From NCBI RefSeq assembly GCF_022965805.1, contig NW_027331428.1, positions 115,245 to 179,244 on the forward strand: a stretch of 64,000 bases of DNA, read 5' to 3'. The notes below the pieces were generated by a model. The model ran no database searches and was not told the origin of the DNA. It saw only the letters and a program-made list of their open reading frames with translations. Made by a program: the position numbers and the translations under genes. Every line of letters starts with the position of its first letter. Positions within the stretch are counted from its first letter, which is position 1. Source of the DNA: Primulina eburnea (lineage: Eukaryota > Streptophyta > Magnoliopsida > Lamiales > Gesneriaceae). Shown in pieces: positions 1 through 64,000 of this stretch.

Positions 1-231
1 CTTGAAACAGCTCTCCATCCTCTCAAGCCAGTTCTCCGCAACATCCGGAGTCTCGCCGCCCGAAAGAGGTTTCGGCCCCATCTGCAAGAACCTATGCATA
101 CTGAAACTCCGAGGCTCATCTCGTCGGTGTGGACGACGTTCCCGATGCTCTCGACGACGCTCCCGATCGTCGCGGTCTCCCCAGCGTCCCACGCTGCCAT
201 GACTACTAGCATCGTCGTCAAAACCAGACAT
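1..231 (-). CDS. gag: Partial gag of element D (N-terminal 77 codons, continues beyond window)
   Basis: Reading the minus strand from an ATG at 231-229, the frame is open for 77 codons to the window edge. The first half is rich in Asp, Arg and His (runs such as RERRREHRERR), a charged low-complexity leader common in plant Ty3/gypsy Gag. It is followed by RFLQMGPKPLSGGETP and ENWLERMESCF, which resembles the start of the retrotransposon Gag capsid domain (compare RMEPPEFAGSTDP in element C of this window). The start is chosen because it is the first ATG downstream of the LTR and primer site, about 67 bases after the primer site. Gag would form the particle that packages element RNA. The protein is incomplete, so integrity cannot be judged. 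Plus-strand frames over the same bases are shadows. Confidence 0.7.
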   Translation of the reverse strand, partial: MSGFDDDASSHGSVGRWGDRDDRERRREHRERRPHRRDEPRSFSMHRFLQMGPKPLSGGETPDVAENWLERMESCFK

Positions 232-297
232 CTCTACAAAAAGTCACCAGAGATTAGACCCAAAAGAACAGTTCTAAATCCCAAAATCTTAATGCAT

Positions 298-309
298 GCT
301 CTGATACCA
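298..309 (-). other. Primer binding site of element D
   Basis: The minus strand reads TGGTATCAGAGC, complementary to the 3' end of plant initiator methionine tRNA. It lies four bases inside the LTR end (TTTA spacer), as expected for first-strand priming. Confidence 0.9.
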
Positions 310-313
310 TAAA

Positions 314-1656
314 TGTAGTGACCCGTTCCAGAATCACCTACTAATCAGAACTTAAGCATGCAATTAACTTAATAAAACTGAATCAGATAAACAGCGGAAA
401 AACAACATATACAGCCCGATCGAATCAGTAAGTACGAATACTAAAACAACCAAATCAAACTAAATCCCAAGAATAAAATACCAGCAACTACAGGTCAACC
501 CCTGCTAGCTCCCTGTCCTCTCCCTCCTGGACCGTCCAACCTGAGACCTGCCCCATCGAATAGGGTGTCCAAAACAGAGATAAACCGAGGACGTGAGCAT
601 AAAACGCTCAGTACCGAAAGAATGAGTATACAAGACTATGACATGCATGTATGCAAAATGTACTGGATACCAGGGTCTGGGTATAACGAAAAACTGCTCA
701 GGCAAATGACGTCAAGGTATGTAGCACTCTGCGCCGTCGCACCAGGAGGTGGCTCCCATACCATAAACCTGTGGATATACCGGTATCCTGACCACCGTCG
801 GCCAACGGGGTCCAACCATCCACAACAACCGAGGGCTGAGCACCCTCTGAACAGGCTATCTCAAAAGATAAACAGGCCCAACATGATTATGCAAATGCCG
901 CATAATAAACCATGCATCATATGTCAGATAATAATGCAACACATAAACATGCAACACATAGTAAAGCATACTCAACCAGGATATCTCGGATAGTACTTCC
1001 GTACCTCAAACCAGTAGATCCTAGTAATCAGCCCTAGAATCAAGCCTACAATCCAAGTGATACCATATCACTAAACCACATCTAAAAGCCTTAACTAGAC
1101 TAATAGATACTTCCAAATCTCAAGGGAACCTAGAACCATACCTGCGTCCGTAGTCAGCCCACTGATGCCGCTAGCTCCCAACTAGAGCACAGCTCCGCTA
1201 CAAAGCCAGTAGCTCCCTGCTAGTGCCCGAACCTCGGGAAAAGCTAGAAACCCATCAGAAACGACTAAAACGCTCTGGAACTCTCGGAATTGGTAATTGA
1301 AAAGTGAAGCCTCGCGCCTCTATTTATAGACGACGATCGGACGATCCGATCCACTTCGGAAGATCCGATCCTGTGCACTTCGGACGATCCGATCCACTTC
1401 GGACGTTCCGAACTCTGCATGTCTTCCACGTGTCCAGCCACCTGTCTTCGGACGATCCGAACCTCTTCGGACGATCCGAACCCTGACACGGTCTACTGTT
1501 GACAAGACTCGGTCTGACACCGAACCGAACGGTCCATCCGAACCCACTTCGGACGATCCGAACCTCTTCGGACGGTCCGATCCTGGTTCGTTCCTCCCGA
1601 ACTCGCAGAATATAATTAATCCAATAATTACTCAATTTAGGCATCGGGATACTACA
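314..1656 (-). repeat. 5' LTR of element D (1343 bp)
   Basis: On the minus strand the repeat starts TGTAGTATCCCG at 1656 and ends GGTCACTACA at 314, with TG...CA termini and short TGTAGT/ACTACA inverted ends. The primer site follows directly and satellite DNA precedes it. It holds a TATA box with a palindromic motif array upstream. Frames up to 142 codons on the plus strand across 565-993 show no known domain and are taken as chance. Confidence 0.85.
1321..1600 (-). promoter_or_regulatory. Predicted promoter of element D LTR: TATA box plus palindromic array
   Basis: TATAAATA is read on the minus strand at 1328-1321. Upstream of it (1330-1600) are about eight copies of short inverted repeats of the form TTCGGAnnnTCCGAA. 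The layout and even the downstream AGAGGCGCGAGG match the LTR of element B, so transcription probably starts just after the TATA box. Function is inferred from position. Confidence 0.6.
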
Positions 1657-3034
1657 CAACCTAACGACTTCTCTAAAGAACAAATCCGCAATGTTTGAAG
1701 CATCATCGGTTTTATGACAAGCTATAAAATGTGCCATCTTAGAGAATCTATCCACAACAACAAAAATAGAATCCCTACCCTTATTAGTCCTAGGCAAACC
1801 CAAAATAAAGTCCATAGAAATGTCAATCCAAGTTCTTTTTAAGAATAGCACGCAAAAGTGTTCCCAAAGTTCTATTGACAACTTCAGTTTGTCCATCCGT
1901 TTGAGGATGACAAGTAGTAGAAAACAACAATTTTGTGCCAAGTTTAGCCCATAAAGTCTTCCAAAAGTAACTCAAGAATTTAACATCGCGACCAGAAACA
2001 ATAGTCCTAGGCATGCCATGCAACCTAACGACTTCTCTAAAGAACAAATCCGCAATGTTTGAAGCATCATCGGTTTTATGACAAGCTATAAAATGTGCCA
2101 TCTTAGAGAATCTATCCACAACAACAAAAATAGAATCCCTCCCCTTCTTAGTCCTAGGCAACCCCAAAATAAAGTCATAGAAATGTCAATCCAAGTTCTT
2201 TTTAAGAATAGCACGCAAAAGTGTTCCCAAAGTTCTATTGACAACTTCAGTTTGTCCATCCGTTTGAGGATGACAAGTAGTAGAAAACAACAATTTTGTG
2301 CCAAGTTTAGCCCATAAAGTCTTCCAAAAGTAACTCAAGAATTTAACATCGCGACCAGAAACAATAGTCCTAGGCATGCCATGCAACCTAACGACTTCTC
2401 TAAAGAACAAATCCGCAATGTTTGAAGCATCATCGGTTTTATGACAAGCTATAAAATGTGCCATCTTAGAGAATCTATCCACAACAACAAAAATAGAATC
2501 CCTCCCCTTCTTAGTCCTAGGCAACCCCAAAATAAAGTCCATAGAAATGTCAATCCAAGTTCTTTTTAAGAATAGCACGCAAAAGTGTTCCCAAAGTTCT
2601 ATTGACAACTTCAGTTTGTCCATCCGTTTGAGGATGACAAGTAGTAGAAAACAACAATTTTGTGCCAAGTTTAGCCCATAAAGTCTTCCAAAAGTAACTC
2701 AAGAATTTAACATCGCGACCAGAAACAATAGTCCTAGGCATGCCATGCAACCTAACGACTTCTCTAAAGAACAAATCCGCCATGTTTGAAGCATCATCGG
2801 TTTTATGACAAGCTATAAAATGTGCCATCTTAGAGAATCTATCCACAACAACAAAAATAGAATCCCTCCCTTATTAGTCCTAGGCAACCCCAAAATAAAG
2901 TCCATAGAAATGTCAATCCAAGTTCTTTTTAAGAATAGCACGCAAAAGTGTTCCGAAAGTTCTATTGACAACTTCAGTTTGTCCATCCGTTTGAGGATGA
3001 CAAGTAGTAGAAAACAACAATTTTGTGCCAAGGT

Positions 3035-3385
3035 TTAGCCCATAAAGTACTTCCAAAAGTAACTCAAGAATTTAACATCGCGACCAGAACTAATAGTCCT
3101 AGGCATGCCATGCAACCTAACGACTTCTCTAAAGAACAAATCCGCAATGTTTGAAGCATCATCGGTTTTATGACAAGCTATAAAATATGCCATCTTAGAG
3201 AATCTATCCACAACAACAAAAATAGAATCCCTCGCCTTCTTAGTCCTAGGCAACCACGAAATAAAGTCCATAGAAATGTCAATCAAATTCTTTTTAAGAA
3301 TAGCACGCAAAAGTGTTCCCAAAGTTCTATTGACAACTTCAGTTTGTCCATCCGTTTGATGATGACAAGTAGTAGAAAACAACAA
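3035..3385 (-). other. Satellite segment with in-frame monomer joint
   Basis: Here one base is missing at the joint (near 3283), so KKNL of one unit runs in frame into IDISMDF of the next. The segment also carries the variant [13 protein letters not shown], which recurs 5100 bases further on at 8135-8497. The frame is an accident of monomer length, with no initiation context or intact active site. Confidence 0.6.
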
Positions 3386-6300
3386 TTTTGTGCCAAGTAT
3401 TAGCCCATAAAGTATTCCAAAAGTAACTCAAGAATTTAACATCGCGACCAGAAACAATAGTCCTAGGCATGCCATGTAACCTAACGACTTCTCTAAAGAA
3501 CAAATCCGCAATGTTTGAAGCATCATCGGTTTTATGACAAGCTATAAAATGTGCCATCTTAGAGAATCTATCCACAACAACAAAAATAGAATCCCTCCCC
3601 TTCTTAGTCCTATGCAACCCCAAAATAAAGTCCATAGAAATGTCAATCCAAGTTCTTTTTAAGAATAGCACGCAAAAGTGTTCCCAAAGTTCTATTGACA
3701 ACTTCAGTTTGTCCATCCGTTTGAGGATGACAAGTAGTAGAAAAACAACAATTTAGTGCCAAGTTTAGCCCATAAAGTATTCCAAAAGTAACTCAAGAAT
3801 TTAACATCGCGACCAGAAACAATTAGTCCTAGGCATGCCATGCAACCTAACGACTTTCTAAAGAACAAATCCGCCATGTTTGAAGCATCATCGGTTTTAT
3901 GACAAGCTATAAAATGTGCCATCTTAGAGAATCTATCCACAACAACAAAAATAGAATCCCTCCCCTTCTTAGTCCTAGGCAACCCCAAAATAAAGTCCAT
4001 AGAAATGTCAATCCAAGTTCTTTTTAAGAATAGCACGCAAAAGTGTTCCCAAAGTTCTATTGACAACTTCAGTTTGTCCATCCGTTTGAGGATGACAAGT
4101 AGTAGAAAACAACAATTTTGTGCAAGGTTTAGCCCATAAAGTCTTCCAAAAGTAACTCAAGAATTTAACATCGCGACCAGAAACAATAGTCCTAGGCATG
4201 CCATGCAACCTAACGACTTCTCTAAAGAACAAATCCGCAATGTTTGAAGCATCATCGGTTTTATGACAAGCTATAAAATGTGCCATCTTAGAGAATCTAT
4301 CCACAACCACAAAAATAGAATCCCTCCCCTTCTTAGTCCTAGGCAACCCCAAAATAAAGTCCATAGAAATGTCAATCCAAGTTCTTTTTAAGAATAGCAC
4401 GCAAAAGTGTTCCCAAAGTTCTATTGACAACTTCAGTTTGTCCATCCGTTTGAGGATGACAAGTAGTAGAAACCAACAATTTTGTGCCAAGTTTAGCCCA
4501 TAAAGTATTCCAAAAGTAACTCAAGAATTTAACATCGCGACCAGAAGTATTAGTCCTAGGCATGCCATGCAACCTAACGACTTCTCTAAAGAACAAATCC
4601 GCAATGTTTGAAGCATCATCGGTTTTATGACAAGTTATAAATGTGCCATCTTAGAGAATCTATCCACAACAACAAAAATAGAATCCCTACCCTTATTAGT
4701 CCTAGGCAACCCCATAATAAAGTCCATAGAAATGTCAATCCAAGTTTTTTTTAAGAATAGCACGCAAAAGTGTTCCAAAGTACTATTGACAACTTCAGTT
4801 TGTCCATCCGTTTGAGGATGACAAGTAGTAGAAAACAACAATTTTGTGCCAGGTTTAGCCCATAAAGTCTTCCAAAAGTAACTCAAGAATTTAACATCGC
4901 GAACAGAAACAATAGTCATAGGCATGCCATGCAACCTAACGACTTCTCTAAAGAACAAATCCGCAATGTTTGAATGCATCATCGGTTTTATGACAAGCTA
5001 TAAAATGTGCCATCTTAGAGAATCTATCCACAACAACAAAAATAGAATCCCTCACCCTTCTTAGTCCTAGGCAACCCCAAAATAAAGTCCATAGAAATGT
5101 CAATCCAAGTTCTTTTTAAGAATAGCACGCAAAAGTGTTCCCAAAGTTCTATTGACAACTTCAGTTTGTCCATCCGTTTGAGGATGACAAGTAGTAGAAA
5201 AAAACAATTTTGTGCCAAGTTTAGCCCATAAAGTCTTCCAAAAGTAACTCAAGAATTTAACATCGCGACCAGAAACAATAGTCCTAGGCATGCCATGCAA
5301 CCAAACGACTTCTCTAAAGAACAAATCCGCAATGTTTGAAGCATCATCGGTTTTATGACAAGCTATAAAATGTGCCATCTTAGAGAATCTATCCACAACA
5401 ACAAAAATAGAATCCCTACCCTTCTTAGTCCTAGGCAACCCCAAAATAAAGTCCATAGAAATGTCAATCCAAGTTCTTTTTAAGAATAGCACGCAAAAGT
5501 GTTCCCAAAGTTCTATTGACAACTTCAGTTTGTCCATCCGTTTGAGGATGACAAGTAGTAGAAAACAACAATTTTGTGTCAAGTTTAGCCCATAAAGTCT
5601 TCCAAAAGTAACTCAAGAATTTAACATCGCGACCAGAAACAATAGTCCTAGGCATGCCATGCAACCTAACGACTTCTCTAAAGAACAAATCCGCAATGTT
5701 TGAAGCATCATCGGTTTTATGACAAGCTATAAAATGTGCCATCTTAGAGAATCTATCCACAACAACAAAAATAGAATCCCTCCCCTTCTTAGTCCTAGGC
5801 AACCCCAAAATAAAGTCCATAGAAATGTCAATCCAAGTTCTTTTTAAGAATAGCACGCAAAAGTGTTCCCAAAGTTCTATTGACAACTTCAGTTTGTCCA
5901 TCCGTTTGAGGATGACAAGTAGTAGAAAACAACAATTTTGTGCCAAGTTTAGCCCATAAAGTATTCCAAAAGTAACTCAAGAATTTAACATCGCGACCAG
6001 AAACAATAGTCCTAGGCATGCCATGCAACCTAACGACTTCTCTAAAGAACAAATCCGCAATGTTTGAAGCATCATCGGTTTTATGACAAGCTATAAAATG
6101 TGCCATCTTAGAGAATCTATCCACAACAACAAAAATAGAATCCCTCCCCTTCTTAGTCCTAGGCAACCTCAAAATAAAGTCCATAGAAATGTCAATCCAA
6201 GTTCTTTTTAAGAATAGCACGCAAAAGTGTTCCCAAAGTTCTATTGACAACTTCAGTTTGTCCATCCGTTTGAGGATGACAAGTAGTAGAAAACAACAAT

Positions 6301-9300
6301 TTTGTGCCAAGTTTAGCCCATAAAGTCTTCCAAAAGTAACTCAAGAATTTAACATCGCGACCAGAAACAATAGTCCTAGGCATGCCATGCAACCTAACGA
6401 CTTCTCTAAAGAACAAATCCGCAATGTTTGAAGCATCATCGGTTTTATGACAAGCTATAAAATGTGCCATCTTAGAGAATCTATCCACAACAACAAAAAT
6501 AGAATCCATCCCCTTCTTAGTCCTAGGCAACCCCAAAATAAAGTCCATAGAAATGTCAATCCAAGTTCTTTTTAAGAATAGCACGCAAAAGTGTTCCCAA
6601 AGTTCTATTGACAACTTCAGTTTGTCCATCCGTTTGAGGATGACAAGTAGTAGAAAAACAACAATTTTGTGCCAAGTTTAGCCCATAAAGTATTCCAAAA
6701 GTAACTCAAGAATTTAACATCGCGACCAGAAACAATTAGTCCTAGGCATGCCATGCAACCTAACGACTTCTCTAAAGAACAAATCCGCAATGTTTGAAGC
6801 ATCATCGGTTTTATGACAAGCTATAAAATGTGCCATCTTAGAGAATCTATCCACAACAACAAAAATAGAATCCCTACCCTTATTAGTCCTAGGCAAACCC
6901 AAAATAAAGTCCATAGAAATGTCAATCCAAGTTCTTTTTAAGAATAGCACGCAAAAGTGTTCCCAAAGTTCTATTGACAACTTCAGTTTGTCCATCCGTT
7001 TGAGGATGACAAGTAGTAGAAAACAACAATTTTGTGCCAAGTTTAGCCCATAAAGTCTTCCAAAAGTAACTCAAGAATTTAACATCGCGACCAGAAACAA
7101 TAGTCCTAGGCATGCCATGCAACCTAACGACTTCTCTAAAGAACAAATCCGCAATGTTTGAAGCATCATCGGTTTTATGACAAGCTATAAAATGTGCCAT
7201 CTTAGAGAATCTATCCACAACAACAAAAATAGAATCCCTCCCCTTCTTAGTCCTAGGCAACCACAAAATAAAGTCCATAGAAATGTCAATCCAAGTTCTT
7301 TTTAAGAATAGCACGCAAAAGTGTTCCCAAAGTTCTATTGACAACTTCAGTTTGTCCATCCGTTTGAGGATGACAAGTAGTAGAAAACAACAATTTTGTG
7401 CCAAGTTTAGCCCATAAAGTATTCCAAAAGTAACTCAAGAATTTAACATCGCGACCAGAAACATTAGTCCTAGGCATGCCATGCAACCTAACGACTTCTC
7501 TAAAGAACAAATCCGCAATGTTTGAAGCATCATCGGTTTTATGACAAGCTATAAATGTGCCATCTTAGAGAATCTATCCACAACAACAAAAATAGAATCC
7601 CTACCCTTCTTAGTCCTAGGCAACCCCAAAATAAAGTCCATAGAAATGTCAATCCAAGTTCTTTTTAAGAATAGCACGCAAAAGTGTTCCCAAAGTTCTA
7701 TTGACAACTTCAGTTTGTCCATCCGTTTGAGGATGACAAGTAGTAGAAACCAACAATATTTGTGCCAAGTTTAGCCCATAAAGTCTTCCAAAAGTAACTC
7801 AAGAATTTAACATCGCGACCAGAAACAATAGTCCTAGGCATGCCATGCAACCTAACGACTTCTCTAAAGAACAAATCCGCCATGTTTGAAGCATCATCGG
7901 TTTTATGACAAGCTATAAAATGTGCCATCTTAGAGAATCTATCCACAACAACAAAAATAGAATCCCTACCCTTATTAGTCCTAGGCAACCCCAAAATAAA
8001 GTCCATAGAAATTTCAATCCAAGTTCTTTTTAAGAATAGCACGCAAAAGTGTTCCCAAAGTTCTATTGACAACTTCAGTTTGTCCATCCGTTTGAGGATG
8101 ACAAGTAGTAGAAAACAACAATTTTGTGCCAGGTTTAGCCCATAAAGTACTTCCAAAAGTAACTCAAGAATTTAACATCGCGACCAGAAACAATAGTCTT
8201 AGGCATGCCATGCAACCTAACGACTTCTCTAAAGAACAAATCCGCAATGTTTGAAGCATCATCGGTTTTATGACAAGCTATAAAATATGCCATCTTAGAG
8301 AATCTATCCACAACAACAAAAATAGAATCCCTCGCCTTCTTAGTCCTAGGCAACCACGAAATAAAGTCCATAGAAATGTCAATCAAAGTTCTTTTTAAGA
8401 ATAGCACGCAAAAGTGTTCCCAAAGTTCTATTGACAACTTCAGTTTGTCCATCCGTTTGATGATGACAAGTAGTAGAAAACAACAATTTTGTGCCAAGTA
8501 TTAGCCCATAAAGTATTCCAAAAGTAACTCAAGAATTTAACATCGCGACCAGAAACAATAGTCCTAGGCATGCCATGCAACCTAACGACTTCTCTAAAGA
8601 ACAAATCCGCAATGTTTGAAGCATCATCGGTTTTATGACAAGCTATAAAATGTGCCATCTTAGAGAATCTATCCACAACAACAAAAATAGAATCCCTACC
8701 CTTCTTAGTCCTAGGCAACCCCAAAATAAAGTCCATAGAAATGTCAATCCAAGTTCTTTTTAAGAATAGCACGCAAAAGTGTTCCCAAAGTTCTATTGAC
8801 AACTTCAGTTTGTCCATCCGTTTGAGGATGACAAGTAGTAGAAAACAACAATTTTGTGCCAAGTTTAGCCCATAAAGTATTCCAAAAGTAACTCAAGAAT
8901 TTAACATCGCGACCAGAAACATTAGTCCTTAGGCATGCCATGCAACCTAACGACTTCTCTAAAGAACAAATCCGCCATGTTTGAAGCATCATCGGTTTTA
9001 TGACAAGCTATAAAATGTGCCATCTAGAGAATCTATCCACAACAACAAAAATAGAATCCCTCCCCTTCTTAGTCCTAGGCAACCCCAAAATAAAGTCCAT
9101 AGAAATGTCAATCCAAGTTCTTTTTAAGAATAGCACGCAAAAGTGTTCCCAAAGTTCTATTGACAACTTCAGTTTGTCCATCCGTTTGAGGATGACAAGT
9201 AGTAGAAAACAACAATTTTGTGCCAGGTTTAGCCCATAAAGTCTTCCAAAACTAACTCAAGAATTTAACATCGCGACCAGAAACAATAGTCCTAGGCATG

Positions 9301-10515
9301 CCATGCAACCTAATGACTTCTCTAAAGAACAAATCCGCAATGTTTGAAGCATCATCGGTTTTATGACAAGCTATAAAATGTGCCATCTTAGAGAATCTAT
9401 CCACAACAACAAAAATAGAATCCCTACCCTTATTAGTCCTAGGCAACCCCAAAATAAAGTCCATAGAAATGTCAATCCAAGTTCTTTTTAAGAATAGCAC
9501 GCAAAAGTGTTCCCAAAGTTCTATTGACAACTTCAGTTTGTCCATCCGTTTGAGGATGACAAGTAGTAGAAAACAACAATTTTGTGCCAGGTTTAGCCCA
9601 TAAAGTCTTCCAAAAGTAACTCAAGAATTTAACATCGCGACCAGAAACAATAGTCCTAGGCATGCCATGCAACCTAACGACTTCTCTAAAGAACAAATCC
9701 GCAATGTTTGAAGCATCATCGGTTTTATGACAAGCTATAAAATGTGTCATCTTAGAGAATCTATCCACAACAACAAAAATAGAATCCCTCGCCTTCTTAG
9801 TCCTAGGCAACCCCAAAATAAAATCCATAGAAATCTCAATCCAAGTTCTTTTTAAGAATAGGACGCAAAATTGTTCCCAAAGTTCTATTGACAACTTCAG
9901 TTTGTCCATCCGTTTGAGGATGACAAGTAGTAGAAACCAACAATTTTGTGCCAAGTTTAGCCCATAAAGTCTTCCAAAATTAACACAAGAATTTAACATC
10001 GCGACCAGAAACAATAGTCCTAGGCATGCCATGCAACCTAACGACTTCTCTAAAGAACAAATCCGCAATGTTTGAGGCATCATGGGTTTTATGACAAGCT
10101 ATAAAATGTGCCATCTTAGAGAATCTATCCACAACAACAAAAATAGAATCCCTACCCTTCTTAGTCCTAGGCAACCCCAAAATAAAGTCCATAGAAATGT
10201 CAATCCAAGTTCTTTTTAAGAATAACACGCAAAAGTGTTCCCAAAGTTCTATTGACAACTTCAGTTTGTCCATCCGTTTGAGGATGACAAGTAGTAGAAA
10301 AACAACAATTTTGTGCCAAGTTTAGCCCATAAAGTATTCCAAAAGTAACTCAAGAATTTAACATCGCGACCAGAAACATTAGTCCTAGGCATGCCATGCA
10401 ACCTAACGACTTCTCTAAAGAACAAATCCGCAATATTTGAAGCATTATCGGTTTTATGACAAGCTATAAATGTGCCATCTTAGAGAATCTATCCACAACA
10501 ACAAAAATAGAATCC

Positions 10516-10520
10516 CTACC
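10516..10520. repeat. Target site duplication of A1, left copy (CTACC)
   Basis: CTACC directly precedes the LTR and is repeated after the 3' LTR at 17824-17828. Removing A1 and one copy restores an ordinary satellite monomer. Confidence 0.95.
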
Positions 10521-10649
10521 TGTAATGCCCGAGATTTAATTATTAAAATCAGACGTTGATTAATTGTCACGATTGAACTCAAATGAACCGATATGACAAG
10601 GTTGGGCGTCGTTGCAATTGTTAGCCAAGTTTTTTTGGACAGAGACCTC

Positions 10650-10889
10650 GGCGCTCGAGCGGTAGAAAAGCACCGCCCGAGCGCCAATGCATCGCAAATT
10701 ATTGTTCGGACAGAAGGTTCGGCGCCCGGGCGGTAGATTTTGACTGCCCGAGCGCCAAGGTGCCTTCGGGAAATTCTTATACCGAGAGTGCCGCGCTCGA
10801 GCGGTACTTTCTTACCGCTCGAGCGCCGACCCAATTTCGAGGAAAGAAGCCACGTTTCAAAACCATGCAAGTTGATATATATATATAAA
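10650..10889 (+). promoter_or_regulatory. Predicted A LTR promoter: three GC-rich hairpins and TATA box
   Basis: Inverted repeats lie at 10650-10685, 10721-10756 and 10793-10826. Each has arms of about 14 bases built on CTCGAG or CCCGGG cores (for example GCGCTCGAGCGGTA pairing across a 6-base loop in the third, perfectly). A TATATAAA box follows at 10882-10889. The layout suggests an upstream element array ahead of the transcription start, but this is inference from position. Confidence 0.6.
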
Positions 10890-11369
10890 CGTTGGTTTCC
10901 TTCAGACGCTAGCAGCAAGAGCCGAGGGTTTACTCCCAGATATCCTTACGCCTTTTTGCTTAGAGATTTGAGAATTGCGAACGATCCGTCCGTCTTATTT
11001 TAAATCCGACTTCAGTACTGTGTTCCTATCAACACAGGCTACAACTGGAAATTGGGAATGGACCGAGACAGAGTCGGGACTTCTTCTTCTTCTGAGCGAG
11101 AAGATAAAGGTATAAGTCAATGTGGTATTGGGAGATGGACTTGAGTTGGTTTAGACTTGGGTTTCCCTAAATCACATACTTTACTTTATTGCATTGATAT
11201 TTGCATTGATTGATTGATATAATTGTTTTCTTGAGTTATAGATTACATGTATTCGAAGAGTAATCTTATGACAGAAGTGCCGTTAGTGGTGGGATCAGCA
11301 CGGGCACATTGCACGATGTCATAAGATGGTGTATTGGCGGATGTGCCAAAGACTGTCACTAGATGTTGG

Positions 11370-11780
11370 ATTATCGATGTGGATAGATTGATAGCTTCTT
11401 CTATTACTGTTGGTTGATATTATATCGATGTGGATAGACGTATAGCTTCTTCTATTACTGTTAATTGATAGTATATCGATGTGGATAGATTCATCGTTCC
11501 TTCTATTACTGTTAATCGATGTTATATCGATGTGGATAGAATCGGACTTTGTTCTATTACTGGTAATCTATATCATATCAATGTGGATAGAATCAGGGCT
11601 TGCTCTATTACTGGTAATCGATAATATATCAATGTGGATAGAATCAGGGCTTCGTCTATTACTGTTAATCGATACTATATCGGTGTGGATAGAACTGGAG
11701 TCTTTTCTATTACTGTTAATCGATACTATATCGACGTGGATAGAACTGGAGTCTTTTCTATTACTGTTAGTCGATATATA
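11370..11780 (+). repeat. 51-bp minisatellite inside A1 5' LTR (8 units)
   Basis: The core GTGGATAGA recurs every 51 bases exactly (ggatag at 11381, 11432, 11483, 11534, 11585, 11636, 11687, 11738). Units carry TCTATTACTG and a near-palindromic ATCGATA segment. The period is a multiple of three, so long but meaningless frames stay open on both strands. Confidence 0.95.
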
Positions 11781-11985
11781 CATGCCGACGTCTGGAACCG
11801 GGATCCCTAGACTAGGATTGAGTCTTGTCTGAATTATGTAGCTACGAGTATTGTTGACAGCGTGCTATTGATTATGTTTCAGATTTGTTACATAGGATTG
11901 TTACCTGATTACATGCTTTATATTTGTTATATGATTGCATGTTTCATTGATTTATACTGGGAGTTATTCTCACCGGTTTATCCGG

Positions 11986-12019
11986 CTGTTGTCTTGTCTG
12001 TATGTGTACTTGACAACAG
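11986..12019 (+). other. Conserved hairpin near the 3' end of the A LTR
   Basis: CTGTTGTCTTG pairs with CTTGACAACAG over a 12-base loop (TCTGTATGTGTA). The same loop and stem occur in element B, where a T-A pair replaces the C-G pair at stem position 8. An imperfect CCGG...CCGG pair lies just upstream. Role unknown; possibly RNA processing or packaging. Confidence 0.55.
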
Positions 12020-12306
12020 GTGGGACAGGATAAGGGTCAGGAAGAGAACGAGGCTGGACTAGATAGCGTGGAGATCTGGGCTTCAGAAGCAACTTAGGAT
12101 TCAGTACTGATATGTAATTGAACCTAGTTGGATTATTGTAGATCATACAATAATTATATGTATGTTTAATATGTAATTTGAATTTAATTACATTACGTTT
12201 CCGCTTTGCATTTTAAAAAAAAAATTTTAGACCCTGTTTTACTAATTGATTAATTAGTCCCAATGATGATTAAGAACTTGATTAGCGTCCGGGTCCCCAC
12301 AACAGG

Positions 12307-12318
12307 TGGTATCAGAGC
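12307..12318 (+). other. Primer binding site of A1
   Basis: TGGTATCAGAGC, complementary to initiator Met-tRNA, lies five bases (ACAGG) after the LTR. Confidence 0.92.
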
Positions 12319-12772
12319 TGTAGGTCCTTGAACTGTGGTTCCTTAGCACTGAGATAGAAAAGAGTGAGCGGGGTAGACTGAGTTTTCTTACCTGCGTTTG
12401 ATTGCTAGCATGTGATTGATTATAATGTGGATTACATTGTGTATGCTAGCATGATATGATGCTTTATTGCCTTGATTTATATGGCACATGAGTAAATATA
12501 ATGTTGAAATTACATTGTATATACTAAGATTTCAGTATGTGTTATTGTTTAGAAAGCTACATGTTACCTGAATATCTGAGTTGATTTGGTAATATGTATT
12601 ATTTGAAACTGGATCAGAACCGAGTCTGAATCAGAGGTATATGATCAGAGGAGGGCTGGGACAGATTGTATAGATTGTGTACTAATCTGGTTGATATTCA
12701 GATATACCGCCTCGAAGAATTTCAGAAAAGGGTAGTACTTCGTCTGAACAGATAGATATATCAGAAACTCAG

Positions 12773-13602
12773 ATGGCAATAAAGATGAAAGAATTTCAGT
12801 TATTTCAGCCGCCGCTTCTGAGTGTTACAGAGACATCTGAAGAGTGCCAGAATTGGGTAGATGACATCGAAATACTGTTTGATTTACTTGATTGTACAAA
12901 TGAACAGAGAGTTAAATTGGTATTCCACCAGTTACGAGAGGCTGCCAGAAGTTGGTGGATTACAATTAAAGGAATGTTAGAACATGGAGGTACAGTGATT
13001 TCGTGGGAAACATTCAGAACTAATTTTATCGAAGATTTTTCTCAGTTTCCTATCGGGAGGACAAAAGAGCAGAATTTGAGAATTTAAGACAAGGCCCATT
13101 GAATATTGATGAATATACTGCTAAATTCTCTACTTTACTGCGTTTTGCTCCTCATTTAGCTGGGAATGATGAAGCTGTAGTGAATCAGTTCATCAGAAGA
13201 TTGAATTCGGAGGTAGTTGCACTGATGAATATGCAGCGACCTTATCATTTTGCTGATATCTTGAGTAGAGCGAAGAGAGCTGAGGCGAGTCTGATTAGAC
13301 AGCTAGGGAGGTTGTGTGTGAAGCAGCCTCAGACACAGCAGTCCCCTCTCCGATTTGATCAAGGCAGTACGAGTGGAAAGCAAGATTTGCTGAAAGCTCG
13401 GAAGAAGCCATTCAAGAAGCTAGGAAGCGATTCATCTAGCTCTAGTGGTTCCAGTCCGAGTTATACTGGAGTGTATTGCAGAACTTGCGGAGGAAGACAT
13501 TCCACAGAGCAATGCCAGGGAGTGACTGGTAGTTGCCGTATCTGTAGACAGCCGGGACACTTTGCTAAAGTTTGTCCCCAGAGACGGTCCCGAAGATCTT
13601 AG
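12773..13602 (+). pseudogene. gag: gag of A1, frameshifted
   Basis: The reading frame encodes a Gag capsid-type protein (motifs CQNWVDDIEILFDLLD, RSWWITIKGMLEHGG, LLRFAPHLAGNDEAVV) followed by a Ser-rich linker and a CCHC zinc knuckle ([14 protein letters not shown], preceded by CRTCGGRHSTEQC). It is clearly homologous to the N-terminal part of the B1 polyprotein. Compared with the A2 copy, one A is missing near 13021, which shifts the frame; the first part stops at 13087 and the second part continues to 13602. The position equivalent to B1's start codon reads ATA in both A copies, so translation would have to begin at the internal ATG at 12773. The protein ends shortly after the zinc knuckle, with no fused protease. 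Such a Gag could at most help package element RNA, and this copy is broken. Confidence 0.85.
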
Positions 13603-16160
13603 GGAACAACGTTCAATTGAGAAAAAAACCCACAATCCATAACATGTACTATTCTTTATGATTCTATTGCATATGTATTGATATATACTAATGCATTTGT
13701 TAAGAATATCTTTGACTGAGTTGCATGGAGATATGCTATATCTGTTGGGTTGGTTGTAGTGTAGTATTGATGTCCTTGCTTGTTGAGGAAATGTTGATAT
13801 CAGAGATTTCTGTATATAGTGTATACTACAGTAAGATGAGAATGAAATAGAGATAGATTATGATGTACTTGTGTTTTCTGATTTGAACGCATTATTGATA
13901 TGTATATGCTGAACAGGTACAGACATATTGTAGAATTTTTCCAGAAATGGTAAGATTCAGACCAGAGATAACTGATCAGTGGAGATACCACGATAAGGAT
14001 TCTAGATTTAGAATTCCTTCGATATCTGTATTGTATATGACTCGATTAGTACAGAAAGGAGCAGATTGCATCCTTATGTATTCAGTAGATCCACTGAAAT
14101 CGAGTTTAGTATTGACAGATTGGTCAGTATTATACAAGTTGGCTGATGTTTGCCTAGATAAGATTTCAGAATGATGTATCAGAAAGATAAATTTCAGAAT
14201 TGAATTGCGATCAGGTATTGTTTGTATAGTAGATTTAGTACAGAATGGTATTGATTATACAGAATAATACAAAATGAATTGAAAGAATATTTGAAAGATC
14301 ATATTAAATATTCTGAGAATTATGATTCTTGTATACAGAAATTGTTCAGATATGGATTTTGTTTGAAACAGATTGTATTCAGAATATATGATATCTGATG
14401 TTAGTATACTGATTGATTTTGAGACAGTTGATATTGTGATCAGTGACTGATCAGATACCGATATCAGAAAGATCAGAAAGTCAGAATTGTCAGAGATTGA
14501 TATTATATGAGTTGACAGATTATCTGATATGCTTGTGTTTTGAACTGTTTGAGAATTATTGCTTCTAGATCAGTATTTTATACAGATTGTATTGTTTGGG
14601 GAGCATATTATATTTGTAGATGATATATAGCAGTTGATCGGAATGGCATGAAGATCTGATTGATTTGTCAGAATCGATAGTATTGTTAGAACTTACAATC
14701 CTATATATTTACTAGATTAGTATAGATTATTGTTATTCTGAATCAGTATTGATACAGATTTTATGAACCGTTGAAAGTATATACAGTTTAGCTGGTATCA
14801 GAAATGAATTCGAGAATTTCAACAGTTCAGAAACGTGATCAGAGTGGTCAGAACAGTATTTCGATAATCAGAGCAGAGTATCGGTCAGAAAAACAGATAT
14901 GTGATTGTGTGTTTTGTATTAGACTGATTGTGTTATGATATCAGAATGTTTCAGAGTTGTATAACATAATTGATATTGATAATCAGAGCCGAATACCAGG
15001 TAGGTATTTTTTTTAAATTTTATTATTAACTGATTTGTTTACACCGAACAGTTTGAATCTTAAATTACAGATAGTGTCAGAAATGCATTGTAGTGGATTC
15101 AGTGTTCCTTTTGCTGACTAAGAATGTATGAGATTCGAATAGATCGGTATGATATAGACAGATTAGATCAGTCGTGACAGAATTTGTACAGAAATGTTGG
15201 CAGAAATTGTACTGATATGTCTGAATCGCTAACAGAGAAGACAGAAAAATAGAAATCAGAAGATTATTACAGAATTTGTATATTTCTGAATAGAAATGGG
15301 AGTGCATTTCTATGGCTTTAGTAATGACATTACCGCCATTTTTCTTCAGATGGTAAGATAATATGATTATGATTGACAGATTGTTCAATCTATATCAATT
15401 AGTTTGTACCAGATAACATACAAACAGAACCAGATGACATTGATTGATGTCAGAACATAGTCAGAGTGACTAGAATGTAGAAGTAGACTATATCAGATTG
15501 TGATTTTGATTAAGTTTGCAATTATGGCAGATCATACCATAAGTTATTTTGCAGATTATTTACAGATTGACAGACAGTCAGAGTGTATTACCCAGATATT
15601 GGAAGATGTCCAGAGAACTGTAGTGCTGGATGTTAGCACTAATTGATATGATTTATTATCAATGCGTAACAATAACTATCAGCTTATCAGATGGGTAATG
15701 AGATAGTTATAGACAAGATAGTATACGGTGAATACTACAGATTTCTTTTGAAAAAAAAAAAAAATTTAGAAGGAAGATGAAGATAGTTCAGAATGGACAG
15801 ATTTAAGAAACCAATGTCGGATGATGACGATTGGTCTTTGGAATTAAAGATTGTATAGGTCCTGATTGGGATAAACAGATTGGATAACAATTACTGGTAT
15901 TGTTTTGGTATAAATTGTACTTGGTTTATACGGATGTTGTATAACCAGCATGGCAAAAATTAATTTTGTCAGAGTTAGTTGAAAAGTATCATGATAGTAT
16001 ACGTCATGAATTCTCATTCCAGATTTGAAATCAGAGGTTGATACAAGAAAGGGATTTCAGAACGGGTTCATTGAGATGAGCTTTGATTTAAACTCTATTA
16101 TACATCTCTTCTGTTTTATCTGTATGTGTTGCTTGTGAGTTCGAGGACGAACTCAGATCT
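13603..16160 (+). pseudogene. pol: Decayed pol of A1
   Basis: This AT-rich stretch has no long frame but aligns piecemeal with B1 pol in the correct order. Near 13675-13700 the protease LIDTGA region has become LIYTNA-like, losing the catalytic Asp. At 13947-14174 a 75-codon frame matches the protease-RT linker (MVRFRPEITDQW against [12 protein letters not shown]). At 14616-14624 a Val-Asp-Asp remains of the RT FIDD motif. At 15562-15630 the segment around the integrase catalytic Glu and the QTLEDMLRA motif can still be recognised. Between these are many deletions and stops. The A2 copy has the same decayed sequence, so the damage predates the duplication. Confidence 0.75.
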
Positions 16161-16174
16161 AAGAGGGGGAGAAA
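16161..16174 (+). other. Polypurine tract of A1
   Basis: AAGAGGGGGAGAAA directly precedes the 3' LTR, the expected plus-strand primer. The same tract precedes the 3' LTRs of B1 and A2. Confidence 0.9.
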
Positions 16175-17823
16175 TTTAATGCCCGAGATTTAATTATTAT
16201 AATCAGACGTTGATTAATTGTCATGATTGAACTCAAATGAACCGATATGACAAGGTCGGGCGTCGTTGCAATTGTTAGCCAAGTTTTTTTGGACAGAAAC
16301 CTCGGCGCTCGAGCGGTAGAAAAGCACCGCCCGAGCGCCAATGCATCGCAAATTATTGTTCGGACAGAATGTTCGGCGCCCGGGCGGTAGATTTTGACCG
16401 CCCGAGCGCCAAGGTGCCTTCGGGTACTCCCAGACGCTAGCCGCAAAGCCGAGGGTTTACTCCAGATATCCTTACGCCTTTTGCTTAGAGATTTGAGATT
16501 GCGAACGATCCGTCCGTCTGATTTTAAATCCGACTTCAGTACTGTGTTCCTATCACCACAGGCTACAACTGGAAATGGGAATGGACCGAGACAGAGTCGG
16601 ACTTCTTCTTCTTATTGAGCGAGAAGATAAAGGTATAAGTCAATGTTGGTATTGGGAATGGACTTGAGTCGGTTTAGACTTGGGTTTCCCTAAATCAATA
16701 CTTTACTTTATTGCATTGATATTTGCATTGATTGATTGATATACTTGTTTTCTTGAGTTATAGATTACAGGTATTAGAAGAGTAATCTATGACAGAAGTG
16801 CCGTTAGTGGTGGGATCACCACGGGCACATTGCACGATGTCATAAGATGGTGTATTGGCGGATGTGCCAAAGACTGTCACTAGATGTTGGATTATCGATG
16901 TGGATAGATTGATAGCTTCTTCTATTACTGTTGGTTGATATTATATCGATGTGGATAGACGTATAGCTTCTTCTATTACTGTTAATTGATAGTATATCGA
17001 TGTGGATAGATTCATCGTTCCTTCTATTACTGTTAATCGATGTTATATCGATGTGGATAGAATCGGACTTTGTTGTATTACTGGTAATCGATATCATATC
17101 AATGTGGATAGAATCAGGGCTTGCTCTATTACTGGTAATCGATAATATATCAATGTGGATAGAATCAGGGCTTCGTCTATTACTGTTAATCGATACTATA
17201 TCGGTGTGGATAGAACTGGAGTCTTTTCTATTACTGTTAATCGATACTATATCGACGTGGATAGAACTGGAGTCTTTTCTATTACTGTTAGTCGATATAT
17301 ACATGCCGACGTCTGGAACCGGGATCCCTAGACTAGGATTGAGTCTAGTCTGAATTATGTAGCTACGAGTATTGTTGACAGCGTGCTATTGATTATGTTT
17401 CAGATTTGTTACATAGGATTGTTACCTGATTACATGCTTTATATTTGTTATATGATTGCATGTTTCATTGATTTATACTGGGAGTTATTCTCACCGGTTT
17501 ATCCGGCTGTTGTCTTGTCTGTATGTGTACTTGACAACAGGTGGGACAGGATAAGGGTCAGGAAGAGAACGAGGCTGGACTAGATAGCGTGGAGATCCGG
17601 GCTTCAGAAGCAACTTAGGATTCAGTACTGATATGTAATTGAACCTAGTTGGATTATTGTAGATCATACAATAATTTTATGTATGTTTAATATGTAATTT
17701 GAATTTAATTACATTACGTTTCCGCTTTGCATTTTAAAAAAAAAAATTTTAGACCCTGTTTTACTAATTGATTAATTAGTCCCAATGATGATTAAGAACT
17801 TGATTAGCGTCCGGGTCCCCACA
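16175..17823 (+). repeat. 3' LTR of A1 (1649 bp, with promoter deletion)
   Basis: It starts TTTAATGCCCGAG, with the usual TG changed to TT, and ends GGGTCCCCACA. About 130 bases present in the 5' LTR (between GTGCCTTCGGG and CAGACGCTAG) are missing near 16425-16432. That removes the third hairpin and the TATA box. The minisatellite (about 16890-17300, 8 units) and the conserved hairpin (17507-17540) are kept. Confidence 0.92.
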
Positions 17824-20800
17824 CTACCCTTCTTAGTCCTATGCAACCCCAAAATAAAGTCCATAGAAATGTCAATCCAAGTTCTTTTTAAGAATAGCAC
17901 GCAAAAGTGTTCCCAAAGTTCTATTGACAACTTCAGTTTGTCCATCCGTTTGAGGATGACAAGTAGTAGAAAACAACAATTTTGTGCCAAGTTTAGCCCA
18001 TAAATTCTTCCAAAAGTAACTCAAGAATTTAACATCGCGACCAAAAACAATAGTCCTAGGCATGCCATGCAACCTAACGACTTCTCTAAAGAACAAATCC
18101 GCAATGTTTGAAGCATCATCGGCTTTTATGACAAGCTATAAAATGTGCCATCTTAGAGAATCTATCCACAACAACAAAAATAGAATCCCTACCCTTATTA
18201 GTCCTAGACAACCCCAAAATAAATTCCATAGAAATGTCAATCAAGTTCTTTTTAAGAATAGCACGCAAAAGTGTTCCCAAAGTTCTATTGACAACTTCAG
18301 TTTGTCCATCCGTTTGAGGATGACAAGTAGTAGAAAACAACAATTTTGTGCCAAGTTTAGCCCATAAAGTCTTCCAAAAGTAACTCAAGAATTTAACATC
18401 GCGACCAAAAACAATAGTCCTAGGCATGCCATGCAACCTAACGACTTCTCTAAAGAACAAATCCGCAATGTTTGAAGCATCATCGGTTTTATGACAAGCT
18501 ATAAAATGTGCCATCTTAAAGAATCTATCCACAACAACAAAAATAGAATCCCTCCCCTTCTTAGTCCTAGGCAACCCCAAAATAAAGTTCATAGAAATGT
18601 CAATCCAAGTTCTTTTTAAGAATAGCACGCAAAATTGTTCCCAAAGTTCTATTGACAACTTCAGTTTGTCCATCCGTTTGAGGATGACAAGTAGTAGAAA
18701 ACAACAATTTTTTGCCATGTTTAGCCCATAAAGTATTCCAAAAGTAACTCAAGAATTTAACATCGCGACCAGAAACATTAGTCCTAGGCATGCCATAGAA
18801 CCTAACGACTTCTCTAAAGAACAAATCCGCAATTTTTAAAGCATCATCGGTTTTATGACAAGTTATAAATGTGCCATCTTAGAGAATCTATCCACAACAA
18901 CAAAAATAGAATCCCTACCCTTCTTAGTCCTAGGCAACCCCAAAATAAAGTCCATAGAAATGTCAATCCAAGTTCTTTTTAAGAATAGCACGCAAAAGTG
19001 TTCCCAAAGTTCTATTGACAACTTCAGTTTGTCCATCCGTTTGAGGATGACAAGTAGTAGAAACCAACAATTTTGTGTCAAGTTTAGCCCATAAAGTCTT
19101 CCAAAATTAACACAAGAATTTAACATCGCGACCAGAAACAATAGCCCTAGGCATGCCATGCAACCTAACGACTTCTCTAAAGAACAAATCCGCAATGTTT
19201 GAAGCATCATCGGTTTTATGACAAGCTATAAAATGTGCCATCTTAGAGAATCTATCCACAACAACAAAAATAGAATCTCTCCCCTTCTTAGGCCTAGGCA
19301 ACCCCAAAATAAAGTCCATAGAAATATCAATCCAAGTTCTTTTTACGAATAGCACGCAAAAGTGTTCCCAAAGTTCTATTGACAACTTCAGTTTGTCCAG
19401 CCGTTTGAGGATGACAAGTAGTAGAAAACAACAATTTTGTGCCAGGTTTAGCCCATAAAGTCTTCCAAAAGTAACTCAAGAATTTAACATCGCGACCAGA
19501 AACAATAGTCCTAAGCATGCCATGCAACCTAACGACTTCTCTAAAGAACAAATCCGCAATGTTTGAAGCATCATCTGTTTTACGACAAGCTATAAAATGT
19601 GCCATCTTAGAGAATCTATCCACAACAACAAAAATATAATCCCTACCCTTATTAGTCCTAGGCAACCCCAAAATAAAGTCCATAGAAATTTCAATCCAAG
19701 TTCTTTTTAAGAATAGCACGCAAAAGTGTTCCCAAAGGTCTATTGACAACTTCAGTTTGTCCATCCGTTTGAGGATGACAAGTAGTAGAAAACAACAATT
19801 TTGTGCCAAGTTTTAGCCCGTAAAGTCTTCCAAAAGTAACTCAAGAATTTAACATCGCGAACAAAAACAATAGTCTTAGGTATGCCATGAAACCTAACGA
19901 CTTCTCTAAAGAACAAATCCGCAATGTTTGAAGCATCATCGGTTTTATGACAAGCTATAAAATATGGCATCTTAGAGAATCTATCCACAACAACAAAAAT
20001 AGAATCCCTCGCCTTCTTAGTCCTAGGCAACCACGAAATAAAGTCCATAGAAATATCAATCCAAGTTCTTTTTAAGAATAGCACGCAAAAGTGTTCTCAA
20101 AGTTCTATTGACAACTTCAGTTTGTCCATCCGTTTGAGGATGACAAGTAGTAGAAAACAACAATTTTGTGCAAAGTATAGCCCATAAAGTATTCCAAAAG
20201 TAACTCAAGAATTTAACATCGCGACCAGAAACATTAGTCCTAGGCATGCCATGTAACCGAACGACTTCTTTAAAGAACAAATCCACAATGTTTGAAGCAT
20301 CATTGGTTTTATGACAAGCTATAAATGTGCCATCTTAGAGAATCTATCCACAACAACAAAAATAGAATCCCTACCCTTCTTAGACCTATGCAACCCCAAA
20401 ATAAAGTCCATAGAAATGTCAATCCAAGTTCTTTTTAAGAATAGCACGCAAAAGTGTTCCCAAAGTTCTATTGACAGTTTCAGTTTTTCCATCCGTTTGA
20501 GGATGACAAGTAGTAGAAAACAACAATTTTGTGCCAAGTTTAGCCCATAAATTCTTCCAAAAGTAACTCAAGAATTTAACATCGCGACCAAAAACAATAG
20601 TCCTAGGCATGCCATGCAACCTAACGACTTTTCTAAAGAACAAATCCGCAATGTTTGAAGCATCATCGGTTTTATGACAAGCTATAAAATGTGCCATCTT
20701 AAAGAATCTATCCACAACAACAAAAATAGAATCCCTCCCCTTCTTGGTCCTAGGCAACCCCAAAATAAAGTTCATCGAAATGTCAATCCAAGTTCTTTTT

Positions 20801-20914
20801 AAGAATAGCACGCAAAAGTGTTCCCAAAGTTCTATTGACAACTTCAGTTTGTCCATCCGTTTGAGGATGACAAGTAGTAGAAAACAACAATTTTGTGCCA
20901 TGTTTAGCCCATAA
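17824..20914 (-). repeat. Satellite array 2 (~8.5 monomers)
   Basis: The array resumes in phase after the A1 target duplication (17824-17828, CTACC) and runs to the left end of element C. The CATAGAAAT-type landmark occurs nine times (17862 to 20773) with a mean step near 364. Orientation and content match array 1. A set of linked variants (CTTAAAGAATC, AAGTTCAT, CCATGTTTAGCCC) appears at about 18511-18720 and again about 20694-20903. The spacing is 2183 bases, six monomers, so there is local higher-order structure. The C insertion falls in such a variant unit. Confidence 0.94.
18116..18718 (-). other. 200-codon open frame across two satellite monomers
   Basis: One missing base at the joint (near 18241) puts KKNL in frame with IDISMEF, giving a frame through nearly two integrase-core units. 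The catalytic position reads FGRD in place of SDRD. It is taken as a by-product of monomer length variation. Confidence 0.6.
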
Positions 20915-21022
20915 TGTAATAGCCGAGCCCGGTGTACGGTACGATTTAAGTTTCGTATGTTATTTGGGTTTTATGATTAGATGTTTAGAGTTGTGTTTTG
21001 GACCATAGTATTATTGGTTATT
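20915..21022 (+). repeat. 5' LTR of C1, first part (before B1)
   Basis: It is identical in layout to the start of the 3' LTR at 35111. It ends with GGTTATT, where B1 inserted; the matching 3' LTR reads uninterrupted through GGTTATTATTG. Confidence 0.9.
21018..21022. repeat. Target site duplication of B1, left copy (TTATT)
   Basis: TTATT precedes B1 and is repeated at 29018-29022 after it. The empty site is seen intact in the C1 3' LTR near 35211. Confidence 0.92.
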
Positions 21023-21269
21023 TGTAATGCCAGAGCAATGATTGACATGTACGAATTCATAGATATGTTGTGAAGATTGTACATAACCATAAGAAATAAG
21101 AAATGATATCATATATGATTTTCAGTATGATTATGACTTGTTAGGACAGAAGTACTGTATTGGATTATGATTGAGAATATGATAGTGTTGATATCTATTG
21201 AGAATTAGATTGACCGGCATCGAGAATATTGGAGTATTTATATTTCGGTGAGACCGGAAGGACCGAACC

Positions 21270-21522
21270 GAGATCGGAACGTACGATCAGAGTTCGCACC
21301 GTCCGTTCGGAGTTCGGAGCGTCCGAGCCAGGTGGCTGGACACATGGATGGCATGCAATAGTTCGGATCGACCGATCGTAGTTCGGATCATCCGAGACAG
21401 TTGGCTGGAGACGTGGAAGACATGCAGGATTCGGAACGTCCGAAGTGAGTTCGGAGCGTCCGAAGTATGTCAGATCGGATCGTCCGAAGTAGATCGGATC
21501 TTCCGATCGTTGTCTATAAATA
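21270..21522 (+). promoter_or_regulatory. Predicted B LTR promoter: palindromic TTCGGAnnnTCCGAA array and TATA box
   Basis: Several copies of near-palindromes such as TTCGGAACGTCCGAA, TTCGGAGCGTCCGAA and TCGGATCTTCCGA precede TATAAATA (21515-21522). The same module occurs in inverted orientation in element D. Transcription probably starts about 30 bases after the TATA box (inference). Confidence 0.65.
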
Positions 21523-22257
21523 GAGGCGCGAGGTCTCAGTTTAGAGTCATTCCTACGAGGTCTCAGTAGAATTAGAAGTGTTAGAAAGTCATTTCTATTT
21601 CAGATTCATCTTCTCGACTGTGACAGCAATTCTACGACGGAAGGTATACTACATGCTTTGTTTTGGGGAATCACGACTCAAATGAGATCACATTTGAGTT
21701 TCCCAACTAAAATCACATACGAGTTTTATTGTTTATATCTTGATATAGGTATTATTATAGATTTGTTTATATGCAAATCTCGTTATGCTTTGTTTACAGA
21801 TCATGTTACATTGCATTAGATGTTTATTAGAACTTGTATTCAATTCCTATTATGCTTTGTTTACAGATCATGTTACATTGCATTAGATGATTATGCTTGT
21901 TTACAGATTTTGTATTCATGCATTAAGATAGGACAGTCTGGAGATCAGGCAGACTTCTAGACGTTCGGTTCTATCCCAGCTTAGGGGAAGATCACCCCCC
22001 TATTGTAGACGTGGATACAGATCAGGCCGAAGTCTAGGAATAAGACGTACCGTCACCCCGATTGGGAGGGTAGGTGATAGATCGTCTTATTCACACCGGG
22101 ATCCCTAGAGTTTTAGTCGAGTCGCATCTAGACATGATTAGGCTCGCATTTCATGATTTTATATGAATGACATTCATATCAGCATGTTTCATGTTTTATA
22201 GTATTTATATGCATGTTCACATGTTTATACTGGGATTTGTTCTCACCGGTTTTCCGG

Positions 22258-22291
22258 CTGTTGTTATGTCTGTATGTGTGCATAACAACAG
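22258..22291 (+). other. Conserved hairpin near the 3' end of the B LTR
   Basis: CTGTTGTTATG pairs perfectly (11 bp) with CATAACAACAG across the loop TCTGTATGTGTG. Its counterpart in A LTRs keeps the loop and changes one stem pair compensatorily (T-A to C-G). Confidence 0.6.
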
Positions 22292-22582
22292 GTGGGGCAG
22301 GATTTGGGTCGAGACAGAGATGATCGTGTTAGCGTGGAAATCTCGGGCCTAGCAGATGGACCAGTAGTTGTCTGTTATTATGTACTGTCTTTTATTACTG
22401 GTTAAGGAAAACATACAGAATAATACATGTATTTGATGTTTGTATGTTGTATTTAAATAAAGAACTCATGCTCGTTTGTTTACATTAGATTTAAGGTAAA
22501 AAGCGAAAAATTGACCCACGTTTTTAATAACAATCCATTTAATCCCAAGAAAAAGAATTAGAGCCCGGGTCCTCACAACAGG

Positions 22583-22594
22583 TGGTATCAGAGC
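22583..22594 (+). other. Primer binding site of B1
   Basis: TGGTATCAGAGC, initiator Met-tRNA type, lies five bases after the LTR end. Confidence 0.93.
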
Positions 22595-22828
22595 CGATAG
22601 TTCCGTTAGACTGAAATAGGATAGAATGAGCGGGGTAGATCGAGTCTTCTTCCTTGCTTGATGATGTGCTAGCATGATTATTGCTTTCTTATTACATGTT
22701 GTTTGGTATTTGATTAATTTCAGCATGTGATTGACTGAATCAGAACCGATTCTAGATCAGAGGTAACTGACTAGATGATGGCTGAGACAGTTGTATATCT
22801 TGTTTACTAATCAGTTGGATTATTAGAT

Positions 22829-25800
22829 ATGCCTCCTAGAAGAGCAGCCGTACCTCTACGACCAGCAGCGCCAGAGCAGGGGAGTACATCCGGAGATTCT
22901 ATGGATGTTACGGCGACCCCTATGGAGACGTTGCTGAAGCGATTCCAATCCTTTCGACCTCCCACTTTAAAAGGTACCGAGAATGCCATCGAGTGCGAAA
23001 GTTGGCTTGAAGATATTGAGATGCTATTCGACTCGTTGGAGTACAGTGATGAGAAGAGGATCAAGCTAATTGGCCATCAATTGCAAGATATAGCAAAGAA
23101 TTGGTGGTTGAACATTAGGAGAGCTTTAGAGCAGCGGGGTACCGAAATTTCTTGGAAGGTATTCAAAACCGAGTTTTATCAGCGATTCTTCCCTGTATCC
23201 TACCGTAAAGATAAAGGCGCTGAATTCGCAAACCTGAGGCAAGGACCATTGAACATTGAGGAGTACGTTGCTAAATTCTCTTCTTTGCTTCGTTTTGCAC
23301 CCCATGTTTCAGGAAATGACGAGGCCATGGCGGATCAGTTTATAAATGGCCTGAATCCAGATATCTTTACGTTAGTCAATACTGGGAGACCCGATAACTT
23401 CTCGGATGCATTGAATCGTGCCAAAGGAGCTGAAGCAGGATTGCTTAGACAACGGAGTGCTCCGTATGTTGCACCAAGTCCAAGACCGCCACTACCTCCA
23501 TCCCAAGTTCCTCCTCCTCGAGTCGAAAGTGGTGGTAGTGGTAGTGGACGCAAAGAACAGCTGAAGGCGAAGGGGAAACAGTTTAAAAGACCAGGGAGCA
23601 GTTCATCGAGCTCCAGCGGATCAAAACAGAGTGGTTTTGATCAAAGTTCAAGGTTTATCGGTGGTTATTGCAGTTCCTGTGGAGGAAAGCATGCGACTGA
23701 ACAGTGTCAAGGGGTGACAGGGAGATGCAACTATTGCAGGCAACCAGGGCATTTTGCCAAAGTCTGTCCACAGAGAGGTGTACAGCAAGGCCAGAGTGGA
23801 AGAGCATCCGGTTCAGTACCTCAGTTTGAGCGGCAGGCATCGTCGGTTCACTCTTTTCAGCCTCCACCAGCACCGACTCCACCCAGAGGCCGAGGTAGTC
23901 AGACTGTGACTCAACCTCCGAGGCAACAGGCCCAAGTGTTTGCGTTGACAGAGGAGCAAGCACAAGATGCACCAGATGATGTTATAGCAGGTAACTGTCT
24001 CCTTTATGGTTATCCTGCTTATATCTTGATAGATACAGGTGCATCGCATACATTCATCTCAGAACGATTTGCATTGTTGCATTCATTGCCTGTTGAGTCG
24101 TTGTTAGACGTTGTGTCTATTAATTCTCCGTTGGGAAGTGGATTAATATCTGTAACTACGGTTAGACATTGCATTCTACAGTTTGAGGGGCATGAGATTG
24201 ACCTAGATTGTATAGTGTTGGGTCTAGCTGATTTTGATTGTATAGTCGGTATTGACATGCTAACGAAGTACAGAGCCACCGTGGATTGTTTCCATAAGAT
24301 TGTCAGATTCAGACCCGAGATGACAGACGAGTGGAAATTCTACGGGAAGGGTTCCAGATCTCGGATTCCCTTGATTTCGGCTCTTACTATGAACAGACTG
24401 TTACAGAAAGGAGCGGATGGTTTCTTTGTTTATGCTGTAGATATGCAGAAGTCGAGCCCGGCATTGGCAGATCTGCCAGTAGTACGGGAATTTCCAGATA
24501 TTTTTCCAGATGAGATCCCAGGATTACCTCCGGTTCGTGAGATAGATTTCAGCATTGAACTTGCGCCAGGTACCGTACCTATTTCGAGAGCTCCATATAG
24601 GATGGCACCCATCGAACTCAAAGAATTGAAAGCACAATTAGAAGATCTTCTAGCCAAGGGATATATCAGACCTAGTGTATCTCCTTGGGGCGCTCCGGTG
24701 CTGTTCGTGCGAAAGAAAGATGGGTCGATGCGGTTGTGTATCGATTACCGGCAGTTGAACAAGGCAACGATCAAGAATAAATATCCTTTGCCTAGGATCG
24801 ATGACCTATTTGATCAGTTGCAGGGATCCTCGGTCTATTCTAAGATTGATTTACGTTCTGGTTATCATCAGCTCAGAGTTCGAGATATAGACATACCAAA
24901 GACAGCGTTTCGAACCAGGTATGGACATTACGAATTTATTGTCATGCCTTTTGGTTTAACAAATGCTCCTGCGGTATTTATGGGCTTGATGAACCAAGTG
25001 TTTCAGAGATATCTAGATGAATTTGTGATTGTCTTCATTGATGACATTTTGGTGTATTCGAAGAACAGAAATGAGCATGCAGAGCATCTCAGAATTGTGT
25101 TGCAGACGTTGAGAAATGAGCGACTGTATGCTAAATTGTCAAAATGTGAGTTTTGGTTGAATAGAGTTGTCTTCTTAGGACATATCATTTCTGGAGATGG
25201 TATTTCTGTTGATCCAAGTAAAGTGGAAGCTGTGATCAGTTGGTCGAGACCAACTTCTGTACCAGAAATACGCAGTTTCATGGGCTTAGCCGGATATTAC
25301 AGAAGATTTATAAAAGATTTCTCCAGTATTGCAAAACCAATAACTCAATTAACACAAAAGAATGCACCATTTGTTTGGTCAGAGGAGTGTGAGTCTAGCT
25401 TTGTTGAATTGAAGAAAAGGCTGACCAGTGCTCCAGTATTGACGATACCTTCAGGTACAGGTGATTTTGTTGTATATTGTGATGCTTCTCATAGAGGTTT
25501 GGGATGTGTTCTTATGCAGCGAGGTCATGTGATCGCATACGCCTCGAGACAATTGAAGCCACATGAAGTTCGATACCCCATTCATGATCTTGAATTGGCG
25601 GCTATCGTGTTTGCATTAAAGATTTGGCGTCATTATCTCTATGGCGAGAAATTTGAGATCTTTTCCGATCACAAGAGCTTAAAGTACCTATTTTCTCAAT
25701 CAGAATTGAATATGAGGCAACGTAGATGGCTAGATCTTCTGAAAGACTTTGACTGTGAAATCAAATATTATCCAGGTAAGTCAAATGCAGCAGCAGATGC

Positions 25801-27364
25801 CTTGAGTCGTAAGGTATGTTCATTGTCCTTATCGACGATAGGTGTTAACAAGTTAGTTGAAAATTGCTGTATGTCTGGATTAGAATTTGATACAGATAGT
25901 AAGCCACTACGACTCTTTACGATCCAAGTTGAGCCCAATTTGATTATGAGGATTAAGGAAGCACAAAAAACTGATCAGAATGTGCAAAGATCAATCCAAA
26001 TGGTCAGATCAGGGCATGTATCAGAATATCAGGTACGAGATCATGTGTTGTACGTGAATAACCGTCTAGTTGTGCCAGATGTTGCAGATTTGAGGCAGCA
26101 GATTCTGACAGAGGCACATTGTAGTCGGTTCAGCATTCATCCTGGAGGCAGGAAGATGTACAATGACTTGAAGACCCAATTCTGGTGGAAACAAATGAAG
26201 TCAGACATTGCCGAATTTGTGTCTAAATGCTTGAACTGCCAACAGGTGAAGGCCGAGAGGAAGAAGCCGGGGGGTTTACTTCAGAGTTTATCCATTCCAG
26301 AATGGAAATGGGACCACATTTCCATGGATTTCGTGACGAAGTTACCTCGATCATCCAGAGGTTGCGATGCGATTTGGGTCATTATTGACAGATTGACCAA
26401 ATCTGCTTGTTTCATCCCTTATAGAATGACGTATAGACAGGATCAGATGGCGGAGATTTATATTCGTGAGGTAGTCAGATTGCATGGAGTGCCGAAGTCT
26501 ATCGTATCAGATCGTGATCCACGATTCACTTCACACTTCTGGCACAGTTTACAGCAGGCGTTAGGTACGACCTTACACCTTAGCACTGCTTACCATCCTC
26601 AGACAGACGGACAGTCAGAACGGACTATCCAGACATTAGAGGATATGTTGAGAGCCGTCGTACTAGATTTTGGCATTAGTTGGCAAGATTCCCTACCTCT
26701 TTGCGAATTCTCGTACAATAATAGCTATCAGACGAGCATTGAGATGGCACCGTTTGAAGCTTTGTATGGCAAGAAGTGCAGATCTCCACTATATTGGGAC
26801 GATGTTTCAGAAGTACCAGAACTTGGGCCAGATATGATTCGTGACATGACTGAGAAGGTAAAGATCATTCAGAAACGATTGAAGACAGCACAAGATCGAC
26901 AAGCAAAGTACGCCAATATCAGACGTAGACCGTTAGTATTTGAGGCGGGAGATAGAGTGTTTTTAAAGATTTCTCCATTCAGAGGCGTTGTTCGATTTGG
27001 CAAACGCGGAAAACTCTCTCCTCGATACATTGGTCCTTACGAGATTCTTGAAAAGATTGGCGATCGAGCTTATCGACTTGCTCTTCCTCCTTCCTTATCC
27101 GGAATACATGACGTATTTCATGTATCAATGTTACGCAGATATATGCCAGATGTTTCTCATGTTATTCAACCGAACGAAGCTGAACTTGATCACACCTTGA
27201 GCTATATAGAACGACCGATACAGATTCTTGATCGAAAGGACAAACAGCTCAGAACGAAGACCATTCCACTTGTGAAAGTTCAGTGGAGTCGACATGGCAT
27301 TGAGGAAGCGACGTGGGAAACGGAAGAAAACATGAGACAGAAACACCCCGAGTTATTTATATGA
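22829..27364 (+). CDS. gag-pol: Intact Gag-Pol polyprotein of B1 (1511 aa)
   Basis: One frame carries all retrotransposon proteins. Gag capsid region is about residues 35-215 ([26 protein letters not shown]), then a Pro/Ser/Gly linker and a CCHC knuckle at about 300-313 ([14 protein letters not shown]). The aspartic protease has DTGA at 402. Reverse transcriptase includes [10 protein letters not shown] and FIDDILVYS, with catalytic Asp 738-739. RNase H starts near Asp885 (YCDAS) and includes SDHKSL. Integrase has a zinc-binding end (His1097, Cys1134, Cys1137) and catalytic D1167, D1228, E1264 with the usual 35-residue D-E spacing. A GPY motif ([18 protein letters not shown]) and a chromodomain-like tail ([16 protein letters not shown]) close it. 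The start is the first ATG after the primer site (MPPRR). No stop or frameshift was seen. Family: Ty3/gypsy chromovirus, Tekay/Del-like by motif recall. Gag and Pol share one frame, so their ratio is set by some other means. Confidence 0.96.
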
Positions 27365-27448
27365 TATGAGTATGTATTCAGTTTAGATTATCAAACTGTT
27401 TTAGATACTTTGTATGGTTACTTCAGTTCGAGGACGAACTTCTGTCTT

Positions 27449-27461
27449 AGAGGGGGAGAAA
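27449..27461 (+). other. Polypurine tract of B1
   Basis: AGAGGGGGAGAAA immediately precedes the 3' LTR. Confidence 0.92.
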
Positions 27462-29017
27462 TGTAATGCCCAGAGCAATGATTGACATGTACGAATTCAT
27501 AGATATGTTGTGAAGATTGTACATAACCATAAGAAATAAGAAATGATATCATATATGATTTTCAGTATGATTATGACTTGTTAGGACAGAAGTACTGTAT
27601 TGGATTATGATTGAGAATATGATAGTGTTGATATCTATTGAGAATTAGATTGACCGGCATCGAGAATATTGGAGTATTTATATTTCGGTGAGACCGGAAG
27701 GACCGAACCGAGATCGGAACGTACGATCAGAGTTCGCACCGTCCGTTCGGAGTTCGGAGCGTCCGAGCCAGGTGGCTGGACACATGGATGGCATGCAATA
27801 GTTCGGATCGACCGATCGTAGTTCGGATCATCCGAGACAGTTGGCTGGAGACGTGGAAGACATGCAGGATTCGGAACGTCCGAAGTGAGTTCGGAGCGTC
27901 CGAAGTATGTCAGATCGGATCGTCCGAAGTAGATCGGATCTTCCGATCGTTGTCTATAAATAGAGGCGCGAGGTCTCAGTTTAGAGTCATTCCTACGAGG
28001 TCTCAGTAGAATTAGAAGTGTTAGAAAGTCATTTCTATTTCAGATTCATCTTCTCGACTGTGACAGCAATTCTACGACGGAAGGTATACTACATGCTTTG
28101 TTTTGGGGAATCACGACTCAAATGAGATCACATTTGAGTTTCCCAACTAAAATCACATACGAGTTTTATTGTTTATATCTTGATATAGGTATTATTATAG
28201 ATTTGTTTATATGCAAATCTCGTTATGCTTTGTTTACAGATCATGTTACATTGCATTAGATGTTTATTAGAACTTGTATTCAATTCCTATTATGCTTTGT
28301 TTACAGATCATGTTACATTGCATTAGATGATTATGCTTGTTTACAGATTTTGTATTCATGCATTAAGATAGGACAGTCTGGAGATCAGGCAGACTTCTAG
28401 ACGTTCGGTTCTATCCCAGCTTAGGGGAAGATCACCCCCCTATTGTAGACGTGGATACAGATCAGGCCGAAGTCTAGGAATAAGACGTACCGTCACCCCG
28501 ATTGGGAGGGTAGGTGATAGATCGTCTTATTCACACCGGGATCCCTAGAGTTTTAGTCGAGTCGCATCTAGACATGATTAGGCTCGCATTTCATGATTTT
28601 ATATGAATGACATTCATATCAGCATGTTTCATGTTTTATAGTATTTATATGCATGTTCACATGTTTATACTGGGATTTGTTCTCACCGGTTTTCCGGCTG
28701 TTGTTATGTCTGTATGTGTGCATAACAACAGGTGGGGCAGGATTTGGGTCGAGACAGAGATGATCGTGTTAGCGTGGAAATCTCGGGCCTAGCAGATGGA
28801 CCAGTAGTTGTCTGTTATTATGTACTGTCTTTTATTACTGGTTAAGGAAAACATACAGAATAATACATGTATTTGATGTTTGTATGTTGTATTTAAATAA
28901 AGAACTCATGCTCGTTTGTTTACATTAGATTTAAGGTAAAAAGCGAAAAATTGACCCACGTTTTTAATAACAATCCATTTAATCCCAAGAAAAAGAATTA
29001 GAGCCCGGGTCCCCACA
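27462..29017 (+). repeat. 3' LTR of B1 (1556 bp)
   Basis: Nearly identical to the 5' LTR, with TATA at 27955-27962 and the hairpin at 28698-28731. It ends GGGTCCCCACA, followed by the TTATT target duplication (29018-29022). Confidence 0.95.
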
Positions 29018-29116
29018 TTATTATTGTTCTTGAGGTGTTAGTTGTTGTTGGTTGTTCGTTTCAGAGTTTCGGATCGATTTTTAGTTGCGTTGGTTTTGTT
29101 CATTGCCGTAGCAAGA

Positions 29117-29343
29117 GTGCACCCGCGCTCTTAGAGGAGTGCCCCCGCGGTGTACTGTTCATGATTTTGGATTTGGGAGGCCGTGGCATCACCGCACCCG
29201 CGGCAGTGCAAGCACCGCACCCGCGGTGAGACCGCACCCGGGGTAATTGCAGGACCGCACCCGCGGTCATCGAGTTCAGGGAATTGTTTGGATTGCCGTG
29301 AGCTTAGCGCACCCGCGGTGCTTGTGGCAGCGCACCCGCGGTG
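29117..29343 (+). promoter_or_regulatory. C LTR GC-rich array of CGCACCCGCGGT motifs (8 copies)
   Basis: Copies or near copies of GCACCCGCGGTG, each with a CCGCGG palindrome or a one-base variant, occur at about 29117, 29149, 29192, 29216, 29233, 29256, 29309 and 29332. They precede a pyrimidine-rich leader. No clear TATA box was found. By analogy with A, B and D this is the likely upstream promoter region (inference). Confidence 0.5.
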
Positions 29344-29537
29344 GAGGTATGGGCGAGATATTTAGTTGCTTTTTGGAGTGGTTGGCTTCATTTCTACCTT
29401 TCCTTTTCCTCCATTCTCGATTTCCTCTCATTTTCTTAGGGTTTTCTACCATTTCATTCATTTCCTACCTTTGATTCTTGGATCTAGTTGGATTTCCGAG
29501 TTGAGATCGAGCTTCTACGTTGTGAGAGGAAGCTTAG

Positions 29538-30270
29538 GTAAGTTTTTGGTTGAGTTCTATCATGGTTTTTGGTAATGAGATGCTATAGGTTGATGTATTG
29601 GTTGGTTTAATGGATTATTTGACTTGTATTTTTGGTTATAGAGTTGATTTTGGTGTTATTTATGGATTATTGTTGTAGGTGGTGTACCAAGTGATTAGTT
29701 GGAGGTGTTCTATTGGTTTGTAAGTGGAATTTCATCCCTTTGCTCACATGATGTTATATGTATTGTATTTCAAAGGTTTCAAAGTGTTATTCCCTTCAAT
29801 TGATCCATTGTTATGTATTGATTCAATTGATTATCTATTGGAGGCATTGTATGTCTCATTTATTGAAAAAGGGAATACAAGAGAAAAGATATAGTTTCCA
29901 AAGTGATTGGTTAAATGCTATTGAGAATTCAAATGTTTTTATTGGATTGATTGAATCATAGTCAGAGCATTGCATGCAATTAGTTGATCAACAACCATAG
30001 GCTTTTATCCCTCACAGTTATCGATTTATATCGATGGGATATTTGCAACCACAGTCAGAGATACTATTGATATCAATCCAACCAGAGAAAAGAGAAATAC
30101 CATCGTATTGCTATCTATTGCTACAGTTATTGCTACAGTATTCATGTTTCAGAGTTGATGGTATTTATGATTTCAAGTCATGTTTTACAGAGTATACTAT
30201 GTATCATTGCTATGTAGAGTTCCACTTGCTGAATTTTTATACTCATTTCAGTTATTTTCATGTGATGCAG
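29538..30270 (+). other. Candidate leader intron in C LTR
   Basis: A strong plant-type donor (CTTAG then GTAAGTTTTT) at 29538 is followed 733 bases later by TTTTCATGTGATGCAG at 30270. Both sites are kept in C2. Splicing would remove much of the AT-rich LTR leader before gag. There is no transcript evidence. Confidence 0.3.
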
Positions 30271-30523
30271 ATAAGAGCGACAGACCAGGACGTTGACTGT
30301 GGTCAGAGGTCATATGCATACGAAGATTGGAAGGATGATGTTTTTGTTATCATTTGGGACATGATCATAGGAATGATTGTTTTGCATTTTGTATATCATT
30401 TGAATGATCATGTATTTATTTTGTAAACATTTTATGAAATGTATTTTGAAACTCCTTCCATTTGAAAGAAAATTTTAAATTCCGCTGTATTTTTATCGTT
30501 ACGGGTCAGGGTGTCACATTTAG

Positions 30524-30535
30524 TGATATCAGAGC
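30524..30535 (+). other. Primer binding site of C1
   Basis: TGATATCAGAGC, a one-base variant of the initiator Met-tRNA site, follows the LTR end by five bases. Confidence 0.85.
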
Positions 30536-30654
30536 GGTGTTCTTCGGACCAATGCATATGACTTCGTCTACTTTCAACTGTCCGGGTATGTTTTCTTTGC
30601 ATCTATTTATTCATTGTTATCTATTGATTGGTGTCTTGTGAGCAATTGTAGAGT

Positions 30655-31707
30655 ATGCCACCTAAGAGGAAAGCAGTAGAGGGTGAGGATAGTTCTTCCT
30701 CTAGAGTTGTCGATGAGTTCGGCAAGTTGCTTAAGGAGCAGGCCAAGGTCCATAGTGAGCAGATTCAGCAGCTGCTTCGATTGCAAGGAACAAGACAGGG
30801 TAGAGCCCAAGGTAGAGTTCCAGTTGCTCAGGCTGTTGGCACTGATGCCGTCTTTTCTGCTTTCAAGAGAATGGAACCACCGGAATTCGCAGGTAGCACC
30901 GATCCTTTAGTTGCTGTCGAGTGGGTCAAGGCTTTAGAGGCGATCTTCGATCACCTCCAGTAAGAGGACAAAGACAGGATCAGCTATGCCGTTTTCATGT
31001 TGGTTAAGGCTGCCCGCATTTGGTGGAATGCGACGAAAGTTGGAGTTGATGTTGCGACATTGAAGTGGTTAGAGTTCACAGACTTGTTCTATGACAAGTA
31101 TTTTCCCGACGCACTTCGAACGAGGAAGGTTACGGAGTTCTTGGAGCTTCAACAGGGGAGCTTGGATGTCGGTCAGTATATTCTCAAGTTTGAGGAGGGT
31201 TGCTTGTTTGCTCCTTACATTGCTTCCAATGACAAAGACAAAGGCGCTCATTTCATTCGAGGCCTTAGAGCTGAGATTCGTCGTGATATCAACATGTCCA
31301 AGGCCGTGACTTTCAAGGAGATCGTGTCCAAAGCTTTGTTGGCCGAGCAAGACGAGAAGGACATCACTAGAGAGAGGCAGGAGAGGCACCAAGCTGTTGC
31401 TCAGAGAGGCCAAGGCTCGAATCAGAGGGGCAGGGATCGTTTCAAGGGCAAGGGCAAGATGGAGTCGAGTCCTAGACCACCGTCAGTTCCAGTTGATCCC
31501 GAGAAGCCACTGTGTCCTAAGTGTGGCAAGCATCATCGAGGAGAGTGCAGATTTGGCACTCATTCTTGCTATCGTTGTGGCACGGCAGGCCACGTTGCCA
31601 GAGATTGTCCACGAGGAGCTAGCCAAGGGAAGGTGCAGGGTCGTATCTTTACGATGACGAAGGAAGGTATTAATCATGATTCTTCTGTGATCTCTATGCT
31701 ATTCTAA
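30655..31707 (+). pseudogene. gag: gag of C1 with a premature stop
   Basis: The frame starts ATG CCA CCT AAG AGG and runs through a Gag capsid region (FKRMEPPEFAGSTDP, EWVKALEAIFDHLQ). It meets TAA at 30961-30963, then continues in the same frame (ISYAVFMLVKAARIWWN, FELQQGSL-type motifs) to a zinc-knuckle region with CPKCGKHHRGEC and CYRCGTAGHVARDC (about 31568-31609), and stops at 31707. In an intact relative this frame would lead into protease; here a frameshift near 31700 separates them. The stop makes a truncated Gag of 102 residues lacking the nucleic-acid binding knuckle. The same region in C2 is also broken. Confidence 0.85.
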
Positions 31708-31718
31708 TTTCAGGCAGA

Positions 31719-32662
31719 GTAGCTACGACTTTGATAGATACTGGTGCTACTCATTCTTTTATGTCTGAATTGTTTTTGAGATCTTTGGGTATAGTTCCTT
31801 CTGTTCTTCCCCTCCAGCTTAGTGTTGTTTTGCCTTCGGGGGACGTGTTGTGCCCGACATCGATTGTGTTTGCGTGCCCTGTTCGTATTGAGGAGCGAGT
31901 TGTCTTCGCTGATTTGATTTTTATCCCTATGGTTGCCTTTGATGTTATTCTTGGCATGGATTGGCTTTCGACTTACCGTGCAGTTATCGATTGTGTTGCT
32001 AAGAAGGTGACTTTTGCAGATGTTGGCCAGGGAGGAGTTCTCGCCAGCACAGGTACTTCGCTGGTCCTTCCTTTTATTTCTTGTCTTGAGGCTGAGAAGT
32101 TGATGTGTAGAGGTTGTGATGTGTTTCTGGCTTCTATTGTGGATGTGGATAGACTGATTAAGTGAATATTGATGATATCGATGTTGTGAGGGAGTTTGCT
32201 GATGTGTTTGAGGATGATGTTCCGGGTTTGCCGCCGGATAGGGATGTTGAGTTTTCGATCGATTTAGCTCCAGGTACGGTTCCTATTTCTAAGGCTCCGT
32301 ACAGGATGGCCCCTACCGAGATGAAGGAGTTGAAGGCGCAATTGCAGGATCTAGTGGACAATGGTTTCATTCGACCGAGTTCTTCGCCTTGAGGAGCTCC
32401 GGTCCTTTTTGTCAAGAAGAAGGATGGTTCTTTGCGTCTGTGTATCGACTATAGAGAGCTCAACAAAGTGACTGTCAAGAACAAGTATCTGTTGCCACGG
32501 ATTGACGACCTATTTGACCAGCTCCATGGTGCCACTGTCTTTTCGAAGATTGATCTTCGGTCTGGCTACTATCAGTTGAAGGTTAGGGAGTCCGATATCC
32601 CTAAGACAGCGTTCCGACCAGGTACGGTCACTATGAGTTTATGGTTATGTCTTTTGGTCTGA
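31719..32662 (+). pseudogene. pol: pol of C1, first part: protease and N-terminal RT, frameshifted
   Basis: Protease is recognised by LIDTGATHSF from 31731, with the catalytic Asp codon at 31737, and is open to 32165. A frameshift near 32160 moves to the frame with [18 protein letters not shown] and the RT start. There a TGG codon has become TGA at 32390-32392 (PSSSP-stop-GAP, where B1 has Trp). After the stop the frame continues through [18 protein letters not shown] and [12 protein letters not shown] to about 32617, where another small deletion shifts into the frame used by the rest of pol. So protease and early RT cannot be made as a fusion with the rest. Confidence 0.85.
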
Positions 32663-35070
32663 CCAATGACCCTTCAGTCTTTATGGATCTGATGAACCGT
32701 GTGTTCAAGCCTTATCTGGATAGCTTTGTCATTGTCTTCATCGACGATATCCTAATCTATTCCAAGACCAGAGAGCTTCATGCAGAGCATCTCAGAGTGG
32801 TTCTTCAGTTGTTGCGAGAGAAGAGGTTGTTTGCCAAGCTGAAGAAGTGTGAGTTTTGGCTGGATCAGATTTCTTTCCTAGGCCATGTTGTTTCGAGGGA
32901 TGGAATTGCTGTTGATCCATTGAAGATAGAGGCGATTCAGAATTGGCCTATTCCTACTACTGTTTCAGAGGTACGCAGTTTCCTTGGTTTGGCGGGTTAT
33001 TATCGTCGTTTCATTTCAGATTTTTCCAAGATTGCCCTGCCATTGTCCAATCTGACGAGGAAGACTGTGAAGTTCGAGTGGTCCATCGATTGCCAGAGTG
33101 CATTCCAAGAGCTGAAGGATAGATTGACGACAGCTCCTGTTCTTTCATTGCCCAGTGGTTCTGAGGATTTTGTTGTCTATACCGATGCGTCGAAGAGAGG
33201 CCTTGGTGCAGTGCTGATGCAGCGAGGTAAGGTCATTGCCTATGCTTCTCGCCAGTTGAAGGATTACGAGAGGAATTATCCGACGCACGATTTGGAGCTA
33301 GCAGCTGTGGTTTTCGCCCTGAAGATTTGGAGACCTTACTTGTATGGCGAAAAGTGTGAGATCTTCACAGACCACAAGAGTTTGAAGTATCTGTTCTCTC
33401 AGAAAGAGCTCAATATGAGACAGAGGAGGTGGTTAGAGCTTGTCAAAGATTATGATGTGACTATCAGTTACCACCCAGGGAAGGCGAACGTTGTGACAGA
33501 TGCGTTGAGTCGCAAATCGAGTGCTTCTTTGAGTTCTTTTATTCAGAGGCCATTGTGGATGGATTTGCAACGAGAGGATATTTCTTTGGTAGTTCCGGGA
33601 ACCATTGCTCGCCTTTCAGCGTTGGTCATTCGGACTACTTTGACGGACAGGATCCGTAGAGAGCAGGCGACTGATTTGCAGTTGTCAGAGTTGAGAGCTA
33701 GAGCTGAAGAGAGGGGTAACTCAGAGTTTGGTTCGAATGGTGATGGTTTGGTGACTTTCATAGGCCGTATTTGTGTTCCTATTGGCGATGATATTCGACG
33801 AGACATTCTGACAGAGGCTCATACCGCGCCATATTCGATTCATCCAGGCAGTACGAAGATGTATCAGGATCTTCGTCAACTCTACTGGTGGCCAGGTATG
33901 AAGAAAGATATTGCTTTGTTTATTTCTCAGTGCCTTACTTGTCAGCAGGTGAAGATTGAGCATCAGAGACCTGCTGGGACATTGCTATCTTTGCCGATTC
34001 CTCAGTGGAAGTGGGAGCACATTACGATGGATTTCGTGACTGGTCTTCCCAGAGTGCAGAAAGGTTATAATTCCATTTGGGTCATTGTTGATCGGTTGAC
34101 CAAGTCAGCGCACTTTCTCCCAGTCAAGACGACGTACTCCATGAATCAGTATGCCGAGGATTATATTGCAGAGATTGTTAGACTTCATGGTGTCCCTGTG
34201 TCGATCGTGTCTGATCGAGATCCTAGATTTACCTCCGAGTTTTGGAAGAGTCTGCACAGAGCTATGGGATCACGGTTAGTGTTCAGTACAGCTTATCACC
34301 CTCAGAGCGACGGTCAGTCAGAGAGAGTCATTCAGATTCTTGAGGATATGCTCAGAGCTTGTACTATTGATTATTCTGGTAGCTGGGATTCTAAATTGCC
34401 ACTTGTGGAGTTCACGTTCAACAATAGCTACCAGGCGACGATTGGCATGGCACCGTATGAGGCACTTTATGGCAGGAAGTGCAGATCGCCCTTGTATTGG
34501 GATGAGGTTGGTGAGAGGAAGATGTTGAGACCAGAGTTGGTCCAGCAGACTGCCGATGTTGTTGCTGTGATCAGAGAGAGGATGAAGACTGCGCAATCGA
34601 GACAGAAGAGCTATGAAGATGTTCGTCGTAGGCCTTTGCAGTTCGAGGTTGGCGATCACGTGTTTCTGAAGATTGCACCTCTCAAGGGTGTGATGAGATT
34701 TGGCAAGAAGGGCAAGTTGAGTCCGAGGTTTATTGGTCCATTTGAGATTTTGGACAGAGTTGGTGATCGAGCCTACAGATTAGCCCTACCGCCTGATCTT
34801 GACAGAGTTCACAATGTGTTTCACGTATTGATGCTCAGGAAGTATGTTGCGAATCCTTCCCATGTTCTTCACCATGAACCATTGGACTTGACGCCGAGTT
34901 TGACGTACCTAGAGATTCCGATTCAGATTCTGGATCGCACAGTTAGAGTTTTGAGGAACAAAGAGATCGGCATTGTTAAAGTCCTTTGGAGGAACCATTT
35001 GATCGAAGAGGCTACGTGGGAACCAGAGGATGAGATGAGAGAGAAGTATCCTGATTTGTTCGTGCAGTGA
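32641..35070 (+). pseudogene. pol: pol of C1, second part: RT active site, RNase H, integrase, chromodomain-like tail (open 809 codons)
   Basis: This part stays open. It starts within RT ([17 protein letters not shown]), includes the catalytic FIDDILIYS, RNase H ([26 protein letters not shown]), and integrase with a His/Cys zinc end ([19 protein letters not shown]). The core residues are in [15 protein letters not shown] and [11 protein letters not shown]. It ends with GPF ([18 protein letters not shown]) and a chromodomain-like tail ([16 protein letters not shown]). All catalytic residues of RNase H and integrase look present. It is called a pseudogene because the upstream frame is broken and no start exists for this part alone. 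Motifs place it near B1 but in a separate family; the proteins differ at many positions. Confidence 0.85.
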
Positions 35071-35097
35071 CGTCAATTTCGCGGACGAAATTCCTCT

Positions 35098-35110
35098 AAG
35101 GAGGGGAGAT
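35098..35110 (+). other. Polypurine tract of C1
   Basis: AAGGAGGGGAGAT precedes the TGTAATAGCC start of the 3' LTR. Confidence 0.82.
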
Positions 35111-36197
35111 TGTAATAGCCGAGCCCGGTGTACGGTACGATTTAAGTTTCGTATGTTATTTGGGTTTTATGATTAGATGTTTAGAGTTGTGTTTGGGCCA
35201 TAGTATTATTGGTTATTATTGTTCTTGAGGTGTTAGTTGTTGTTGGTTGTTCGTTTCAGAGTTTCGGATCGATTTTTAGTTGCGTTGGTTTTGTTCATTG
35301 CCGTAGCAAGAGTGCACCCGCGCTCTTAAAGGAGTGCCCCCGCGGTGTACTGTTCATGATTTTGGATTTGGAAGGCCGTGGCATCACCGCACCCGCGGCA
35401 GTGCAAGCACCGCACCCGCGGTAATTGCAGGACCGCACCCGCGGTCATCGAGTTCAGGGAATTGTTTGGATTGCCGTGAGCTTAGCGCACCCGCGGTGCT
35501 TGTGGCAGCGCACCCGCGGTGGAGGTATGGGCGAGATATTTAGTTGCTTTTTGGAGTGGTTGGCTTCATTTCTACCTTTCCTTTTCCTCCATTCTCGATT
35601 TCCTCTCATTTTCTTAGGGTTTTCTACCATTTCATTCATTTCCTACCTTTGATTCTTGGATCTAGTTGGATTTCCGAGTTGAGATCGAGCTTCTACGTTG
35701 TGAGAGGAAGCTTAGGTAAGTTTTTGGTTGAGTTCTATCATGGTTTTTGGTAATGAGATGCTATAGGTTGATGTATTGGTTGGTTTAATGGATTATTTGA
35801 CTTGTATTTTTGGTTATAGAGTTGATTTTGGTGTTATTTATGGATTATTGTTGTAGGTGGTGTACCAAGTGATTAGTTGGAGGTGTTCTATTGGTTTGTA
35901 AGTGGAATTTCATCCCTTTGCTCACATGATGTTATATGTATTGTATTTCAAGGTTTTCAAAGTGTTATTCCCTTCAATTGAATCCATTGTTATGTATTGA
36001 TTCAATTGATTATCTATTGGAGGCATTGTATGTCTCATTTATTGAAAAAGGGAATACAAGAGAAAAGATATAGTTTCCAAAGTGAATGTTTAAATGCTAT
36101 TGAGAATTCAAATGTTTTATTGGATTGATTGAGTCATAGTCAGAGCATTGCATGCAATTAGTTGATCAACAACCATAGGCTTTTATCCCTCACAGTT
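35111..36197 (+). repeat. 3' LTR of C1, truncated
   Basis: It matches the first 1087 bases of the 5' LTR with about ten small differences. The CGCACCCGCGGT array (35313-35520) has seven copies against eight, because one GAGACCGCACCCGGGG-type unit is missing. At CTCACAGTT it jumps to satellite sequence (TTTGAGGATGAC). Confidence 0.9.
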
Positions 36198-36249
36198 TTT
36201 GAGGATGACAAGTAGTAGAAAACAACAATTTTGTGCATGTTTGCCCATA
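36198..36249 (-). repeat. Satellite remnant (~52 bp) before C2
   Basis: The stretch from TTTGAGGATGAC to GCCCATAA is the same part of a monomer that precedes C1 at about 20868-20914, with a few bases missing. It marks the start of the second copy of the C/B block. Confidence 0.85.
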
Positions 36250-36354
36250 AGTAATACGCCGAGCCCGGTCTGTACTACATTTAAGTTCGTATGTTATCTT
36301 GTGTTTTTATGATTAGATGTTTGAGTTGTGTTTGGACCCATAGTTTATTGGTAT
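36250..36354 (+). repeat. 5' LTR of C2, first part
   Basis: An indel-rich version of 20915-21022, ending where B2 begins. Confidence 0.8.
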
Positions 36355-37893
36355 TGTATGCCAGAGCAATGATTGACATGTACGAATTCATAGCTATGTG
36401 TGAAGATTGTACATAACCTAAGAAATAAGAAAGATATCATATATGATTTCAGTATGATTATGACTTGTTAGGACAGAAGTACTGTATTGGATTATGATGA
36501 GAATATGATAGTGTTGATAATCTATTGAGATTAGATGACCGGCACGAGAATATTGGAGTATTATATTTCGGTGAGACCGGAAGGACCGAACCGAGATCGG
36601 AACGTACGATCAGAGTTCGCACCGTCCGTTCGGAGTTCGGAGCGTCCGAGCCAGGTGGCTGGACACATGGATGGCATGCAATAGTTCGGATCGACCGCTC
36701 GTAGTTGGATCACCGAGACAGTTGGCTGGCGACGTGGAAGCATGCGGATTCGAACGTCCGAAGTGAGTTCGGAGCGTCCGAAGTATGTCAGATCGGATCG
36801 TCCGAAGTAGATGAATCTTCCGATCGTTGTTCTATAATAGAGGCGCGAGGTCTCAGTTAGAGTCATTCCTACGAGGTCTCAGTAGAATTAGAAGTGTTAG
36901 AAGTCATTTCTATTTCAGATTCATCTTCTCGACTGTGACAGCAATCTACGACGAAGGTTGACTACATGCTTTGTTTGGGGAATCACGACTCAAATGAGAT
37001 CACATTTGAGTTTCCCAACTAAAATCACATACGAGTTTTATTGTTTATATCTTGATATAGGTATTATTATAGATTGTTTTATATGCAAATCTCGTTATGC
37101 TTTGTTTACAGATCATGTTACATTGCATTAGATGTTTATTAGAACTTGTATTCAATTCCTATTATGCTTTGTTTACAGATCATGTTACATTGCATTAGAT
37201 GATTATGCTTGTTTACAGATTTTGTATTCATGCATTAAGATAGGACAGTCTGGAGATCAGGCAGACTTCTAGACGTTCGGTTCTATCCAGCTTAGGGGAA
37301 GATCACCCCCCTATTGTAGACGTGGATACAGATCAGGCCGAAGTCTAGGAATATAAGACGTACCGTCACCCTCGATTGGGAGGGTAGGTTGATAGATCGT
37401 CTTATTCACAACCGGGATCCCTAGAGTTTTAGTCGAGTCGCATCTAGACATGATTAGGCTCGCATTTCATGATTATATATGAATGACATTCATATCAGCA
37501 TGTTTCATGTTTTATAGTATTTATATGCATGTTCACATGTTATACTGGGATGTGTTCTCACCGGTTTTCCGGCTGTTGTTATGTCTGTATGTGTGCATAA
37601 CAACAGGTGGGGCAGGATTTGGGTCGAGACAGAGATGATCGTGTTAGCGTGGAGATCTCGGGCCTAGCAGACGGACCAGTAGTTGTCTTTTGTAGGTACT
37701 GTATTTTATTACTGGTTAGTTGAGGACATACAGAACAGGACATAGATTTTATGTTTGTATGTTGTAAATTAAATAAAGAACTTTGCTTGTCTAGTACATT
37801 TGATTTTAAATATAAAAGCGAAAAATTGACCCACATTTTAGAATAACAATCCATTTAATCCCAAGAAAAAGATTTAGAGCCCGGGTCCCCACA
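36355..37893 (+). repeat. 5' LTR of B2, with a divergent 3' segment
   Basis: Most of it matches B1 with small gaps, but about 37681-37860 carries many substitutions and small insertions not seen in the other three B LTRs (for example TTGAGGACATACAGAACAGG). The conserved hairpin is at 37573-37606. Confidence 0.82.
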
Positions 37894-38143
37894 ACAGGTG
37901 GTATCAGAGCGGATAGTTCCTTTAGACTAGATAGGATAGAATGAGCGGGGTAGATCGAGTCTTCTTCCTTGCTTGATGATGTGCTAGCATGATTATTGCT
38001 TTCTTATTACATGTTGTTTGGTATTTGATTAATTTCAGCATGTGATTGACTGAATCAGAACCGATTCTAGATCAGAGGTAACTGACTAGATGATGGCTGA
38101 GACAGTTGTATATCTTGTTTACTAATCAGTTGGATTATTAGAT

Positions 38144-41100
38144 ATGCCTCCTAGAAGAGCAGCCGTACCTCTACGACCAGCAGCGCCAGAGCAGGGGAGT
38201 ACATCCGGAGATCCTATGGATGTTACGGCGACCCCTATGGAGACGTTGCTGAAGCGATTCCAATCCTTTTCGACCTCCCACTTTAAAAGGTACCGAGAAT
38301 GCCATCGAGTGCGAAAGTTGGCTTGAAGATATTGAGATGCTATTCGACTCGTTGGAGTACAGTGATGAGAAGAGGATCAAGCTAATTGGCCATCAATTGC
38401 AAGATATAGCAAAGAATTGGTGGTTGAACATTAGGAGAGCTTTAGAGCAGCGGGGTACCGAAATTTCTTGGAAGGTATTCAAGACCGAGTTTTATCAGCG
38501 ATTCTTCCCTGTATCCTACCGTAAAGATAAAGGCGCTGAATTCGCAAACCTGAGGCAAGGGCCATTGAACATGAGGAGTACGTTGCTAAATTCTCTTCTT
38601 TGCTTCGTTTTGCACCCCATGTTTCAGAAATGACGAGGCCATGGCGGATCAGTTTATAAATGGCCTGAATCCAGATATCTTTACGTTGGTCAATACTGGG
38701 AGACCCGATAACTTCTCGGATGCATTGAATCGTGCCAAAGGAGCTGAAGCAGGATTGCTTAGACAACGGAGTGCTCCGTATGTTGCACCGAGTCCAAGAC
38801 CGCCACTACCTCCATCCCAAGTTCCTCCTCCTCGATTCGAAAGTGGTGGTAGTGGTAGTGGACGCAAAGAACAGTTGAAGGCGAAGGGGAAACAGTTTAA
38901 AGCGACCTGGGAGCAGTTCATCCAGCTCCAGCGGATCAAGACAGAGTGGTTTTGATCAAAGTTCAAGGACTTACGGTGTTATTGCAAGTAATTGTGGAGG
39001 AAAGGCATGCGACTGAACAGTGCCAAGGAGTTACAGGCCGATGCAACTATTTGTAGGCAACCAGGGGCATTTTGCCAAAGTCTGTCCACAGAGAGGTGTA
39101 CAGCAAGGCCAGAGTGGAAGAGCATCCGGTTCAGTACCTCAGTTTGAGCGGCAGGCATCGTCGGTTCACTCTTTTCAGCCTCCACCAGCACCGACTCCAC
39201 CCAGAGGCCGAGGTAGTCAGACTGTGACTCAACCTCCGAGGCAACAGGCCCAAGTGTTTGCGTTGACAGAGGAGCAAGCACAAGATGCACCAGATGATGT
39301 TATAGCAGGTAACTGTCTCCTTTATGGTTATCCTGCTTATATCTTGATAGATACAGGTGCATCGCATACATTCATCTCAGAACGATTTGCATTGTTGCAT
39401 TCATTGCCTGTTGAGTCTTTGTTAGACGTTGTGTCTATTAATTCTCCGTTGGGAAGTGGATTAATATCTGTAACTACGGTTAGACATTGCATTCTACAGT
39501 TTGAGGGGCATGAGATTGACCTAGATTGTATAGTGTTGGGTCTAGCTGATTTTGATTGTATAGTCGGTATTGACATGCTAACGAAGTACAGAGCCACCGT
39601 GGATTGTTTCCACAAGATTGTCAGATTCAGACCCGAGATGACAGACGAGTGGAAATTCTACGGGAAGGGTTTCCAGATCTCGGATTCCCTTGATTTCGGC
39701 TCTTACTATGAACAGACTGTTACAGAAAGGAGCGGATGGTTTCTTTGTTTATGCTGTAGATATGCAGAAGTCGAGCCCGGCATTGGCAGATCTGCCAGTA
39801 GTACGGGAATTTCCAGATATTTTTCCAGATGAGATCCCAGGATTACCTCCGGTTCGTGAGTAGATTTCAGCATTGAACTTGCGCAGGTACCGTACCTATT
39901 TCGAGAGCTCCATATAGGATGGCACCCATCGAACTCAAAGAATTGAAAGCACAATTAGAAGATCTTCTAGCCAAGGGATATATCAGACCTAGTGTATCTC
40001 CTTGGGGCGCTCCGGTGCTGTTCGTGCGAAAGAAAGATGGGTCGATGCGGTTGTGTATCGATTACCGGCAGTTGAACAAGGCAACGATCAAGAATAAATA
40101 TCCTTTGCTAGGATCGATGACCTATTTGATCAGTTGCAGGGATCCTCGGTCTATTCTAAGATTGTTTACGTTCTGGTTATCATCAGCTCCGAGTTCGAGA
40201 TATAGACATACCAAAGACAGCGTTTCGACCCAGGTATGGACCATTAGAAGTTATTGTCATGCCTTTTGGTTTAACAAATGCTCCTGCGGTATTTATGGGC
40301 TTGATGAACCAAGTGTTTCAGAGATTCTAGATGAATTTGTGATTGTCCTTCATTGATGACATTTTGGTGTATCGAAGACAGAAATGAGCATGCAGAGCAT
40401 CCAGAATTGTGTTGCAGACGTTGAAAATGAGCGACTGTATGCTAAATTGTCAAATGTGAGTTTTGGTTGAATAGAGTTGTCTTCTTAGGACATATCATTT
40501 CTGGAGATGGTATTTCTGTTGATCCAGTAAAGTGGAAGCTGTGATCAGTTGGTCCGAGACCAACTTCTGTACCAGAAATACGCAGTTTCATGGGCTTAGC
40601 CGGATATTACAGAAGATTTATAAAGATTCTCCATATTGCAAACCAATACTCAATTAACACAAAAGAATGCCACATTTGTTTGTCAGAGGGTGTGAGTTAG
40701 TCTTGTTGAATTGAGAAAAGGCTGACCAGTGCTCAGTATTGACGATACCTTCAGGTACAGGTGATTTGTTGTTTATTGTGATGCTTCTCATAGAGGTTTG
40801 GGATGTTTCTTATGCAGCGAGGTCAGTGATCGCATACGCCTCGAGACAATTGAAGCCACATGCGTTCGATACCCCATTCAGATCGATTGGCGGCTATCGT
40901 GTTTTGCATTAAAGATTTGGCGTCATTATCTCTATGGCGAGAAATTTGAGATCTTTTCCGATCACAAGAGCTTAAAGTACCTATTTTCTCAATCAGAATT
41001 GAATATGAGGCAACGTAGATGGCTAGATCTTCTGAAAGACTTTGCTGTGAATCAATATTATCCAGGTAAGTCAAATGCAGCAGCAGATGCCTTGGTCGTA

Positions 41101-42608
41101 AGGTAGTTCATTGTCCTTATCGACGATAGGTGTAACAAGTTATTGAAAATTGCTGTATGTCTGGATTAGAATTTGATACAGATAGTAAGCCACTACGACT
41201 CTTACGATCCAAGTTGAGCCCAATTTGTATGGGATTAAGGAAGCACAAAAAACTGATCGAATGTGGCAAAGATCAATCCAAATGGTCAGATCAGGGCATG
41301 TATCAGAATATCAGGTACGAGATCATGTGTTGTACGTGAATAACCTCTAGTTGTTGCCAGATGTTGCAGATTGAGGCAGCAGATTCTGACAGAGGCACAT
41401 TGTAGTCGGTTCCAGCTTCATCCTGGAGGCAGGAAGATGTACAATGACTTGAGACCCATCTGGTGGAAACAAATGAATCAGACATTGCCGAATTTGGTCT
41501 AATGCTTGAACTGCCAACCGGTGAAGGCCGAGAGGAAGAAGCCGGGGGTTTACTTCAGAGTTTATCCATTCCAGAATGGAAATGGGACCACATTTCCATG
41601 GTTTCGTGACGAGTTTACCTCGTCATTCCAAAGGTTGCGATGCGATTGGGTCATTATTGACAGATTGACCAAATCTGCTTGTTTCATCCCTTTAGAATGA
41701 CGTATAGACAGGATCAGATGGCGGAGATTTATATTCGTGAGGTAGTCAGATTGCATGGAGTGCCGAAGTCTATCGTATCAGATCTGATCCACGATTCACT
41801 TCACACTTCTGGCACAAGTTTACAGCAGGCGTTAGGTACGACCTTACACCTTAGCACTGCTACCATCCTCAGACAGACGGACAGTCAGAACGACTATCCA
41901 GACATTAGAGGATATGTTGAGAGCCGTCGTACTAGATTTTGGCCTTAGTTGGCAAGATTCCCTACCTCTTGCGATTCTCGTACAATAATAGCTATCGCGA
42001 GCATGAGTGGCACCGTTTGAGCTTTGTATGGCAAGAAGTGCAGATCTACCTATATTGGGACGATTTTCAGAAGTACCAGAACTTGGGCCAGATATGATTC
42101 GTGACATGACTGAGAAGGTAGATCATTCAGAACGATTGAAGACAGCACAAGATCGAACGCAAAGTACGCAATATCAGACGTAGAACGTTAGTATTTGAGG
42201 CGGGAGATAGAGTGTTTTAAAGATTTCTCCATTCAGAGGCGTTGTTCGATTGGCAACGCGGAAAACTCTCTCCTCGATACATTGGTCCTTACGAGATTCT
42301 GAAAGATTGGCGATCGGCTTATCGACTTGCTCTTCCTCCTTCCTTATCCGGAATACATGACGTATTTCATGTATCAATGTTACGCAGATATATGCCAGAT
42401 GTTTCTCATGTTATTCAACCGAACGAAGCTGAACTTGATCCACCCTGAGCTATATAGAACGACCGATACAGATTCTTTATCGAAAGGACAAAAGCTCAGA
42501 ACGCCGAGACCTTCCATTGTGAAGTTCAGTGGAGTCGACCATGGCTTGAGGAGCGACGTGGGAAACGGAAGAACACATGAGACAGAAACCCCCCGAGTTT
42601 TTATATGA
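38144..42608 (+). pseudogene. gag-pol: gag-pol of B2, many frameshifts
   Basis: It starts with the same [18 protein letters not shown] and follows B1 throughout, but the frame breaks within 60 codons (an extra T near 38270). It breaks again dozens of times, mostly by one-base losses. Long clean pieces remain, such as 39020-39832, covering the end of the zinc knuckle, the protease ([10 protein letters not shown]) and the linker. Integrase and tail (41500-42600) are densely broken. Few true substitutions are visible. The pattern is more like uncorrected long-read error than natural decay, where substitutions should predominate. As written, no functional Pol could be made. Confidence 0.88.
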
Positions 42609-42700
42609 TATGGTATGTATTCAGTTTAGTTATGCAAACTGTTTAGATACTTTGATGGTTACTTCATTCGAGGACGAACTCTGTCTAGAGGGGAGAGAAA

Positions 42701-44208
42701 TGTAATGCCAGAGCAATGATTGACTGTACGAATTCATAGATATGTTTGAAGTTGTACATAACCATAAGAAAAAACTAGAAATGATCATCTATGATTTTCA
42801 GTATGATTATGACTGTTAGGACAGAGTACTGTATTGATTATTGATTGAGAATATGATAGTGTTGAATCTATTGGATTAGATTGACCGGCATAGAATATTG
42901 GAGTATTTATATTTCGGTGAGACCGGAAGGACCGAACCGAGATCGGAACGTACGATCAGAGTTCGCACCGTCCGTTCAGAGTTCGGAGCGTCCGAGCCAG
43001 GTGGCTGGACACATGGATGGCATGCATAGTTCGGATCGACCGTCGTAGTTCGGATCATCCGATACAGTTGGCTGGAGACGTGGAAGACATGCAGGATTCG
43101 GACGTCCGAAGTGAGTTCGGAGCGTCCGAAGTATGTCAGATCGGATCGTCCGAAGTAGATCGGATTTCCGATCGTTGTCTATAAATAGAGGCGAGGTCTC
43201 AGTTGAGTCATTCCTACGGGTCTCAGTGAATTAGAAGTGTTAGAAAGTCATTTCTATTTCAGATTCATCTTCTCGACTGTGACAGCAATTCTACGACGGA
43301 AGGTTACTACATGCTTGTTTTTGGGAATCACGACTCAAATGAGATCACATTTGAGTTTCCCAACTAAAATCACATACGGTTTTATTGTTTAATCTTGATA
43401 GATTGATTATTATAGATTTGTTTATAGCAACTTCGTTTGCTTTTGTTTACAGATCATGTTACATTGCATTAGATGTTTTTAGAAACTTGTATTCAATTCT
43501 ATTTGCTTTGTTTTCAGATCATGTTACATGCATTAGATGATTATGCTTGTTTACAGATTTTGTATTCATGCATTAAGATGGACAGTCTGGAGATCAGCGG
43601 ACTTCTAGACGTTCGGTTCTATCCCAGCTTAGGGGAAGATCACCCCCCTATTGTAGACGTGGATACAGATCAGGCCGAGTCTAGGAATAAGACGACCGTC
43701 ACCCCGATTGGGAGGGTAGGTGATAGATCGTCTTATTCCCCGGGATCCCTAGAGTTTTAGTCGAGTCGCATCTGACATGATAGGCTCGCATTTCATGATT
43801 TTAGAATGACTTCATCTCAGCAGTGTTTCATGTTTTATAGTATTATATGCATGTTCACATGTTTATACTGGGATTGTTCTCACCGGTTTTCGGCTGTTGT
43901 TATGTCTGTATGTGTGCATAACAACAGGTGGGGCAGGATTTGGGTCGAGACAGAGATGATCGTGTTAGCGTGGAAATCTCGGGCCTAGCAGATGACCAGT
44001 AGTTGTCTGTTATTATGTACTGTCTTTTATTACTGGTTAGGAAAACATACAGAATAATACATGTATTTGATGTTTGTTATGTTGTAATTTAAATAAGAAC
44101 TCATGCTCGTTTGTTTACATGATTAAGGTAAAAAGCGAAAAATTGACCCACGTTTTTAATAACAATCCATTTAATCCCAAGAAAAAGAATTAGAGCCCGG
44201 GTCCCCAC
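42701..44208 (+). repeat. 3' LTR of B2
   Basis: It starts TGTAATGCCAGAGC after the purine tract and ends GGGTCCCCAC. It matches B1 with many one-base gaps (1508 against 1556 bases), and the TATA region and hairpin (about 43894-43927) are recognisable. Confidence 0.85.
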
Positions 44209-45653
44209 TATTATTGTTCTTGAGGTGTTAGTTTGTGTGGTTGTTCGTTTCAGAGTTTCGGATCGATTTTAGTTGCGTTGGTTTTGTTCATTGCCGTAGC
44301 AAGGTGCACCCGCGCTCTTAGAGAGTGCCCCCGCGGTGTACTGTTCATGATTTTGGATTTGGGAGGCCGTGGCATCCACGCACCCGCGGCAGTGCAGCAC
44401 CGCACCCGCGTGAGACCGCACCGGGGGTAATTGCAGGCCGCACCCGCGGTCATCGAGTTCAGGGAATTGTTTGGATTGCCGTGAGCTTAGCGCACCGCGG
44501 TGCTTGTGGCAGCGCACCGCCGTGGAGGTTGGGCGAGATATTTAGTTGCTTTTTGGAGTGGTTGGCTTCATTTCTACCTTTCCTTTTCCTCCATTCTCGA
44601 TTTCCTCTCATTTTCTTAGGGTTTTCTACCATTTCATTCATTTCCTACCTTTGATTCTTGGATCTAGTTGGATTTCCGAGTTGAGATCGAGCTTCTACGT
44701 TGAGAGGAAGCTTAGGTAAGTTTTTGGTTGGTTATCATGGTTTTTGGTAATGAGATGCTATAGGTTGTGTATTGGTTGGTTAATGGATTATTTGACTTGT
44801 ATTTTTGTTATAGAGTTGATTTTGGTGTTATTTATGGATTATTGTTGTAGGTGGTACCAGTGATTAGTTGGAGGTGTTCTATTGGTTTGTAAGTGGATTT
44901 CATCCTTTGCTCACATGAGTTTATGTATTGTATTTCAAAGGTTTCAAAGTGTTATTCCCTTCATTGATCCATTGTTATGTATTGATTCAATTGATATTCT
45001 TTGGAGGCATTGTTGTCTCATTTATTGAAAGGGAATACAAGAGAAGATATAGTTTCCAAAGTGATTGGTTAAATGCTATTGAGAATTCAAATGTTTTATT
45101 GGATTGATTGAATCATAGTCAGAGCATTGCATGCAATTAGTTGATCAACAACCATAGGCTTTTATCCCTCACAGTTATCGATTTTATCGATGGGATTTGC
45201 AACCACAGTCAGAGATACTATTGATATCAATCCAACCAGAGAAAAGAGAAATACCATCGTATTGCTATCTATTGCCAAGTTATTGCTACAGTATTCATGT
45301 TTCAGAGTTGATGGTATTTATGATTTCAAGTCTGTTTTACAGAGTATACTATGTATCATTGTATGTAGAGTTCCACTTGTGAATTTTATACTCTTTCAGT
45401 TTTTTCATGTGATGCAGATAAGAGCGACAGACCAGGACGTTGACTGGTCAGAGGTCATATGCATACGAAGATTGGAGGAGATGTTTTTGTTATCTTGGGA
45501 CATGATCATAGGAATGATTGTTTTGCATTTTGTATATCATTTGAATGATCATGTATTTATTTTGAAAACTTTATGAATGGATTTTTAAACTCCTTATTTG
45601 AAAGAAAATTTAAATTCCGCTGTATTTTTATCGTTACGGGTCCGGGTGTCACA
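44209..45653 (+). repeat. 5' LTR of C2, second part
   Basis: It continues the C LTR after B2, with the GC-rich array at about 44305-44525, and ends GGGTGTCACA before the primer site at 45659-45670. Confidence 0.85.
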
Positions 45654-45783
45654 TTTAGTGATATCAGAGCGGTGTTCTTCGGACCAATGCATATGAATTC
45701 GTCTATTTAACTGTCCGGTATGTTTCTTTGCATTATTTATTCATTGTTATCTATTGATGGTGTCTTGTGAGCAATTGTAGAGT

Positions 45784-48780
45784 ATGCCACCTAAGAGGAA
45801 AGCAGTAGAGGGTGAGGATAGTTCTCTCCTCTAGAGTTGTCGATGAGTTCGGCAAGTTGCTTAAGGAGCAGGCCAAGGTCCATAGTGAGCAGTCAGCAGC
45901 TGCTTCGATTGCAAGGAACAAGACGGGTAGAGCCCAAGGTAGAGTTCACGTTGCTCAGGCTGTTGGCACTGATGCCGTTTTCTGCTTTCTCAGAGAATGG
46001 AACCCAGGAATTCGCAGGTAGCACCGATCTTTAGTTGCTGTCGAGTGGGTCAAGCTTTAGAGGCGATCTTCGATCACCTCCAGTAGAGGACAAAGACAGA
46101 TCAGCTATGCCGTTTTCATGTTGGTTAAGGCTGCCCGCATTTGGTGGATGCGACGAAAGTTGAGTTGATGTTGCGACATTGAAGTGGTTTAGTTCACAGA
46201 CTTGTTCTATGACAAGTATTTTCCCGACGCACTTCGAACGAGGAAGGTTACGGAGTTCTTGGAGCTTCAACAGGGGAGCTTGGATGTCGTCAGTATATTC
46301 TCAATTTGAGGAGGGTTGCTTGTTTTGCTCCTTACATTGCTTCCAATGACAAAGACAAAGGCGCTCATTTCATCGCGGCCTTGAGCTGAGATTCGTCGTG
46401 ATATCAACATGTCCAAGGCCGTGACTTTCAGGAGATCGTGTCCAAAGCTTTGTTGGCCGAGCAAGACGAGAAGGACATCACTAGAGAGAGGCCAGGAGAG
46501 GCACCAAGCTGTTGCTCCGAGAGGCCAAGGCTCGATCAGAGGGGCAGGGATCTTTCAAGGGCAAGGGCAAGATGGAGTCGAGTCCTAGACCACCGTCAGT
46601 TCCAGTTGATCCCGAGAAGCCACTGTGTCCTAAGTGTGGCAAGCATCATCGAGGAGAGTGCAGATTTGGCACTCATTCTTGCTATCGTTGTGGCACGGCA
46701 GGCCACGTTGCCAGAGATTGTCCACGAGGAGCTAGCCAAGGGAAGGTGAGGTCGTATCTTTACGATGACGAAGAAGGTTTAATCATGATTCTTCTGTGAT
46801 CTCATGCTATTCTAATTTCAGGCAGAGTAGCTACGACTTTGATAGATACTGGTGCTACTCATTTTTTAGTCTGATTGTTTTTGAGATCTTTGGGTATAGT
46901 TCCTTCTGTTCTCCCCTCCAGCTTAGTGTTGTTTTGCCTTCGGGGGACGTGTTGTGCCCGACATCGATTGTGTTTGCGTGCCCTGTTCGTATTGAGGAGC
47001 GAGTTGTCTTCGCTGATTTGATTTTTATCCCTATGGTTGCCTTTGATGTTATTCTTGGCATGGATTGGCTTTCGACTTACCGTGCCGTTATCGATTGTGG
47101 TGCTAAGAAGGTGACGTTTGCAGATGTTGGCCAGGGAGGAGTTCTCGCCAGCCACAGGTACTTCGCTGGTCTTCCTTTTATTTCTTGTCTTGAGGCTGAG
47201 AAGTGAGTGTAGAGGTTGTGATGTGTTTCTGGCTTCTATTGTGTGTGGATAGACTGATTAAGTGATATTGATGATATCGATGTTGTGAGGGAGTTTGCTG
47301 ATGTGTTTGAGGATGATGTTCCGGGTTTGCCGCCGGATAGGGATGTTGAGTTTCGATCGATTTAGCTCCAGGTACGTTCCTATTTCTAAGGCTCCGTACA
47401 GGATGGCCCCTACCGAGATGAAGGAGTTGAGGCGCAATTGCAGGATCTAGTGGACAATGGTTTCATTCGACCGAGTTCTTCGCCTTGAGGAGCTCCGGTC
47501 CTTTTGTCAAGAAGAAGGATGGTTCTTTGCGTCTGTGTATCGACTATAGAGAGCTCAACAAAGTGACTGTCAAGAACAAGTATCTGTTGCCACGGATTGA
47601 CGACCTATTTGACCAGCTCCATGGTGCCACTGTCTTTCGAAGATTGATCTTCGGTCTGGCTACTATCAGTTGAAGGTTAGGGAGTCCGATATCCCTAAGA
47701 CAGCGTTTCCGACCAGGTACGTCACTATGAGTTTATGGTTATGTCTTTTGGTCTGACAATGACCTTCAGTCTTTATGGATCTGATGAACCGTGTGTTCAA
47801 GCCTTATCTGGATGCTTTGTCATTGTTTCATCGACGATATCCTAATCTATTCCAAGACCAGAGAAGCTTCATGCAGGAGCATCTCAGAGTGGTTCTTCAG
47901 TTGTTGCGAGAGAAGAGGTTGTTTGCCAAGCTGAAGAAGTGTGAGTTTTGGCTGGATCAGATTTCTTTCCTAGGCCATGTTGTTTCGAGGGATGGAATTG
48001 CTGTTGATCCATTGAGAGTAGAGGCGATTCAGAATTGGCCTATTCCTACTACTGTTTCAGAGGTACGCAGTTTCCTTGGTTTGGCGGGTTATTATCGTCG
48101 TTTCATTTCAGATTTTTCCAAGATTGCCCTGCCATTGCCAATCTGGCGAGGAAGACTGTGAAGTTCGAGTGGTCCATCGATTGCCAGAGTGCATTCCAAG
48201 AGCTGAAGGATAGATTGACGACAGCTCCTGTTCTTTCATTGCCCAGTGGTTCTGAGGATTTTGTTTCATACGATGCGTCGAAGAGAGGCCTTGGTGCAGT
48301 GCTGATGCAGCGACGAGGTAAGGTCATTGCCTATGCTTCTCGCCAGTTGAAGGATTACGAGAGGAATTATCCGACGCACGATTTGGAGCTAGCAGCTGTG
48401 GTTTTCGCCCTGAGATTTGGAGACCTTACTTGTATGGCGAAAAGTGTGAGATCTTCACAGACCACAAGAGTTTGAAGTATCTGTTCTCTCTCAGAAAGAG
48501 CTCAATATGAGACAGAGGAGGTGGTTAGAGCTTGTCAAAGATTATGATGTGCTAGTTACCACCCAGGGAAGGCGAACGTTGTGACAGATGCGTTGAGTCG
48601 CAAATCGAGTGCTTCTTTGAGTTCTTTATTCAGAGGCCATTGTGGATGGATTTGCAACGAGAGGATATTTCTTTGGTAGTTCCGGGAAACCATTGCTCGC
48701 CTTTCAGCGTTGGTCATTCGGACTACTTTGACGGAGGATCCGTAGAGAGCAGGCGACTGATTTGCAGTTGTCAGAGTTGA
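45784..48780 (+). pseudogene. gag-pol: gag-pol of C2, frameshifted and truncated
   Basis: ATGCCACCTAAGAGG begins the frame as in C1, but gaps break it early. Recognisable parts in order are the zinc knuckle (CYRCGTAGHVARDC, 46680-46722), a damaged protease start, the RT region with the same TGA in place of Trp as C1, an RT segment around a disrupted FIDD (47820), and RNase H to about 48600. The sequence then ends at 48780 within the RNase H-integrase spacer (C1 equivalent 33695). Integrase, tail and 3' LTR are absent. Sharing the TGA with C1 means the C insertion was already dead before duplication. The extra gaps are private to this copy and may be sequencing or assembly error. Confidence 0.87.
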
Positions 48781-51700
48781 GCCAAGTTAGCCCATAAAGT
48801 CGTCCAAAATAACACAAGAATTTTAAATCGCGACCAGAAACAATAGCAGCCCTAGCATGCATAAACAAACCTAACGACTTCTCTAAAGAACAAATCCGCA
48901 ATGTTTGAAGCATCATCGGTTTTATGACAAGCTATAAAATGTGCCATCCTTAGAGAATCTATCCACAACAACAAAATAGAATCCCTCCCCTTCTTAGTCC
49001 TAGGCAACCCCAAAATAAAGTCCATAGAAATGTCAATCCAAGTTCTTTTTAAGAATAGCACGCAAAAGTGTTCCCAAAGTTCTATTGACAACTTCAGTTT
49101 GTCCATCCGTTTGAGGATGACAAGTAGTAGAAAACAACAATTTTGTGCCAAGTTTAGCCCATAAAGTCTTCCAAAAGTAACTCAAGAATTTAACATCGCG
49201 ACCAGAAACATAGTCCTAGGCATGCCATGCAACCTAACGACTTCTCTAAAGAACAAATCCGCAATGTTTGAAGCATCATCGGTTTTATGACAAGCTATAA
49301 AATAGTGCCATCTTAGAGAATCTATCCACAACAACAAAAATAGAATCCCTACCCTTCTTAGTCCTAGGCAACCCCAAAATAAAGTCCATAGAAATGTCAA
49401 TCCAAGTTCTTTTTAAGAATAGCACGCAAAGTGTTCCCAAAGTTCTATTGACAACTTCAGTTTGTCCATCCGTTTGAGGATGACAAGTAGTAGAAAACAA
49501 CAATTTTGTGCCAAGTTTAGCCCATAAAGTCTTCCAAAAGTAACTCAAGAATTTAACATCGCGACCAGAAACAATAGTCCTAGGCATGCCATGCAACCTA
49601 ACGACTTCTCTAAAGAACAAATCCGCAATGTTTGAAGCATCATCGGTTTTATGACAAGCTATAAATGTGCCATCTTAGAGAATCTATCCACAACAACAAA
49701 AATAGAATCCCTACCCTTCTTAGTCTAGGCAACCCCAAAATAAAGTCCATAGAAATGTCAATCCAAGTTCTTTTTAAGAATAGCACGCAAAAGTGTTCCC
49801 AAAGTTCTATTGACAACTTCAGTTTGTCCATCCGTTTGAGGATGACAAGTAGTAGAAAACAACAATTTTGTGCCAAGTTTAGCCCATAAAGTCTTCCAAA
49901 AGTAACTCAAGAATTTAACATCGCGACCAGAAACAATAGTCCTAGGCATGCCATGCAACCTAACGACTTCTCTAAAGAACAAATCCGCAATGTTTGAAGC
50001 ATCATCGGTTTTATGACAAGCTATAAAATGTGCCATCTTAGAGAATCTATCCACAACAACAAAAATAGAATCCCTACCCTTCTTAGTCCTAGGCAACCCA
50101 AAATAAAGTCCATAGAAATGTCAATCCAAGTTCTTTTTAAGAATAGCACGCAAAGTGTTCCCAAAGTTCTATTGACAACTTCAGTTTGTCCATCCGTTTG
50201 AGGATGACAAGTAGTAGAAAACAACAATTTTGTGCCAAGTTTAGCCCATAAAGTCTTCCAAAAGTAACTCAAGAATTTAACATCGCGACCAGAAACAATA
50301 GTCCTAGGCATGCCATGCACCTAACGACTTCTCTAAAGAACAAATCCGCAATGTTTGAAGCATCATCGGTTTTATGACAAGCTATAAAATGTGCCATCTT
50401 AGAGAATCTATCCACAACAACAAAAATAGAATCCCTACCTTCTTAGTCCTAGGCAACCCCAAAATAAAGTCCATAGAAATGTCAATCCAAGTTCTTTTTA
50501 AGAATAGCACGCAAAAGTGTTCCCAAAGTTCTATTGACAACTTCAGTTTGTCCATCCGTTTGAGGATGACAAGTAGTAGAAAACAACAATTTTGTGCCAA
50601 GTTTAGCCCATAAAGTCTTCCAAAAGTAACTCAAGAATTTAACATCGCGACCAGAAACAATAGTCCTAGGCATGCCATGCAACCGAACGACTTCTTTAAA
50701 GAACAAATCCGCAATGTTGAAGCATCATTGGTTTTATGACAAGCTACAAATGTGCCATCTTAGAGAATCTATCCACAACAACAAAAATAGAATCCCTAAT
50801 CTTCTTAGTCCTATGCAACCCCAAAATAAAGTCCATAGAGATGTCAATCAAAGTTCTTTTTAAGAATAGCACGCAAAGTGTTCCCAAAGTTCTATTGACA
50901 ACTTCAGTTTGTCCATCCGTTTGATGATGACAAGTAGTAGAAACAACAATTTTGTGCAAGGTTTAGCCCATAAAGTCTTCCAAAAGTAACTCAAGAATTT
51001 AACATCGCGACCAGAAACAATAGTCCTAGGCATGCCATGCAACCAAACGACTTCTCTAAAGAACAAATCCGCAATGTTTGAGGCATCATGGGTTTTATGA
51101 CAAGCTATAAAATGTGACATCTGAGAGAATCTATCCACAACCACAAAAATAGAATCCCTACCCTTCTTAGTCCTAGGCAACCCCAAAATAAAGTCCATAG
51201 AAATGTCAATCCAAGTTCTTTTTAAGAATAGCACGCAAAAGTGTTCCCAAAGTTCTATTGACAACTTCAGTTTGTCCATCCGTTTGAGGATGACAAGTAG
51301 TAGAAACCAACAATTTTGTGCCAAGTTTAGTCCATAAAGTATTCCAAAAGTAACTCAAGAATTTAACATCGCGACCAGAAACATTAGTCCTAGGCATGCC
51401 ATGCAACCTAACGACTTCTCTAAAGAACAAATCAGCAATTTTGAAGCATCATCGGTTTTATGACAAGCTATAAATGTGCCATCTTAGAAAATCTATCCAC
51501 AACAACAAAATAGAATCCCTACCCTTATTAGTCCTAGGCAACCCCAAAATAAAGTCCATAGAATGTCAATCCAAGTTCTTTTTAAGATTAGCACGCAAAA
51601 GTGTTCCCAAAGTTCTATTGACAACTTCAGTTTGTCCATCCGTTTGAGAATGACAAGTAGTAGAAAAAAAAAATTTTGTGCAAGGTTTAGCCCATAAAGT

Positions 51701-54700
51701 CTTCCAAAAGTAACTCAAGAATTTAACATCGCGACCAGAAACAATAGTCCTAGGCATGCCATGCAACCAAACGACTTCTCTAAAGAACAAATCCGCAATG
51801 TTTGAGGCATCATGGGTTTTATGACAAGCTATAAAATGTGCCATCTGAGAGAATCTATCCACAACCACAAAAATAGAATCCCTACCCTTCTTAGTCCTAG
51901 GCAACCCCGAAATAAAGTCCATAGAAATGTCAATCCAAGTTCTTTTTAAGAATAGCACGCAAAAGTGCTCCCAAAGTTCTATTGACAACTTCAGTTTGTC
52001 CATCCGTTTGAGGATGACAAGTAGTAGAAACCAACAATTTTGTGCCAAGTTAAGCCCATAAAGTATTCCAAAAGTAACTCAAGAATTTAACATCGCGACC
52101 AGAAACATTAGTCCTAGGCATGCCATGCAACCTAACGACTTCTCTAAAGAACAAATCCGCAATTTTTGAAGCATCATCGGTTTTATGACAAGTTATAAAT
52201 GTGCCATCTTAGAGAATCTATCCACAACAACAAAAATAGAATCCCTACCCTTATTAGTCCTAGGCAACCCCAAAATAAAGTCCATAGAAATGTCAATCCA
52301 AGTTCTTTTTAAGAACAGCACGCAAAAGTGTTCCAAAGTACTATTGACAACTTCAGTTTGTCCATCCGTTTGAGGATGACAAGTAGTAGAAAACAACAAT
52401 TTTGTGTCAGGTTTAGCCCATAAATTCTTCCAAAAGTAACTCAAGAATTTAACATCGCGAACAGAAACAATAGTCATAGGCATGCCATGCAACCTAACGA
52501 CTTCTCTAAAGAACAAATCCGCAATGTTTGAAGCATCATCGGTTTTATGACAAGCTATAAAATATGCCATCTTAGAGAATTTATCCACAACAACAAAAAT
52601 AGAATCCCTACCCTTCTTAGTCCTAGGCAACCCCAAAATAAAGTCCATAGAAATGTCAATCCAAGTTCTTTTTAAGAATAGCACGCAAAAGTGTTCCCAA
52701 AGTTCTATTGACAACTTCAATTTGTCCATCCGTTTGAGAATGACAAGTAGTAGAAAAAAAAAATTTTGTGCCAAGTTTAGCCCATAAAGTCTTCCAAAAG
52801 TAACTCAAGAATTTAACATCGCGACCAGAAACAATAGTCCTAGGCATGCCATGCAACCAAACGACTTCTCTAAAGAACAAATCCACAATGTTTGAGGCAT
52901 CATGGGTTTTATGACAAGCTATAAAATGTGCCATCTTAGAGAATCTATCCACAACAACAAAAATAGAATCCCTACCCTTCTTAGTCCTAGGCAACCCCAA
53001 AATAAAGTCCATAGAAATGTCAATCCAAGTTCTTTTTAAGAATAGCACGCAAAAGTGTTCCCAAAGTTCTATTGACAACTTCAGTTTGTCCATCCGTTTG
53101 AGGATGACAAGTAGTAGAAACCAAAAATTTTGTGTCAGGTTTAGCCCATAAAGTCTTCCAAAAGTAACTCAATAATTTAACATCGCGAATAGAAACAATA
53201 GTCTTAGGCATGCCATGCAACCTAACGACTTCTCTAAAGAACAAATCCGCAGTGTTTGAAGCATCATCGGTTTTATGACAAGCTATAAAATATGCCATCT
53301 TTGAGAATCTATCCACAACAACAAAAATAGAATCCATCGCCTTCTTAGTCCTAGGCAACCCCAAAATAAAGTCCATAGAAATGTCAATCCAAGTTCTTTT
53401 TAAGAATAGCACGCAAAAGTGTTCCCAAAGTTCTATTGACAACTTCAGTTTGTCCATCCGTTTGAGGATGACAAGTAGTAGAAAAACAACAATTTTGTGC
53501 CAAGTTTAGCCCATAAAGTATTCCAAAATTAACTCAAGAATTTAACATCGCGACCAGAAACATTAGTCCTAGGCATGCCATGCAACCTAACGACTTCTCT
53601 AAAGAACAAATCCGCAATGTTTGAATGTGCCATCTTAGAGAATCTATCCACAACAACAAAAATAGAATCCCTACCCTTCTTAGTCCTAGGCAACCTCAAA
53701 ATAAAGTCCATAGAAATGTCAATCCAAGTTCTTTTTAAGAATAGCACGCAAAAGTGTTCCCAAAGTTCTATTGACAACTTCTGTTTGTCCATCCGTTTGA
53801 GGATGACAAGTAATAGAAACCAAAAATTTTGTGCCAGATTTAGCCCATAAAGTATTCCAAAAGTAACTCAAGAATTTAACATCGCGAACAGAAACAATAG
53901 TCTTAGGCATGCCATGCAACCTAACGACTTCTCTAAAGAACAAATCCGCAATGTTTGAAGCATCATCGGTTTTATGACAAGCTATAAAATATGCCATCTT
54001 TGAGAATCTATCCACAACAACAAAAATAGAATCCATCGCCTTCTTAGTCCTAGGCAACCCCAAAATAAAGTCCATAGAAATGTTAATCCAAGTTCTTTTT
54101 AAGAATAGCACGCAAAAGTGTTCCCAAAGTTCTATTGACAACTTCAGTTAGTCCAACCGTTTGAGGATGACAAGTAGTAGAAAAACAACAATTTTGTGCC
54201 AAGTTTAGCCCATAAAGTATTCCAAAATTAACTCAAGAATTTAACATCGCGACCAGAAACATTAGTCCTGGGCATGCCATGCAACCTAACGACTTCTCTA
54301 AAGAACAAATCCGCAATGTTTGAAGCATCATCGGTTTTATGACAAGCTATAAAATGTGCCATCTTAGAGAATCTATCCACAACAACAAAAATAGAATCCC
54401 TACCCTTATTAGTCCTAGACAAACCCAAAATAAAGTCCATAGAAATGTCAATCCAAGTTCTTTTTAAGAATAGCACGCAAAAGTGTTCCCAAAGTTCTAT
54501 TGACAACTTCAGTTTGTCCATCCGTTTGAGGATGACAAGTAGTAGAAAACAACAATTTTGTGCCAAGTTTAGCCCATAAAGTCTTCCAAAAGTAACTCAA
54601 GAATTTAACATCGCGACCAAAAACAATAGTCCTAAGCATGCCATGCAACCTAACGACTTCTCTAAAGAACAAATCCGCAATGTTTGAAGCATCATCGGTT

Positions 54701-55664
54701 TTATGACAAGCTATAAAATGTGCCATCTTAAAGAATCTATCCATAACAACAAAAATAGAATCCCTCCCCTTCTTAGTCCTAGGCAACCACAAAATAAAGT
54801 TCATAGAAATGTCAATCCAAGTTCTTTTTAAGAATGGCACGCAAAAGTGTTCCCAAAGTTCTATTGACAACTTCAGTTTGTTCATCCGTTTGAGGATGAC
54901 AAGTAGTAGAAAACAACAATTTTGTGCCATGTTTAGCCCATAAAGTATTCCAAAAGTAACTCAAGAATTTAACATCGCGACCAGAAACATTAGTCCTAGG
55001 CATGCCATGCAACCTAACGACTTCTCTAAAGTACAAATCCGCAATTTTTGAAGCATCATCGGTTTTATGACAAGTTATAAATGTGCCATCTTAGAGAATC
55101 TATCCACAACAACAAAAATAGAATCCCTACCCTTCTTAGTCCTAGGCAACCCCAAAATAAAGTCCATAGAAATGTCAATCCAAGTTCTTTTTAAGAATAG
55201 CACGCAAAAGTGTTCCCAAAGTTCTATTGACAACTTCAGTTTGTCTATCTGTTTGAGGATGACAAGTAGTAGAAACCAACAATATTCTGCCAAGTTTAGC
55301 CCATAAAGTCTTCCAAAATTAACACAAGAATTTAACATCGCGACCAGAAACAATAGCCCTAGGCATGCCATGCAACCGAACGACTTCTCTAAAGAACAAA
55401 TCCGCAATGTTTGAAGCATCATCGGTTTTATGACAAGCTATAAAATGTGCCATCTTAGAGAATATATCCACAACAACAAAAATAGAATCCCTCCCCTTCT
55501 TAGTCCTAGGCAACCCCAAAATAAAGTCCATAGAAATATCAATCCAAGTTCTTTTTAAGAATAGCACGCAAAAGTGTTCCCAAAGTTCTATTGACAACTT
55601 CAGTTTGTCCATCCGTTTGAGGATGACAAGTAGTAGAAAACAACAATTTTGTGCCAGGTTTAGC

Positions 55665-56489
55665 CTATAAAGTCTTCCAAAAGTAACTCAAGAATTTAAC
55701 ATCGCGACCAGAAATAATTGTCCTGAGCATGCCATGCAACCTAACGACTTCTCTAAAGAACAAATCCGCCATGTTTGAAGCATCATCGGTTTTATGACAA
55801 CCTATAAAATGTTCCATCTTAGAGAATCTATCCACAACAACAAAAATAGAATCCCTACCCTTATTAGTCCTAGGCAACCCCAAAATAAAGTCCATAGAAA
55901 TTTCAATCCAAGTTCTTTTTAAGAATAGCACGCAAAGTGTTCCCAAAGTTCTATTGACAACTTCAGTTTGTCCATCCTTTTGAGGATGACAAGTAGTAGA
56001 AAACAACAATTTTGTGCCAGGTTTAGCCCATAAAGACTTCCAAAAGTAACTCAAGAATTTAACATCGCGAACAAAAACAATAGTCTTAGGCATGCCATGC
56101 AACCTAACGACTTCTCTAAAGAACAAATCCGCAATGTTTGAAGCATCATCGGTTTTATGACAAGCTATAAAATATGCCATCTTAGAGAATCTATCCACAA
56201 CAACAAAAATAGAATCCCTCGCCTTCTTAGTCCTAGGCAACCACGAAATAAAGTCCATAGAAATGTCAATCAAGTTCTTTTTAAGAAAAGCACGCAAAAG
56301 TGTTCCCAAAGTTCTATTGACAACTTCAGTTTGTCCATCCGTTTGATGATGAAAAGTAGTAGAAAACAACAATTTTGTGCAAAGTATTGCCCATAAAGTA
56401 TTCCAAAAGTAACTCAAAAATTTAACATCGCGACCAGAAACATTAGTCCTAGGAATGCCATGTAACCGAACGACTTCTTTAAAGAACAT
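55665..56489 (-). other. 274-codon open frame across more than two satellite monomers
   Basis: Two joints are in frame because single bases are missing, so the integrase-core sequence repeats about 2.3 times in one frame, the longest such run in the window. Catalytic positions are altered (SGRD, FVRD), and the start is only an internal Met. It is not considered a gene, but it is the best example of the repeat's coding ancestry. Confidence 0.6.
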
Positions 56490-58006
56490 ATCCGCAATGT
56501 TTGAAGCATCATTGGTTTTATGACAAGCTACAAATGTGCCATCTTAGAGAATCTATCCACAACAACAAAAATAGAATCCCTACCCTTCTTAGTCCTATGC
56601 AACCCCAAAATAAAGTCCATAGAAATGTCAATCCAAGTTCTTTTTAAGAATAGCATGCAAAAGTGTTCCCAAAGTTCTATTGACAACTTCAGTTTGTCCA
56701 TCCGTTTGAGGATGACAAGTAGTAGAAAAACACAATTTTGTGCCAGGTTTAGCCCATAAAGTCTCCCAAAAATAACTCAAGAATTTAACATCGCGAACAG
56801 AAACAATAGTCTTAGGCATGCCATGCAACCTAAAGACTTCTCTAAAGAACAAATCCGCAATGTTTGAAGCATCATCGGTTTTATGACAAGCTATAAAATG
56901 TGCCATCTTAGAGAATCTATCCACAACAACAAAAAAAGAATCCCTCGCCTTCTTAGTCCTAGGCAACCCCAAAATAAAGTCCATAGAAATGTCAATCCAA
57001 GTTCTTTTTAAGAATAGCACGCAAAAGTGTTCCCAAAGTTCTATTGACAACTTCAGTTTGTCCATCCGTTTGAGGATGACAAGTAGTAGAAAAACAACAA
57101 TTTTGTGCCAAGTTTAGCCCATAAAGTATTCCAAAAGTAACTCAAGAATTTAACATCGCGACCAGAAACATTAGTCCTAGGCATGCCATGCAACCTAACG
57201 TCTTCTCTAAAGAACAAATCCGCAATTTTTGAAGCATCATCGGTTTTATGACAAGCTATAAAATGTGCCATCTTAGAAAATCTATCCACAACAACAAAAA
57301 TAGAATCCCTCCCCTTCTTAGTCCTAGGCAACCCCAAAATAAAATCCATAGAAATCTCAATCCAAGTTCTTTTTAAGAATAGGACGCAAAATTGTTCCCA
57401 AAGTTCTATTGACAACTTCAGTTTGTCCATCCGTTTGAGGATGACAAGTAGCCCATAAAGTCTTCCAAAATTAACACAAGAATTTAACATCGCGACCAGA
57501 AACAATAGTCCTAGGCATGCCATGCAACCTAACGACTTCTCTAAAGAACAAATCCGCAATGTTTGAGGCATCATAGGTTTTATGACAAGATATAAAATGT
57601 GCCATCTTAGAGAATCTATCCACAACAACAAAAATAGAATCCCTACCCTTCTTAGTCCTAGGCAACCCCAAAATAAAGTCCATAGAAATGTCAATCCAAG
57701 TTCTTTTTAAGAATAACACGCAAAAGTGTTCCCAAAGTTCTATTGACAACTTCAGTTTGTCCATCCGTTTGAGGATGACAAGTAGTAGAAAAACAACAAT
57801 TTTGTGCCAAGTTTAGCCCATAAAGTATTCCAAAAGTAACTCAAGAATTTAACATCGCGACCAGAAACATTAGTCCTAGGCATGCCATGCAACCTAACGA
57901 CTTCTCTAAAGAACAAATCCGCAATATTTGAAGCATTATCGGTTTTATGACAAGCTATAAATGTGCCATCTTAGAGAATCTATCCACAACAACAAAAATA
58001 GAATCC

Positions 58007-58011
58007 CTACC
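58007..58011. repeat. Target site duplication of A2, left copy (CTACC)
   Basis: The same CTACC, in the same variant monomer, as at A1. The right copy lies beyond the window. Confidence 0.9.
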
Positions 58012-58140
58012 TGTAATGCCCGAGATTTAATTATTATAATCAGACGTTGATTAATTGTCATGATTGAACTCAAATGAACCGATATGACAAGGTCGGGCGT
58101 CGTTGCAATTGTTAGCCAAGTTTTTTTGGACAGAAACCTC

Positions 58141-58378
58141 GGCGCTCGAGCGGTAGAAAAGCACCGCCCGAGCGCCAATGCATCGCAAATTATTTTTCGG
58201 ACAGAAGGTTCGGCGCCCGGGCGGTAGATTTTAACCGCCCGAGCGCCAAGGTGCCTTCGGGAAATTCTTATACCGAGAGTGCCGCGCTCGAGCGGTACTT
58301 TCTTACCGCTCGAGCGCCGACCCAATTTCGAGGAAAGAAGCCACGTTTCAAAACCATGCAAGTTGATATATATATAAA
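58141..58378 (+). promoter_or_regulatory. Predicted promoter of A2 LTR: three hairpins and TATA box
   Basis: Hairpins at 58141-58176, 58212-58247 and 58284-58317, with TATATAAA at 58371-58378, equivalent to the A1 5' LTR. Confidence 0.6.
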
Positions 58379-58857
58379 CGTTGGTTTCCTTCAGACGCTA
58401 GCAGCAAGAGCCGAGGGTTTACTCCCAGATATCCTTACGCCTTTTTGCTTAGAGATTTGAGAATTGCGAACGATCCGTCCGTCTGATTTTAAATCCGACT
58501 TCAGTACTGTGTTCCTATCAACACAGGCTACAACTGGAAATTGGGAATGGACCGAGACAGAGTCGGGACTTCTTCTTCTTCTGAGCGAGAAGATAAAGGT
58601 ATAAGTCAATGTGGTATTGGGAGATGGACTTGAGTCGGTTTAGACTTGGGTTTCCCTAAATCACATACTTTACTTTATTGCATTGATATTTGCATTGATT
58701 GATTGATATACTTGTTTTCTTGAGTTATAGATTACAGGTATTAGAAGAGTAATCTTATGACAGAAGTGCCGTTAGTGGTGGGATCACCACGGGCACATTG
58801 CACGATGTCATAAGATGGTGTATTGGCGGATGTGCCAAAGACTGTCACTAGATGTTG

Positions 58858-59325
58858 GATTATCGATGTGGATAGATTGATAGCTTCTTCTATTACTGTT
58901 GGTTGATATTATATCGATGTGGATAGACGTATAGCTTCTTCTATTACTGTTAATTGTTGATATTATATCGATGTGGATAGACCTATAGCTTCTTCTATTA
59001 CTGTTAATTGATAGTATATCGATGTGGATAGATTCATCGTTCCTTCTATTACTGTTAATCGATGTTATATCGATGTGGATAGAATCGGACTTTGTTCTAT
59101 TACTGGTAATCGATATCATATCAATGTGGATAGAATCAGGGCTTGCTCTATTACTGGTAATCGATAATATATCAATGTGGATAGAATCAGGGCTTCTTCT
59201 ATTACTGTTAATCGATACTATATCGGTGTGGATAGAACTGGAGTCTTTTCTATTACTGTTAATCGATACTATATCGACGTGGATAGAACTGGAGTCTTTT
59301 CTATTACTGTTAGTCGATATATACA
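58858..59325 (+). repeat. 51-bp minisatellite in A2 5' LTR (9 units)
   Basis: The same GTGGATAGA units as in A1, with one added unit (containing GATAGACCTATAGC) flanked by a 3-base irregularity (AATTGTTGATA). Confidence 0.93.
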
Positions 59326-59850
59326 TGCCGACGTCTGGAACCGGGATCCCTAGACTAGGATTGAGTCTAGTCTGAATTATGTAGCTACGAGTATTGTTGA
59401 CAGCGTGCTATTGATTATGTTTCAGATTTGTTACATAGGATTGTTACCTGATTACATGCTTTATATTTGTTATATGATTGCATGTTTCATTGATTTATAC
59501 TGGGAGTTATTCTCACCGGTTTATCCGGCTGTTGTCTTGTCTGTATGTGTACTTGACAACAGGTGGGACAGGATAAGGGTCAGGAAGAGAACGAGGCTGG
59601 ACTAGATAGCGTGGAGATCTGGGCTTCAGAAGCAACTTAGGATTCAGTACTGATATGTAATTGAACCTAGTTGGATTATTGTAGATCATACAATAATTAT
59701 ATGTATGTTTAATATGTAATTTGAATTTAATTACATTACGTTTCCGCTTTGCATTTTAAAAAAAAAAATTTTAGACCCTGTTTTACTAATTGATTAATTA
59801 GTCCCAATGATGATTAAGAACTTGATTAGCGTCCGGGTCCCCACAACAGG

Positions 59851-59862
59851 TGGTATCAGAGC
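59851..59862 (+). other. Primer binding site of A2
   Basis: TGGTATCAGAGC follows the LTR end by five bases. Confidence 0.92.
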
Positions 59863-60316
59863 TATAGGTCCTTGAACTGTGGTTCCTTAGCACTGAGATA
59901 GAAAAGAGTGAGCGGGGTAGACTGAGTTTTCTTACCTGCGTTTGATTGCTAGCATGTGATTGATTATAATGTGGATTACATTGTGTATGCTAGCATGATA
60001 TGATGCTTTATTGCCTTGATTTATATGGCACATCAGTAAATATAATGTTGAAATTACATTGTATATACTAAGATTTCAGTATGTGTTATTGTTTAGAAAG
60101 CTACATGTTACCTGAATATCCGAGTTGATTTGGTAATATGTATTATTTGAAACTGGATCAGAACCGAGTCTGAATCAGAGGTATATGATCAGAGGAGGGC
60201 TGGGACAGATTTTATAGATTGTGTACTAATCTGGTTGATATTCAGATATACCGCCTCGAAGAATTTCAGAAAAGGGTAGTACTTCGTCTGAACAGATAGA
60301 TATATCAGAAACTCAG

Positions 60317-61162
60317 ATGGCAATAAAGATGAAAGAATTTCAGTTATTTCAGCCGCCGCTTCTGAGTGGTACAGAGACATCTGAAGAGTGCCAGAATTGG
60401 GTAGATGACATCGAAATACTGTTTGATTTACTTGATTGTACAGATGAACAGAGAGTTAAATTGGTATTCCACCAGTTACGAGAGGCTGCCAGAAGTTGGT
60501 GGATTACAATTAAAGGAATGTTAGAACATGGAGGTACAGTGATTTCGTGGGAAACATTCAGAACTAAATTTTATCGAAGATTTTTCTCAGTTTCCTATCG
60601 GGAGGACAAAAGAGCAGAATTTGAGAATTTAAGACAAGGCCCATTGAATATTGATGAATATACTGCTAAATTCTCTACTTTACTGCGTTTTGCTCCTCAT
60701 TTAGCTGGGAATGATGAAGCTGTAGTGAATCAGTTCATCAGAAGATTGAATTCGGAGGTAGTTGCACTGATGAATATGCAGCGACCTTATCATTTTGCTG
60801 ATATCTTGAGTAGAGCGAAGAGAGCTGAGGCGAGTCTGATTAGACAGCTAGGGAGGTTGTGTGTGAAGCAGCCTCAGACACAGCAGTCCCCTCTCCGATT
60901 TGATCAAGGCAGTACGAGTGGAAAGCAAGATTTGCTGAAAGCTCGGAAGAAGCCATTCAAGAAGCTAGGAAGCGATTCATCTAGCTCTAGTGGTTCCAGT
61001 CCGAGTTATACTGGAGTGTATTGCAGAACTTGCGGAGGAAGACATTCCACAGAGCAATGCCAGGGAGTGACTGGTAGTTGCCGTATCTGTAGACAGCCGG
61101 GACACTTTGCTAAAGTTGTCCCAGAGACGGTCCCGAAGATCTTAGGGAACAACGTTCATTGA
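60317..61162 (+). pseudogene. gag: gag of A2, open but with a damaged zinc knuckle end
   Basis: A 281-codon frame covers the Gag capsid region (CQNWVDDIEILFDLLD, WETFRTKFYRRFFSVSYRED, FAPHLAGNDEAVV) and a Ser-rich linker without the frameshift seen in A1. At the end of the zinc knuckle one base is missing relative to A1, turning HFAKVC into HFAKVV, so the last zinc-binding Cys is lost and a short unrelated tail follows. The position equivalent to B1's initiator ATG is ATA, so the frame is taken from the next ATG. It is homologous to the N-terminal part of B1 Gag. The capsid part might fold, but RNA binding should be impaired. Protease is not fused in frame. Confidence 0.8.
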
Positions 61163-63706
61163 GAAACAAACCCAGAATCCATAACAGGTACTATTCTTTA
61201 TGATTCTATTGCATATGTATGATATATACTAATGCATTTGTTAAGAATATCTTTGACTGAGTTGCATGGAGATATGCTATATCTGTTGGGTTGGTTGTAG
61301 TGTAGTATTGATGTCCTTGCTTGTTGAGGAAATGTTGATATCAGAGATTTCTGTATATAGTGTATACTACAGTAAGATGAGAATGAAATAGAGATAGATT
61401 ATGATGTACTTGTGTTTTCTGATTTGAACGCATTATTGATATGTATATGCTGAACAAGTACAGACATATTGTAGAATTTTTCCAGAAATGGTAAGATTCA
61501 GACCAGAGATAACTGATCAGTGGAGATACCACGATAAGGATTCTAGATTTAGAATTCCTTCGATATCTGTATTGTATATGACTCGATTAGTACAGAAAGG
61601 AGCAGATTGCATCCTTATGTATTCAGTAGATCCACTGAAATCGAGTTTAGTATTGACAGATTGGTCAGTATTATACAAGTTGGCTGATGTTTGCCTAGAT
61701 AAGATTTCAGAATGATGTTATATCAGAAAGATAAATTTCAGAATTGAATTGCGATCAGGTATTGTTTGTATAGTAGATTTAGTACAGAATGGTATTGATT
61801 ATACAGAATAATACAAAATGAATTGAAAGAATATTTGAAAGATCATATTAAATATTCTGAGAATTATGATTCTTGTATACAGAAATTGTTCAGATATGGA
61901 TTTTGTTTGAAACAGATTGTATTCAGAATATATGATATTGATGTTAGTATACTGATTGATTTTGAGACAGTTGATATTGTGATCAGTGACTGATCAGATA
62001 CCGATATCAGAAAGATCAGAAAGTCAGAATTGTCAGAGATTGATATTATATGAGTTGACAGATTATCTGATATGCTTGTGTTTTGAACTGTTTGAGAATT
62101 ATTGCTTCTAGATCAGTATTTTATACAGATTGTATTGTTTGGGGAGCATATTATATTTGTAGATGATATATAGCAGTTGATCGGAATGGCATGAAGATCT
62201 GATTGATTTGTCAGAATCGATAGTATTGTTAGAACTTACAATCCTATATATTTACTAGATTAACATAGATTATTGTTATTCTGAATCAGTATTGATACAG
62301 ATTTTATGAACCGTTGAAAGTATATACAGTTTAGCTGGTATCAGAAATGAATTCGAGAATTTCAACAGTTCAGAAACGTGATCAGAGTGGTCAGAACAGT
62401 ATTTCGATAATCAGAGCAGAGTATCGGTCAGAAAAACAGATATGTGATTGTGTGTTTTGTATTAGACTGATTGTGTTATGATATCAGAATGTTTCAGAGT
62501 TGTATAACATAATTGATATTGATAATCAGAGCCGAATACCAGGTAGGTATTTTTTTTAAATTTTATTATTAACTGATTTGTTTACACCGAACAGTTTGAA
62601 TCTTAAATTACAGATAGTGTCAGAAATGCATTGTAGTGGGATTCAGTGTTCCTTTTGCTGACTAAGAATGTATGAGATTCGAATAGATCGGTATGATATA
62701 GACAGATTAGATCAGTCGTGGACAGAATTTGTACAGAAACTGTTGGCAGAAATTGTACTGATATGTCTGAATCGCTAACAGAGAAGACAGAAAAAATAGA
62801 AATCAAGAAGATTATTACAGAATTTGTATATTTCTGAATAGAAATGGGAGTGCATTTCTATGGCTTTAGTAATGACATTACCGCCATTTTTCTTCAGATG
62901 GTAAGATAATATGATTATGATTGACAGATTGTTCAATCTATATCAATTAGTTTGTACCAGATAACATACAACAGAACCAGATGACATTGATTGATGTCAG
63001 AACATAGTCAGAGTGACTAGAATGTAGAAGTAGACTATATCAGATTGTGATTTTGATTAAGTTGCAATTATGGCAGATCATACCATAAGTTATTTTGCAG
63101 ATTATTTACAGATTGACAGACAGTCAGAGTGTATTACCCAGATATTGGAAGATTGTCCAGAGAACTGTATTGCTGGATGTTAGCACTAATTGATATGATT
63201 TATTATCAATGCGTAACAATAACTATCAGCTTATCAGATGGGTAATGAGATAGTTATAGACAAGATAGTATACGGTGAATACTACAGATTTCTTTTGAAA
63301 AAAAAAAAAAATTTAGAAGGAAGATGAAGATAGTTCAGAATGGACAGATTTAAGAAACCAATGTCGGATGATGACGATTGGTCTTTGGAATTAAAGATTG
63401 TATAGGTCCTGATTGGGATAAACAGATTGGATAACAATTACTGGTATTGTTTTGGTATAAATTGTACTTGGTTTATACGGATGTTGTATAACCAGCATGG
63501 CAAAAATTAATTTTGTCAGAGTTAGTTGAAAAGTATCATGATAGTATACGTCATGAATTCTCATTCCAGATTTGAAATCAGAGGTTGATACAAGAAAGGG
63601 ATTTCAGAACGGGTTCATTGAGATGAGCTTTGATTTAAACTCTATTATACATTCTTCTGTTTTATCTGTATGGGTTGCTTGTGAGTTCGAGGACGAATTC
63701 AGATCT
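61163..63706 (+). pseudogene. pol: Decayed pol of A2
   Basis: Same content as 13603-16160, differing only by scattered substitutions and short indels. Recognisable remnants are the protease region just after 61190, the linker frame 61488-61715 and an integrase end near 63110-63180. No enzyme can be encoded. TCAGA- and TGAT-rich AT-biased sequence fills the gaps. Confidence 0.75.
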
Positions 63707-63720
63707 AAGAGGGGGAGAAA
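63707..63720 (+). other. Polypurine tract of A2
   Basis: AAGAGGGGGAGAAA directly precedes the 3' LTR. Confidence 0.9.
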
Positions 63721-64000
63721 TGTAATGCCCGAGATTTAATTATTATAATCAGACGTTGATTAATTGTCATGATTGAACTCAAATGAACCGATATGACAAG
63801 GGGGCGTCGTTGCAATTGTTAGCCAAGTTTTTTTGGACAGAAACCTCGGCGCTCGAGCGGTAGAAAAGCACCGCCCGAGCGCCAATGCATCGCAAATTAT
63901 TTTCGGACAGAAGGTTCGGCGCCCGGGCGGTAGATTTTAACCGCCCGAGCGCCAAGGTGCCTTCGGGAAATTCTTATACCGAGAGTGCCGCGCTCGAGCG
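63721..64000 (+). repeat. 3' LTR of A2, first 280 bases (continues beyond window)
   Basis: It starts TGTAATGCCCGAG and matches the 5' LTR apart from a few short indels. It reaches the first arm of the third hairpin, so the deletion seen in A1's 3' LTR is absent here. Confidence 0.9.

What the first reader, a model, noticed from the sequence alone, without database searches (positions are those of the whole stretch)
1657..10520. A satellite DNA whose monomer is the catalytic core of a retrotransposon integrase
Seen: about 58 head-to-tail ~364-bp units in three arrays, all in one orientation, each reading on the minus strand as a contiguous Ty3/gypsy integrase core from DISMDF to LRAILKKNL, then joining straight to the next DISMDF. 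Known: plant satellites sometimes arise from LTR or untranslated parts of retrotransposons; a monomer that is nearly all integrase coding sequence is unusual. Inference: a fragment of pol was captured and amplified as a tandem repeat, and it is now a major component of this heterochromatin.
Basis: partly seen in the sequence, partly recalled or inferred. Interest (0 to 1): 0.9.

Follow-up and report, generated by a model that had tools for sequence, protein, structure and literature searches.

The report
Satellite DNA made from retrotransposon integrase
A 364-base piece of a jumping gene's integrase has been copied head to tail dozens of times in what looks like plant DNA, forming non-coding satellite-like repeats; this is a neat but not unprecedented way for such repeats to arise, and part of the stretch looks badly assembled.

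Summary
Head-to-tail 364-bp units lie at 1657-10520, 17824-20914 and 48777-58011 (24.4, 8.5 and 25.4 units), all on the minus strand. Each is almost wholly a Ty3/gypsy integrase core; 53 full units average 96.2% identity.

Three corrections. (1) It does not code: 364 = 3x121+1, so the integrase frame meets a stop just past each junction; the second catalytic aspartate is absent from 53 of 53 units and variants show no synonymous excess. (2) The arrays are not three independent amplifications. Arrays 1 and 2 are one array split by an LTR element with a CTACC target duplication. Array 3 is colinear with array 1 and abuts the same element at the same unit position. (3) The tract between (36198-~49034) looks unpolished, perhaps a false join.

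Best reading: a defective integrase fragment was tandemised, probably by short-homology joining, and expanded by unequal exchange; other LTR elements invaded later. Retrotransposon-derived satellites, including coding-region ones, are known; ten searches of a partial library showed me no integrase-core case. Genome-wide abundance and chromosomal place are untested: the genome search did not complete.

The parts
314..1656 (-). LTR of a further retrotransposon (L), TGTAGTGACCCG...GGGATACTACA, abutting array 1; its body runs off the window to the left
   Evidence: Sequence read; position. The strand is inferred from a primer-binding-site-like TGATACCA just left of 314 (motif recalled).
1657..10520 (-). 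Array 1: 24.35 integrase-core units of 364 bp
   Evidence: block repeat of 14 units
10516..10520 (.). Target-site duplication CTACC, left copy (right copy 17824-17828)
10521..17823 (+). LTR element E1 inserted in the array; its LTR holds a 51-bp tandem repeat (11372-11777, 16893-17298)
   Evidence: primer-binding-site-like TGGTATCAGAGC at 12307
17824..20914 (-). Array 2: 8.5 units, the continuation of array 1 beyond E1
20915..21022 (+). Start of the 5' LTR of element T2, interrupted by T1
   Evidence: Matches the T2 3' LTR at 35111-35214, 98%
21023..29017 (+). LTR element T1 nested in T2's 5' LTR (TTATT on both sides); open gag-pol frame 22811-27364; LTRs 99.87% identical
29018..36197 (+). Rest of T2; its 3' LTR (from 35111) stops at 36197, about 500 bp short of the length of its 5' LTR, which runs to about 30518
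36198..49034 (+). Error-rich tract: copy of 20860-33695 (to 48781) followed by noisy array sequence (48777-49034); probable unpolished fill or false join
48777..58011 (-). Array 3: 25.4 units, colinear with array 1; its first 258 bp belong to the noisy tract
58012..64000 (+). LTR element E2, close copy of E1 at the same unit position after CTACC; runs off the window

Best explanation
A non-coding satellite-type tandem repeat founded by one fragment of about 360 bp of a plant Ty3/gypsy integrase gene, covering the catalytic core from just before DISMDF to LRAILKKN(L). The fragment's ends were joined head to tail, probably at a few shared bases, and the array grew and stayed similar by unequal exchange or gene conversion. 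Other LTR retrotransposons inserted later. The array itself encodes nothing; if it does anything it does so as DNA, for example as heterochromatin. Shown here: tandem structure, source domain, broken frame, lost catalytic residue, absence of protein-level constraint among units, a 14-unit block repeat, a later insertion with target duplication. Inferred: the short-homology joint, unequal exchange as the mechanism, and any heterochromatic role.
For: Period and orientation. Integrase core only: rve in Pfam, 81-88% identity to 12 plant-type integrases. Frame break and stops. Second catalytic position Gly in 46, Val in 6, Ile in 1 of 53 units, Asp in 276 of 285 motif matches in the fetched proteins. 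Distinct variants 27 synonymous, 115 non-synonymous, 4 stops against 34.5, 106.5 and 5.0 expected without selection, spread evenly over codon positions (51, 50, 45). Units 14 apart in array 1 share most rare variants, mean 0.78; 10 of 2000 permutations reached this at any lag. E1 inserted with CTACC duplicated.
Against: The source element of this genome was not seen, so the joint is inferred. Genome-wide copy number is unknown, so 'satellite' in the strict sense (long, abundant arrays) is unproven. 16 of 53 units are 364 bp long without a stop in the first 118 codons, and stop-free runs reach 292 codons where indels shift the frame. Mean identity is nearly flat over lags 1-11, which alone would fit a single recent burst, such as insertion of rolling-circle copies, as well as unequal exchange.
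Confidence: 0.8

Rival explanations
1. The tandem array as such is an assembly artefact; the genome holds one or a few integrase fragments.
For: The window does contain a tract that looks like an unpolished fill, 36198-49034, and a T2 LTR that stops short at 36197.
Against: Array 1 is clean: in 23 full units (8377 bases) 12 singleton substitutions and 9 singleton indels. Units carry shared variants in a 14-unit order, and E1 sits in the array with a normal target duplication; none of this is expected from a looping assembler.
Confidence: 0.05
2. A translated or domesticated poly-integrase gene.
For: 16 of 53 units are open for the first 118 codons; stop-free runs of up to 292 codons.
Against: The frame shifts at each junction and meets stops; one catalytic residue is absent from 53 of 53 units; no synonymous excess, 27 seen against 34.5 expected.
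Confidence: 0.01
3. The array began as tandem subrepeats inside one retrotransposon, as in Ogre elements of Lathyrus, and then expanded.
For: That route is documented for other satellites (passages of PMC7004042).
Against: The array edges seen here abut LTRs of L, E1, E2 and T2, or the suspect join at 48777, rather than one element's body; the integrases of T1 and T2 are only 48 and 47% identical to the unit. The unit comes from a conserved coding domain, not a variable non-coding region.
Confidence: 0.08
4. About array 3: it is a real tandem or segmental duplication of array 1 plus E1, rather than the second haplotype placed end to end by the assembler.
For: Array 3 is colinear with array 1 (best diagonal 16 rare shared variants; 1 of 2000 permutations reached it) and E2 sits where E1 sits.
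Against: The link between the two copies is the noisy tract, which copies 20860-33695, starts after a cut-short LTR and ends inside array 3 with a step in quality. A second haplotype would show the same colinearity.
Confidence: 0.35

Closest known systems
Wheat/Aegilops 250-bp centromeric repeat with similarity to the Cereba gag gene (Cheng and Murata 2003; known to me only through PMC3648361 and PMC9659126, the paper itself not held)
   Same: Tandem repeat drawn from a Ty3/gypsy coding region
   Different: gag, not integrase; 53% amino acid similarity is reported for it, against 81-88% identity of our unit to intact integrases
Rye E3900 (gag ORF) and Chenopodium CficCl-61-40 (CACTA transposase ORF), both in the table of PMC9659126
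   Same: Satellite carrying part of a transposon protein-coding region
   Different: Other genes; neither is listed there as integrase
Maize CRM1TR and CRM4TR (PMC3648361, abstract and Discussion)
   Same: Local tandem repeats from Ty3/gypsy elements, later invaded by other elements, with short-homology joining proposed
   Different: Units come from LTR and UTR of CRM elements
Lathyrus FabTR satellites from Ogre elements (PMC7004042, passages)
   Same: Retrotransposon origin, expansion to long arrays
   Different: Come from short tandem repeats already present inside the element, downstream of gag-pol

Membership tests
Retrotransposon-derived satellite DNA | Head-to-tail arrays of one unit in one orientation | tested here: met
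Retrotransposon-derived satellite DNA | Unit homologous to a retrotransposon segment | tested here: met
   rve domain and 81-88% identity to 12 plant-type integrases
Retrotransposon-derived satellite DNA | Non-coding, evolving as DNA | tested here: met
   Frame break, stops, lost catalytic residue, no synonymous excess
Retrotransposon-derived satellite DNA | Concerted evolution or block duplication among units | tested here: met
   96.2% mean identity; 14-unit block repeat
Retrotransposon-derived satellite DNA | Long, abundant arrays across the genome | not tested
Retrotransposon-derived satellite DNA | Heterochromatic or centromeric location | not testable with these tools
   Needs FISH or ChIP
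CRM-derived tandem repeats (CRM1TR/CRM4TR kind) | Unit from LTR and UTR of a CRM element | tested here: not met
   Unit is integrase core; source given in PMC3648361
Satellites from tandem repeats inside Ogre elements | Arrays at a fixed place inside the element | tested here: not met
   Edges in this window abut LTRs of other elements or a suspect join; only this window was seen
Source lineage CRM chromovirus | Grouping with CRM integrases or a CRM-type integrase C-terminus | tested here: inconclusive
   No lineage-labelled references were held; full-length relatives mostly lack a precomputed Pfam chromodomain, but the unit holds only the core; CRM resemblance is recalled

The most novel reading that the evidence does not exclude
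A centromeric or pericentromeric satellite of a Gesneriaceae-like plant was built from the catalytic core of a centromere-seeking (CRM-type) retrotransposon's integrase, so that an enzyme's coding sequence of about two nucleosome lengths became chromosome-structural DNA.
Probability: 0.15. Interest if true: 0.6.

Novelty: new member of a known kind. Interest (0 to 1): 0.35.

Why it matters
It adds a clean case in which the most conserved coding part of a retrotransposon, rather than its LTR or untranslated region, founded a tandem repeat, which supports the view that any part of an element can do so. The single shared joint and the lost catalytic site would make the founding event traceable once source elements of the same genome are compared. 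It is also a practical warning: such arrays can be annotated as integrase genes, and the window shows how they can disturb an assembly.

Tried and rejected
Poly-integrase gene: rejected on frame, stops, lost catalytic residue and lack of synonymous excess.

Three independent arrays: rejected. Arrays 1 and 2 are one. Array 3 lies on one diagonal with array 1; of its 22 full units 12 have their best match within one place of the diagonal, 5 off it, and 5 share no rare variant with array 1.

Independent insertion of E1 and E2: disfavoured because both follow CTACC at the same unit position; a site preference is not excluded. A first impression that the two 5' LTRs differ by 4.7% (ts 36, tv 23 of 1258) came from aligning 8 against 9 copies of the 51-bp repeat. 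The longer alignment gives 16 differences in 1446 bases over the first 1.5 kb.

I first took 20915 for the start of T1's LTR; it is the start of T2's 5' LTR and T1 begins at 21023. The row 'T1 5LTR vs 3LTR' mixes two LTRs and is not used.

The satellite joint elsewhere: no exact match in viral contigs or genome contigs; these hold viral and prokaryotic records, so a plant satellite was not expected there. Of 6955 protein hits 120 were listed; in the flanks that a script could print for them I saw no satellite joint, but many rows had no flank printed. Relatives by locus: 0 of 27 pattern matches confirmed in viral contigs, 5 of 20 in genome contigs, of which only L001 is close (85%).

Literature: ten searches. 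I saw no integrase-core satellite and no description of this repeat in a Gesneriaceae plant in the listings and passages; the listings were capped and the library lacks most subscription papers. Passages of PMC9241371, PMC5278356, PMC12371157, PMC6444444 and PMC10587573 brought no such case.
Full report
What is there. The window holds 364-bp head-to-tail units at 1657-10520, 17824-20914 and 48777-58011, all on the minus strand: 24.35, 8.49 and 25.37 units by length. One-unit BLAST gave 64 rows, one of them a 53-bp stray at 36198-36250. I kept the 53 rows that cover a whole unit for all unit counts; partial rows were dropped. Mean pairwise identity of the 53 is 96.2%. The junction motif, up to 2 mismatches, occurs 55 times, all minus, and in none of 100 shuffles.

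What the unit is. The consensus translates to 121 residues with Pfam rve over residues 3-95, 33.8 bits against a cut-off of 32.6. It is 81-88% identical to 12 plant-type integrases aligned with it, and 48 and 47% to the integrases of elements T1 and T2 in the window. A script compared it with 145 full-length polyproteins and printed the best 14 and the last 5; among the 14 best, identity is 85.0-87.5%, and those with names are from Miscanthus, Setaria, Lolium and Coffea. In all 14 the protein runs on past both ends of the unit, whereas in the array the sequence returns to its own start. The host is probably Gesneriaceae or close to it: the first 27 of 51 hits to the T1 polyprotein are named Henckelia or Primulina, the best at 69% identity over 59% of the query, from a search that scored only the candidates sharing most words. 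That inference rests on one element.

It does not code. At 364 bp each crossing shifts the frame by one, and the integrase frame meets a stop just past KKNLD. In the tandem consensus the longest stop-free run is 170 codons in each frame; in the real arrays runs reach 208, 210 and 292 codons where indels shift the frame. Of 53 units 16 are 364 bp long without a stop in the first 118 codons. Of the three catalytic positions (assigned from recall of the DDE integrase family), the first is Asp in 49 of 53 and the third Glu in 53 of 53, but the second is Gly in 46, Val in 6 and Ile in 1. In the fetched proteins 276 of 285 motif matches have Asp there, with Gly in 2. Distinct variants among units are 27 synonymous, 115 non-synonymous and 4 stops, against 34.5, 106.5 and 5.0 expected without selection. 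The founder was probably defective before it was amplified.

How it was probably made. Relatives read PW-x-DISMDF at the upstream end and KN-x-K-x-W-E at the downstream end, and the plant-like element L001 has CCTTGG just before the core. The satellite joint AAGAACTTGGATTGAC is what one expects if the two ends met at about four shared bases, CTTG. This is inference, because the source element of this genome was not seen. In array 1 units 14 apart share the most rare variants, mean 0.78; 10 of 2000 permutations reached that at any lag. In array 3 the best lag is 15, and in arrays 1 and 2 together 25, then 14. Mean identity hardly depends on distance over lags 1-11. Block duplication by unequal exchange with homogenisation fits; a burst from circular copies followed by block duplication is not excluded.

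Architecture. Element E1 (10521-17823) lies in the array with CTACC on both sides, so arrays 1 and 2 are one array, older than E1. Array 2 ends at 20914, where T2 begins; T1 is nested in T2's 5' LTR with TTATT on both sides. Array 3 ends at 58011 against E2, which matches E1 at 98.99% over 5067 columns and sits at the same unit position after CTACC. Rare shared variants put array 3 on one diagonal with array 1: the best diagonal sums to 16, reached by 1 of 2000 permutations. Of 22 array-3 units 12 have their best match within one place of the diagonal, 5 lie off it, and 5 share no rare variant with array 1. So array 3 plus E2 is a duplicate, or the second haplotype, of array 1 plus E1. A 4.7% difference between their 5' LTRs in one alignment comes from aligning 8 against 9 copies of a 51-bp repeat; the longer alignment has 16 differences in 1446 bases.

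Quality. Tract 36198-48781 copies 20860-33695, with 308 substitutions in 12,545 aligned bases (2.46%; ts 123, tv 185) and 229 gap events in the copy, 181 of one base, against 34 in the other. It begins where T2's 3' LTR stops at 36197, about 500 bp short of its 5' LTR. The noise runs 258 bp into array 3, where identity to the consensus is 92.4% with 9 gap openings, then steps to 99.5% at 49035. T1's two LTRs are 99.87% identical over 1556 columns, while the two copies in this tract differ by 8.8%; ageing after a duplication would not give that easily. Against this, the noise is uneven: 39198-40197 has only 3 substitutions and 5 gap events. I read the tract as unpolished gap-filling sequence; a real but badly polished duplication is not excluded.

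What is known. A review tabulates LTR, UTR, gag-ORF and transposase-ORF sources of satellites and concludes that any part of an element may serve (passages of PMC9659126). Another names gag or pol domains (section 5 of PMC12628747). CRM1TR and CRM4TR come from LTR and UTR (PMC3648361, abstract and Discussion). Lathyrus satellites come from repeats inside Ogre elements (PMC7004042, passages). In ten searches of a partial library I saw no integrase-core satellite. So this is a new member of a known kind with an unusual source segment. A CRM-lineage source would be more interesting. It rests on recall and on the lack of a precomputed Pfam chromodomain in most listed full-length relatives; CRM integrases vary in exactly that part (passages of PMC3059260), and the unit lacks it. 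That 364 bp is near two nucleosome lengths, a common satellite size, is recalled.

What could not be done.

Noticed in passing
window 36198-49034: Noisy, deletion-rich copy of 20860-33695 between two cleaner stretches; looks like an unpolished gap fill or false join.
   Followed up: yes
window 11372-11777, 16893-17298, 58861-59320: A 51-bp tandem repeat of 8, 8 and 9 copies inside the LTRs of E1 and E2.
   Followed up: partly
window 21023-29017 within 20915-36197: Element T1 with a 1517-codon open gag-pol frame and LTRs 99.87% identical, so apparently young, nested in the 5' LTR of T2.
   Followed up: partly
window 1337-1584, 21289-21506, 27729-27946, 42956-43165: LTRs of these elements carry GC-richer short tandem motifs of the type TCGGACGATCCGA, 19-69 bp periods; not explained.
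   Followed up: no
window 60239-61162: E2 keeps a 307-codon gag frame (Retrotrans_gag) while no frame of 200 codons or more is listed inside E1 at 10521-17823, so E may be non-autonomous or decayed.
   Followed up: no
L001 2-3982: A contig filed under Bradyrhizobium sp. MOS002 (NZ_PYFX01000053.1) encodes a plant-type Ty3/gypsy polyprotein, likely contamination; the best named relative in the list is from Lolium multiflorum at 95% in the region searched.
   Followed up: partly
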